DNA of 64,000 nucleotides from Labyrinthula sp. Ha (lineage: Eukaryota > Sar > Bigyra > Labyrinthulida > Labyrinthulaceae): assembly GCA_015227615.1 (NCBI GenBank), contig JAALGZ010000001.1, forward strand, positions 1,302,001 through 1,366,000, read 5' to 3'. Below, piece by piece: positions 1 to 64,000 of the stretch. The translations under genes were made by a program, and so were the position numbers. How positions within the stretch are numbered: position 1 is the stretch's first letter; every line of letters begins with the position of its first letter. Under the pieces are notes generated by a model, which had not been told where the DNA came from, did no database searches, and saw only the letters and a list, made by a program, of their open reading frames with translations.

Positions 1-2041
1 GGGCAACTATCATTAAGACTTGGAGTTCTTGCAGGATTACCAAGCTATATTGTCACTACGTACTGGTGAAATTAAACAGGCTAAACTGTTCATAATGAGA
101 ACAGCTTGTAGATAAGAAACATATTTTAATTATAATTAGTGTTTTGTCTACAGCCAAATTAACGTATAAGTTCTTTATCGTAAGAGCTTGAAAGAATCGA
201 AGAAGGAAGCCAGTAAAGTCTTACAACAACACATGTATTTGCCGCTATTCCATGCCCAGTAACAGTTCGTATTCACAGAATAACTTTTTGCGAACCACTT
301 AATTGATAACTCTGGTTTATATAAATGGTAAGTCAGCTATATTGTTGTGAGAAAGGAAACATTATAAACTATAGAAATGTGGCTCATGAAGTTATAATAA
401 AAGCTCTACTATAGGCAACTGCTTTATGAAACTATGCCGTAAGATAGGGTCAGTGAAAAATTTTAGCATTTTTTCAGGGAAAGAATGAAATTAAATAAAA
501 ATTGCTTTTGGAATCATTCTGCATTCGTCTTTCTATTTTGAAGCATTCATAGAAAACAGAGCTATAACCATATCGTACAAGTAGTATTGGTGAAGCAATA
601 CCTACACAGTTATTGATGTTCATCTGAATCCAGGAAAGTACAGGGACAGGCTACAATCGTAACAACCAATAATATATGACATATGAAACAGTAGACGATC
701 TTTCCCTAATGGGCAAGCCTCTAGTTCAGAAATCTGTGCATTTGAGGTATTAGATATAGGGGTAGCCGTATTGCATTGTGCTAACTTTGTGAAGTGTAAG
801 GTGGTTTATATAGTTAGTACAATATTGCTTTTTTTTCTCTCAGTCATTTGAAATATTTTCTTAAAGAAAAAATATTACCCGGTAACGTGAATATGTTAAA
901 TTTTTCTTAACTTTTTCTTAGATCTGAGAATTGTTGTTTCTTATTAAAAGAAGTTAATTCTCAAGATTTGCCGGTATCTATGTAGCTTTCTTAAGAAGTT
1001 TAATCTGCCGTTATATTGATTTCTTCCTATTCTTATTACTTAAGTTGTATAAGAATAATTTAAATATATTTCTTCGAGCTAATGAACTAATTTGAAAGAA
1101 GTTTCACGGGATGAAAGCAAAGTAATATATAGTTACTCCAAGCTGGCACAATGCGATAAGCTGTCCTCCAAGGCATTTCTTTTTTATCTATTAACGGTTA
1201 GAGAGTATCAAATATAAGAATTCATTTATGGAACCTAAGTTATTTTAATTTTATTAATTGATCATCCATATTTTCTTCGAAGTGGTGCTCCTATATACAG
1301 GAATAAAGAATTGCACATGTTGCTTTATTTGGAGATTTTGGTTCCGGAAAGGTAAGTCTTAGTAAAGTGTGTGGACAGAAATCTGTGGCTTTTCGAGCTC
1401 ACTAAAGTGTTATTAAAGATTTTACTCTATTCTGACAGAGCTTTACATAGTTAAGGAAGAGTTAGATTTCTTGTTGATCATTTAATTTCCCATGAAGTCA
1501 AAACGAAAAATATCCATCTCATTTCTCCAAGGAACCTGTTAATTAATTCCTTTCTTATCTAGTAATAAGTTATTATGGGTGTTGAGGGAGTAATTTTAAT
1601 TAAAGGTGACCAGTTTCTGCTATTATGATCGTCCTTCTTAAAACTTAATTTCAACAGGGTTGAATATAAGAAAGCGACTTAACCTGAGCTTGTCTTTGTT
1701 TGCACCACTCTACTCGGTCATTGACATAAGAACAAGAAGTGGAATTACATCAAAGTGCGTAGAAATTCTAAAATTTCTCATTCCCACTAGACTCTCTCAG
1801 TATTTAATTGATTTCAGGCCTAAGATAGTTGCATTTTAGTTGAACAGATGTTTGATGATGTTATGTATGTGTAGCGGTTGGAGTACGACATCTCTGCACA
1901 GAGGCGCAATCAGCTAGATTCAAAGGATAGAACCTTTTTTCTCCTAGGAGAGAAATGAAACAGAATAGTACATTTGAAGCTGCCAGGGAAACCAATAAAA
2001 GATTACTGGAGCAGTTCACAAAAACTTTAATCCTTCTTTGG
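1..2041. other. AT-rich stretch without a recognisable gene
   Basis: No open frame here resembles a known protein and I see no tRNA or rRNA. The only longer frame (about 1861-2151, minus) partly overlaps repeat copy A and is best read as part of that decay. Nothing else can be supported. Confidence 0.5.
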
Positions 2042-2613
2042 TTCAATGGTGAGTTAATGATTACTGGGTTTGCAAAAGGAGTTGAAATTACTGTATGATC
2101 ATGTATCGATCCCAATAAGCGAAAAGTCCTTCCCAAAAACCTCTGTTTCATCTGACAATCTTTGTAACTTGGCTGAAAACTTTATGCAGTTTTCTTCAAC
2201 TTACCTTACTTTCACTTTAAACTCAAAGATGCTCTTGTTTTAGTAGACTTACTGCTATGAATTTTGCTGCAGCATTATCCAGCTTGGAGGTCGGCTTCTC
2301 CACAAGGGTCAGGTCAGGATCTATCATGAAATAATAAAACGGGAACTGATTTTTTATTTTCATCATTTCATGAATTGCACTTAAACTGAAGAAAACGGAA
2401 TCTTAAGAATTAGCACATCTGGTGTATGAATGTAGATGTAACAATTTATACTATTACACCTATGCAAGATGTGCTAACGTCTTCTTCATTAATATGCAAG
2501 TAGCTTACTTCAAGAATCGCTCGAAAACTAAATACAATTGCCTAGAATAAATCAAATCAGTGTTTTGAGCTCTTTGTTGTAAATAGATTCTTCTTGCAAT
2601 GGTGCATCGCCAG
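2042..2613 (-). repeat. Dispersed coding-derived repeat, copy A
   Basis: The reverse complement of this segment aligns almost without gaps to 57522-58098 (572 against 577 bp). One 49-bp block, 2183-2231 reversed against 57905-57953, matches at 40 of 49 positions ungapped. Similarity also persists in translation: a block beginning near 2364 on the minus strand reads like YYFMIDPDLTLVEKPTSKLD, and copy B carries a related KLD block. This suggests decay from a common coding sequence rather than a non-coding satellite. The protein is not one I recognise. A mobile element is the simplest explanation, but no terminal repeats were found. Confidence 0.75.
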
Positions 2614-4485
2614 TTTAGATTATTTATGCAAAATGCGTTTTACTTAAGTCGCTCTCAGAATGTAGTTGCTTCGAAGACCCAGATGAATTACGAAATAGTA
2701 ATCATCTTGTTCGAGTCTGCTAGGGATAGTTGGATTTAATCCATTATTCTCCACATTTTCTCCTTTGAAATTCCATTTTGTCCAGGATATATCTTGCGCC
2801 GTAAGGTGGGGAAACCATATCGTGCTTAGATTGATAACTGCAAAAGCTGTTTAAAGTGGTTTAAGAGTCATCTTATTCTTGTAACCAAGAGTTCGTGGAT
2901 ACATGCACTAGAGTTTTCCTATTCTTTTACTTTTTCTTCAATTTCGTGCCTGCTATTTGTTATTTAATATGATACAGATTTTGTCTTGACTCTTCGTTGA
3001 GATTCCAGTCTTTTTAAAAGTTTTCTCTTCACTTGATAAAAAGTTCATTCAGTACCATTTGCAGCAGCAACTATTTTTTTCCGCATATTAGGCCAATTGG
3101 CAAGATTGATCAAAGTACGTTTTCGCATCAACTTCTTTACTGCTTTAATTTCCTTTGCAAAAATAATCTTCCGAAGCTTTTTCTCAGATGTAGAGAGGAT
3201 TGTTACTTCGTGGTAATGAGACGTTGCTACCTAATTCATGAGCCAGAATGTAATGGTAATTCTTGATGACTAACTGCATGGATACAGAAAACAATTTATA
3301 TATCTGTTGCCTTAGTTATTCAGTTTTTTTTGTTTCCTGTATAATAGCTGGGATCTGGAGGAACTCCTTAGAGTTCTTATATCTCAATTTTTTTTTCGGA
3401 GAATTTGTGGATATTGATTGAAACCTGTGCTTCTATAGACTAAAAGGCAACGTCATATATTTCGCGCTCTTGCTCGAAGCTTCCTTTTAAGTCATGGTAA
3501 CCGAAAGATCGAACATTCACTTTAAATGAGATAATTAGAGCTGTGTCTCAGTTTTCTCCCTAGCTAAATTGCTAGAGTTCCATTTGTGTTGGGTTTTTGT
3601 GCCCTTACGCCATGCTGTAGAATGTTAATTCATGGCAGTTAGTTGGCACTTATTGAGGAAGCCGTGGAGGATTTCACCTTCTTGTTATTTCTGGTGATAT
3701 AGCGCCGTGTCTTGTTGTATTCAAACTCACCTAGCCGTAACGGAGCCATCCAGTCGCCAATCAATATCATATTATTTTTCTTGAAACAAGATGTGTTGCA
3801 TTCTTTAGTAACGTCTTAATACTAGTATTCCCAGTTGGTTTTGCCCATATTTAGAGCAGAGACACTAGCGCAATAGTTATATTTGGTTTTAAGATTAATG
3901 TTGGAAACTTTCACCTTCATGGAAAAGGTTTCACTTCTTAGCTCAAATCTAAATATAAGTACGATGATATAATGTTTTTTGCTTTTGTTCTATGGATGAG
4001 AGTTTAGAGCTAACTTGTGTTAACCAATTAAGGTTAGAGAAGTTTGTTCTGTTGAGATGGTTAGCTCCTTGGGTATCAACTGGTTGCAGTACAAGGACGT
4101 ATGTTATGGACATTGGACATGCACCTTGATATAACTAAATTTAAAACATGTGAGACAGTTCAACTTAATAGACATTGCAACCTGCTCTTTAATCTCTTAC
4201 TTCAAGGGTTTGGACAGGTTGTGTAAGCCCCTCGGGTTCATCTCTAGTTGTAATAGTTTCTCTTTCTCTATTCTTTGTCTTCCATGAATTTTCACAAAAA
4301 TAATACTCTTGCTTTTTTGTCTACTATATATCTAAATCTTTCAGATTCGACGAACAAAAAGTCTTCATTTAATAAGATGTCCAATAAGAAAGGGATTCTC
4401 TTTATTCACCCTTTGTGGTTAATTTTAAAACCACGGGGTCGAACAAAAAGTCCTTTCCGAGTATTAGAAAGCAAGTACAAAAGTA
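2614..4485. other. Gene-free stretch upstream of island 1
   Basis: No convincing gene. Short frames at 3033-3266 and 4275-4493 have no recognisable content. The last 250 bases before the ceramidase start are rich in C/T runs (about 4225-4285), which may belong to its promoter or leader, but no defined motif can be claimed. Confidence 0.45.
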
Positions 4486-5457
4486 ATGAATGAATCGATC
4501 GAAAAAAATTCCGAAAATAGTGAAAAAGGGTATTTATTCCCTGTAACTAAAATCATATGTTTTATTTATACCTTTGTCTTATCTTTTCTCACTATAACTA
4601 CCTTTTCCGTTCTTCTTTACCTCGACGCAGAACTTGACTTCAGATGGTCATCAGAATGGGGAACAAGAGAAACTACAGTATTTTGTGAAAAAACAGAAGA
4701 AATTAGTTTATTAAGTGAAACATTCAACGCTGTGAGTAACTTTGGGTTTATGTATTTTGGAATTATATCTCTTACATTTCAATGTGTTGATTTCTACTCC
4801 AAAGATGAGAAACTAGTCCCTAATGAAATTACAAAAGGTTGGTTTTATGGAACATTAATTGGATTAGGACAAGTTTTTCTTGGATTTGGGTCTTTTTTAT
4901 TTCATGCTCATCCAAGTGAAACAACTTATGAATATGATCAAGCAAGTATGTATTTTCACTTAACTATTCTTTTAATTTACTTTGTTCAACTTCTCTTTAA
5001 AAAATACAGGTTCTTGAATATATTTTTCAAAATTTTAACTATTGTTTCTTTAGTGGTTATTTCTATTATAGTTTATTCTCCTAAATTTGGTTTATATGGA
5101 GGAGATGATGCAACAAGAATAGCTTATATAGTTGCACCTATTTTATTCTTTGCCTTGTTAAATTTTGCTACGAGAAAAGATAAGATTTTACAATATTTTA
5201 ACATTAAAGAAGAATATATAAAATACATTCAAGTTGAAACAAGTCTGGACTTTCGTATTTTTATGTTGATTGTTTGCTGCTTTGTCCTGGCTTTAGTTTT
5301 TCAAGAACAATTCATTGCAGTTCCGTGCGATAGTAAATCAAAATTTCAATTTCACGCGGCTTGGCATGGCTTTTGTGCTTTAGGTTTCTTTTTTACATAC
5401 CTTGCAGTAAGATTTGAAAAACCTAAGAATAAAATGTACACTTTATTCAAACCATAA
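4486..5457 (+). CDS. Alkaline-ceramidase-like membrane hydrolase
   Basis: 323 residues, about seven hydrophobic segments, intronless as read. Family hallmarks are present: an E/N/S block (Glu78, Asn81, Ser84 in SETFNAVSN), a GFGSFLFHAHP segment with His140, Asp151 ten residues later, and a C-terminal FHAAWHGF with His290 and His294. In characterised alkaline ceramidases (the ACER/Ypc1 group of the CREST superfamily) equivalent His/Asp residues hold the catalytic zinc. These enzymes cut ceramide to sphingoid base and fatty acid in the ER or Golgi membrane. The start is an ATG at the edge of a CT-rich leader. It is first in a tandem pair: the MnSOD start lies 149 bp downstream. Substrate preference cannot be read from sequence. 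Confidence 0.85.
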   Translation: MNESIEKNSENSEKGYLFPVTKIICFIYTFVLSFLTITTFSVLLYLDAELDFRWSSEWGTRETTVFCEKTEEISLLSETFNAVSNFGFMYFGIISLTFQCVDFYSKDEKLVPNEITKGWFYGTLIGLGQVFLGFGSFLFHAHPSETTYEYDQASMYFHLTILLIYFVQLLFKKYRFLNIFFKILTIVSLVVISIIVYSPKFGLYGGDDATRIAYIVAPILFFALLNFATRKDKILQYFNIKEEYIKYIQVETSLDFRIFMLIVCCFVLALVFQEQFIAVPCDSKSKFQFHAAWHGFCALGFFFTYLAVRFEKPKNKMYTLFKP

Positions 5458-5606
5458 CTCTTAAGTTTTGTTCATTTCTGCAGTTATAATCTGTAACGAA
5501 ATATGAATATACCCAAAATTTTAATGCTTTGCAAGAACCCATTTCCATACGGTGTAAAAGCAGAAGAAAACAAAAAGATATAAAACAATTAAAACCCCGA
5601 AAAACA

Positions 5607-6311
5607 ATGCTATCGAACATTAGAAAACTTGTGACACCTAGCATAAGCTCATTAAGAGCCTTTTCCACCATACCTGCATCGCTTCCAGATCTTTCATATG
5701 ATTATGGGGCCTTGGAACCACAAATCTCGTACCTTCACGGAGTTTAATTTATCTTTAGGGGACAAATTATGGAACTTCATCACTCCAAGCATCATCAAAC
5801 TTATATAACAAACTATAACGTAGCTCTTGAGGAACTCGATGCAGCAATATCTTCCAATGAAACCTCAAAGCAGATCGCTCTCCAACCAGCAATTAAGTTT
5901 AACGGTGGCGGACATTTAAATCATACACTTTTCTGGGAAAATCTTTGTCCGGCAGGTTCCGCAGAGGCAGAAATCTCAAATTCACCAACTTTAGAAGGGG
6001 AAATCAAGAAAAAATATGGCTCCTTTGGAGATTTTCAGACCAAATTTTCTACTACAGCTGCTGCTGTTCAGGGAAGTGGATGGTGTTGGTTGGCTTACGA
6101 TACTTCATCTGATTCTGTTGATATTGTAACAACAGCTAACCAAGATCCATGTTTGGCCACAACGGGTAAAGTTCCATTGCTGGGAGTTGATGTTTGGGAA
6201 CACGCATATTATTTGGATTATAAAAATGTAAGACCAGATTATTTAAAAGCGATATTTGAAGTATTGAATTTTAAAGAAGCGGAGAAAAGATTGGCTGCTG
6301 CTAAAAACTAA
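5607..6311 (+). CDS. Mitochondrial manganese superoxide dismutase (two exons)
   Basis: Dismutates superoxide to peroxide and oxygen, probably in the mitochondrial matrix. Exons 5607-5728 and 5759-6311 join across a 30-nt intron to give 224 residues. The join restores the family block LEPQISGQIMELHHSKHH; unspliced, the frame stops at once. Metal ligands are His48, His96, Asp185 and His189 (DVWEHAYY). Gln169 in TTANQDP marks the manganese rather than the iron type. The N-terminus MLSNIRKLVTPSISSLRAF is basic and Ser/Arg-rich, a typical mitochondrial presequence, so I chose the ATG at 5607 over one 78 nt upstream. Its TAA overlaps the stop of the convergent CWC25 gene. Confidence 0.95.
5729..5758 (+). 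other. 30-nt spliceosomal intron in MnSOD
   Basis: Begins GTACCT and ends TCTTTAG; phase 2 (TC|G, Ser). Retention puts an in-frame TAA inside the intron. Removing exactly these 30 bases regenerates the invariant S-G-Q-I-M-E-L-H-H block of Fe/Mn SODs, so both boundaries are fixed by homology. Confidence 0.93.
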
Positions 6312-7300
6312 TCAATGAATCTTTGGTTAAAGTGTCTTCTTGATCGTACTACTTTCTCTAGATCTTGGTTTTCAAACTGAGAATTAACCTTCTTTAGTAG
6401 TTGATGATGTCCTTTTGAAGAGTCCTTTATTCTTCCAAAAGAGTCTAAATCTTTCTCTTTTTGTTGCTGCGATATTTTGTAGTCAATTTCTCGTTTTTCT
6501 TTATGGTTTTCTCCATCTTTTTGCATCTCTCTTAACTTCTTTTTTCTCTCTTCTTTTGTCAATTTTGTTTTTTTCTCTTTGTGATTTCTTGATTCGCTTG
6601 AATATTTCTTTCTCTTCCTGCTATTGTAGGATTCGTCTTTTCGTGTATACTCTATTTTTCTTTCTCGTGAGCAATTTCCTCTTCTCTTTTCATGTCTTAT
6701 TTTTCTTTCTCTTGAAGAAAGTTCTCTTTTATTCTCGGGTTCCCTTTTCCTTTTTTTATGTTTCCTTTTCTTTTTCTTGTCTTTCTTAAGTTCTTTTTCT
6801 AACTTTTCAATAGCTAGTTTTTTTGCTTTTTTCATCTCAACTGGATTGTCTTTTATCTTTCGAATTTTCTCTTGTTGCATTCTTCTCATCATAAAAAGTG
6901 GATCTTCATGCATTATTCGAAATTGTTCATTTGAAGTTAACCTACTTTCCCAGCTCTTTTTCTGTTTCTTTTCAGGTTCTTTTCTTAAGAAATCGGCTGC
7001 TGAAACCTCGCCATTCAAAATTTTATCATTGTTTTCTGGTGTTTCTGAATTACTGAGACCCTTTGGATGTTCATACATCCAGTTAAGTTTTGCTTTTTCT
7101 TTAAATGACATTGTTCGAAGGTTAGAATCAGCTTGAAGTTTCTGAAGCTTCTCAAATTCACGTTCTTCTTCATATTGACGCTTTAGTTCAATAATTCGTC
7201 GCTGTTCTGCCTCCTGCTTTTGCTCCCTAAGCCATACTTCTTCAACATTACGGATATTAGTGGTATGGAAATCTTTCTTAGCGAGAAACGAGAGAGACAT
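6308..7300 (-). CDS. CWC25-like pre-mRNA splicing factor
   Basis: 330 residues, intronless. The N-terminal 80 residues match the CWC25/CIR-N pattern: LSFLAKKDFHTTN, then NVEEVW and a charged coiled coil, then LNWMYEHP (Trp74-Met75-Tyr76). A second family block, DPLFMMRRMQQ, lies at about 133-143, followed by a long Lys/Arg/Glu tail with RS-like and KKRKHKKRKR runs. CWC25 joins the spliceosome after Prp2 remodelling and promotes the first transesterification. The low-complexity tail gives the opposite strand spurious Phe/Ser/Leu-rich frames. It converges on MnSOD: its TAG (6308-6310 on the plus strand) shares two bases with the SOD TAA. Confidence 0.82.
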   Translation of the reverse strand: MSLSFLAKKDFHTTNIRNVEEVWLREQKQEAEQRRIIELKRQYEEEREFEKLQKLQADSNLRTMSFKEKAKLNWMYEHPKGLSNSETPENNDKILNGEVSAADFLRKEPEKKQKKSWESRLTSNEQFRIMHEDPLFMMRRMQQEKIRKIKDNPVEMKKAKKLAIEKLEKELKKDKKKKRKHKKRKREPENKRELSSRERKIRHEKRRGNCSRERKIEYTRKDESYNSRKRKKYSSESRNHKEKKTKLTKEERKKKLREMQKDGENHKEKREIDYKISQQQKEKDLDSFGRIKDSSKGHHQLLKKVNSQFENQDLEKVVRSRRHFNQRFID

Positions 7301-9558
7301 TATATTTTTCCTTCGTTTTTCTTTGCTCTAGTTTTCCTATTCCCCAAATTCGATTTTGCCATGGTAATGCCCTACTGAGCTCAAATTTGTTGTTAAGTGG
7401 CATTTTTTGCTATGAGATTCAAGAAATACGACTTAACAATACTAAAACACTAAATGGACATGATGTTCAAATAAAAAAAGAAAATTTGAAACATAATAAT
7501 GGTTTTGTTGCAAAACATTGCTATATGATAAGCAATACTAAGGCAACTGATACTGAGTTATTGTAAGTGTAAGCTTCACAGTCAAGTACACAAGGTTACA
7601 ATAGACTCAGAAAAATATGTTCAAGAATATTAAAACCAGATATGTTTGTATAATTAAATGTAAAATTTATATTTCTTTTTCTTTATCATGAAAATTAGAT
7701 GGACTACTGGGTTTGGCGCAATATTCTCTAGAAAGCTAGGACCATACATAAGTCATATATACGATAAGGCCTACATGCAATCTCCACCAAGCACGTGTTG
7801 ACTTTATTTATTAAAATAATTAATAGAAATGATATATTTTATATAAATTTGGCGCTTAATATTCTTTTAAATTCAATAGTTGAGTACATAATGTTATATT
7901 GGACTCTTTGAAGGTTATAACAACTCAAATTTGTGTAATACTATCACTGTACACTTTTGCAGGGATAAAACAAAAGATATAGCGATATGTTTGATCGTTT
8001 TGTGTTTAAATTTTTAGATATTCGGCAAAGATTTTAAAGAATTGTCCATGCATCTCTTTTGTGTGTTCAATATTAGTACGAACTCCTTGTATGTGGTCTC
8101 AGAAAAACAACACTCTTAGCATTTGCGTTCTTAAAAATCAAGAAAGAGTTACCGAATCCCGAACATTCTACTAAATTTATACATATTCTAAAGAATAAAA
8201 ACTATCTTTGTAAATGATTCTGTCTTAACCTCGACCTTGTATTATAGGCTGCGTCGACAAACTACATAGAATATTGTAATTGCCCCAACCAAAATCAAGA
8301 AAATCTCTAACAAAAAGATACTTTACACCTACCATAAACCATTTTACTTCAATTATAAGATGTTGAAACCCGAAGAGAGTTTACTTCAAGCCACATATTA
8401 GATAAAATACTAAGCAAATGAGACTTTTTCAAAGATACAACAGTGTTTTTCAGTGCCGGTAATGAAACCTGATCAGAAGTAGCTGAAATCAGAAATCCAT
8501 CATTAACCATATAGCAGCGCTGGCAAAAGGCGATGTGCATATTTAATACCTTATATACTACTCCCCCATTTTGCACTGTTTCTTAACAGTGTAGTGATAG
8601 CCAACTGCTATTCTATAAAACCAAGCCTGCAGTAGAAAACTATGATTCTCACTACACAAGGCAAGAATTTTCTTATCATATAACCTTTTTTCTTTGAAAA
8701 ACCATGTGTTAAATTTATCCCAAATAATAGTCCAATGACATGAAAAAACTATTTGTGTCATACCAGGTGTAGGGTGCCATTGGATGATGTTCCGTTTGTA
8801 ATAACTAACCAGTAACATGCGGTGGGAATATAGCAAGAAAGTTTTGGTATGCTTTATTTCAGCATAATTACTTACTTGGCCGAGTTGTATCTTCAAATAG
8901 ATTCAGAGCTAAATCTCGGTTTTGCTGATTACACATTATATATAAGAATATCTTTTCTACTAGCACCCCTTTTATTTCTTAAACTAGGTTGAGTGGTATC
9001 GAAAGATGAAGTATATATTTTTACTGCTAAATCTAGGTTTTATTATTCACCCCAGAAAAAATTCAAGGTATGCGCTATATTACATAGTTATCTGTACATC
9101 TAGCCTGTGTATGATATATTATATTACCTTTCTCTTGTTTTAATGTTAGTAGCTTATGAAATTTTAAGTAAATTTGCACATAAATGTTATTTTAGGAAAA
9201 GTGAAGAGATAAATGACACAATTCATTTCTAGAAGTTCTTATTATTCAATAAGGGGTAAAGTCTGCTTATCGCTGTGACTTTGTCTAAATAATCCTTGAG
9301 CTTTATGATTGCAATTATATGGAATTCTTTAAATAAAACCATTGTTCTTCTCTTTTTAAATCATTTCCAATCCCTATTGTTAATTTAGTTTTAAATAAGG
9401 AATAAATGAACAATAAAGCGCTCTTAAAAAACATATTAGTGGATATTTGGTATTGGTGTATTACTAAAACCAATGTGGTGCATCAAGAAAATAGCTTTAA
9501 ATTTCTCTTTTTATATTTATTTCCATTGTTAATTAAAGGAAACCAGAATTAGAGAGCG
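7301..9558. other. Gene-free stretch
   Basis: Upstream of CWC25. A small minus-strand frame right at the 5' side encodes a short basic peptide beginning MAKSNLGNRKTRAKK (ATG near 7364). It ends just before the CWC25 ATG and could be a leader ORF, but I do not call it a gene. Frames at 8349-8896 (minus) overlap each other and resemble nothing. Confidence 0.4.
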
Positions 9559-9599
9559 CTGTAACAACACAATGTACTACTTAGATGGTGTTGCTACAG
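9559..9599. other. Perfectly spaced short inverted repeat
   Basis: CTGTAACAACAC at 9559-9570 and GTGTTGCTACAG at 9588-9599 can pair with one mismatch around a 17-nt loop. It stands isolated in a gene-free stretch. Function unknown; chance is possible in 64 kb. Confidence 0.4.
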
Positions 9600-10817
9600 A
9601 GGTGCCATCAGCTATTAATACCCAGATTCACTTTTTGCTGGAGTATTATTGGAACGTATACGTCGACATATGAGAAAAAAAAGTAAAATGCAGTGTATGA
9701 TTAGGCATTATATGTCCATTACTGAAAAACAAAATCATTTACATCATAAGTTAATGGATTTTTGAAAACCAGTTCTTGAACTACGTTAACCCAGTAAAAG
9801 TAATTGTGACTGGGCTATACACAAAACGTATTTAATAGTCAAACAAAATAACAAAGTTGCAAAAACTTCAACAACGGGGACTGAAATTTGTGTTGTTTGG
9901 CTTGAATACTACAGCGGGTACGTCTATATTCACGTTTAGAATTCTTTCCAAGTTTGGAGCAAGTCTATGGGTAAACAAAAGTAGCTAAATAAATCTATGA
10001 GATAATTTGCATGATAGGCATGGCGATGGTTCTTCGGGGGATTTATTTCTAGAATTTTTAATTTTGCTAATGATCTTAAAAATACTACGGGCCAACTTTT
10101 TAATGATCGCAAAGAACCAATAATTTAGTTAAGTTTGTGCCACCATTGAGTTTTTTTGGGTGCATTAAGCTTAAGAATAATTTTTGAAAAAATATATGTT
10201 TGAAAATGACCAATTTATCAAACTTTAGCTTTCATTACTTTACATCATCATGCCTGATTCTACGATATATACATCTCGGAAAGTCGTAAAAACTTTTATT
10301 CTTCTTAGTGAACCCAATTTATCAAACATTAATTATTCAGAATGAAATAAGATTATAGGTAAAATAAAAAGGAATTGTTCAAAGATAAAGGAGAGAAAGA
10401 GTCTTATTAAACATTCATGAATAGGTTAAGGCACATATAAAGTACTTATATGAACCTATGTAAGAATTTTGCATAATAAATTTCCACTGTAAACTTTAAA
10501 TCTTAGAAGATACATTGGCTTATGATTACTCACAACTTATTTTTATTAAAACAAAAAATATTACATAAAATAACCGCGCCTTATCATCAGAAATTTTATT
10601 CCGTGAACGGGATGATATCTTTACTTTGAGTTAGCTAGATTAAGCCGTTGAGGTTGTTCAGGTAAAGAAATAAAGGTTCAAGTAAGATTCAAAGCTTCCA
10701 GCCAGGGTTGAAGAATTCTTCCGCAGTGCGCTAGTACAAGAGTTATAGCTCATGGACTCCCCAACTCGTCAAGGCTTTATGGGTAAGGTACTTAGCTTTG
10801 AATGATTGGCTCCATGG
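9600..10817. other. Gene-free stretch
   Basis: No frame, RNA gene or repeat that I can support. Confidence 0.4.
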
Positions 10818-10987
10818 AGTATTAGTAGCTCAAGTTTTCAGTGACATGACAGAAAGAATATGCTGAGGGGGTTGGTTTAGTGGGTTCAAGTCCCACACGA
10901 CGCAATAAAATGTTCTGGGTTAGTTATATCCTCCTTGTAAAACCGAAGGATTTCCAACCTCCAAGTAGCCCCCCCCCCAAAAAAAAA
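10818..10987 (+). repeat. tRNA-like segment followed by a C10A9 tract, possible SINE
   Basis: A perfect T-arm, GTGGG-TTCAAGT-CCCAC at 10880-10896, contains a B-box-like GGTTCAAGTCC. About 55 nt upstream lies TAGCTCAAGTTTTCAG, close to an A box. No 7-nt 5' partner exists for the ACGACGC that follows the T-arm, so a working tRNA is unlikely. The segment ends in ten C followed by nine A at 10969-10987. An A box, a B box, a unique body and a tail are what a tRNA-derived SINE or tRNA pseudogene would show. Only one copy was seen here. Confidence 0.35.
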
Positions 10988-13900
10988 GAATCCCTCTTAA
11001 CTTAGCAGAGCAAGCTACTAAGAAACGGGGATCCAAGGAAGACTGAAACTTAGTGTTTTTGCTAGGGTACATGGCGATGAGACTCAGATTAAACTTATGT
11101 TTGATCTCAGATGTTACGATTCACGATCTCATCTTCTTCACTTCAATTTTGAAGAAATCTCTTGTCTGAGGATGAGATCCGGAAATTAGTATATTTTGGA
11201 TATTATTATTCGAGAACGATAAGAAAGAGCTACATTTCAGAGGAAACTAATATTATATATGTTCAGTTTGAAAAAGTTACTTGTCATAACAACTGAGCTC
11301 TTAGAAATTTTATAGGATATACGGGTGTGAATACATTTTTCATTCTGTTTTGATAATACTATTCTGTGGAGACTGGAACGCTAATGGGATTTGTCTTGAT
11401 ATACTTTTCAAGAAATTAAAAAATTCCCTCATGGGCTATAGCTCTATAAATTTATCGTATGTACAAAAGCAAACATGATTATTATCATCTAATCTATAGC
11501 ACCCCCTAGTTGTATCTGCTAGTTCACACGTTATCGACTATGTTTGAGAATACTCAAAAACTGGAATTTTTGAAGCCTTTACTGCTTTGAAAGATGGTAC
11601 ACTTACCCTAATCTAAGAACCATTTGGGGTTTCTTAACCTATTCTCCCTTCGCTGCTCTCCTACCCGCGGAAATGGATGACATTTATAATCTTATCTTGG
11701 AAGTAATACTTCTATTGAGGTTTTTTATGCCGATTTACTCACACGCACAAAATGTCTCTGGTAAGATATAAGTTGCAGTAATACCCATGGCTAGATTTTG
11801 CTATTAAAGTTCTGTTTGCTTCAAAAATATTGAACTTAGAGTCTTTAGCTACTCTACTCCTATTTGTTTTAAAGATATACGACAATTTTCCAAGCTCTTC
11901 ATCGGTGCAGCATCCAAGCGTAGGATGAATATCTTCAATCATTATGTCTTTCACTTCCTTCAATATCTCATCTCCCCGATTATTTTTTCTAATTTTTATG
12001 TCAGATGTATATTTATATTTCTGCACAGTCTGATAGGGATATGAAAGGAATCGATCAAGATACTATGCTCGTAATATTTCTTCAATGCTCTCCTGCCTTT
12101 ATTCATGAAGTGAATGACTCAACACACTAACTTGATCTATGAAAGAGTATCAATAGAATAGCGGTGTAGGTATATCAAATTATATACTTCTTATTTTTTA
12201 ATCCGTTTGGATTCGACACTTACTGTTTATTGGAATTTGCACGTAACATGTTAATAAGATGTAGATCAAGCTCTCATCTTTTCCTGAAAATACTCAAAGA
12301 CAACTGATAGGTAGCACTTCTTGAAATAAAATCATAAATTCTGGTTTGACCAACTTCTGCAGTGGAAATACGATGATAGAATGTTTGACACATTTCACGT
12401 ACATAGCCTTTTGCTCATTAGAGGCAAGGACTATAGCTCTTCTGATATCTGATATTACCACTACTATTCTATTAACTTACAAATATTTCAAGAAAGAAAT
12501 AAACCCAGAGTGGTTCTCAGATCTCCTAAAGACATAAACGAAATTAAGTAATCTAAATAAATGTTCAGTCCCTTTTAACAGAATAGGGAACAATTTATAG
12601 GGCGAAAGTTTCTACGTTTTGACATTTTGGATGTTATAAGCACAAACTTTTTTAATTTACTTTGCAATTACTCTTGAAAAATGAGAGCCCGAAGTATGAC
12701 TTCTCCAAATGCGACATCATCAAATAAGGGTTCGATATATCCCGCAATTCATACAGTCAACTCCATAATAAACTAGTTCATGCGTGTTCATTTACTCTGA
12801 AAGCTTACCTTTATCTTATGTATTTCTCATCAAACTTACTACAGAATTTTTATAGTAATCCCAAGAAAAATATTATGGAGTGCAAACCTTATTCAAGGTA
12901 CCGAGGCACTTCCTAGCCATAGCATTCTAATAGGTTTTAATTAGTTTTCAGTTTAATATTATAAGAAAAGTGCTAAATAATCTTGATCTCCTGCTTTAGG
13001 TTCGACGTATTTCCCACAGAAAATAAGCAAAATTAACTGATAAACTTTAAGATCAAACATAATGTTATTGTCACATGGAAATTCCTAGCCAATTTCACAC
13101 CTAATTATACATCTTCCAAATACTATATTTTCTTGAGTTTTTTCGATAACATCATCTCTCATGCATTGGTGAAGAGCTGTCATGCTCACAAGAATCTATT
13201 TACTATAAATCTTAAAAAGGTTTTAATCCTAACGGTTTGCTCAGTTGATATAGTGCGATGGGAGTAGCTTTCGTTTTACTTGCTGATTGCCTATAATCGG
13301 CTAGTGTAATCAATTGAGCTACATAAATCTATTGTTTCACTATTTTTGCAATTTGCTTTTTTTCACACTGTACAGATTTTGGCCACGTTTCCACTTAAGT
13401 GGAACTAGCCTATCAGAACGTGGTGTATGATACGCTGGTGTAAAAACAACTTCCATATGCCCAACCACATCTATTTACAGGAATATTAGTAGTTTTCACT
13501 AACGCTGTTTTTTAAACGTAATATTCTTAACTAATGATGATCCCAAATATATACACAAATTGAATGCTAATATACCTCCCAAACTCCAACAATGTTGGAG
13601 CAAAAATTAACATAATTTTTGAGCTTAGAATGCTGAAAAATTGTTAAGATTAAACCAATAAAATTACTTGGTCATTAGCAAATTCATACATTCATCAAAA
13701 AAACAATAAATGTGGGTATATTCTCCACCTGTTCCTAGTAGCACAAGATTTCGCAGCTAGAACAGGTATTTCCCGGGCAGTCTATAAGTCTATTCCACCA
13801 GTAAAATCATTATTTTATCTATGTATATTAAATAACAAAGTTAGAGATAAATTGAAATATTTTAATCAAGCATATTTTCCATGTACTGTGCAATTATAAA

Positions 13901-14094
13901 CAGCTTTCAGAGTTGACATACGAAACTTTCTCGTCTCATTGAGTTGAAAGCTTCTTCATAACAAGTATCCAAGTTCACTTGGTAAGAACATGAATAAAAA
14001 ATTTAGACAATTATATTTTTATATAAAAGTTTTCCTTAGTTTTCTTTAAATATATTCTTTAGCATAAAGATTTTGGAGAATCACATTTAGATCT
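10988..14094. other. Gene-free stretch
   Basis: Small frames at 11739-12026 (minus) and 12346-12537 (plus) have no recognisable domains and lie in ordinary AT-rich sequence. Near 13230-13325 two A-box-like GCTCA(G/A)TTGAT strings face each other, without a T-arm, so no tRNA is called. Confidence 0.4.
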
Positions 14095-14338
14095 GTCTCG
14101 GATACACCGAGACCTGCAAACCCGTATTCCCGTATTATTGGGAACCTTCTAACGGTAGTTATTGTCAGTGGTATAACCTGTCATAACAATAAACCTTGTA
14201 ATATAGCATTACCCTATATTGTCATAAAAGGGTTACTATTCGAAACATGTATCGTACTTATTGTCATACTTAAGCGTTAAATACCTAACCTTTCACTCAG
14301 CTTAGTGATCACAGAAAGACATAAATCGATTTACGTCA
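14095..14338 (+). promoter_or_regulatory. Leader of the gypsy element: hairpin and TTGTCATA-type repeats
   Basis: A perfect 7-bp stem, GTCTCGG (14095-14101) and CCGAGAC (14107-14113), closes a 5-nt loop in sequence noticeably richer in GC than its surroundings. It is followed by a direct repeat of CCCGTATT and four copies of a (A/C)TGTCA(T/G) core between about 14160 and 14265. The stretch ends directly before the first gag-like ATG, so it is likely the 5' untranslated or promoter part of the element. I could not find an LTR boundary. Confidence 0.4.
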
Positions 14339-17300
14339 ATGGCTGAAGCGAATACAGAATCAGTTAGCGACAAAGGGCCAGGAAGCAAAGATGTAACCCT
14401 CGATCTACCGATGACACCTTCACAAACTAGCCAAATGCTTAATCCAGAAGCAGTAAGTCCTCATCCTACCTCCGTCCCTCAGTCCGAACCAGAAGTGTTA
14501 GAGTCAAACACGCCCAAGCTTAGAAGCGCACCAGGACAAACAGAATTCAGCTTCCAGGACTTGGAGAAGATACAGAAGGAAGCCAGAAAAAAGAATAAAC
14601 TTGAAGCTTTGAGACGAGGATTAGAAGCAAAAGAACTGGAACTTCAATTAAAAGAACAAGAAATCATCAAAAGAGAATCGCAGCTTTCAAATATATCTTT
14701 GCCTGTCAATAAAGAAGTGGAAGAAGTTTCAAATCAGAAGGAGAATAATTCTATGTCATCTAAGAATGAAGTTTTAGAAGAAGTAGAAGTTGCAAACAAT
14801 GATCCACACAACATAGAAATCAAACCTGAAGCTAAAAGTGATTCTTTTATTGATGAGAAGAAGAATATTTATCCAGAGAAAGAATCAAAATCTCCAAAGA
14901 AGTTTCCAAACTCTCAATCTTCTGCACGATCTTACACTTCAAAAGCACCTCCACCTAAATACCCGTTATCCTTGACGAGCAAGAAGTCTGACTTCAAGGA
15001 TGGTCAATCAGTTGCGCGCTCCAGAATAACCTTAAACACCACGTCTACCGACGGCTGGTCCGAAACTGGAAGCTCATTTATCGACAGAAAGCAGTTTTCC
15101 AGACCTTTCAAGCAGCTTCCTTTACCAGAAATAGTAACTAACGCTCCGGCCAGGTCAGGACATCCATTGGTCCAGGTTTCTCTTCCCAAGAAGCTCTCAG
15201 AATTAACCGGCGAAGCTATTGAAGTCTTTTTACACGAATATACTTCCGTCGCCCATTCTGTCCCAGGGCTTACAATACAGAGCTTACTGACTAAAAAAGT
15301 CTCTGACTATTTATATTTAAGAGGCGTACAAGTAGGAAGTAGCCGCTCTGTTCTAAGATATTTACACCAACATTTAGAAAAATATGCTATTCGAAAAAGA
15401 AAAAAGTGTCTAACAAACCTTAAGCACCAGTTGATGTGGCCAACCATGATTAAGATTCTTGAAGATCAAATTTATGACTTTTTCGACCAAGTAAACAATA
15501 TTTTAGAATATTTGAAGGAAGAAGAACTAAAGATGTACAAGAAAAAGATATTTAAAATTCTGCTGGAGAAAATATCAAAAAGATATGAATTAAGTTTTGA
15601 AGAATATTCGCTTTCTAATAATTCATTTTCTTTATCGAAGCTCAGGAAGCTCTTGATTAAATACAGCAGTATTATAGATTCTGTTACAAGCATAAAAAAC
15701 CATTCTAAGCAGCAGTCAAATCAATTATTTAGACCTCTCCAACAGGATCGAAAGAATATTAGAGCCAGAGTTATTAAAGTTGGAAGGCTGGGAGAAAAGT
15801 CCAGAGACATTACGGTTATGATTTACAACCCTCTTTCCAAAGAATACCAACAGATCTAAGGAGTTATGGACACAGGGGCAGATATGAATGTTGCATCTAC
15901 TCATTTAATTTCTCCGTTTCAAATAAAGGAGGAAAAACCTTGGGTTATCAAAGAGGTTCAGACTTTTGACGGAAAGCGTCATCCTGTTTCTAAGGTTTCC
16001 TTATCTAAAATAATATTAGTCCCAGATGGTTACAAGCTTGATATTGGAGTTCAACGCTTCTTTTGTATTGATGTACCTGATGTCAAGGAGTTGATTATTG
16101 GAGACAGAACCCTTAAATACCACGGGGTCTCACTACAAATAAAAGACTCAGCTAAAGCCGTATAAATGGAATAGGAAGTCGGCAAGAAGGACAGTAAACC
16201 TCTGGTGACTTTCGAAAATTCTCCACTTTACTTTTCTGCTATCTTTCACAATGCAGAAGAAATATTTGCAGATATTAATGGGCTAATCCGCCGATTAGCA
16301 ACATTGGACTTTATATTCGTAAAGGGATTTAGAAAGCATTGGAACGATTTATTACAACTTTTTCAAGATAATTCTTTTAAACTAACGGGCTCTTACATCT
16401 TTTATGAAAAAAACAATTCCATTTACACAGACAACTCTTTTCTTTTCATTCAATCTCATCAACATTATTTTTTATTTAGATCAACAATAAGAAAGTTACC
16501 TCCTATTTTTCATCAAGAGTTTACAGATATTTCTATTCAATCAGTTAACTATGAAGACAGATTAATTTATATTTTATCAAACCTTATTTCTTCGACCAAC
16601 CATAACGTAGAAGTGGGCATTCTTCCTCCTACATTCAATGCAACCGAATCCTTTTTCAAAGACAAGCGTGCCAATATTTACCTTGTTCACGCTAAGAAGC
16701 TAGAAGATTTGGACACTCAGCATTTTGAGAACCTTGAGAAGCTCCCTCCAGATCACCAGGTTCCTCCGGTTCTTATTTCTAACCTCATCGACAACGTCCC
16801 AGATGAGTTTAATGAGACTGGAATCGGTGAAGAGAACATCGACCTCAAATAGGAAGAAAATACTATAAAAAATATGATCAAGGAGAAGTGTACTCAATCA
16901 ACACTTTCAGAAACTCAGAAAATAGAACTAGAAAATATTATGTTTACAAACCTCTCTTCTTGGGGGATTCGGCAAAGCAATGCCAGGATCTCAAAACTTC
17001 ATCCCATCGAAGTTACCCTAGCACCTGGTCACTCCATCCTTCGATCTGATGGATACCATTTAACTAGAGAAGAAGGAGACTTTCTTGAATTAAAATTTGC
17101 TGCTCTAGAAAAGGCTGGAATAGTCAAGAGGCAGAAAAACACTGTCTGGGGTCACCCAGTATTCGTTGTGCCGAAGAAGATGCAAACACCTTCGGACTGG
17201 GTTAATTATTCAAATGATCAAAGAGAAGAATGGAAGCAAAAGAATATATTAAATCGCTACAGAATAGTAGCAAATATGATTAAACTCAACAAAATAACGG

Positions 17301-20300
17301 CGCCAACCTCTTTACAATTGCCAAGTTTAGAACGACAATTTTAGGTGTCAATAACTCACACTTTTTTATCACTTTAGACATCCTTAACGGATTTGATTTC
17401 TTACCAACTTTTGAGAGAGATGAAGATATTTTCACCTTAGTCTCCAGGAGATCCGCCTGGAAAATGCTTGGAGCGCCGATGGGGTGGCGAAACACCCCCC
17501 GCTCTATTTTGTGAACGAATTGTAACAGATATTATTGATGGCCAAGAAGAGAAGTTCTTTGCAAAACCAAACAATGGTTGCATCGCTTGGTTTGACGACC
17601 TTTTACTTTATTCGGAAACCTTTGAAAGTCTTCTACATATTCTCGACGCTTTGTTAAAACAAGCCGCTAGGATGAGTGTGCGTTTCAACTTAAGGAAATG
17701 TGGCCTTTGCGAACCCACCACCATCTGGTGTGGGAGGCAAATAAAACACGGCCAATGGAACTTTGATCCTTCCTTTTTTGATAAAATACTTAATCTTCCT
17801 AAGCCTAAATATCAACACGAAGTGGCTCAACTAGTTTATTTATGCAATTGGATAGCTCCGAATGTGCCTAAGATGGCAGCATTGTGAAAACCTTTTGCTG
17901 AATTTGCTAATTTAAAAGGGAAAAAACTAGCCGATCTTGAAAGAGCAAAAATAGAAGTCACGTGGACTACAGAGTTAGAAGAGTCTTACAAAGAGTTATT
18001 GGATGCAATAGTTGCTTCAAGCCAGCGACACCTTAGTACTTACGAGGCTAAGGATCCTATTTTACTTTTTACAGACAGCTCTTCTGATACTTGGTCTTTA
18101 GTTGTATTTCAAGACAAACAACAAAATATTACCAATGATGTTAGGTTTCTTCAACCGAGACCTCTTATATTTTTAAGCGATTCATTTACAACTTCTGAAG
18201 TTAGATGGCACATAGCCTCTAAAGAACTTTACCCTATTATTTATTCGTTCGAAAGATTAGGGTTTCTTTTACGCACACATGAAGGTGCAATATATGTTTA
18301 CACCGACCACCGTGCATTAATTTCATTTATTAGAACAAAGGAGAACGAAAAACGAGTCCACTGGGACCGCATGTACAAATGGGTTCTTAAACTTCAATCT
18401 GTTGACATGATTGTTTACCATATTTCTTCAAGAGATAATTTTGTAAGCGACCTTTTAACCCGCTGGGGAAAACAAGAAAAAACTATCTCTCAAGTTTCTA
18501 GATGCCATTTTATTCAGGATGATGATCTCTCGTCAATAAGTAGTCTTTCAACCTTGGACAATATTCAGGACTCTATTCCTGAAGATGAAGCACAGATCCT
18601 TCAAGAAGATTTTAATCAAGTTGAAGACTTTGAGAATTATTTACAAGGGTGCTCATTTAATTTCGCTAGAGTCAGGCGACTCTACAGCATTGATGCAGTT
18701 TCTTATTCTGTGAGAATGGATGACTTTAACCCTGAAGTTCTTAGACCTACTACTTATTCTATCAACGAAGAACTAAGTCCTTCAATGGACGAACTCTTAC
18801 AAAAACATATATCTTTTTTATCACCTTTTTACTCTGGAAATAAGGATTACAAACTCCAGGATCGAAAGATTATTCAACACCAGAAGAAACTTCCAGCGAC
18901 CTTCGTTGAAGAAAAATGCAACAACAAGGAAGGTTTACTTTATTTCAACGATAAACTTGTGATTCCTCGCTCCTTAGCAGCCGAAGTTATTATTTTTAAC
19001 CACATTCATAGATGTCATCCTTCCTTTTCTTCAGAGAAAAAATACTTAGAAAAATTATATTTTCACGGAATCCCTAAAGGGGACTTTAAACTATTACTGA
19101 AATCTTATAGAGAAAGATGTTTACACTGTAACCGAACGCCTAAAATCATACGTAGGCCTTACAACTTTACTCAATTAGCCAAGCGTTCAAGAGATATCCT
19201 TAGAGCTGACTATCTTTATATTAATAGTCACGGATATATTTTAGTGCTACTAGACTCTTGTACACGCAAAGTATTATTAACTCACGAAGAATCACCAACC
19301 GCTGAAGGCATGGTTAGAGCTTTAATGCGGTGGAGAACCAACTTAGGCTTCGCGGAATCCTTTTTAATCATTACTGATAATGGATCACACTTTGCTAACA
19401 GGTTACTTAAGCTCATGTCTAAGGCAGTTGGCTTCGAGCAATCGTTTACGATTGCATATTCTCCATGGACCAATGGGCCTGTGGAAACCATTAATACTAT
19501 TATTTTACAATATATCAAAACTTTAACCTCACAGTTTGGAATACACGATTCAGAATGGCCTACACTTTTAGAAATTATATCCTACATTATCAACAACTCT
19601 CCAAATCCTAGAAGATTAGACAAAACTCCAAACGAATTATTTTTATATTATAAACTATCGGTTCCAATTATTCAAAAACCTCCTCAACTTTTTGCAACGC
19701 ATTACGATGGCAATCTTATTCAACCTCTTAATGTTGAAGAAGTGGTGCACACGTCTAATCACATTAGAGATGAGCTAGATAAAATACAGGATCAAGTCTC
19801 TAATAACGTCAAGCTTCAAAGGGATCGCGAGAACTCTAGAAGGAATAGGAACCGAGGTCCTATGTTACAATTTTCTGCCGGAGATTACGTTCTTATTTCA
19901 GAACATGGCACATTAAATGCTACAGAAAAAACACGTTTGAACTGGATGGGGCCATACCAGGTTCTTGAGTCAATCAGTGAGAACGTTTACATCGTGGAGA
20001 GCTTATTGGGAAAGCGTAGAACTGTGCACGGTGCACGTATGTGGTTCTATTCTGACGCACAACCTCCAAATAGGAAACAAATGAAGAAACTATTTGTCCA
20101 TAACTTCTCTAGTTTAGAAGTCGAAAACATTATTTCTTTGCGGGTTACGCAGGGAAGAAGACCGAGATATGAACTAGAAGTTAAATGGTTAGGCTTCAGT
20201 TCAACCGACAATACATTTCAAAATCAATTAATTTTATAAGAAGATTTACCTCTCTTAGTTCGAAGATTCATTAATGAAGAAGTTAAAGATGAATACACTA

Positions 20301-20851
20301 AAGAAGCTTTACTTCAGTTACTCAAGAAACACGATAAAAATACAGAGACTAAGAAAACAAAAAAGAGGGGAAAACCCAAAAGAAGAAATATTATTCGATT
20401 TTTAAAGAAAACGAACTTCTCTTTACCTGATGCTGGAAACACAATTGGATGGTATGAAGAAGAAAAAGATATTCTAGCAAAGCTTATTCTTAAATATGGC
20501 TGCGGAAAATACGAAGACTATTTATCCTTCCCTTATTTACCTTTTCGTAGTAAGCAACAGATGTCAACTCAAATTCAACGAATGTTAAATATTCAATCAA
20601 TTGGAATCTTCCATAGTTTGCGGTTCGAAATTAAATTAGCTCAACAGTTTCTAGAAGACGTTCTAGGAATTACAACCTTTCATAAAAACCTTCCTGGTAA
20701 GTTCAACATGTTACAAGAAAAGAATAAGATACTTGAACAATTTAAATCTCAAGTTTGCACTCAAGTTGAATCTGAAGCAATCATTGTTCCATATTTCCGA
20801 AGAATTACAAACCTTAGACAGACCTCGCAGATTTGCGAGAACACAAGGTAG
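14339..20851 (+). mobile_element. Ty3/gypsy retrotransposon fossil with chromodomain and SANT-like tail
   Basis: Family order is gag-PR-RT-RH-INT on one strand. Parts: a gag-like region with a charged coiled coil (about 14339-15860); an aspartic protease with DTGAD (near 15870); reverse transcriptase with FDDLLLYS (near 17595); RNase H (about 18050-18480); integrase with an HHCC zinc finger, the DDE triad and a GPY/F module (about 18990-20030); a chromodomain-like segment (about 20095-20215); and a SANT/Myb-like segment (about 20440-20640). The pol frame is interrupted in roughly half a dozen places, so the copy is dead. Several domains remain readable over long stretches, which suggests moderate rather than great age. 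No flanking LTRs were found, so the limits given are coding limits only. Confidence 0.88.
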
Positions 20852-21110
20852 AAAATAGCCGCCTTGGTGTTTAATAACTATAAAATATTCATTTTTGTTC
20901 TATTATATTTTTTGATTATCACTGTGTATTAATTATGCCAGTTTTATTTATCTCTCAAGATACAAACCCAACAATTTGCTTCTACTCCTTTCATAAACAC
21001 CACTAAGTTTGTTTGCCCTGAAGAACAAATCAATGTTGAGTTACCCCAACCTACAGACGAAATCCACGAAAAAGAAATCAAGATAATATAAACTGTTTTT
21101 TCTTGTTTGA

Positions 21111-22560
21111 ATGAAAAGGAACAATTTCTCTACATATTCAGACTCAAAAACAGTTCAAGTACCCGAAAAATCAATTTTAAAGGTTTGCGAAGGTGATGAA
21201 GTATCAACTGGTCAAAGTATTCTCGAGTTCATTTTGATTCTTAGTTCTGTTTATCGCACCAACAGTAAATCCACCTACAATAACAAAAAGTGATGTTAAA
21301 GGAATAGTTAAAAATATATCAAATTCTGTATTAACAATTTCCTATTGCTCGCATCATGTTGTTCTTCACGGATTATGCGCAGAATGTGGTGAAAAAGTAG
21401 ATGTCACTAAAAAAAGAAAAATCAATAATTTCTCAGAAGAAAAAACAAAAGAAATGAATATTTCAGGTGGCCATAAAATTAAATTATCTGCTAAGGAATT
21501 GTATTCAACTCACGAAAAAAAGAAGAAACGATTATTTGATAGTAAGAAACTCTGCTTGATATTAGATTTAGATCATACTTTATTACACGCAAAAACTTTG
21601 GGAAATGAAGAAGTCGAAGAAGGTGTTTTAGAGATAGAAAGTAATAGGGAAAGATTAGGAGTAAAACTTCGACCTGATTTAAAGAATTTCTTGGATAGTT
21701 TGAAGAATAAATTTGAATTTTCAGTGTATACTCAAGGAACAAGAGATTATGCAGAAAAAGTTTGTAAATTATTTGATGAAGAGGGAGATTATTTTCAGAA
21801 TAGAATTTTAACACGAAGTGATGAAACAAAAGATAACACAACAAAGCAATTAAGCAATTTATTTCCAGTTTCTGAAAATATGGTTTTTATTCTTGATGAC
21901 AGAAGTGATGTTTGGAAAAATAATGGAGATGCTAATTTGGTTACTATAAAACCATATAAATATTTTCATAATTTGCGCGAAATAAATAATTCATCAGGAA
22001 GAGAATTTTCATCCTCTTCGAAACAAGATAGAGAACTTTCTTTTTTGAAAAGTTTTTTTGTAAAATGTCACGATTTATTCTATGAGAGTCGTATTTACGA
22101 TGCAAGGAAAATACTTCTTCAACTAAGAAGATCTATTTTAAATCAAATTAAACTTGCCGTCTTTTTTGACGAACCCTTTTTGAGGAAGAAATGTTTTTCT
22201 TTAGGGTGCTTAAAAGTGACAATAATAGATAATTTCAAGGAAGAGAAGAAGTTTACACATTTAATCGTGGAAAAAAAACTTTCAAAGAAAATAAAAGAAG
22301 ACGTCAAATTTCGTCAAGAATTGTTTCAGTGGTCTTTTGAAAAAAATATTTGGTTATTAGATAAGAATTGGATATTTAGTTGTGAACAGTCGTGGAGAAG
22401 AGTTGAAGAAGAACAATTTTCTGTTGTTAAGTTGAATGAGATGCAAATCTTGCTCTTGAAGGGAAACAATGGTGCAGAAGAAGAATCCGACTCAGACGAT
22501 TCATTTGCTGCTGAGTTAGAAGACATGGATGATCGTGAACCTCAGGAGAATGGAAATTAG
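21111..22560 (+). CDS. FCP1-like RNA polymerase II CTD phosphatase (two exons)
   Basis: Exons 21111-21216 and 21245-22560 join across a 28-nt intron to give 473 residues. Order: a lipoyl-like N-terminal motif (CEGDEVSTGQ, then ILF after splicing); the FCP1 'C..H..LHGLCAECG' Cys cluster at about 70-85; the FCPH domain with catalytic Asp143 and Asp145 in LDLDHTLLHA (DxDxT) and a downstream LDDRSDVW; and a BRCT domain at about 350-435 ending in WIFSCEQSWRRVEEEQF. The C-tail is acidic (EEESDSDDSF). FCP1 removes phosphate from the Rpb1 tail to recycle polymerase. The start is the ATG about 20 nt after the last gypsy-side frame, so its promoter must be short or lie inside element sequence. Shorter than animal FCP1, but all core parts are present. 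Confidence 0.9.
21217..21244 (+). other. 28-nt spliceosomal intron in the FCP1-like gene
   Basis: GTATTC...TTCTTAG, phase 1. The exon-1 frame otherwise ends within 80 nt, and the downstream frame has a stop directly upstream. Joining at these sites gives STGQ-ILFIAPT and continues without a break into the conserved Cys cluster and phosphatase domain. A second GT six bases upstream would give a 34-nt intron and lose the GQ of the lipoyl-like motif, so I prefer 28. Confidence 0.82.
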
Positions 22561-23457
22561 TTGGAGTATAAATTCCAGGCTTGGATTCTTGTTGCACGGT
22601 TAAATCTCAATGTTTCTCATCAAGTTGCCATTTGAACTGTTCAAAAACCTAATTTCGAAAAACTAAAAATTTTCACTTTGTGGTCTTGAAGAAAAAAAAT
22701 AGGTGATTTTGTTATTGTAGCATTGAAATATTTTTTTTCGATGTATTCTAGACTCTGTTGCTCTCCTTGTTTCATAACGGAGTTGTTTCTAGTATAATAT
22801 TAGATTAGCAACGGGATTCTCTGTTGCGCCATGAGAAGAGAAATTAAGAACCTATGGGTTATTGTTTCCCTTAGAAATCTAATTCCTATTTTTTGTGCTT
22901 TTGCTTTATGAAAAGATGTGTGAAAGTATTTTTACTGGGTATTCAAGTGAATTACGCTATTCGATGTTGAAAATTTAGAAGTCGATTTGTAGAATGAGTC
23001 TTTCGATGGAGTGGTTTTTTGGAGCAGCAGTGTAGATGAGTTAATGCGAAAAAGAAAACATGCTCAGGAACGTATTGTGCACTTTTGAAAAAATATAATT
23101 GTGAAATAAATCATGTTGTTTAAGTATTTTCTTTTTGTGCAAACCCAAATTTAAGACAATAGATTTTCATGTTGGTTTTGTTTCGAAATTGTGATTTTTG
23201 CAATACAAGACATATAATCATATAAAAAATATCACGAGCAAAAATAAATATAATTTCTACCACCAAAACCAAACTAAAGTAAAAAAGAAAGTATAAGACC
23301 CATGGAATAAGCACTGGTGCCAAGATTGCAGTTTGACCAGACAGGGTTCATTAACATACCTTGGTAAAGCTTCAGGAAACACACTCTACCCTAATGAACA
23401 CAGGAGAAACACTTAAAATTTTCATACAATCCAAAAACCCTCCCATTCAATGGAGAT
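22561..23457. other. 3' flank of the FCP1-like gene, no gene seen
   Basis: AT-rich and T-rich. The only frame (23120-23323, minus) is hydrophobic low-complexity and resembles nothing. Confidence 0.4.
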
Positions 23458-24429
23458 GTGGGGGAGAATATTGTTGGTCAGGATGATAATGTTAAGTTTG
23501 TTCTTCAGTTTGAAAACTGTATCTTAAGCGAAAAGGTTAATGAAAATATGGAAAATGGTTATTTTAAAATGATGCAAAACGTTTACAAAGTCCAATTTAT
23601 TATATTTGCCTATTTTAAGGGATTCTGCTCGACTCTTGAAACTATTAACAAGGTCAGCATAGGAATTAAACAGTTTATTTGGAGAGAAATTCTTGTTTCA
23701 TAAAACGATAACGATTTGTTATTAAAGTTTAAGAAATAGATGAAAGGCATTAAAGCACCAAATGATATAGAATAAAATATTATTTTGATTCCAACGGTTC
23801 ATGTAATTAACTGCTTAGAAAGTATAAGAAACATAGTTGATATCTCCTTTAAAAATACAAAAGCGATACCTGAGGATTTATGTTTGAACTCTTACGAAAT
23901 ATTCTCTGTAGTTGATATGCATATACTGAGAAATCATGTTAGCTTGAGATTAGGCATGTACCAAAACAGAAAAGAGACACTTCATCTTACGTTGAATTTT
24001 GTAAAAACTTCACTTATGGAAAGCTTATCAGAAGTCATGTTTATGGTGGATGATTAGAGAAAATATTCAGGCTTTGCGCAGTTATACAGTATTTCAAGAA
24101 TATTCAAATAAACCACGAACCTAGACAATTTAGCAGTTGGTATATTCTGTGAAAAAGATAATTTTCACTCAATGAGATCAATTGTTTTCCAAGTCATTAA
24201 CTTAAGCTTTAGCAAGAACAAATCCAAGCATGCTCATAATAAGGAGACCTCAGAGAGCTATCAAACAGTATATGCTAGAGTACTAAAGAAGCATAAAAAT
24301 TTTAGAATTTACTTTAAAAAAAGGGTGGAAAGAGAGTTTTTGCGTGTTGACACGATTGAACCGGACCTGTTGATAGAGATTTTAGATTCCCGTATGTTGT
24401 TAAACTCTCATGTAGCTACTACCTTATAA
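23458..24429 (+). pseudogene. Possible decayed ORF of unknown family
   Basis: Three open stretches follow each other on the plus strand in the same frame (81, 90 and 85 codons), with five TAA/TAG stops between them and no shift. That is an unusual run for 30% GC sequence. The translation has mixed charged and hydrophobic composition (for example RVEREFLRVDTIEPDLLIEI) rather than the simple composition of spurious AT-rich frames. No domain is recognised. Alternatives: a recently decayed gene, part of an unknown mobile element, or chance. Other genes here end in TAA and TAG, so read-through by a changed code is not supported. Confidence 0.3.
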
Positions 24430-27400
24430 AGCCTTGAATGGAACCGAAGGAAAAAGTGCTTTTGCAACAGATATTTATCTTTTAGTAGAATGGTTATTGT
24501 TTTTTTACTATTAATTTTTCTATTTATCATCGAGGCATTGCACAAAAGAAGGGCCTGATGCAAGAATAAGTTTGAGAAAGCAATGAGTACTGGATTTACT
24601 TTGTTATACAGTACTATAGAGGCAATATTCTTGTTGGAGTTCATTTTTCTGATAACCTAAGTTAATTGTATGAATGGTCAGTCATTCTTCAAAATAAACT
24701 GTACTTAATATTATCATTTAAGCTGTTAATATTATTAGAATAAATAATCTAGGATGGACTTATCATGAACGTATTAAAGTAAGTTGCAAAACTTTGAAAA
24801 AGATTAGAAACACTCAGAAATAAAAGAAAGAAGTCGCTATGACATCAAGCTTAAGCTCTAGTAATTTAAAAGGGTAAACAGCTCCGTCAGCTAAGAAAGC
24901 TCTTGTAATGAGAAAGGAGGGATGAAAAGAGTCTTGTGGGATTTGAAATTTGTTATTCATTCTAGACAGAGGAATGAACTGAAAGGTAAAGAAAATAGCT
25001 CAGATATTAAGTAATTAATGATCACTCTATAATTTATCGCAAAAATCTTGGTAGCTTTGAATAAAGTGCTATTATCAAGAGTCAAAACAAGGAAACATAT
25101 TTAGGTAAGAGAAGAAGAATTCCCGTAACAATTGCGGCAGACTACAAATTATTCGTGCTTTGTTGGAACAGCAACTAGAAGAGTAAAGCCATAGAAACTT
25201 TCAATGAGAAAACTGGGCAAAACTTTTTCAAACGTTCTTAGTCTACTTGAAAAACATAATACACACGATAAAAATGTTTGAGAAGCTACTAGGGGGGCTC
25301 TTGAATTATTTTTTATTTTGGTATTATTCATACCACAGAGTATAAAGTTTCGTTTGATAACTCTCTCATGATTATTCTATGAAATACATTTAAGAAAAAA
25401 AATATTTTAACTTAAAAGTTTTGCATATAATGAAACTAATTAAGTTATAGTTCTTTACTGGTTGAAGAGTAAACCCACTCTGGCTCTAACTAAAAAGCAA
25501 TATATAGTTGTTATCTAGAATGTTTTAAACATAAAAGCGTAAGACGTGTTGCTAACAAATTAATAATTACAATGAAGCATTGCTAGCTAAATTAGAGACA
25601 TATAGAGACACAATATAAGCTTCCCGTAATAGGTATTTGTACTAAATTTACAAGGCAGTTAGTTCTTGTTAGTTCTAGTAGTAAGGTTAAAACAATAATA
25701 ACCTGGTAGACTTCATTTCCTGTACCACTGTCAACAAGAACTCTACAGAGTATATATAAAAATATATTCTAGGTGATAATAATGGAGTTTAACTTACTCA
25801 ACTGATTGTATAATTCATTTAGGAAACATCCGAGTGTCATTCACTATTTATTAATGACTTCATTGTATACACAAGTGCTAAATTGTGGGTAAACCAAATA
25901 AATTCTTACAGCAAGCCCTTAAACTTTATGTAAAAGAGTGATTTGAATATTCTTTGTACATATCATGACCTATATAACTTGTCTTAATTATGTTGAAATT
26001 AACTTGAATTCATAATCACAACTCTAACCTAAGAATATCCAACTCAACAACACGGTGTTGTAAGGTATTAAACGATCCTAAAACATGATTAATTACTAAA
26101 TTAGACACCTTTGCCCAATAACAATATGATGTATCTTAAAATTTTCCCTGAAAGCTAGAGTTATGATAATCCTTAAAAAATAAAACTTAAATAAAAATTT
26201 TGCTTCTGAATACAACAAAACAAAATCTAGAGCTTTGATCTTGGTAGTGCCCTGTTTATATACAAGGTTATTAAATTCTATTACAATGCAGTGAAGGGCT
26301 TACAACACGGGTTATTAAATCCTACGCCAGATAAAATATTACATGTGAACTTATTTTCATTTCATCTTGACTGAAACAGATTTCAAGATGTACTCAAAAC
26401 TCTAATCGTAGATCTAATGAACATACGATTAGAACCGGGTAATTTATGACATGAGAGAATCACTGAGGAGAATTCACACAGGATATAATAGGCCGCTAAC
26501 CCTAAAAAATTGCTAGAAATTCATCCATAGTTAATCTAGTGGATATGTCTAGTACCTTGGGCAATAATTTTAACTCAGGTATTATCTCAAAAAATGAAAA
26601 AAATAGTTTTATGTCTACAAGAGTCAAATCAAACTCAAATCAGCAGATTCAAATCTTCCTTTCTAGACTTTTCAGTAATCAAGCGTGAAAATCAAGGTTT
26701 TTCCTCAAATATGATGGTCATATCAATAGAAGAGTCTTGCCCCCCAGACGATCACAATTCTTTAAAAAAACATATTGCTAAAGAATGAAGATAACGAAAT
26801 AACTAGAACAGACGAAGTTGACCCTATATATATAGTAAAATCATGCTAATGACAGGATATTTTTAGCTAATACTACGGGGAAGCTTTAATGATTAGAGGG
26901 CAAGAAAATAATGGTCCTCTTTGATATCAATCTTAGCTTGATAATTTCAGATTTTAGTAAAATCTGTTGTAAAAGGCACCAAGTTTGATGGGGCACTTCT
27001 CCGCCAAACCCTGTTACTAAATAGCAAAATCTGTTTGAAGGATAATAAGAAAACTGAAAAAAAATATCTAGGCTACAACTTGAATAAGGAAATAAATAAT
27101 GTTTCCATGGGAAATTCGATCTGTTAAGCTAAGTTCCATGGGAGTTTACTTTAAACATTTTGACTCTATTCTCAAAGTATGGCTTGGTACCAGAGAAGTA
27201 GCCAACTATTATTTGTAAAACGGCTATTATCTTCATATAAAACAGTCATGAGGGTACAGAGCTATTTAGAATTGGAGAATTGTAAATAAGATCCTACTTC
27301 GATATAGAGTTACTATACTAACCTCAAATAAAAAATTTAATAAGCTGTTTTAAAATTCTATAACTGATTCGTCGGCGTTACCATATTATTTAGCTCAGAA

Positions 27401-28605
27401 AAATTCCTAGTTGTCTTGATTTTCTATTGTGAACAATTACTATTAGTAGGTTAACATAACTTGAATACAAGGAAAAAGTATTTCACTCTTATTGATTTCA
27501 ATTTAAGAGTTAGTTAGTGAAGCCTTAATAGATTTTTTTCTGTGTTAAGACCATTAAAATCTATTACATAAAAGAGAAACTCTTAAACATTAGATACAAT
27601 ATTTATAATCAGAATTTACTTGAACTTTAATTTTTTAGAAGGTGAGACATGTACCATGGAACACTTTTTTCATGTTGGGTACGAAACTTTAGGCTTAATG
27701 ATGATTCGAGTAATATGGTGAAAATGAGAAACCATAGCACAAGGTGTGGCATTTCATTTACTGATAATTTATCAATAAAAAACTTGTCCATATTTTAATT
27801 TTGGTTATTTTGATAATTCACCAACTATTTTGACAGTTTATTGATAATTAACTGATTATCATTACAAGACTGGCCACATGGTGGTTGGGAAAATTAAAAA
27901 AAATAGGATTTTCCATTCGTCTGCCCTAATACAACTTTTATAAGTGAGCTATATGTCCCAACTATATCCTGTTACCTGATTATTTTTCGGTCATATGGCC
28001 TTTTTATACTGTTCTTACCACGGTGCTATAATATTGTCTATGCCATTTTGCCACAGTCTGTGTGATCCCCTTTTCTATTGATGCTCATTTATTAAACAGA
28101 ATAAAACCAGAATTATTTGATACGAAACAAAATCCCAATTCTCTTCTTGTTATTCAGAGTCAAAACAATTATCAAATAATTATTCACAAACCATATGAAA
28201 TCAGAGGCCTACGTAACATCTGTTGAAATAAGCTATTTATCTTATTTATTTATAAACGATTATCGTACCAAAGACTTAGAATATTATTTTTCAAGAAGAA
28301 CCTAGGAACCAATTATCTCATAATTTTGTAACTAATCTATTGTTTATTACTAGCTCCAATGAGACAGACAGGAATGTTTCAACATGCCTGTAACGACAAG
28401 CTGAAAATATATTTTCCAATTTTATAGGCATGCTCGATACATGTTTATCCAGGTTGAGGAAAAGTAACAATATATAGGTGAAGAAACTGAGATAATACTT
28501 TAAAGGTTTTTCTGTAAGAATCACTAGTAGCCAGAGAGTCAAACGATACTGCATTACCGTGAAAACATCGCATCTGCTCAACTTCAAGAAACAAACCACA
28601 GAACA
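24430..28605. other. Gene-free stretch upstream of island 2
   Basis: Short frames only, for example 26594-26788 (plus) and 28318-28599 (minus). None has recognisable domains and I see no RNA gene. Sequence is uniformly AT-rich. Confidence 0.4.
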
Positions 28606-29322
28606 ATGAAGAGACAGAGAAACATAGCGGTGTATAATTTTTCTACAGCAAAGCAGAACTTTGTGTCACATATCCAACCACTCAAATATATTTCAAGACC
28701 AAATTGCAATCAAAGGAACCAGTTTCGCCCTCAACAAAAACGAAAACGAAATATTGAAAGTAACCACAGAGAGAGTACTTCGAACAACAAAGAAAAGAGA
28801 TCAAGAATAAACAAAAATCACAATAAGAAGAAGGATTTGTTCATGCTTAAAAAATATATGGATATTGTAGCCTCATATGGAAACACACCAGAAGAGATTG
28901 AACGATGGAAGAAGGATAGAAAAAAAGGGTTTCCGACTAATGAAAAAGTAGACAGGAACTGCATCGACCTAGAGGATACATTAGATGAAGTAAAAGAAAC
29001 TTCTCAGAAAAAGAATAAAGTTGAAATTCCAAGGGAGAAAAAAAAAAGGATATGTATCAATTTTTTGAATAGAACTTGTAAGTTTGGGGATAAATGCAAA
29101 TTTCCACATGATGAAGAACGTAAAGCTGAGATAATAGAAAAGCGTAAGCAAGAGATAAAACGGCGTTGTGAAGAAAAATTTTCTGGCTCCAAGAACAAAA
29201 GAATTGGGTTTGAAGATCTTCTGCCAGCATTAATTCAAGATGAGAAAGATAAGGAACTTAAAGCAATGAAGCAGATTATCCATTTTATCTGTAAAAACAA
29301 CTTTTTTCTGGATGCGAAGTAA
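28606..29322 (+). CDS. NUFIP1-domain protein with CCCH zinc finger
   Basis: 238 residues, very basic N-terminus. The segment YGNTPEEIERWKKDRKKGFPT (about 91-111) fits the conserved NUFIP1 core, and a CCCH finger follows: Cys150-x7-Cys158-x5-Cys164-x3-His168 (C-INFLNRT-C-KFGDK-C-KFP-H). In yeast (Rsa1) and animals this family is a platform for assembling box C/D snoRNPs with the R2TP chaperone complex. The CCCH finger is a common companion in protists and is expected to bind RNA. The start is the only ATG near a short leader. Its TAA directly abuts the stop codon of the convergent gene at 29323, with no base between them. Shorter than human NUFIP1. Confidence 0.75.
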   Translation: MKRQRNIAVYNFSTAKQNFVSHIQPLKYISRPNCNQRNQFRPQQKRKRNIESNHRESTSNNKEKRSRINKNHNKKKDLFMLKKYMDIVASYGNTPEEIERWKKDRKKGFPTNEKVDRNCIDLEDTLDEVKETSQKKNKVEIPREKKKRICINFLNRTCKFGDKCKFPHDEERKAEIIEKRKQEIKRRCEEKFSGSKNKRIGFEDLLPALIQDEKDKELKAMKQIIHFICKNNFFLDAK

Positions 29323-30864
29323 TTATCCATGTTGAAACTTTCGTAACCAAGCAAGCTGTTCCTTATTAAAGCCACACTTTTTCCAATTATTGATCATTCC
29401 TTCATATGTTGTTGAGTTAAACTTTGAAACGAACTTCTTCATTAACTTTTCGTTTCTTCTGCAGACTAGAGTTGTTCCAATCAAATCCACGTGCGGCAAC
29501 AAATCTGGTTCTTTGGTTAAGTCAAATATCTTACTCAAGAGAATATCAGCTTTTGGTATTTTTTCCTTAATTTCCTTTACAACTGTAGGGATCAAAGCGT
29601 ACCAGTGCCTGTTCATCTCTTCTTCACCACCGATACGATCTATTAGTTTATATCCCTTTTTTTGTACTTCTTCGCAATCATCAACCAGCAAGGTAAGAAC
29701 AAAAGGAACTAATCTGTAAACAAAGTCGAATCCTTTATAGGTGAAGAAAAATATATTCTCGAGCATGATGGCAATCTCCATTCTAACCTGTTCGTTATGA
29801 TCTCTCAACAGCTTACCCAGGTGATTATGCCTTATTTCTCTTTGATAGTATACATAGACAGGAATCACATTATCTTCTCTAAACCCAATCAATTCATAAA
29901 CAGATTCAATTTCCCTTACACAAAACCCTAAACATCGTAAACAAGCAACCCGTTCTTTCGACTTTTTGGATGAAAGTATCTCCACTAGACTCGTGGTCAG
30001 TGCTTGGCAATATGGAGCAAGTGCTTGACCATAGTTTTTTATCTTCAAGAAATTTGTTAGTACTTCTAGAGCCAATACTCTATTTTCCACAGAATTTCTT
30101 GCTCTACCAGAAATCTCAGAAATCAAACAAATTATTATTGTGTGCAGGTGATGAGCCAAGAGTCCAAGCTTCTTCATACTGGCAGAGCGGTCAATTGCTG
30201 TGTTCATGAGTTGCAACAATATTAACCTGACCTCCTCACTATTTTCTTTTGTTGATTTTAGTTTCACCTTTGTAAAATCATGAGGATCAATCGCACCGCC
30301 ACGATTCAGAATCTCATTAGTGTCAGAATGCATTGGAAGGTAGAATCTTTTGTGCTTGAAATCCAATTGATACCCAACAGAAAGTTTTTCACAGATAATA
30401 GGAAACATGTACGGGAAAATGATGTCGATATCAACAAACTCATTCTTAGCCAGTAGCTGAACAAAAACTTCAACTACAATTAATTTTATATTTTCTTTCT
30501 TATGTGTAAAAAGCTTAAGCATTGCTTTGAATTTGAACAAGAACATCTCCAACATTAAAGCATTGTCACTGGGAAGTTCTCTAAGTTTGATGAATTTAGA
30601 CAGTCTTTCAAGAGAGTTTTCAATTATTTTTTCGTTAGCTATATCAAGATTCTTGAACAACTTTTTCAAGCAAGTTTCAGCCTCAGCCTCACATATATCT
30701 CCCCAATCCTCCATTCTCTCTTCATTTCTTTCTTCAGTACGTGGTTTCGTTAGCGTTAATCGGTGAATTTCCGTATCCTTTGTATCTCCAACATCTTTCT
30801 TCAAGCTGTTCAAATACGTTTGATAAAAAGCAACTTGGTTTTTCTTTTCATAAAGAATTTCCAT
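29323..30864 (-). CDS. HEAT-repeat protein, best match dynein assembly factor 5 (DNAAF5/HEATR2)
   Basis: 513 residues, almost entirely alpha-helical repeats. HEAT-like units can be followed from about residue 55: a helix pair around 85-125, then SEEVRLILLQLMNTA (about 205), LLRDHNEQVRMEIAIMLENI (about 355) and LTLLVDDCEEVQKKGYKLIDRIG (about 390). The SEE(V/L)RL..LQL unit and the DD.(E)EV..KG..L.D..G unit resemble DNAAF5, a cytoplasmic factor needed to preassemble axonemal dynein arms. DNAAF5 is usually longer (about 850 in human), so this may be a short form or another HEAT protein. The adjacent TTL-like gene fits a flagellar role. Convergent with the NUFIP1-like gene, zero spacing. Confidence 0.5.
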   Translation of the reverse strand: MEILYEKKNQVAFYQTYLNSLKKDVGDTKDTEIHRLTLTKPRTEERNEERMEDWGDICEAEAETCLKKLFKNLDIANEKIIENSLERLSKFIKLRELPSDNALMLEMFLFKFKAMLKLFTHKKENIKLIVVEVFVQLLAKNEFVDIDIIFPYMFPIICEKLSVGYQLDFKHKRFYLPMHSDTNEILNRGGAIDPHDFTKVKLKSTKENSEEVRLILLQLMNTAIDRSASMKKLGLLAHHLHTIIICLISEISGRARNSVENRVLALEVLTNFLKIKNYGQALAPYCQALTTSLVEILSSKKSKERVACLRCLGFCVREIESVYELIGFREDNVIPVYVYYQREIRHNHLGKLLRDHNEQVRMEIAIMLENIFFFTYKGFDFVYRLVPFVLTLLVDDCEEVQKKGYKLIDRIGGEEEMNRHWYALIPTVVKEIKEKIPKADILLSKIFDLTKEPDLLPHVDLIGTTLVCRRNEKLMKKFVSKFNSTTYEGMINNWKKCGFNKEQLAWLRKFQHG

Positions 30865-30963
30865 TTTGTTAATAAATATAACGGACTAGTAATAAATTAT
30901 CTTAACCGTTAACCCTATAACTGAACTATACTAATATCCGTTTAATATTCAACAAAAGTTAGA

Positions 30964-31479
30964 TTAAGGAGAACTAAGAGTAAAATCTGTTGGTCCTAGC
31001 GTAGGATGCATCGAGGGAGAGAAGGATGGTTGAATAATAGGAGAATTTGATGGATTATCAGTCGGTGTCATTGATGGTGCAAGAGTTGGCTCAGGTGTCG
31101 GTGAATTTGTTGGAAAACTTGTAGGGGAAAGGGATGGAGATAGTGTAGGAAAAAGGGTAGGAGAACCAGTAGGAGCTTGAGTACATTGATAATATCTACA
31201 AGCTTCAGCATTTCCAGATTTAATCAAGGAGTTCAGCGAAGGGGGGAAATCGTACGTTGTTTCTCGTGAAACCTGCAGGTAAAGGATCACCACATACGAA
31301 ATAAAATAAACTCCAACAGAAAAAAAAGAGAATGTTATATGTTCCTCTTTGATAACAGAGCTTGCTTTATAATCTTCAGACGCAGCTCTTGAAAATAAAC
31401 GATCTAAACGCGCTCGAGTTTGTTGTTCTTGATTTGCTGAAGTCATAGGAAATATGATATTGGCTAATATGGTCTGCAT
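30964..31479 (-). CDS. Single-pass membrane protein with PT-repeat tail
   Basis: 171 residues. A charged N-terminal part (1-46) precedes one membrane segment (about 47-70, FSFFSVGVYFISYVVILYLQV), a short linker with two Cys (94 and 99), and then about 70 residues of tandem three- to four-residue units such as SPT-LFPT-LSPS and SFPT-NSPT. No known catalytic domain. PT/PS repeat stalks of this kind are abundant in surface proteins of diatoms and other stramenopiles, where they are presumed to be O-glycosylated. It lies 99 bp upstream (in genome order) of the HEAT gene start, transcribed the same way, and divergent from the TTL-like gene. Function unknown; a surface or vesicle protein is likely. 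Confidence 0.7.
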   Translation of the reverse strand: MQTILANIIFPMTSANQEQQTRARLDRLFSRAASEDYKASSVIKEEHITFSFFSVGVYFISYVVILYLQVSRETTYDFPPSLNSLIKSGNAEACRYYQCTQAPTGSPTLFPTLSPSLSPTSFPTNSPTPEPTLAPSMTPTDNPSNSPIIQPSFSPSMHPTLGPTDFTLSSP

Positions 31480-31797
31480 ATGACACTTTTGGTCATTCTA
31501 CGTAATAATGTCCATAGCCTGGTCAAAACAGACAGTTCTAAAGATAAGACATTTTGAGAGAAAATGATGAGAAATAGAAAAAACGAGTTAAATGTACGGG
31601 ATGGACAAGAAATAAGCCGACTCAATGAAAAACCGTCTAAGTAAATTTAGATATAGCTTTCAATTGTTTAGATTTCTTTTCGGAAGTGTTTTCGCCAAGA
31701 TCCGCCTGCGTCCCTGTAAGGCTTCTTGTTGTTTGTTCTTGTCGAGTAAAGAGTTGCATCATTTTTAGTATTTTTAGTTGCTAGTATCGTGATTTTT
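31480..31797. promoter_or_regulatory. Shared divergent promoter region, PT protein and TTL-like gene
   Basis: 318 bp separate the two divergent ATGs. The interval holds no frame and contains a short GC-richer patch (near 31700, CCGCCTGCGTCCCTG), unusual in this window. No named motif can be claimed. Bidirectional use is inferred from spacing only. Confidence 0.45.
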
Positions 31798-33645
31798 ATG
31801 TCATTAGCTTTGGAAAAGCATGATAATGTGCTTCGAGTAGCTGATGAAGAGGAGATTGTAAAGAATTCGTTCGATGTTCTTCCGTCTTTTCAACAAAGTT
31901 GGAACTTGGATTTTTCCTTTCTGGGAAAATATTTCTTTAATCTTGAAAATCAAACACTTCTAGATGCGCAAGATAATATTTTAATATCATCTGAACTGAA
32001 ACAAGTTGCAGAAAATATAGAAAACTTTAAGTTACAAGGCAGCGGCTTCGATGAAAACAGCATAATTGTTGATGATGGAGAGGACGAAGACTCTGAAGTT
32101 GAATTAAATCTTATTGATCTTGAGAATAGTTTGATTCAGCTCCAAAAGAGTTTGGAAATCCTTCAAGGGAACGACGAGGAACCAGAAACTCAACCGGTTG
32201 AAATCCCAACTGAGCCCAAGAAAAATGAAACGAATAAGCAAGATGTAGAACAGGAAATAAAGGGTAGTTTTCAAGGTGATATCTTATCTGATTCGTTTGA
32301 GATTGGTGAGGCTATGAAAGAAGTTCCTAAAAGCTTAGATGAAAGTTTGATTATCACGCCTAAAGATGGGTTAAATGGTTTCTTTGATGGACATGACGTT
32401 CGTCTTTATCCACAAGTAACTCTTCCACAAAAGCGAAAACCATCATTTCAGGTCTTGAATGCTGAGAAAAACTTCTGGCCAGTTCAGTTGCGCTTGAAAA
32501 AACTAGGTTGGAACCTTGCTCAAAAAGCCCATCCATCCACAGTGAATCTATTCTTTACAAAAGGAAAAATTCCACCTTTCCTGCTAAAGAAATACTCCAA
32601 TACATCAACAGCATATAAAGTATATAACAATAAAATTATCAATTCTATTGGATTAAGTGGTTGTATTGGTGGACAAAAAAGTCTTCAACTTTCTTGCAGA
32701 CAAAAGTTAGCATCTGTTCATGGATGTGATTATTCTGAATTAAAGATTCAGCCAGTTCAAGTTGTTCTTGATAACAAAGATGCGTGTATTTCTTTTTTCG
32801 AAACTCATGTTGAATCAAAAAAAGATTATGAGCTTAAGCAATGGCTTTACAAACCTAGAAATACTTTTCATGGAGCGGGAATTAGACTCTACACTGGAAG
32901 AAAAGAGCTGTTGGAGTTAAAAAAGAAGTTTTACGGCTGTAAGAAGTTCAATAGGTACAATGATGGAGTTATTATGGAGTATATTTCCAAACCTGCGACA
33001 ATAAAAAGTGGGTTTAAGTTTGATTTTAGAAGTTACCTACTTGTTGCAAGCACAAATCCTTTACTTGTTTTTTATCACGATGGATTTGTGAGGAAAGCAG
33101 ATGTTGTTTACAATCCAAACGAGTCCAACAAAAATGCCCACATAACAAATGCGATTGGTCAAAGTACAAAAGATCATTTTTTCAATTTCGATCAATTAAG
33201 TGAATTGTTGTTCAACGAACCAGGTTCAAAATTTCCAAAGAATTTTATGACTTTGAAAAGACCTTACTTGAAGAAAGTAACAAGATTTATGTTTGAAACA
33301 ATACGAACTCAGGAAAATAAGATAAGAAAGAAAAATGGAAGGTTTCACTTATTTGGAGTAGATTGGATAGTGGATTCTGATCAAAATATTCATCTTCTTG
33401 AAGGCAACGGATTTCCTCTAGTAAGTCATTACCCAGGTATTGATTTGACTCCAAAGATTTGGAACGACATGACAGATTTGGTATTGAGAATACATACTAA
33501 ACCCAATGAGTTATCTTCAAAACTTACTGTAAGAAGTAATTATCAATACAATGGATGGCATTTAGTTTACAATGAACTTGAAGATATGTTTAATAAAAAA
33601 CATGGAGATGAATACAGTGTATGTGAAACATTTCCGGCAAACTAG
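31798..33645 (+). CDS. Tubulin-tyrosine-ligase-family (TTLL) protein
   Basis: 615 residues from the first in-frame ATG. The N-terminal 200 residues are acidic and poorly conserved. The TTL ATP-grasp domain spans about 215-560: WLYKPRNTFHGAGI with the ATP-binding Lys352, VIMEYISKP (about 391-399), the family signature FKFDFRSYLLV (about 406-416), and the metal-binding end HLFGVDWIVD...HLLEGNG (Glu535, Asn537). TTL-family enzymes add Tyr, Glu or Gly to tubulin or other proteins. Which amino acid this one uses cannot be told. Flagellar tubulin is a reasonable substrate, given the DNAAF5-like neighbour. Its TAG overlaps the stop codon of the convergent MMAA gene in a palindromic CTAG. Confidence 0.86.
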   Translation: MSLALEKHDNVLRVADEEEIVKNSFDVLPSFQQSWNLDFSFLGKYFFNLENQTLLDAQDNILISSELKQVAENIENFKLQGSGFDENSIIVDDGEDEDSEVELNLIDLENSLIQLQKSLEILQGNDEEPETQPVEIPTEPKKNETNKQDVEQEIKGSFQGDILSDSFEIGEAMKEVPKSLDESLIITPKDGLNGFFDGHDVRLYPQVTLPQKRKPSFQVLNAEKNFWPVQLRLKKLGWNLAQKAHPSTVNLFFTKGKIPPFLLKKYSNTSTAYKVYNNKIINSIGLSGCIGGQKSLQLSCRQKLASVHGCDYSELKIQPVQVVLDNKDACISFFETHVESKKDYELKQWLYKPRNTFHGAGIRLYTGRKELLELKKKFYGCKKFNRYNDGVIMEYISKPATIKSGFKFDFRSYLLVASTNPLLVFYHDGFVRKADVVYNPNESNKNAHITNAIGQSTKDHFFNFDQLSELLFNEPGSKFPKNFMTLKRPYLKKVTRFMFETIRTQENKIRKKNGRFHLFGVDWIVDSDQNIHLLEGNGFPLVSHYPGIDLTPKIWNDMTDLVLRIHTKPNELSSKLTVRSNYQYNGWHLVYNELEDMFNKKHGDEYSVCETFPAN

Positions 33646-34667
33646 TTTTTAAATAAAAATTCGATGATCTCACTAGCTGCTTTTCTTGGTGTTTTTATAC
33701 TTGATGTTAAATCTTTTTCTAAGCTGTCAACTCTTTTTAAAACCTCTGGATCACTTCTTACTCTTACAGCTATTTGATCAAATATACTAGACCACAAGAA
33801 TCTCATACTCTGTCTTTTCCGTCTCTGTTGAATATTTTCTTCCATCACCTTCTTAAATTCAGAACAAACTTTATCAACTTTATCCATCCCCATATTTTCA
33901 TGCGCACTAACTCTTCTAACTTTAGGTTCCCAGTCTCGATGTTTTCTTCTCATTAAATGAAAGCTATGCTTCATTTGAACAGCAGCAGATCTTGCTTTAT
34001 TTTTCAACTCACCATCTGATTTATTCACAATAACCATATCTGCAATTTCCATTACACCTTTTTTAACACCTTGAAGATCATCTCCCATTTGAGGTGCAGT
34101 TAAGAGAATAACGAAATCAACAACTTCATCAACTAAAATCTCACTTTGTCCTAATCCAACAGTCTCCACAATTACTAAATCATATCCAGCAGATTCACAA
34201 AGAAGAATAACTTCATTTGTATGCTGAGCTATTCCTCCTAATTTTCCAGATGTGGGAGATGGACGAACAAAAGCTTTTTGATGCTGACTAAGAACATCCA
34301 TCCGTGTTTTGTCTCCTAGGATTGATCCTCCTGTTCGATTTGAACTCGGATCAATTGCCAGTACTGCAATTTTTGAGGGATTCAAATCGGTGCGATTAGA
34401 TAAAAGGTGTTTTCCAAAAGCTTCTATGAATGTTGATTTTCCACCTCCTGGAGCGCCACAAATTCCAATGCGGAAAGATTTTTTTTGATTGGATGTTTTG
34501 GAGAGCAAGTTGTTTAATAGAGTTTGCGCTGAGGAAAAGTGATTTGGGTTAGAAGATTCGATTAATGTTATTGCTCGGGAAAGGCTTACCCTATCTCCAC
34601 TTACTAGTTTTTTTGAAAGTGATTGGATATTGGGAATGTGTGTGGAGAAGTATCGATATATGTTCAT
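33642..34667 (-). CDS. MMAA: Mitochondrial MMAA/MeaB-type G3E GTPase
   Basis: 341 residues from the ATG at 34667. The N-terminus MNIYRYFSTHIPNIQSL looks like a mitochondrial presequence. GTPase motifs: P-loop GAPGGGKST (71-79), LAIDPSSNRTGGSILGDK (about 103-120, family-specific switch), ETVGLGQSE (168-176), and NKSDGE (215-220, base specificity). The family guards and loads adenosylcobalamin into methylmalonyl-CoA mutase, so the cell probably runs the B12-dependent propionate route. Open frame continues 50 codons upstream without an ATG and is not used. Length matches bacterial MeaB and mature animal MMAA. Stop overlaps that of the TTL-like gene by two bases. Confidence 0.93.
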   Translation of the reverse strand: MNIYRYFSTHIPNIQSLSKKLVSGDRVSLSRAITLIESSNPNHFSSAQTLLNNLLSKTSNQKKSFRIGICGAPGGGKSTFIEAFGKHLLSNRTDLNPSKIAVLAIDPSSNRTGGSILGDKTRMDVLSQHQKAFVRPSPTSGKLGGIAQHTNEVILLCESAGYDLVIVETVGLGQSEILVDEVVDFVILLTAPQMGDDLQGVKKGVMEIADMVIVNKSDGELKNKARSAAVQMKHSFHLMRRKHRDWEPKVRRVSAHENMGMDKVDKVCSEFKKVMEENIQQRRKRQSMRFLWSSIFDQIAVRVRSDPEVLKRVDSLEKDLTSSIKTPRKAASEIIEFLFKN

Positions 34668-37600
34668 CCTAGATGATTGCAGGATATTTAATATTTTGTT
34701 TTTTCCAGACTCATGGTAATACCATATTGAGATAAAATGGGGATCGGAAGAAGAAGGTGTTGTGCTTAAGGTAGAGGATTCTAATGTAGAATATCGTGCT
34801 TGTAGCAATGAACTCACTTAACAAAATGTTTATTTACTTGATGAATAAACATTTGATTTTCTAGACTTTGTTGTTGTTCTTAGTAGAAAGCAGGGAAATA
34901 AACAAACTCAAAGTTTGTAAACTCCAGATATTCTACAAGCTGACGTTGAACTAGCGAAGTCAAATCGACTAAGGATGCCTGAAATTCAAGAAAATCGAAT
35001 GGTTTGATGATTTATTCCCTTCCTTCATATTACTACAACCTTAATTCAGCAGAATTTAACTTTTAATATTTGTTTTCTTGACCTACATTGCTCTCTTTTG
35101 ACATTTATTTAACTTGAATTTTGGCTAAATAAACAATTTTTGAGCTCTTTGGGTGTACAATATATGAAATTTTTAGCAGGTAATTTACAGGATAGATTTT
35201 CTTACTAATATTACCGGATTTTGAACTCCCTTGCATATATTTCTCTCTATACTAATATTCTAGTTACTTTTACGGATCTATGTACAATTTTATTTTTTAC
35301 AATTTTCTTGGAGTTTTGTTAGTTTTCTTCATGGCTCTACTGATTGATCTAGTCTGAAATAATTTATTGATTGTTTTATATATAGGGATACATGCATAGT
35401 GGGACACCTAGCCTTCTAACTATCGGCTAACTATGTACCCGCTTCATGTACCTACATGAGCATAGCTACATAGCAGCTTATACAGTATTCAAAGACCGCT
35501 ATTATTTTCACTGAAATTTGGTAAAGTCCATCTGTTCTATTCCGTTTTTTAGTGTTGCTCTTCTTGTCACATCAAGCATTAATGTCTACACTTCTTGTTA
35601 TTTTCACTTATGGAATATAGGATCCTTCACAAAGTCACTGCACTATAAAAGACAATTCGCTCCCATCAAATTTTCTTCAGGATGTGTTCTTAATTAACCT
35701 AGTCCAACCGGATTACAAAATTAATGTTTTCACCACCCACTAATACTTCCAAACATAGGGAGTAACTTATATTTTTTAAGTTCACTCCATCTCTAAATGC
35801 TGTAAGTTGTTTTCCTTTGTCTGTAAGTACTTAAAACTAGATGCACCATTGTGGAGCCTGAAATCATATCTTCACCACTTTTTTCCAAATATATTATAGA
35901 TTTCCTCTAATGAAACTAAGATATCTATCTCTTTTGAAGCTATGCCCTGGAGAATTGACTGAAACAAAGATGTTCCTCATCCCAAAATATTGAACTCAAA
36001 GCAGTTTCAAACCAGTTTTAAATTTGTAACCAATAAACTTTAATTTCGACAACCAAAATAAAGACACAAATTTTTTTGAAGGGAATAAGCTATCTCTGGT
36101 ATACCTCCGTAGAACCCCACAACTAATATTTCCAATGAATCAATCTAGGAAAGTAATCGTGATAATAAGACCTCTCTACAAAATAAGTGCACTAGTATAA
36201 ACTATATCAGTAGAGCTGAAGTTACTTTTTTATAATTTATTATTAGCTTTCTTGCTAGCTTGGGCATAATAAATGTTTCTTGAGAAAATTTTACAGCGTT
36301 ATATGGCGCAAGTCGTCATTATAGGTATCGATGGAGATAAAGGCTTCTTAGAAACTTACTATATCTTCGTTATATAAATGGGGGTGCTACAGTTTACTTC
36401 AAGTTTTTGAAAAACTTTTTTCTTATAATTGAAAAATTAATTATCTTCTTATATAACCTGCTTTCATACATTTAGAATATTTGTGTTCTACATAACAGTT
36501 AAAACCAAACCCCGATGTTTTGTTTTTTATCTTAATTGTAAATTATCTAGAATCAATGTACCAATCACAGACTATTGATACTACTATGGGTAAAATAAAT
36601 GAAAATATTTATCGAATTCAGTTTTTCGATTGTGCTCTAATGAAATTTCACTCCAAGTAAAAGTTATATTATTGTGATTTTATACTTGACTAACTTAGCA
36701 TGAGAGCCTGAATTTTTAACTACTTTACGAAACTTGTGGTTAAGTTAGATTCAATAAATAGATCCAATGCAGAAGAATAAACACAGATGTATATTTCTAA
36801 TATGGCCTTAAGTTATCTATTCTAGGAAAAAACAAATTTCTGATATTCGAAATCTCTGTACGGAACGGTTTAGTACTTATTTCTTTGCCTCCGTTCATTA
36901 CATAGAACATATCATATAAAAAAAACGGATACAGCATTATGAAGCATTAAACCTTTACTGGATTCTGTTTATTTAAGTATTGCAGGAGATAAAAAATGCT
37001 ATCATAGTATAAAATTAAACTTGTCGTGTCTCGGCATCTATCTTTTTAACTCCTTTTCATTTTCAGGTTATTAGTTAATGACTTCATTCTTACAAAATTC
37101 AAGAGATAACATCAAACTGGCTAGTTTATAGTTGCAAGAAAGATGTACCCCGTACTAATACCGTTGGTCACTGTCTGATTCAATGATATGTATATTAGTA
37201 ATTATTTTTCCAGTGGATAAAGTTTACACAAAATCCAAATAAACTTTCCCATGATTTTTTTTTCCTTTTTAACGTATGTTTTATCTATGAAGCTCTAAGT
37301 CCTTAAGAATATCTATCTAAATGCTCGTTTTTACTCGCGATATCGGAGATTTCTATAGCATCAATGTACAAAATAATATATAACATAAGATTTTTGAAGC
37401 CTAAATTAATACATATTTTAGCACATATTTAGTAAATGTTTAACATATAGCTAATGCTTTGCAATCAATAAGTTTAGCTCTTTTACAGTGAATATGTTTG
37501 ATTATTTTGGGTGTCTGATTTAAACTCATTAAAAAAAATCAGGTATTTCGGCTTCAAGAAAAAACATCTTTCCCAGGAGCCGGTACAAACTTTCTATCTT

Positions 37601-40600
37601 ATCTGAAAGCATTAATAATCATATTAAAAAACTTATTTGGAAAAATGATTGGGTAAAACCCCCTGTATTTCTTATACCTCCTTTTGGGAATCCACTATCA
37701 ACTGTAGTTACCACGTAGCTCCCAAATACGGGTTAGAGCTGCAGCTTAAATCCTTTTTACAGCGGAGTGTTTTCTATTAGTGTTTATACTTAACTTAAAT
37801 ATTTAGTATAGAAGAAATTTTTTGTCTATAAGATTAATCCCCCTTTTTAATAACAACACTCGATCCCTTCTGATATGTAGAGAGAGAGAACTCTCCAATG
37901 AAATTTTGTGTTCAAAAAGTTCCAATAACTATTAAAAATTCTAGTTCACTACATTTCATCCCAGATTATTCAAGAGTTACAAAATCAATGTTCTTAATTT
38001 TTCATCAGTATCGCCTAAATACCCTCCACTTATTAAAACAGCTTTGGAATACCTTTGATAGAACTATATTGATATATCTCATTTTCATTTTCCAGGATTT
38101 GCGTGTATGATAAAAACATTGTTCAACCCGATTTTTTATTCTTGTGTATGACAATTGGGATATATACTATGCATTAGGAATTATATCTTACATATTCAGA
38201 TCAGGAAAACACAACTCTGAATAGTTAGATCTAAGGGTAATATGGCTACAAGAATTTCCAAAAATCTGGGGTCACAACACGAGTAATAATATTAATTCCT
38301 ATACAAAATTGTTTGCACTCAAGACAATTGACTTCTTTTAATGGTTTTTTAATGCTGCAGCTCTGCTCTATATTCAGTACAAAATATTATGGCTTATCTT
38401 ATGAATATAAGTCATAATAATTTGCAACTAACTATGTACCATTCAAAATACAACAGTACCACCTACTCCTATTAGATAAATCTTATATCATATATTTTAC
38501 TTCTAGCAAAGTCTCTACGATGTCTAACCCGGCAAAAGTTTTGCTCTTGTGACAAAATCACTCCTACTAAACTTATATCCCATTGATTTTTTTGTTCAAG
38601 TACAAGAATGTTTGCAAATTCACTATTACGCAAAACTTGACATGCAAATTCGCTGTTAAATTTATTGCAGAAAAGGGTTTTAGTACAGATATTTACACTA
38701 CCGTAATCTGACAGCTTGCCAGATATCTTACCAAGCCAGGTATGCAATAGCACAAAAATTCTTAGTTGGACAAAATTTTATATTAAATGAGCTCCTTATG
38801 ATGAAGCTTATATTCTTTGTTCTATCATATAGATAGAGAGATGTTTTGCTCAAATTATGTTGAAGAGAATTTACTATTAATAGTGCGTAACGTCTTGGGG
38901 TTGAAATTTACAGCATGACATTTCTTTCTTTTACAGAAACTCGAAGCCCAATCATTTTGACTTTTAAGGTATGGGATAATTGCTAAGTTTCTTGTTATCC
39001 TTCAAGATTGTGCTTTTGTATTATGTAGTTAAAGTCGTAATCTGATCTATCTTTTTGTTGAATATAAATATAACTGGAGACCCATGGAATAACTTTAGAT
39101 TGTATAGCCTCTCGGTAAGAAAATACTAGTGAGTATATATATATATTCAATCAACCAATTGGTGTATCTTAAAGCTGCCATTAGAAGCGAATTTGAAATA
39201 AACATGATTATTTCTTAATGCAAATATATTATACAATTTTCTGTTTACTCTACATCCTATGAAATGGACTCGATCATCATGTATTTTCCTTAGGATTAGA
39301 ATATATTCTATCAAATTTAATACGGAGATAGATTCAATCCCGAATTAATGTCATACAATACATCTCTGCTTAATTTTGCAAAAAAATCAATCAATTCTTC
39401 CATATAGCGACATTTGAAAATAATTAAATTCATAAACACTATTAGGTTGAAGCTAATGGATATATATATGTATATATATGAAAATGAGGTCCTAAATACA
39501 GTCCCCTTAAAATTGAGGAGAACTTAAATACCTGCATAGGAACTTCAAGGACTATGTTAATATACTATGAGATAAAATATCATACCAATCAAACATTTTT
39601 ATCAAATCACTTCACACCACCTTATGAAATTTAATATCAGCTTGAACATCTTGCAACCTCCAGAAGGTTTATTTCTAAATTACTTGAATTTAATTTCCAT
39701 TTTTTTTCATATATCTATGCATTGCTAGTAGAGAACCTGTACTATTGACAACTGAGAAGGGGATGATATGGGGGGATAGAAGAATAGAACCTTTATTAAA
39801 CTTTACAGGTATAAATAACAATAGGGCACAAAGCAATTTAAATTTGACTTCTCAAATCTATATCATATTCCATTATTCTTCAGATTAGTTTAATTAGTTA
39901 TATTGACACTTTGAAATATTTTATTTCATTTATTGCGAATATGTTAAATAAGATGTTCCAATCGTTAATAAATTGAGTTTGATATCTAATCCTTATCATT
40001 TCTCTACTTTACTTCAAAGTTAGATAAGTGTACAAACTGAACATGTAGCCGTAATACCTATAAATATCTATATATAAGTTTTATCCACAGCGTTGTTTCA
40101 CTATGTCGATCTTTTAATCCAGAACAAATAGTGTTATAAAAAGCTTGCATGAGAGCATAAACCCAATGTCATTTATAGTTCTGGTAATATCATCTACGCT
40201 ATTCTAGCATATTTCGAACGAACTTTTGTAGTAGAGAATATCTGCATAGAGATGTCAATATTTTGGTATGATTTCGTGGTTTTGGGCGCTTAAATTAAGA
40301 ATTTAAAGGATTTTGAAAACATTGTTACGAGGAAAACTATCTGTGGCGATGTTTAATAACCAAAATATTTCGGTGAAGAGCCATTTTCAACGGAATTTCA
40401 AATTTTGCAACAGAAATTATTTAGGTAGGTTAATGTGATATGGGTTACTTTTCAACAATTTTGCCTCATTTTATCCCATATATGTAATCTTGGTGGATGA
40501 TTAAAACCATTGGTTCTGTAAGGATCAGTGATAAACTTTGAACTAATTCTTAAATAATAACCCCAGTAGTAAGTTAAAGCAAATAAAACAATTTTACTCT

Positions 40601-41977
40601 CTGAATGAATGAAGGAACTTTCTTCATTCGAAAAAGACAAGCCGCTTCTTACTGATTTAGCCAGATAAATGTTATTCAAGTTTAATATTAGAATGACTAG
40701 AGGTTCTAAATTAAAATAAACGATATAATATATTATTGGTTAGTTTGAAACTAACTGATGTGATAAGCTTTAATGTCCATTAACGAATAGTCACGGTATT
40801 TTTCTGCTACTAACCCGTGCAGAAAGCTTTGAGAGCGGATTATATCTATCCAAAGACCATAAAAAAGAGTCAATATTTGCAATAATCCAGGAATTTTACT
40901 GAGATTTAAGAATTTCCCTCTGTTTAGAGTTTTCTTTATATCTTGGGCGGCTTCATTAAATAGCATTTGCTGATATAGATGTAATAATAATCATTCATGG
41001 TTAGAAAAAATTTATTCGATTACTCTCCGGCAGATATTCTAGAGTCATTCCATATCTTGAGATTTTTAATTGATTTGCTATCTCTAATTATATCTTAAGT
41101 ATTGAAAGTTTCTGTATTCCTTATTTACTGAATTATTATTATCAAGATATGATTCTCCATACTAAACTATCAAAAATATCTATGCAAGACTTAAATGTTG
41201 CTTCCCAAACAATCTGCCTGTATAAGAATTCAGTTTATTCTTATGAAAACCATGTAAGAAATACTATGGTATATTGGAAAAATTTTAGCATTACGTACAT
41301 CCTTAAATATTTCAATTTATATGGTTTCTCTTTCGCTAACATATTGTTAGCCTATAATCGAAGAATAGATTGTGTTAATCTATTAATAATTTTAATACTT
41401 TTAATAATGGTTTCGTTGTAAGAGTATTTAAGCTTAGTTTGCCAAAGGAATTTTAGATTATTAAGACTTAAAAACAAATATTAGTTACTAAGTTATCGTA
41501 TTTATGGCCAAAAACATGTCGTTCTAGCTGTGCATTCATGTGAATACTGCATCTTATACGGAGGCTAAGTACGTGTTACAGTTAGTTCAGATACCATAAT
41601 ATGTTTTCTGGGATTTTTCGAAAACTATGAAACAAGTTACATCTCTAATTCACCCGGTTTACTTTTGCTCATCATGATTATTCTTTTTATTCAAGGTCAC
41701 ACTAATACCGAAACATCTTACCAAGTAAACAACGGTTGCGTAGTTAAAGAGAAGGTATAACGGGCATCTTGTTCCACGCGAAAGATTTAATAATTATGCT
41801 CCTGCTTGTTGATTAGATAGTGATAGTACGAGTACTATATACTTTTTTGGTATTTAACTCGCCGATTGTTATTTTCAGCAGCAAAGATAATAAGTAAGAC
41901 CACATCCACAACTTGAAGGTCTTGAGTTAAATAAGGTAAAATTTCAGACTCCTTCATAGGCTAGCAGTTTGTAGCAC
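34668..41977. other. Long gene-free stretch
   Basis: Over 7 kb with no frame I can support. Frames at 37898-38110, 38472-38753, 40452-40966 and 41149-41421 are short, lack domains and vary in strand. Short AT microsatellites occur near 39130 and 39465. No RNA gene seen. Confidence 0.45.
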
Positions 41978-42022
41978 GCTGAATCTAACACGAGCAAAAT
42001 CGAAAAAGCTGTTAGATCCAGC
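41978..42022. other. Short hairpin upstream of the orphan ORFs
   Basis: GCTGAATCTAACA (41978-41990) pairs with TGTTAGATCCAGC (42010-42022) with one mismatch around a 19-nt loop. It lies about 375 bp before the first orphan ORF. A regulatory role is possible but unproven. Confidence 0.4.
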
Positions 42023-42396
42023 ATGTAGATGTAACCAAGACTTCAATAGGCAATAACAAAGTATGATAGCAGTACATTCTATTGAATTAAGGTTTAGCAA
42101 GAAACACTAAAGCGACTGAACGAGTTAATAATGTCTCTTTGTAAAACAAGGCGGGTAGTGCAAGTATATAGGTCTTCATTAGGAATCAATTTGAATATTT
42201 TGTATAGTATTTAAACTATATCTTATAAACACATAAATTTCCCAAAATATTCTATCAATAGCTGATATTCTTATATTGTATCGTTTATCTAACAAGCAAT
42301 ATTTATAGATGTAAATAATACCAAAAAAATTCATAACGTATCTCTACAGTTCCAAATAAACACAAAGAAAAAGAATAAACTAAGTTGAATAAAAAG

Positions 42397-43005
42397 ATGC
42401 TTAAAAAGTATTTTCTAATATTAAGAGAAGACAAAAAATCGGAAAAAGGAGAATATGTAGTATGGGAAACAAATGATCAAGTTCTTACTGTCTGTTTTGA
42501 GGTAGGTAGCACCTTTAACCACGAACAGAATCAAGGATTTGAAGAAGTATTGAACAAACGTGGCGTATTAAAAGCAGTTCATTTAATTGCAGGAAATAAA
42601 AGTAGTAAATGTAAAATATTTTTTCAAGCTATTCATAAATTGAAACATTTTCAGAATCTGAGCCAAGTTGAGTTTATGTCTAACTTTACACTGGATTCAA
42701 TACTGGAGGTCGGAAAGGTTCTCAAAAGAAATAATAAGAATATACGGCAATATAGAAACATGTTAAAATATATTGGTGTATCTGATTTAAGGAAGGTAGA
42801 ATTTATATATAGAATATTTGATTTCCCGGAAGAAAGTGATGATACTAAACCCCTGTTTCATATAGCTGGAATAGAAGAATCTTCTTCTATGAGAAAGCTT
42901 TGTTTATCTTGGAAATATGTGTTCAATCCAAAGTATTTTGACACATTAATTCCGAATTATATGTTTGAAATGGGATATAAATTGAATATTCCAGTCAGAC
43001 ACTAA
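42397..43005 (+). CDS. Unrecognised ORF, first of a tandem pair
   Basis: 202 residues from the first ATG. Mixed, protein-like composition: EGEYVVWETNDQVLT-type beta-like start, several regularly spaced Leu/Ile segments (LKHFQNLSQVEF, SDLRKVEFIYRIF) that faintly recall leucine-rich repeats, and a basic end. No signal peptide, no membrane segment, no known domain. It is one of the longest open frames in the flanking 11 kb and stands next to a second ORF on the same strand 356 bp on, so I accept it as a possible gene. A missed short intron or upstream exon is possible. Confidence 0.45.
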   Translation: MLKKYFLILREDKKSEKGEYVVWETNDQVLTVCFEVGSTFNHEQNQGFEEVLNKRGVLKAVHLIAGNKSSKCKIFFQAIHKLKHFQNLSQVEFMSNFTLDSILEVGKVLKRNNKNIRQYRNMLKYIGVSDLRKVEFIYRIFDFPEESDDTKPLFHIAGIEESSSMRKLCLSWKYVFNPKYFDTLIPNYMFEMGYKLNIPVRH

Positions 43006-43361
43006 GCAGTCGAGTGTACGACTCTCTCCATACTGACTGTTTACACTTTACATAGTTATAATACAATATTACATTACTGCACAATTGGTGCAACTTTACA
43101 TAATACACTTTTACTAATACATAAGCACTGGAAACAACAGATAGTAAAACCTCAATATCTCAACAACTACTGGGAGTTAGAAGACCTTACTTATATCATT
43201 TTAAAGCTCTGTTCAAACTCTTTCAGTTAATTTAATTTAATATACTTATCCTCATACACATATAGACGATACGGACAATTACTTGTCTAACTATTCCAGC
43301 TTCTCTTTCTGAGGATAAAGTACCACAACAACTTATTTTGAGATATGAAGGAATAAATTTA

Positions 43362-43910
43362 ATGAATTTAAAACATTTATTAAATTTTTGCAAATGTGAT
43401 CTAGTAAAATACGTGGAACAAATAGTTTTAGATGTTACTCTTCAAAAAAACGATAGAGCTTCATTTTTACCTTTCATGTATTCGTTGTTCAAAGTTGTTC
43501 GAAAATCAATTGTTTTGAAGTATGTTTTATTTAGTATTGAAGATATTCCAGATATTTCAATACGTATAAAAAGTTACATAAAATCTGAATGTGAAACTAT
43601 CAAAGAACATATATCAAATCAACTTTCAAACAACCAATATATTGGAAAGCACTTTATAGAACCGTATACTTGGAGCAGTTTTAGTTTGAAAGAGGTAGAA
43701 CTTTTTCTGCTTGAAGAGGAACTTCTTGCAGAACAAGAATTACAGAGCTTTTGTGATGAATCTGATGAAGAATATTTACTTGATCCTTTTGTTCTTCGCT
43801 TTCATAGAGAAAGACCTAATGAATCCAATGTTTTAGAAGTTCGTTATTATATCCCTAGCGAAGGAGACAGCTCAAATGTAAGGCGCTCTTTTGGAAGTGA
43901 AATATTCTAA
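43362..43910 (+). CDS. Unrecognised ORF, second of a tandem pair
   Basis: 182 residues from the first ATG; the open frame continues upstream for some codons without an ATG, so an upstream exon may exist. Helical character throughout, with an acidic Glu/Leu-rich block (VELFLLEEELLAEQELQSF, about 118-136), an acidic patch, and a Ser/Arg-rich end. The N-terminal MNLKHLLNFCKCDLVKYVEQ has the hydrophobic pattern of a small helical bundle. No family recognised. No similarity to the preceding ORF that I can see. Confidence 0.45.
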   Translation: MNLKHLLNFCKCDLVKYVEQIVLDVTLQKNDRASFLPFMYSLFKVVRKSIVLKYVLFSIEDIPDISIRIKSYIKSECETIKEHISNQLSNNQYIGKHFIEPYTWSSFSLKEVELFLLEEELLAEQELQSFCDESDEEYLLDPFVLRFHRERPNESNVLEVRYYIPSEGDSSNVRRSFGSEIF

Positions 43911-44408
43911 TAATAGATTTGTTTTGTTATATTAAAGTAATTTGCTTAATGGGAATAACAGAAATGTCCGAGTTTAACCACGTAAGAAATGGAAATTAAT
44001 ATGTTTTTCATAGTTTTCGGTCAGAACAGCAGTTTGATTGATATGAATTTGGTTCAACTCTGGACTAAATTTATTTATAGGATTCTAAAATTCCAAAGTG
44101 ATGGTTTCAATAAATATATTTCGTTCTTGTTGTTTCATAGTTTTCTTGATAATTATATATCTAGAACCAAAAGTATCTCCTGCTTAAGATAAGATGAATC
44201 TACTTTTCAAAGTAACTATATCTTTAGTTAAATTTGAACTCATTTACTTTATTTATAACAGTTTTCTTTTTTATTCTAAAAGTCAATTTTATTGGGTAAA
44301 CAGGTGAAGAAATAAAGCTCAAAATGTATCCATTTCTTTAGCAGAAACAAAAAGAATATTCATACTGACTTAAGAAATATTCTATAGTTTTTCAATACCT
44401 AAATTCTC
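43911..44408. other. Intergenic, no gene seen
   Basis: A short frame at 43989-44192 is Ile/Phe-rich and unsupported. The interval separates the plus-strand orphan ORF from the convergent DUF839 gene. Confidence 0.45.
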
Positions 44409-46298
44409 TTATTCTTTAATTTGAATCTTCTGAAGTGCAACTGTTTTATTCTCCTCAACATTTTTTCCCGTACAAGCAAAAAATGCTGCAAGTAAAAGCA
44501 AAACAAGTCCTCCAAAAATTCCACCAACAGCAGAATCAACTCCACCTCCATCATCCGTATCTTCTTGTTTTTCTTTTTCAATAGTTTCCAAGAATAATAA
44601 TTGACCACCTTCAACTAAATCTCCAACCAAAATTCTACTTCCTGGATTACTTTCTTGCAATTCAATCCCATGCGCTTGAATATTAAAAATAAATAAAGAT
44701 CCTGGTTTTTTTCCAAACAAAGTTCCTACATCAATAATACCTGAACTTTCCCATCTTGCAGGTGAACCAGCATCTAAATCTGTTGCTGCAAAAGGATCAT
44801 CAGCTGAAGCATCAATTATAACACTTCTATTAATCACAGCAAGTTTTGTAACTATTCCATCTGTACTTGAACTATTTATTCTTACAAGTTGTGCTTCATT
44901 TTTATTTGCTGCGTTCTCTCCAAATAAATCTTCACCTTGTGGTGTTGTTGATGCTGTTCTATCTTCTTGTATATAAATAAATCCATCATCTGCCCAATCT
45001 AAGTTATCTGGACTTCTTAAAGTTCGATTCAAATCAGCATCCGCATCAATAAAAATTTTTAAATCAGAAGGTTCAGGAACTCCATCTGAAGAAAATAAAA
45101 CTTCCATTACATATATAGTTCCAAAAGAATCAACTCCATCAAAACTTCCTACTCCAGTTGAAACAAGAACAAACTCATTTCCAGTTCGACTATATGTTGA
45201 AATATCTTCTGGTCTTGAAAATTTAAATGCGCCAGCTTCTTTTGCTTGAAGCCATAAATTTGTTTGTGTTGGATATCCTTCTTGATCATATAAAGTTGAT
45301 CCATCAATTGAAGCTTGAGATAAATCTACTGTATTGTTTATTTCAACCCAATGTCCAGATTGAATATTTCCAGTATCTTTAAAAGTAAGAGGAGAATTTT
45401 TATTTTGATCATTTGGTGCCCAAACATAAATTTTTCCACCTCTTAATCCATTTTTTCCAAGAAAATCTGCTTCTTCAGATCTATCTTTTTCTCCTACATA
45501 TAAATATAGAGGTGCTGCTTCAACATCTTCATCCTCATCTATATTTCTAGGAGAAGTGTCATCAGGCATAACAAATGCAACATAATCTTCAGTATTTGTA
45601 TCAATTTGAGTAATACTTTCCCAAGCACCTTTTCCAAGAGAAGAAACTTTCCAAAAATCAAAATTTTCTACATCTAAAGCCCAAAAAGAACCTCCAATTA
45701 AATCACCTCCAAGACCAGTTTCTTCAGGTCCAAATTGAATCATTGAACCAATTCCTCTTCCATTTCCATATTCATCTTTATCAACAAACTGTGCAGAACA
45801 GAATCTTGCAAATCCTTGATGAAAAACTACTTCACTTGAAGTAGCTAAAGTTCCATCTGACTCGTAAACATGAGTGTACGCTAATCCAGAATCTTTAATC
45901 AATTTAGTTTCAATATCAAAATCATAGAAACTTAATCTAGCACCAGTCATTGAATATTGGTTCTCTTCTGTGCAATCAACATCTCCACAAAGAGTATAAT
46001 TGTAACCTTGTGGTCTTCTAAGCTCGTGATTAGTGAACAGTCTTACAGTATCTTCATCTAGAAGAAAAGCGCCCATCCCGTCTAGGATTCCAGGTGGAGT
46101 GTATCCGTCGGGATTAGAAGAAGAGGGTAAAGTTTCACCCACAGTAAAAATCGGGGATATTTTAATATTGTCTGTTTGCTCAGGAAGAACGTTCATCATT
46201 GTTTGACTAAAGGCGGTTTGAAAAAACTCTTGTTTCTTTGCATTTCCAAGGTTATTGGTTAGAAGAAAGGTAAGAATAGGGGTTAATTGATATTTCAT
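44409..46298 (-). CDS. Secreted, membrane-anchored DUF839/PhoX-like protein
   Basis: 629 residues, intronless. A signal peptide (about 1-20, ending NLGNA) leads into a DUF839/PhoX-type beta-propeller: FTNHELRRPQ (about 88-97), the Gly-rich GGDLIGGSFWALD, and LDWADDGFIYIQEDRT (433-448), which fits the 'P.NL..d..G.i.i..D' PhoX block. A low-complexity Asp/Gly linker then precedes one membrane segment (about 593-611, GIFGGLVLLLLAAFFACTG) and a short basic tail: type I topology. PhoX enzymes are Ca/Fe phosphatases, often secreted by marine microbes; whether this one is an active phosphatase is not shown. Well conserved, with Asp/Asn-rich Ca-binding character. Confidence 0.85.
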   Translation of the reverse strand: MKYQLTPILTFLLTNNLGNAKKQEFFQTAFSQTMMNVLPEQTDNIKISPIFTVGETLPSSSNPDGYTPPGILDGMGAFLLDEDTVRLFTNHELRRPQGYNYTLCGDVDCTEENQYSMTGARLSFYDFDIETKLIKDSGLAYTHVYESDGTLATSSEVVFHQGFARFCSAQFVDKDEYGNGRGIGSMIQFGPEETGLGGDLIGGSFWALDVENFDFWKVSSLGKGAWESITQIDTNTEDYVAFVMPDDTSPRNIDEDEDVEAAPLYLYVGEKDRSEEADFLGKNGLRGGKIYVWAPNDQNKNSPLTFKDTGNIQSGHWVEINNTVDLSQASIDGSTLYDQEGYPTQTNLWLQAKEAGAFKFSRPEDISTYSRTGNEFVLVSTGVGSFDGVDSFGTIYVMEVLFSSDGVPEPSDLKIFIDADADLNRTLRSPDNLDWADDGFIYIQEDRTASTTPQGEDLFGENAANKNEAQLVRINSSSTDGIVTKLAVINRSVIIDASADDPFAATDLDAGSPARWESSGIIDVGTLFGKKPGSLFIFNIQAHGIELQESNPGSRILVGDLVEGGQLLFLETIEKEKQEDTDDGGGVDSAVGGIFGGLVLLLLAAFFACTGKNVEENKTVALQKIQIKE

Positions 46299-47459
46299 TG
46301 TTAGTTTATTTTCGAGGATAACTTTTGGTTTAATTCACCATTAAATTTAACCAGGAATAGAATTTTTTTTTCTCTCCTGTTTTTGAATCTTTATTAGTTC
46401 AAAACTCTTCGACCATAACTTTGATTACTGGAAATTTCTTAACGTTATTGGAAGAATTAAGTACTTAATTTTAATAATTTTATATTAATTAATCTTTAGT
46501 TTGTTTATTGTATGTTAACAATAGTTAACAGTTTGTTGATATCATATTTTAATATATATATAAAGAATAATGTATTGTTGAATATAATATTTGTATTGTA
46601 TTTTAATATTATAGAGAAAAAAAAAATAATTATTATAAGAAAAGAATCTAAAAATATTAAATTGTTTTATTATTACAGGAAAAGAAAGCTAATATATTAC
46701 TTTTACTAAATATAATATAATATATTTTTTAATACTTCTGGATAAATATTATTTTATTGAATCTTGTCTCTAATTTTCTGAAGGTTTGATTGATATTTAA
46801 TAACAACCAATTATGTGAAACATCTGGACTTAAAATGCATTTAGGTTTAAGCTAAGTGTTTATTTAAAGTTTTTATTTTCATTTTTCGTGCAACAATATT
46901 GATGTTTTCTATTCTTATATTACCTATTACTCACAAATGTCTGAAAAACATCTTTCCTACTGGAATAAATTTAACAAGAACAAACTATATTGATTAGAAT
47001 TATAAACCTCAATATCACAATAGAGGTAAATATTTTTAAAGGAAAATTGTTTCCTGAACTCACGGAAAAGGATTTCGCGATGAATATCACTAGATCCTGT
47101 AAACATAAAATCTAAATTCTATATCTAGGAGTATTCTATGATTTAAATTCTTGTTCAGGTACTAGTTTCTTATGCTCACGAAACCTAAGCTCTTGAAGTT
47201 TTAGAGAACCTTGGAACTCCCCAGAATTTTCAAATATTTTTCAGCGCATTTTGCATTTCTTTCTCTAAACTTAAAGATAAATATATATATATAGATAGAT
47301 ATGTTATTTCTCAAAGGGTCATATCTCCCCCCCTACTGCATGTGAACAACTTTAGAGCGAAAAAATTGATTTAGACATTGAATGTTATCAAAGCCAATCA
47401 ATATCAAAAATCAAAGATTCATTTCAAGTTTGGTCTTATTAAAACAGTGATACAAGAAG
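46299..47459. other. Extremely AT-rich intergenic stretch
   Basis: About 46450-46740 is nearly pure A/T and gives a meaningless Ile/Tyr/Lys frame. No gene seen. Confidence 0.5.
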
Positions 47460-50400
47460 TTCATATCTATAACCAACCTTTGCACTTCTGACAACAACAT
47501 CGAGGACTTAAGCAAGATGAAAAGATTGCAGTATTGCAACATAGCCACATCTTCGAGAGAAGCTCTAGGGGTGACAAGTCGACGGAATTACTTGCCCGTG
47601 CTGGACAGTATTAACGTTGGTTATCTTTCTGTTTCAAATGTAACTACCTTCTTCTACTGCCACAAACGGATGGGAACTTTATGTTACAGGAACTGCATAA
47701 GCAAGAAATGGAGCATCTAAAGGATAATGAGTATTAGCTCGACCCCAGCAAGGTGGTTTTACTCAAAACTTTCGGAAAACTCCACGCTTGTAGCTACTTA
47801 ACCCATGCTTTAACTCGTCGACAGATTAACGGACATTTTATGGCAAGACTAACAGGATCCTGAAGCTGCCTCTAAAAAATTTGATGGTAAGAGAGAGATC
47901 GTGTTTGCAAACACCTAAACTTCACGCACTGGATATGGAATGACTGCGTACAAAAATTACGTGACCGACCTGAAGAGGATGATCAAAAAATCTTAACAAA
48001 AGAAGGATCATTCTCATTTGTGATGATTCTAACAGTCAAGTGGCTATAAAGGAGCTAGACACGAGTAGGAAAATTAGCTTCTCATCTCGTTCTAATAATA
48101 ATGGAAGATTACTGGCTCAGTTTCTGAAGGGGAGAAACCTGACATAATTAACAATCTAACAAGAACAGGCAAAAAGGTGTTAAAACACACCACTTTGACT
48201 ACAAAAATAGATAGAGGGAGCTATTCAAAGTCGATTATGTGCTAACAAACGATGTACCTTCAGTTCTTGACTTCAAATTAGGTTCACACCTCTCCTACAA
48301 CCTCAGGAAGAAACGCAAGTTTGATCATTTCATCTTTAGAATAACAATCAACACACAATGGAAAGAGCAACATAAAAAAGACTCAGGTTGCAGCTAGATT
48401 GTACCACTCTCTCCAACAAAATAGTAAAAGAGGTAGTAGATAGGGACATCCGTGAACATCTGCAACAAAAAGGAAATATTGAAGTGAATTACAAATCTAT
48501 GATAAGTTTCATCCAAGCCATCATAAATAAACATTTCCCCTGAATATCATATAACCTACCTGAACACACTAACCCTGACCATACCATATCACTTATGAGG
48601 CACAAACGTGCAAACTGGAACAACCTAAACATAGAATGTAGAAGAGAAATTGCTAAAGAGCTGAAAGATGCTGCGTGAAACGCCAACAACAGGTGGCTGG
48701 AAGAATTAGCCTCAAAATCCAAGCTGTTTTTGAAAACATGAATTCTAGTACCGGGAACAAACTGCTGAAATGTCAAAGCCAGCGAATAATACGTACGTAT
48801 AAATACTGAAAGATGCAACTCGTAACAAATTTGGAACAGCAGACCGTATTCTAATATTGAAAAAATATTTGCAAACCTAACAGAGCACAAAGATTCCCAT
48901 GCAAGAACTAGCATACGACGAGCTGGTTCGTTACCAAACTTGAATATATGGACAAATTCCTGCGAATAACACTGAAGTTCATGCTCCAGCTCAAAAGGAA
49001 ACCATCTCATGCATCAAAATCATAGAAAATAATAAACAACGAGGCCCTGATCAGGTAAAGAATGAAGTCCTCAAACAGGTTTCATGTGTTCAAAAGCAAG
49101 CTTTTAGAGCTTTTCAATCCTTCTTAAGAATGGTCAAATTCAAATCAAGCAGAATAAACAGGATTTGTAGAGAAAATTCATCTACTTTTACAACCAAAAA
49201 AGTACCAAAATGACCCCCTAACTAGCTGCAGACTCGTATGCTTATTGAATTCACACTTTAAAATTAGAAAAAGTTAATAAACAGCCGACTGGAACTGATT
49301 CTGGATGCACTGCCTGATTATTAGGCCGGATTTAGGAATAAGATATAAACAAAAAGATAGAGGTACTGAACATCATTATCAAAGTCTCGCTTAAGCAAAA
49401 AAAAGTTTTTCTGTATATCCTTCACGTAGATGTTTCAGTCGTGTTCGACAGTATTTCACATCTATTTATTACACAAGGAACAAAGGACCCCCACCTTTTA
49501 GAGAAACTTATCATGCTCATTCAAAAACTTTAAGAAAAAAAATTAAAGTCTGTAATTCTGAGAGCGAAGATATGAGTTTTACGTTGATGTAAAAAGAGGA
49601 GTCTTATAAAGGGATTTACTATCACCCAACATGTTAATTCTTTGTTTGGATGATGTAATGAAAACAAAAAATAGTACGCTAAGATTGATCACTTTACTCA
49701 ACCGGGGCTTTAGACGCTTTGCGGTTGCAAAGGATCCAGTTATATTGACAAGAAGCAATGATAAAACTGTAAACTTTGTCACTAAAATACAACAACTCTG
49801 TCAAATAACTGACCTGAGAATTAATTTGGGTAGAACAAAGTTGTTGCTAACCAGCAAAAGCTACAGTATTATTGATTGAGTCACAGACATCTATATAGAG
49901 AGAATATTTTCAAACTTCCATTGTGTACACTGTGAAAGATATTTTAATAGTCTGCTCTCATTTAACTACCACATAAGTTCCAGATTTTGCGGGGAAAACT
50001 ATTAACCGGAGCAAAACATATGCTTTGGTGATGATCGACAGTAAACTGACCATTCACTACAGAATACAGCCAGAAGCAAATGTCATAAGAATAAAAGACA
50101 TGAAAATGGTATAGTATTTGAGCAAAATTATCTAGGATCAGTGTTTGATGGCAAAGAAATTAATTCGGATGCTGTAGTCTAGAAAATCTCGGAAGCATAC
50201 AACCACATAAACTGTTTAAGATATATACTTTGATCAACAATTTTTTTGCAAATGAATCAAGAAGAATTTGATAAGAGCAGTAATCATTGCAGCAATAACA
50301 TATAGCACAGAAAAATGCCTCATAACTCGTCAATACATAAAATTTTATTCAAAGTATCTAGAAAGCTTAAGAAGATCGTTGGCAAATTTGGCCACTACAA

Positions 50401-50560
50401 TTTTGAAGTTGGAGAAGAAGATATGGTGCTTATAAATATAGTTAAGTCTCTGCCAGAATATCATATATCAGGAATAAAATCATCGCGGACAAGGAGCTTG
50501 CTTCTGTCAGGGAAAACTAAGATCTTAATCGGAGCTCTCTTTCTCTAGGCAAAAATATAT
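47460..50560 (+). mobile_element. Decayed RTE-like LINE (endonuclease and reverse transcriptase)
   Basis: Many stops and shifts, but the order of domains is clear. Endonuclease: a start like KMKRLQYCNIATSSRE (near 47515), ILICDDSNSQVA (near 48012, from the GDFNA motif), NNNGRLLAQFLKGRNL (near 48095) and DYVLTNDVPSVLDFK (near 48235). Reverse transcriptase: IIENNKQRGPDQVKNEVLKQ (near 49020), INSRLELILDALPDY (near 49280), VSVVFDSISHLF (near 49430), a VKRGVL...LSPNM block (near 49590) and AVAKDPVILTRS replacing the YADD block (near 49720), then TDLRINLGRTKLL. These match the EN-RT order of RTE/L1-type LINEs, and the EN-to-linker wording is closest to RTE. Short minus-strand frames across it are shadows. 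Confidence 0.8.
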
Positions 50561-51223
50561 ATTACTCTGAAGTTTTAATGTTACTTGGAGAAGAACCAAG
50601 ACCACCAGAAACCATCGCCTCCATATCTAATACTATGCCAACAGGTAAGCATGGCAATATTCTAGCAAAAGAGTATCAAGAGGAGAACAAGATCAGAAAT
50701 CATGCACCGACAGATGAACCGCAAGAAGAAGAAAGCAGAAAAACAATCCCGCTATAAACCGTTCTTCATTCAAGATACAACAAACAAAATACTTTCATAA
50801 ACAACATATACAAAATAAATATCATACGGAGCCACACAATAAACTCCAGAGTATCTCGAATATGTTAAGATATACATCTCCTTGGCTAAAATCTATTGAT
50901 AGAATATGTCATCAAACCTCTGCAACAGTAACAATCGGTATTATCATACTTTGTTAAAAGGCTCCATAAATAACTACTCGAACTTCAGACCTAACTCCCT
51001 CTTAAATACAATATACACAGACCAATAACCAAATTTTTAATATTATAATGAAACTCTTAATCAAACAATAACAAGTGACTGTGAATCTGGTTTTAGAGAA
51101 AGCGTAGAAACTAGAAAAAAGTTCAATTACTTTTCAATCAGGCTAGGTTAAATCAACTCGAAATATAAGAATGCTTATGTTAATTTACTTTAAGAAGATC
51201 TTCTCAACTGCTGACATCAATTT

Positions 51224-51520
51224 TTGAAAAGCGCTTTGGAGGAGAAAAAACAAAGTTCATCATTTATAAACATATTTCTACATTCACATATATATATATA
51301 TATAATTAGGCTAGTGCCTAAATTAAATGCACTTAGAACCGATCTAAATGGGCAACAATACCCAATAGGTTCCGCTAGGGGTACACTAAGCCCCGCCTTA
51401 TTTGTCATAGTGAGTGACAACATATTCAGTGAGAGTTTTACTAAAGTCAAAAGATATTTATCCAGAATAATTATACTTTCGAAATGCTCTGGCGTTTACA
51501 GAAGATATCTGTTTTAGGAC
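51224..51520 (+). mobile_element. Reverse-transcriptase fragment of another LINE
   Basis: A 97-codon frame reads ...LRTDLNGQQYPIGSARGTLSPALFVIVSDN, then RIIILSKCSG. This corresponds to RT domains 4 and 5 (the 'G.R.G..LSP.LF' block and the ADD strand). It cannot be the missing part of the LINE to its left, which already has its own copy of that block. It is preceded by a (TA)n tract at about 51285-51304. Confidence 0.6.
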
Positions 51521-51869
51521 AATAAAAGAGAAGTGGTAGCAATTTTTTTAAATACAATACAAGAGTTTGTTTTTGGCCGATTTCTAAGAAAAATAAATAT
51601 TAAAAAATAATGGCAGTTGTTCAAATAAACAATTAGAAGGTATATTTTCCTTGTTTCAAGTACCTGTTATTACAGGAATTATATCTTTAAACTGTGTAGA
51701 ACATGTTTCACGTCAATATACACCCCGTTTGAAAATAAACCACACTAGTTATGAAAAACAAGATCTTGGTCTCTGAAACAAAAGATGAAAAATCTTTTGT
51801 CTTAAGCTAAAAAATCACGTTCACATTTCGTCGAAAGTCCCAGAGCATGAGAACTTTCTAAGACAATTG

Positions 51870-52170
51870 ATAGCTGTACTAAACATCAACGTTGCTGGTC
51901 TTACTACTAACAAGTTAAGCTATCTTCTCAAAAAAATATCGACAACGTGGATGTCTTGATACCACAACAGTTATGCCACTGGGACTAAAAAGAGCTGGAA
52001 CGAGAGGTTAATGTCAGGTGCGTCGAAGGGGTACTTCTTGTCAAATCTGCTTAATACACCTCAACGCGTAGTAATGTTGTTGTTTCCGGAACTCTGAGAA
52101 AGGGTTCTGAAACTACAAGTTCGAAACGACATGATCCTTAATGACGTGCTACTGAGTGAAAAAGCTGAAG
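51870..52170 (+). mobile_element. Endonuclease-start fragment of a LINE
   Basis: LNINVAGLTTNKLSYLLKKI, followed after a frame change by NVDVLIPQQ, fits the opening of LINE AP-endonucleases ('LNI...GL..K...L......DV...QE'). Later blocks are too decayed to assign. Its position downstream of the RT fragment shows that it is a third insertion. Confidence 0.5.
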
Positions 52171-55100
52171 AAATTTTGTAATTTGACATTTCGCAAACCC
52201 GGTACCAGACTCAAAAAATAAACAAAAATGTTATTTTAGAGAATTACCTGAAGCTCCAGATGACCAGAAACGCAGAAAGTATAAACACAAGGAAAAGATG
52301 CTAGTAAAACTGACGTAGGAATAGAGGGTCGAATTAACCAAGGATGCATGTATCAAGAAAAAGGTAGCGGAGATACTTTTTAATAACTTCAAACTCCCCT
52401 CCCAGATAACTACAGAGTTCAGCACATCAACAAAGAACGGACATAACGCCAATGAAAACATAAAGGAGTCTAGATGTCGATAGAAAAGATATACATACAC
52501 AGAATCCCTTCATAAACCCGGTCTCAGATAACAGGAACCCTCACTAGAACCCAAAACTCCTGGATCATCGACATCAAAAGTATCAACATGTAAAGTGAAC
52601 CGCTACAATCATAGTGTCAACATCTGGACTCATTTCAGCAATATCTAAAATTCCTGCCAAATGTTTTGCTCAAAATTGTCAAGAAACCAGTAGTTTACTA
52701 CTTGATAAGTTTCCTCTGCTCAAACACAGCCGTAGCTTAATAAACACCTTAAGTGAATCCTACTTGAGACATACCAATACCACCTGAATTATAGCAATGG
52801 CAATGATGGTTCGACTGCAAACGTGTGAGCGTTAAGTTATCTCTTGTCCGATTGTTATTTTACTCATTTCCCGCAAGTTACAGATTTTCAAATTTCTTGG
52901 GTAAATGTATATCTTGAGCTTTGACATCAGACATGCCAACAATACAGGAACCTTGTGGTTAATGATATAGAGATAGAGCAACCAGGGCAATAGTTTTTTC
53001 AACGCCCAGCAGGCTATAAGGACGAAAAAATAAAGGATTACGGCATAGGACCAGAATAAAAACAATAAAAATGGCCATTTTGTGAGAGTGAAGGCTTAAC
53101 GGAAGGAGTTAAAATAATAGTTAGATAACGTATAGTACTAACACCCAGAACAGCACAGGTGTTAGGACATATCCCCAATTAAGTCTCTGTTATAGTTAAG
53201 TTAATTTGACAAATGACCCCTACAACTAGAAAGAGAATTGGACCCAAAGCTGAAACCAAAGCAATTGTAAAATATATCTTGGGCCATCTACCAACATAAC
53301 TGGCGATTGCTATAGTTAGTATTGGAAAGTTATTTAGCGATAAACCAACATTAGTAAAGTTACGCGCAACTCAAAATGGATTTTTTCACTAAGGTTGATA
53401 CTGACGTTCTAACAATAGCAATGTCTAAATAGAACTGTGCCTGGGAACTGGTATTGGGTTCATTTACAGAGTCAAAGGGCTCAAATATTGGGGACTACAC
53501 ATCTGATGCCATTGTACGGTAAAAGCCAGCATACTTATATGCAAGTTATCAAATTTACTGACAATAGGGAAAATGCTTCAAGAACAAGAATCAGTGACCT
53601 GAAGGCATTGGTTCACTCCTGTCTATGCCACTGTTGGCAGTTATGGAACTTGGAAAGATATCCATTCGGGTAAAAGTTAACATACTGTCACGTAAAGTCA
53701 GGTGTCTGAAATTGATCACAAAAAATATTTCACTCATAGATGTAGTGAAAGAAGCCTGTAAATGGAATAGCTCTGACCTGGGCATCTAAAAAAAATTAAA
53801 AATAAGAAAAAAGTGGCTAGCAAATACAGTGAGGTTGAGGATATCTTTGACGAAACCCACAAAGCAGCATCCGAAACTCTTCAGGAAGAGTTATTTCCAA
53901 CATTGGCATTGGAACCAACAGTCCCGATACAAGACTCAGATGAATTGGTTTGCCTGTATATCTTCTGACAATAGACAAACGGCAAGATCTGGAGCTTTAA
54001 AACATATAGAACTTGTCCCTGGCCATATTCAATGAGACTTTTGATAAAGGCAACTTAAGCAAACCTTTGAATGGAACGTTAATGAGCATAGTTCATGAGC
54101 TTCTGAGTGCACTTTCCACAAACATCCGCATCCCTAAATAGCTCGTGAAAACATCTGGATGCACTGCATACAACAGTAAACTGGTGACCATGAATAATTG
54201 CAAAGCCTTTATGCTTCTTTATAAGTAACCATAGTGGATAAACAGCGGCTGATTTCCTGGGATATAGAATAAGAAGGTTGCAAAGCCACTTATGCAACAA
54301 GATCATCAGGAAATAAAGTATATGGATCAAAAACATCTTAAATCAACCTCAATAACCATCCAATAAACCAATTGAATCGTCATTAACTAGATAAAAGGTC
54401 CAAAAGGATGATTGTGCAAACTTTGTCTTATTTTGTGTTCAACTTTTTATTTTTTTTATTTTGAATCTAGATATTGGGAAATTCGAAAAGGGAGACGAAA
54501 ATGGTAGTTTCACGATACTGATAAATGATAAAGAAGATTTGACGACCAGATGGAAGGAAATGGTATCCCAATACTAGAAGTAGATGTAAAGATACAGGAG
54601 GAAGATGACGAAATGTAAAAGATTGATAACTATGGAAATTTTGATAAACCAACTAGTCAGTGCGGTAACTCTGTTCGTTAGAGTAGATCTACATCCAGTG
54701 GATATCTAAATTCGACTAAACGATCTCGTTTCTAATGCTATGCCGAAACATACAGTGCACGGGTAGCTAAAACTTAACTACAGCATCAGAAGAATAACCA
54801 AACAGTATAGATCCTTATCCTGAAACTTCAACGAATGTAGAAGAAGACAACAGCTGAAACAAGTCAGCTTATTAGAAGGCATCTCAGAGCACATTACAGA
54901 AAATTAACGGAAAATAAAAAAAGCAAGCCCCAAGCCACCAAATCCAAAGGTGAAAACATTCCACAAGAAGCAAAGAACCTAGCAGAAATTAACAGAATGT
55001 TGCCCCTCTTAATAAAATACAAAGGTTCCATAATAGAGATAGTCCATAAAACAACCTAAATCTCTCGCTGAAGCACTTGGATGAAGAAACTTGATATATA

Positions 55101-57521
55101 GAAGAACCACATCCGGTGAAAGTATCAAACCACGAAAAATATCGTTAACCCCGCATAGAACATAAATAAGAAGAATGTAAGAACATACAAGAATAGTAAC
55201 ATGGTACCAAAAAGATCTTGATCGCTCAAAATTGTCACACATGAGAATCACTCATCCTTTTGTCCAACTTATCCTTTCTTGATTTAAATGTGGATTGTAT
55301 CATCTTGGATAGAATCTTCTGAAATCAAGCAAATTGACTTAATCGCATATTATGTCCAACCAGACTTAAAGAATCCCGTAGATTACCCAGTCAGAGCAAG
55401 AAGCTCAAACGGAACACTAAAGAAAACATAATAAACAAAAACACTGTTAAGCTTAGTAAAATAGAATTTACTTCTTCTTAGTAGTTAGACATCGGCTGCA
55501 GGGTTAGGCTAACCAGATCAAGAAAATTCCTTAAAAACTGAACTGAACGCAACTGACATTGCTGTGACTGGGTGAAACCTTTACTTAGTGGAAGAATAAG
55601 TACTTGACCGGGTACTACTGCAAAGAGAGTGAGGAGGTGTTATTATTATTTGCAGCCCGGCAGTTATTTATACAGAAGGGGGTTCAATAATTAGGCGGAG
55701 CTTCAGGAAAGGAGTGTGAAGTAACTGCACTGGCTTCCTAAGGACTAGAAACCGATGCTCGTCTTTGCTTTTTAAGAGGTAATATGCAACGGTTAGTCTT
55801 CGAAGGTAGACATAATTACTCGTTAAGCCAGTCAAAGATATGGTCGAGTTCAGTTAGGACTACGGCTTGATCCAATGATCGCTCCACTAGCACTTTGTTG
55901 CATCTTGTTTACACCTGAAAATGCAGAATCTAAAAAGATAGAATGATGGTGTATTTGATTGCACTTGCGCACGGCGTTCTTGTGTGATATAAAGTATAAA
56001 TAGTAAAATTGAAGGTTCAGTAGATATTTTCCATATTTTCATTTTGCGAATTATCTGACTAAATACTGTGTATTTCAACAATAAAATCTTGAAACAGAAC
56101 AATTTTAGAACTCTTTATATAGTATAGTACCAATTCGTGTAAAACATGAAAATATAAATATACATATTATGTATTCTTAAGGAAAAGAAAACCTTTGTAG
56201 CATGTTCAAAGCAGTTAATCATGTTAAACATACTTATCTTTCAAAATAAATGAAAATGAATTAGCCAAAAAAATTATAAATCAATCAAACTTCAATTTAA
56301 AAGAGCTTATTAAATATAAAGTGAGTTGCTTTAAGCCCCTATATTACTTTAGACAAGCTACAATAGATTTACTCAATACTTATTTCTATCTGTCTCATAT
56401 GAGATTTGTATAAGCAATTCAATCTTCAGCTAGATAGCATCCAAACAAAAAAAAATAATATATAGTTGTTGATTTGTTATATTTTTCTATATATAGTTTT
56501 GTATTCTTATTGGCCGCTTACTTCCTAGCTTGTTTTCATGTTGAAAACCCTTTACCTTTCCTAATAATAACTTTGTTATGTAGTTCTAATTTTATGATAG
56601 TTGGTTTAAGGTAAGAAACTAGTTGCTTTAGAGCGAGAAAATACCTAAAGTGTATTGTTTGGGTAGAATGCTAACTTTTGAGAGGCTTATTGAGGAAATT
56701 ACTTATAAATACAATAAGGGCAAAAGGAAATATCAAAATTTTCATTTTGTCTCAGGAGCTACTCGATTAAGTAATAAAAAAATAATGATTGTGTTTACTT
56801 ATCTAACATAACTATGGTTACATCATTCACAGTAGCAAATGTAGTTTCCTATGGCCATGGGGTATCACCCAAAACAGTTAATCCAGGCTGTAAGAGAACA
56901 TCAAGCGGGTGTAAGATATATTAATATATATAATTAGATGTCAAAGCATAACTTTGAGAATCCATATCCCCGAAAAATTTCAGCTAGTTCATAATGCCCA
57001 ATTCAGTCTCTTCTTTCTTGATATCCATCTAGCTCATCCTGTCATATTTCAGTTATATTTGAAGTACACCCTAATTCAAACCCTAACCTACTTAAATATT
57101 TACTTCTTTGGGATTGGTTCATTTCTTTTTGTAGGTACTACATTTCTTCAATGATTACATCCATAAGATGATAAACATAGCCCTTTGGTTTTAGACAGTA
57201 TTTACTTCATTCTTTTTTATAGATTCTCGCATAGCATGGTAATGAAAATTATTTTTGGAGTCATTATAGTTGGTATATGCTTCTTAGATTTCCAGATTCA
57301 TTTTCATTTCTAGGCATATAGTATACTCATACATCATAAGGTTGTCTGGGTTTGGTATCCACGATCAGTGAAACTGACGGTGCCATTGATATCGTGGATT
57401 ACTTAAGCGAATTTAAGCCGGGAATACCTCAAAAACTGTGTCGTAATTAGTCCCAATAAAAGTGTGCGATGAAATTGATGGGAGCGAATTAACTTAAATC
57501 TGTTTTTGCTAAAACGTCCAT
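52171..57521. other. Repeat-rich debris without a confident gene
   Basis: Base composition is less AT-rich than in the deserts further left and many frames are protein-like in short patches (for example FFTKVDTDVLTIA near 53378, and frames at 53437-54035). None can be tied to a family with confidence. The texture is that of old mobile-element remains. 55500-57340 shows nothing. Confidence 0.4.
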
Positions 57522-58206
57522 ATCGGTCATTCATCCAGACAACAAGAATCATAATTACAAAAAAGTGCGCAACAAGAATAAATTAACTTCCCCTCAGCAA
57601 ATTCGTCTTATTTTTGAACGATTTTTCCACTAAGATACTCGCTTTATAACGAAGAAGATGTATGGACATCTTATGTATGTGTAGTAGCTTAACTAGTGAC
57701 ATCTGCATTCATACACACGATGATATTGGTTCTAAGATTTAAGCTTTTGGGGTCCAAGGTGTTTTACGGTATGTTGAAAATAAAAACTATTTTCAGTACT
57801 ACTAGCTAATGATAGGTCTTTGCAGGTTACCTGTAGAGACACCAATCGCCAAGCTGGATACGGCTATTGTAAATCTTGTTGCACATAACCTACCAAAACG
57901 TTAACATCTTCTAGATTCAAGTGAAGCTAAGGAAAGGTGAAAAAAACTGCATATCTTCTTCAATCTAGTTTGCAAAAACACTCACCAAAGACCCGTTTTT
58001 CTGTAAAATGACTTTTACTTTTTTTTGAAATTGTTGTGGAATAATCCACCAAGCTCAAGCCTCCGTGACATCTCTGTGCTTTTTAACTCACCATAGAAGT
58101 GGAATTACTTCTTAGCTTCTTGTTATGCAATCAAAAAATACCTTCTTCAATGCTAAGGTTCTTCTATGCCCCCTTCCCGTTTCTTTTACATCCAAGAGTC
58201 AAAGGG
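57522..58206 (+). repeat. Dispersed coding-derived repeat, copy B
   Basis: Aligns to copy A (reversed) over about 577 bp and to copy C (reversed) over its first 200 bp. Similarity to C also extends upstream to about 57440 (shared TTAGTCCCA). One frame reads NKNHNYKKVRNKNKLTSPQQ and another, further on, PVETPIAKLDTAIVNLVA, matching the reading in A. A basic K..KLT..Q.I block followed by a helix recalls the DNA-binding part of some transposases, but that is only a suggestion. The Ty1/copia element inserted exactly at its 3' end. Confidence 0.75.
58202..58206. repeat. 5-bp target-site duplication AAGGG (left)
   Basis: AAGGG directly precedes the left LTR and is repeated at 62791-62795 directly after the right LTR. 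Five bases is the usual Ty1/copia duplication. Confidence 0.88.
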
Positions 58207-58391
58207 TGAAACGTAAGTTTTTATTTTTATTTTTTATTAGTTAAAGTCTGCTCAATATATAGTTGAAACTATTACCTTCCTCTTTTGTACAAACCATTAA
58301 CTTCCTCCTTAGTCCAACAAGATACCTACCTCTTTATTTCAACTAGATATCTTCAACCGACTAACACTCAACTTAAACCAACTATCCAACA
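58207..58391 (-). repeat. 3' LTR of the copia element
   Basis: In element orientation it starts TGTTGGATAG and ends GTTTCA (TG...CA). It matches the LTR at 62606-62790 over its whole length, with scattered differences. Confidence 0.9.
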
Positions 58392-61300
58392 TATGATATC
58401 CATTCTTTTACTCCTCTTACATATTTTCATTCTTTTTTTCCTCAACGTTTACTAACCACTTCTTGTAGTTTCTTAGAAACACATTTCTTGCAACTGGTTT
58501 TGTCAATACATCTTAATCTTTTTCTTTAGAACTAATATATTGAATATTCCATTTTTCATCTTCTAGTGTTTGCTTTGAGAAAAAATATTCAATTTCTAAT
58601 TGTTTTATCCCAGAATAACTTTCCTTCATCCCCATCTTCTTATGCGTTTCTTCGTTATCACATCTGATGTTTAAATCATTAATTTTCAGCTCCATAAATT
58701 CCAAGCTTATTTTAAACCATTTGAATTCTTTAATTTATGTAGTACATGCAACTATTTCTGCTTCTGTTGACGACGTTGTAACTTTCTTCTGTTTCTTCGT
58801 TTTATAAAGTAGTACTGCATTATTTACCTTCACAATGAAACCTTCTAACTGAAAATCTTTTGTTTAAAGACGCATGTGACGCGTCACAAAAATCTTCAAT
58901 ATCCACTTTACTTAAACCTTTCTTGTATTTTTAGCCATATTTTTTCGTATTTAATAAATAGTTGACTACTTTCTTTGCCGCGTTTAGATGTTTAGTTGTT
59001 GGTTTACTTGCAAACTGTGCAAGCATGTTGGTTTGGAACGCAATGTCAGGACGAAAAACCCTAGCAATGTATGGTAATGATCCAACATTCGACTGATATT
59101 TTATTTTAGCCTCCAACTTTCTGCTATCATCAGGCTTGTTGATATAATAGTTAACAGCATGAGGAATAACGTTTCTCTCATCTTCTTTTACTTCAAAAGT
59201 TTCTGCTAGCTTTACGATATAATTTTCCGCTGTTAAGAATACAAACTGCTCATTTTCAAATATCTCAAAACCTACATAGTTCTTGACTTCAGCTGTATTT
59301 TTAATATCGTATACTTCTTTTAGTTTTTTCAGTATCCAGTTAAGTTGGTTTTCTTCATCCGAAGCAAAAAGGATATCATCGACATACAATAAAATAATAA
59401 TACGTCTTGTTCTATGTACAAAAATCGTACTTTCTTTAACATTCACTTCAAAGTCCAGATTTTTTACTGTGCTACTTATTTCTTTGCACCAGTATAAAGG
59501 AGATTCTTTGAGTCCATATAAAGCTTGTTTTGACCCCCATACATAGTTAGAGTAAATTCTTCTTAACTTCTGAGGTAACACATAATAGTACAACCTATCA
59601 AGTGTTGCGTTTAGGAAAGCATTTCCTATATCTAATTGAATCCACTTCCAGTTTTTTATGCAACTACGAATATAAATAATCTGATAAGTTCCATTTTTCA
59701 GTTGGGGAATAATATTTTAAAAATTCGTCTTGCATATCTCCACGTGTAACAAACCTGCACTTAAATATCTCTTCTTTTGAAATGTTGTCTATCTTCTTTG
59801 AATACAGCTCCATAATAGGAATAACTTCTGTCTCTTTAGTGTCACTTTTATTTATCAGTTTCATTTTTCCGATTTTAATTAACTTATTCAACTCCTTGTC
59901 ATACGCTTCAAACCACTTTTCTGACTGTGTTTTATTCTTAATCTGGAAATATGACTTCGTAATTGTATTATCTTTTACAATCATCGCAGCAGCAAAGTTG
60001 ATTAAATTCGGTTGCATAAATAAAAAGGTTACATCCTCAAAAATATATTTTGTATCGTTGCTAACTGCTTGAGCATAAGTCAATCTTTTGGTTGGTTGAA
60101 CATTTCTGCTTGACCGTCTCATATATTGTTCAGGAAGAAGAATTGTTTCTGTTACTATTTCTTTTTCTTTTTGATTTTTATCTTCTTCAACATTCTTATC
60201 GTTTTCTTTCGTTTCTGTAATACGTTTTCCTTTAGATACACCATCTTCAGGACAATAAGGAGAAATATTTTCAGTGTCAATATTTTTATCCAACCTTTCT
60301 TGTTCTGTATCAGCTTTTCTTCTTTTAGTTATCTTGAAGTTTCGAGTTTTTATTAAGTTTCTTTCATCTTTATCTATGATTAGAGCTTCACCTGTAATAT
60401 AATTGTAACCAGCAAAAAATCCATATCTTCCTTTACACTCAAATTTTGAATCTTTTTCGATTAAATACACTACTATAGAACCAAATATATGCATCTTCTT
60501 CAATTTTGACTTTCTGTTGAAAACTGCTTCATAAGCTGAGATTAAGTTCTTACCTTCTATTACCCTGTTTGAAATATATATATATATATATCATAAAAAG
60601 CAGCGAATTCCCAGTATAATGTTCCATCTAAAACACTGGAGTTAATCATTGACCTAATTCTCTTTAACACAAATTGGTTACTTCTTTCAGCTATACCATT
60701 GTGTTCATGAACATAAGGCGCTGAAACAGTAAACTCAATTCCATGATTTTGACAATATTTCTTGGTAGTAATGTTGTACAGTTCTTTTCCTTGATCGCTA
60801 TGAATTCTTCTTATCTTAATATCTGTTTGTCTTTGAAACCAGCGAAGAAACCTTACAATTTGATCTGCTATTTCAGACTTTTTCTTGTAACAATATAGAA
60901 ATCTGTATTTGGAATTTATATCAGTAATTAGAATGAATCCAATGTTCCCAGCTCTGTTTTTAGTTAAAACTTCTACAGCGTCGATTACGAAGAATTGTCC
61001 TGGTTCTGAAATAAAACCCATTTTTTCTTTTCTTGATATACTAGCCTTTTTCATTTTCGTTAGTTCGCATATTTTGCAACTGAATTCTTTTAGCTTACCC
61101 ATATCTAAATTTAACTTATAGTAATTCAGTGTATTCTTAAACGGTTCCATTTCTTGATGACCAAAAACATTATGATAGTATTCAGCTTGAGATATTGTAT
61201 CTTTAAAAGTAGCCACTATCGGATGCACTGTATTGTCTTTAATAACTTGGTCATTAGATCTTTCTTTGCTGTCTTCTTTAGCCTTGCATTCTAACAGAAA

Positions 61301-62605
61301 TAAGTTATTTATATTTTTTTTGCTTCATATAATAATATTTCATTTTTGTAAATTGAAATAGTATCTTTTTTTTTCGTTTAAACAGATCCCTTTATTCATC
61401 AGCTTTGCCATTGATATCAAAAATATATTTAATTCATCAAATATTACCACATCTTTCAAAATAATTCTTTGTCCATTGTCTAAATCAGCATCAAAAATTC
61501 CAATTTTCTTTGATTCATAAGTATTACCTCCAGCTACATTTACCTTTTTAACTTCTTTTAGTTCTTTTACTTCTTTCATGTGACATAAATAATTCCTTCC
61601 ATACACATGGGTAACTTACCCCTCTATCCAAAACTAGTGTATTGGTGTGATAAATAGAAGACTCCAACTTTAAAATTTCATCTGTGTCTTCTTTCCACCA
61701 TGCAATACCTATAAATGCATTTGCAAAGTCTTAATTTTCTTGATGTTTCTTATATTTCTTATTTTCCGTCGTATTCTGTCGTTTACAAGTATATGAATAA
61801 TCTCCCTGGGTTTTGCAAATGGTGCAATACCACTCATTCGGACAATTGGTTTTACGATGTCTAGGTTTATTACACTTGAAATAAATGATTGACAAAGACC
61901 TCCCATTTGCATTGATTCTTCTTTTATATTCATCCTGAGCTTTCATAGCAAGTTGATGCACTTTTCCAAACACTTTGTTGTAACTTGGTTTCTTATTGGG
62001 TTCAAATTTAGCTGATAAGCCTAACTCTTTTATTAACAATAAAATGTCCATCGTTTTAGGAGCAAAACGAAACATCTTATGAATAACCTTCTGTTCATCC
62101 AATTCTCCATTAAACATTTTAAAGTTTCGGTATGATTTATTGGAGTCTGTAAGTCTTTCCAAGAAGTATCTACCATCAAGTCTATTCAATTTATCCTCCA
62201 GAAGAAGTAAGATCTCAGCTCGGTTCCCAATACAGTAGTTTTCAATAACTGTCATAGTTTATTTTGGTTCCTTAATACCATGAATAAGATAATGAAGCAT
62301 AATATCCAGGTGTTGACGAATAATTTTGAGAACTTTTGCTTTTGAAGTTTTAGTACTGTTTGTACTATTCACCTAAGTACCTGAATTAACAAACGTATTT
62401 GGTGTACTTGGTTCAGTGGTGTCTTCTCCTGTTAAAACATGTTCCAGATCTTTTGAATCAACGAGGTTTATAACATGTTCTTTCCACTCCATGAAATTTT
62501 CTTTATCATATAACATTATTCTTGACTTATCTCTTACTTGGTCCATTTTATTACTTGCTTGTACTTTAAAACTATATTTCCGAAGCGTTTTGGATGTTAA
62601 CCTTA

Positions 62606-62790
62606 TTAAACATAAATTTTTATTTTATTTTTTTATTAGTTAAAGTGTGCTCAATATATAGTTGAAACTATTACCTTTCTCTTTTATACAAACCATTACC
62701 TTCCTCTTTTATACAAACCATTACCTTCCTCTTTAGTTCAACAAGACACCTTCAACCAACCAACACTCAACTTAAACCAACTATCCAACA
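62606..62790 (-). repeat. 5' LTR of the copia element
   Basis: Starts TGTTGGATAG in element orientation. It carries a tandem copy of a roughly 25-bp CTTTTATACAAACCATTACC unit that is single in the other LTR. Confidence 0.9.
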
Positions 62791-62849
62791 AAGGGCTTTA
62801 GCCTTTGAACCTAACTGGTCCTGTCTATAATCACAATTACCAAAGCAAT

Positions 62850-63120
62850 ATTAGCTGTATGTAGATAGGGTATTGAAACAGCTACTCCATTATAATGGAG
62901 ACATTTAATTCCAATAATTGTTCAAAAACTCAAAGAATTTACGGAGAGTTAGGCAGTTTAGTATTTTTGTACACTTTTTTGGAATTATGATTCTTGTTGC
63001 CAGTATGAGTGGCCGATATGGACTGCTTAAGTAAAAACGAGATTAAAACTTTGGGTTAACAGAAGACACGAAACAAGTATTTATGGGACTAAGCCTACAT
63101 CAGCTCAATGCATCCAATTA
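62850..63120 (-). repeat. Dispersed coding-derived repeat, copy C
   Basis: The reverse complement aligns to 57440-57720 of copy B: shared TTAGTCCCA, CCATATCGG, AACAAGAATCATAATT and TTTTTGAAC blocks in the same order and spacing. Translation gives NKNHNSKKVYKNTKL against NKNHNYKKVRNKNKL in B. Only the 5' half of the family is present. B and C point towards each other with the copia element between. Confidence 0.65.
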
Positions 63121-63559
63121 CTCCAAGACTACACAAGTTGACAAAAAGTGGATGTAAAATACTCTTACTCAACGATCATAGTTCTGCTCAGTACAAAGTC
63201 TCTACAATAATAAGACTTCCACATGAAATTCCGTTCCCCGCCTGATCTTACTTCAAGAAGTTGGATAAAAATATGCCGAAAGGCTTGAAGAAAAAAGAGA
63301 AAAACCAAGTGATAATGGAAAAGAAAGGTGTTTTTCACATAGTCCGACTCCAGCGCCATTGGCATATCGATCTTTGTGTATCAGGAACTCCTTTACGGCG
63401 TAGCTGATACCTACAGAATGAGCGGTATGATCCGATGTGTTGAATTTAAGTGAAGTAGCACTAGAAAATTAATACTAATGAATAATTAGGCACCGGACAG
63501 TATATCCCGGATCAGAATACTGATAATGTTCGCAGATGCTATAGGAAAGAGCATGGGAA

Positions 63560-63960
63560 ACTCAAGAAGAAAAATTTATTCGTTACTGCTGCAGACTGGA
63601 ATGTACAAGCCAAAATAACGTACAATGATACAGGCTACAACTATGGACTATCTTCAAGAATCAACAGAAATTGAAAGATCCTGTGACAGTTCCTGCTGCT
63701 ACTCAACGAGATGAAAATCATGGAGCATAGGTGCAAAACCGGATACCAGAAATCCAGAGGACACATTATCTTCAATCAATGGAACATTCATGATTGCACG
63801 AAAACATGAATAAGAAGTAGAAATTCAGTGGAGAGGACCTGGAAAATCAAGACAAAACACAAAAAAACATCTCAAGAAGCGAGAAACTGCCCTCCCGGAA
63901 GTCGGATGAAGATAGCGGTGCACTTGAAACCTGTTACACTGTTTGGAATATAAACCCTTA
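63560..63960 (+). mobile_element. LINE endonuclease fragment, cut by the window end
   Basis: LFVTAADWNVQAKITYNDTGYNYGL fits the 'L.v.GDfNA..G.......G.hG.g' endonuclease block of RTE-type LINEs. NEMKIMEHRCKTGYQKSRGH then follows in place of 'n.L.i.nT.F.hk..h..TW'. Different in wording from the large LINE at 47.5 kb. The right end lies beyond the window or has decayed. Confidence 0.55.
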
Positions 63961-64000
63961 TCAATTTCTGTTCAAAATCATCTAACAATTCATCACTTAA

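Follow-up and report, generated by a model that had tools for sequence, protein, structure and literature searches.

A probable 28-nt intron in an FCP1-like gene of Labyrinthula sp. Ha, and a class of 28-32-nt introns with an adenosine close to the acceptor

The FCP1-like gene and its probable 28-nt intron

The window analysed here is a 64,000-nt stretch of the Labyrinthula sp. Ha genome (C1:1302001-1366000; the genome comprises 50,840,425 bases in 153 contigs). It holds an FCP1-like gene with two predicted exons separated by a 28-nt GT-AG segment, which is very probably a spliceosomal intron. The features of this gene are:

21111..21216, forward strand: FCP1-like exon 1 (35 codons plus one base; the ATG frame is open to the donor; putative start codon)
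21217..21244, forward strand: 28-nt intron, GTATTC...CTTAG (based on splice-matrix ranking and a Biotin_lipoyl_2 match over the junction)
21234..21238, forward strand: putative branch site TTGAT, with the candidate branch A at 21237 (position -8, where 17 of the 22 tiny introns have an A)
21245..22560, forward strand: FCP1-like exon 2, with a Cys/His motif and the NIF/FCP1 phosphatase domain (stop codon TAG at 22558-22560)

Read from the letters of the window, the segment 21217-21244 is GTATTCTCGAGTTCATTTTGATTCTTAG, i.e. 28 nt with GT-AG ends and a length of 3n+1. With the segment retained, the ATG frame from 21111 runs into a stop after 60 codons; with the 28 nt removed, the product has 473 aa. 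This product matches Pfam NIF (93.1 bits, 1.9e-26) and PDB chain 3ef0, an RNA polymerase II CTD phosphatase (1.7e-25). Because its match to TIGR02250 (132.7 bits, 1.2e-38) lies slightly below the NCBIfam cut-off of 135.25, we refer to the gene as FCP1-like. The HAD domain of the NIF/FCP1 family carries a DxDxT motif, which is fitted by DLDHT in the translation, and FCP1 CTD phosphatases have a C-terminal BRCT domain, for which the product gave no match at E values up to 1.

As candidates we listed every 10-250-nt segment with GT-AG ends whose removal links an ATG-started frame to the exon-2 frame (n=49), and we ranked them using splice matrices trained on 17 CCT introns alone. The 28-nt solution ranked first with 14.9 bits, followed by a 43-nt and an 18-nt solution (13.2 bits each). 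Over the junction, Biotin_lipoyl_2 was matched most strongly by the product of the 28-nt splice (18.5 bits, E 0.0018), compared to 14.0 bits for the unspliced sequence and 12.6 bits for the 43-nt splice, all of these being below the Pfam cut-off of 29.8. An intron that is real but has other ends, either 34 nt from 21211 or with a 3' splice site further on, would keep the frame with either GT, and a second copy of the gene that lacks the TAG (see below) has an in-frame AG 21 nt on. Yet the 34-nt solution reaches 8.3 bits versus 14.9 bits, falls outside the 28-32-nt class described below, and had no Biotin_lipoyl_2 match reported, making such ends very unlikely. The 28-nt intron of length 3n+1 that the initial annotation had placed in this gene was thus borne out in length, frame and rank, and the 34-nt alternative that it had named was less favoured.

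The Cys/His motif CSHHVVLHGLCAECG of the exon-2 frame aligns with the relatives P0002 and P0005. Because Met106, the first ATG in the exon-2 frame, comes only after this motif, an upstream exon is required, and the 28-nt splice supplies the ATG that the conserved motif otherwise lacks. The N-terminus as a whole did not align significantly with P0005 (238 of 2000 shuffles were equally good). We conclude that the FCP1 junction is well supported, less directly than the junctions in CCT, PAK and SOD genes described below.

A near-identical inverted copy of the FCP1-like gene is present at C1:1724502, ~400 kb from the gene in the window. In this copy, the acceptor TAG is changed to TGG at the position corresponding to 21243, so that the AG of the 3' splice site is lost; there is an in-frame stop at 21319-21321, and seven differences fall between 21243 and 21320. 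The lost acceptor and the in-frame stop make the 5' end of the copy look broken, while the last 1049 coding bases (21512-22560) are identical to those of the window gene. Moreover, the public FCP1 model P0001 (EukProt, 368 aa) begins at Met106, downstream of the intron, and is missing the first 105 residues; at one differing site, it has the residue of the copy and not that of the window gene. The broken 5' part of the copy together with its intact remainder, and the start of P0001 at Met106, are what would be expected if the gene had no intron, its N-terminal part were dead sequence and the protein began at Met106. We give this explanation little credence, because CSHHVVLHGLCAECG aligns with relatives upstream of Met106 and is preceded by no ATG in its own frame, and we therefore retain the 28-nt intron.

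The copy is part of a larger doubling: region 12248-25910 is duplicated in inverted orientation on the same contig (C1:1720001-1730000, L035) with 97-98% identity, and the 5.1-kb aligned block around FCP1 differs by 2.8% although 21512-22560 shows no differences. The doubled region represents either a real duplication or joined haplotypes. Positions 14089-20821 are a retroelement-like stretch of same-frame ORFs interrupted by stops, with an end that by eye resembles a chromodomain; this stretch is absent from the inverted copy (C1:1720001-1730000), i.e. the copies differ by an insertion.

Predicted tiny introns in chaperonin, PAK-like and superoxide dismutase genes

For a census of introns, we located chaperonin genes by PF00118 and aligned seven of them to proteins of relatives using a protein-to-genome alignment with GT..AG ends, a free intron length of 10-400 nt and no length preference. 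This alignment called 22 introns in six of the seven genes, 14 of which were 28-32 nt long, and no other size recurred. Three further calls of 46, 36 and 61 nt were re-read as 28, 30 and 31 nt, respectively. Re-reading 36 as 30 nt gained 23 points with P0024 and P0026 and cost 1 and 3 points with the other two relatives. Re-reading 46 as 28 nt was neutral for the alignment (+3, +3, +3, -3) and rests on the consensus rather than on the score. The 61-nt call would delete SSKIIG, which is near-invariant among CCT1 structures; the exact junction of the 31-nt intron that replaces it falls within a gapped part of the CCT1 alignment. Calls of 21 nt (CCT7), 15 nt (CCT1) and 45 and 60 nt (Hsp60) were set aside as length differences in coding sequence that contain no stop.

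Spliced in this way, the CCT1 product aligns over residues 7-550 with T-complex protein 1 alpha, and five of its six junctions are gap-free, the third being gapped. For CCT2, GT-AG ends gave an alignment score of 1821 versus 1528, 1630 and 1617 with decoy pairs. Outside the chaperonins, a PAK-like kinase gene (L028) has introns of 29, 30 and 29 nt, and its spliced product aligns with PAK1 (4zji) over each of these junctions; two extra residues directly follow the third. In the window itself, a Mn-superoxide dismutase (SOD) gene was read as follows:

5607..5728, forward strand: Mn-superoxide dismutase exon 1 (putative start codon)
5729..5758, forward strand: SOD intron of 30 nt, GTACCT...CTTTAG (the A at -8 is 5751)
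5759..6311, forward strand: Mn-superoxide dismutase exon 2 (Pfam Sod_Fe_C 5e-36, Sod_Fe_N 7.7e-22)

The spliced SOD protein aligns without a gap over the junction to mitochondrial MnSOD (8sks). The initial annotation had described a second, unrelated gene in the window with a GTA...TAG intron under 30 nt. A tiny GTA...TAG intron is indeed present in SOD; because it measures 30 nt, the statement that two of two introns are under 30 nt would be slightly off if SOD is the gene that was meant.

Altogether, we read 22 tiny introns in eight genes (five of 28, six of 29, seven of 30, three of 31 and one of 32 nt; mean 29.5), of which 17 come from a single protein family, CCT. All 22 start with GT and end with TAG (GT and AG being required by the alignment that yielded most of these introns), and 18 start with GTA. 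We considered the possibility that the apparent introns are indel errors of a long-read assembly, a concern raised by two C75 copies of a myosin gene that change frame without a plausible intron. GT and TAG at the ends of 22 of 22 segments, their narrow length and an A at a fixed position in 17 of 22 speak against such errors, as do the seven introns with a length divisible by three, which cause no frame shift; we therefore regard indel errors as extremely unlikely and continue to treat these segments as introns. The two C75 copies (339024-340497 and 361758-363771) have their frame changes in common, of ~11 and 2 nt, which misfit 28-32 nt.

As a further source of intron lengths, we used myosin and kinesin genes and measured gaps between close same-strand neighbours in different open frames, corrected for profile overlap. 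This gave 21 pairs, mainly from those rows with a close neighbour out of 71 myosin and 30 kinesin rows; 13 pairs with a single shared open-frame length (coding inserts) are omitted from the count. Eleven of the 21 frame-changing gaps fit 28-32 nt (myosin 29, 29, 31, 31, 31, 32 and 32 nt; kinesin 28, 28, 29 and 31 nt), and part of these pairs share a profile site in paralogues and are not fully independent. The remaining ten misfit (2, 2, 11, 11, 19, 37, 68, 103, 122 and 255 nt, the values 19 and 37 being rough).

Counts that do not depend on homology gave a mixed picture. Within the window, the spacing between GTA-type donors and TAG showed no peak, and in the whole genome GTAAGTN{18,21}TTAG occurred at 507 places versus 675 in the reversed control, i.e. 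without excess. The lack of excess for patterns without a branch site suggests that introns are not numerous. With a branch-like element included, GTAAGTN{5,35}TTRATNNNTAG had 20 of its 68 places in the whole genome in the 28-32-nt range, where a uniform distribution would put 11.0 (P 0.004); the total of 68 compares with 76 in the reversed control, some places are repeats, and two are known CCT introns. A gene finder run without matrices returned 15 GT-AG introns and 16, 15 and 14 with decoys, which is indistinguishable. Using the learned matrices and equal bins of 7 nt, it returned 44 introns at 26-32 nt, in a listed run that includes two training introns as well as the SOD, FCP1 and three PAK introns, and 23, 17, 20, 19, 17, 29, 15 and 19 introns in eight other non-overlapping bins (68-74 left out). 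Over 264 kb, a scan with the splice matrices exceeded background at 28-31 nt by no more than a few places. A flank-based count gave a weak signal, with, at its three settings from the loosest on, 6, 5 and 3 introns at 27-33 nt, 7, 4 and 2 at 90-96 nt, and 7, 1 and 0 at 76-82 nt. Among specific domains, 14 proteasome matches contained neither an in-frame stop nor a split; of 20 AAA matches, one had in-frame stops, and one gene fell in two matches with a single open-frame length.

Of the 23 introns that we read, 22 are tiny, and eight of the nine genes with readable introns contain tiny introns only. The suggestion in the initial annotation that tiny introns are a genome-wide rule stands to this extent; it is at odds with an Hsp60 intron of 127 nt, with the ten of 21 exon gaps that misfit, and with the finding of no intron at the proteasome domains and most of the AAA domains searched. 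These observations raise the question whether there are two size classes, tiny and ordinary, and whether the census is biased because short gaps are the easiest to recognise. The Hsp60 intron, the frame-changing kinesin and myosin gaps of 68, 103, 122 and 255 nt and the flank-based counts of seven in both the 76-82-nt and the 90-96-nt range at the least strict setting are consistent with two classes. Against them, no second size was repeated in an alignment allowing 10-400 nt, the equal-width bins peak at 26-32 nt alone, and the sole long intron read is accounted for by a U14-like RNA (see below). On balance, we consider two classes possible but rather doubtful.

A candidate branch site and a U14-like RNA in the Hsp60 intron

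The tiny introns have an A at position -8 in 17 of 22 cases, compared to an average of 4.6 when the inner letters are shuffled, and no position accumulated 17 A in any of 20000 shuffles. Of the five introns that do not belong to CCT and were not used for training, four also have an A at -8. Around it, T is found at -11 in 19, at -10 in 18 and at -7 in 14 of the 22 introns, and together the positional A and its T context point to a branch-like site pressed on the acceptor. The motif itself is weak: TTNAT occupies the corresponding position in 10 of the 22 introns, CTRAY occurs anywhere inside only 1 of 22, and no hexamer is found in more than four. The donors are likewise weak (T at +6 in 17 of 22), and the intron interior is 52% T. 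In the 17 introns with an A at -8, the donor lies 20-23 nt upstream of this A, and their length varies on the upstream side of the candidate branch. Based on established knowledge of U2-type splicing, we take the A at -8 as the putative branch nucleotide. The check proposed in the initial annotation, for a branch A within 10 nt of the 3' splice site, thus turned up a candidate; its expectation that such introns leave little room for a separate branch-point did not hold up against an A at -8 that no shuffle matched.

Consistent with U2-type splicing, U2 snRNA has three full-length matches in the genome (model positions 1-192 of 192, 113-117 bits). A genome search for U12 snRNA gave no match, but the control of this search also responded nowhere. 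We conclude that it is highly likely that 21217-21244 is a U2-type intron in the 5' part of the FCP1-like gene and that it belongs to a widespread labyrinthulid class of 28-32 nt.

The only long intron read is the one in Hsp60:

L015 2860-2986 (C132): Hsp60 intron of 127 nt (from the protein-to-genome alignment)

A C/D snoRNA matching SNORD14 fills 85 of these 127 nt and is flanked by 20 nt upstream and 22 nt downstream. Because the match of 43.8 bits (E 8.6e-7 over two overlapping loci) lies below the Rfam gathering score of 64, we refer to this RNA as U14-like. No other SNORD14 was found among the 99 of 1164 candidates in the genome that were scored. With ~20 nt on either side of the snoRNA, the only long intron read resembles a small intron plus cargo in this one case, and it offers a lead toward other snoRNAs in over-long introns.

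These observations suggest a mechanism in which the spliceosome would recognise introns mainly from their geometry and less from their sequence. A weak GTA donor would be followed after 20-23 nt, by way of a T-rich stretch with a weak TTNAT, by the A at -8 and then by TAG. With this A so near to TAG, no polypyrimidine tract would fit between branch and acceptor, and introns would be held near a minimum size except when they carry cargo, the latter being suggested by Hsp60. Sequence and homology show the junctions, the lengths, the positional A, the U2 genes and the U14-like RNA in Hsp60; that the introns are spliced, that the A at -8 is used, that there is a lower size limit and that cargo explains longer introns are predictions from them, the last from a single case. 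In its strongest form, the idea is that of a physical ruler with the A 8 nt from the 3' end, the donor 20-23 nt upstream of it, a minimal size, and an origin ancestral in Bigyra; we put this forward tentatively, as a speculation that may well turn out to be wrong. If true, a constrained branch position would no longer go together with a strong branch motif, contrary to the association reported before; introns would be as small as the ruler allows, with snoRNA cargo as the main route to longer ones, and a mode in common with Blastocystis would be ancestral in Bigyra rather than derived from parasitism.

Relatives, gene models and other features of the window

Blastocystis belongs to Bigyra, as does Labyrinthula. 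Blastocystis has a modal intron length of 30 nt in three subtypes, with 98.3% GT-AG in subtype 1, and 18,200-35,412 introns in 12.9-18.8 Mb with a mean of 33-50 nt, a longer tail and U12 introns (PMC5608401). The introns described here resemble these in being GT-AG introns of ~30 nt; unlike those of intron-rich Blastocystis, the labyrinthulid introns appear sparser, and a fixed A at -8 was measured here. Stentor coeruleus, a ciliate, has introns of 15-16 nt (PMC9505925), shorter than the 28-32 nt observed here but with a tiny, near-constant size in common. Paramecium and Nyctotherus have ultra-short introns of ~25 nt (PMC5014332, PMC2633312), likewise a narrow tiny class but shorter and in ciliates. 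In the reduced parasite Mikrocytos, whose spliceosome is reduced as well, introns of 16-17 nt are numerous and conserved in sequence (PMC10245619); the exceptionally narrow size range is as found here, while labyrinthulid introns are 28-32 nt. Finally, a study of 50 species reports a constrained branch position only for a subset of the species with strong CTRAY-like motifs (PMC2483917). As in some of its intron-poor eukaryotes, the candidate branch A is confined to one position close to the acceptor; the labyrinthulid introns depart from that pattern in combining a fixed position with a weak motif (CTRAY in 1 of 22).

The titles and abstract openings of the open literature searched contained no report of labyrinthulid intron lengths. 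Tiny introns as such are already known, and the labyrinthulid is a new lineage for this trait; we regard the fixed branch geometry and the cargo-bearing exception as the new parts. The tiny-intron genomes encountered in our literature searches belong to ciliates, reduced parasites and Blastocystis. A labyrinthulid genome of 50.8 Mb with the trait makes the antiquity of tiny introns in this branch testable. With their short length (28-32 nt) and fixed candidate branch A, these introns also probe the lower bound of spliceosome geometry.

The lineage assignment agrees with CCT2, which shares 70-73% identity with two sequences from Aplanochytrium. In a tree of 27 CCT2 rows hand-chosen from the matches, it groups with two metagenome proteins (support 100/99) and then with Aplanochytrium (88/85), within an enclosing clade of 11 rows (100/100), indicating a labyrinthulomycete and probably a labyrinthulid. 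The metagenome CCT2 proteins P0024 and P0026 begin at the first Met past intron 1 of our CCT2, and P0024 continues without the remaining five introns. The pattern looks as if intron 1 were shared with the metagenome relatives and the rest differed, as far as can be told from the protein sequences.

For CCT2, a public model from the genome itself was found neither among the best 120 of 7969 matches to the near-whole protein (nearest listed 73% identical) nor among the best 120 of 1917 matches to its second half (nearest listed 70% identical), in searches that a model of <156 aa could escape. Together with P0001, which lacks its first 105 residues, this agrees with the prediction of the initial annotation that standard gene finders would truncate such genes. 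Public gene models in such genomes may thus be shortened or missing even for the core protein CCT2, and comparisons of gene content may be distorted.

Other features of the window include a gene for the branching factor Cwc25 (6308-7327, reverse strand), in which no intron was seen. Its N-terminus, MSLSFLAKKDFH, is without the Gly2-4 plug. Stentor Cwc25 is reported to lack the Gly2-4 plug too (PMC9505925). Plant Cwc25 and human CIR1 are not known to carry a glycine plug either, and we did not accept plug loss as evidence of a Stentor-like adaptation. Three overlapping ORFs at 58931-61324 (reverse strand) were considered as an intron-split gene and rejected, because they are pieces of a copia-like reverse transcriptase and integrase. 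An ORF at 28531-29322 (forward strand) encodes a NUFIP1-like protein with a CCCH zinc finger; NUFIP1 is a snoRNP assembly factor.
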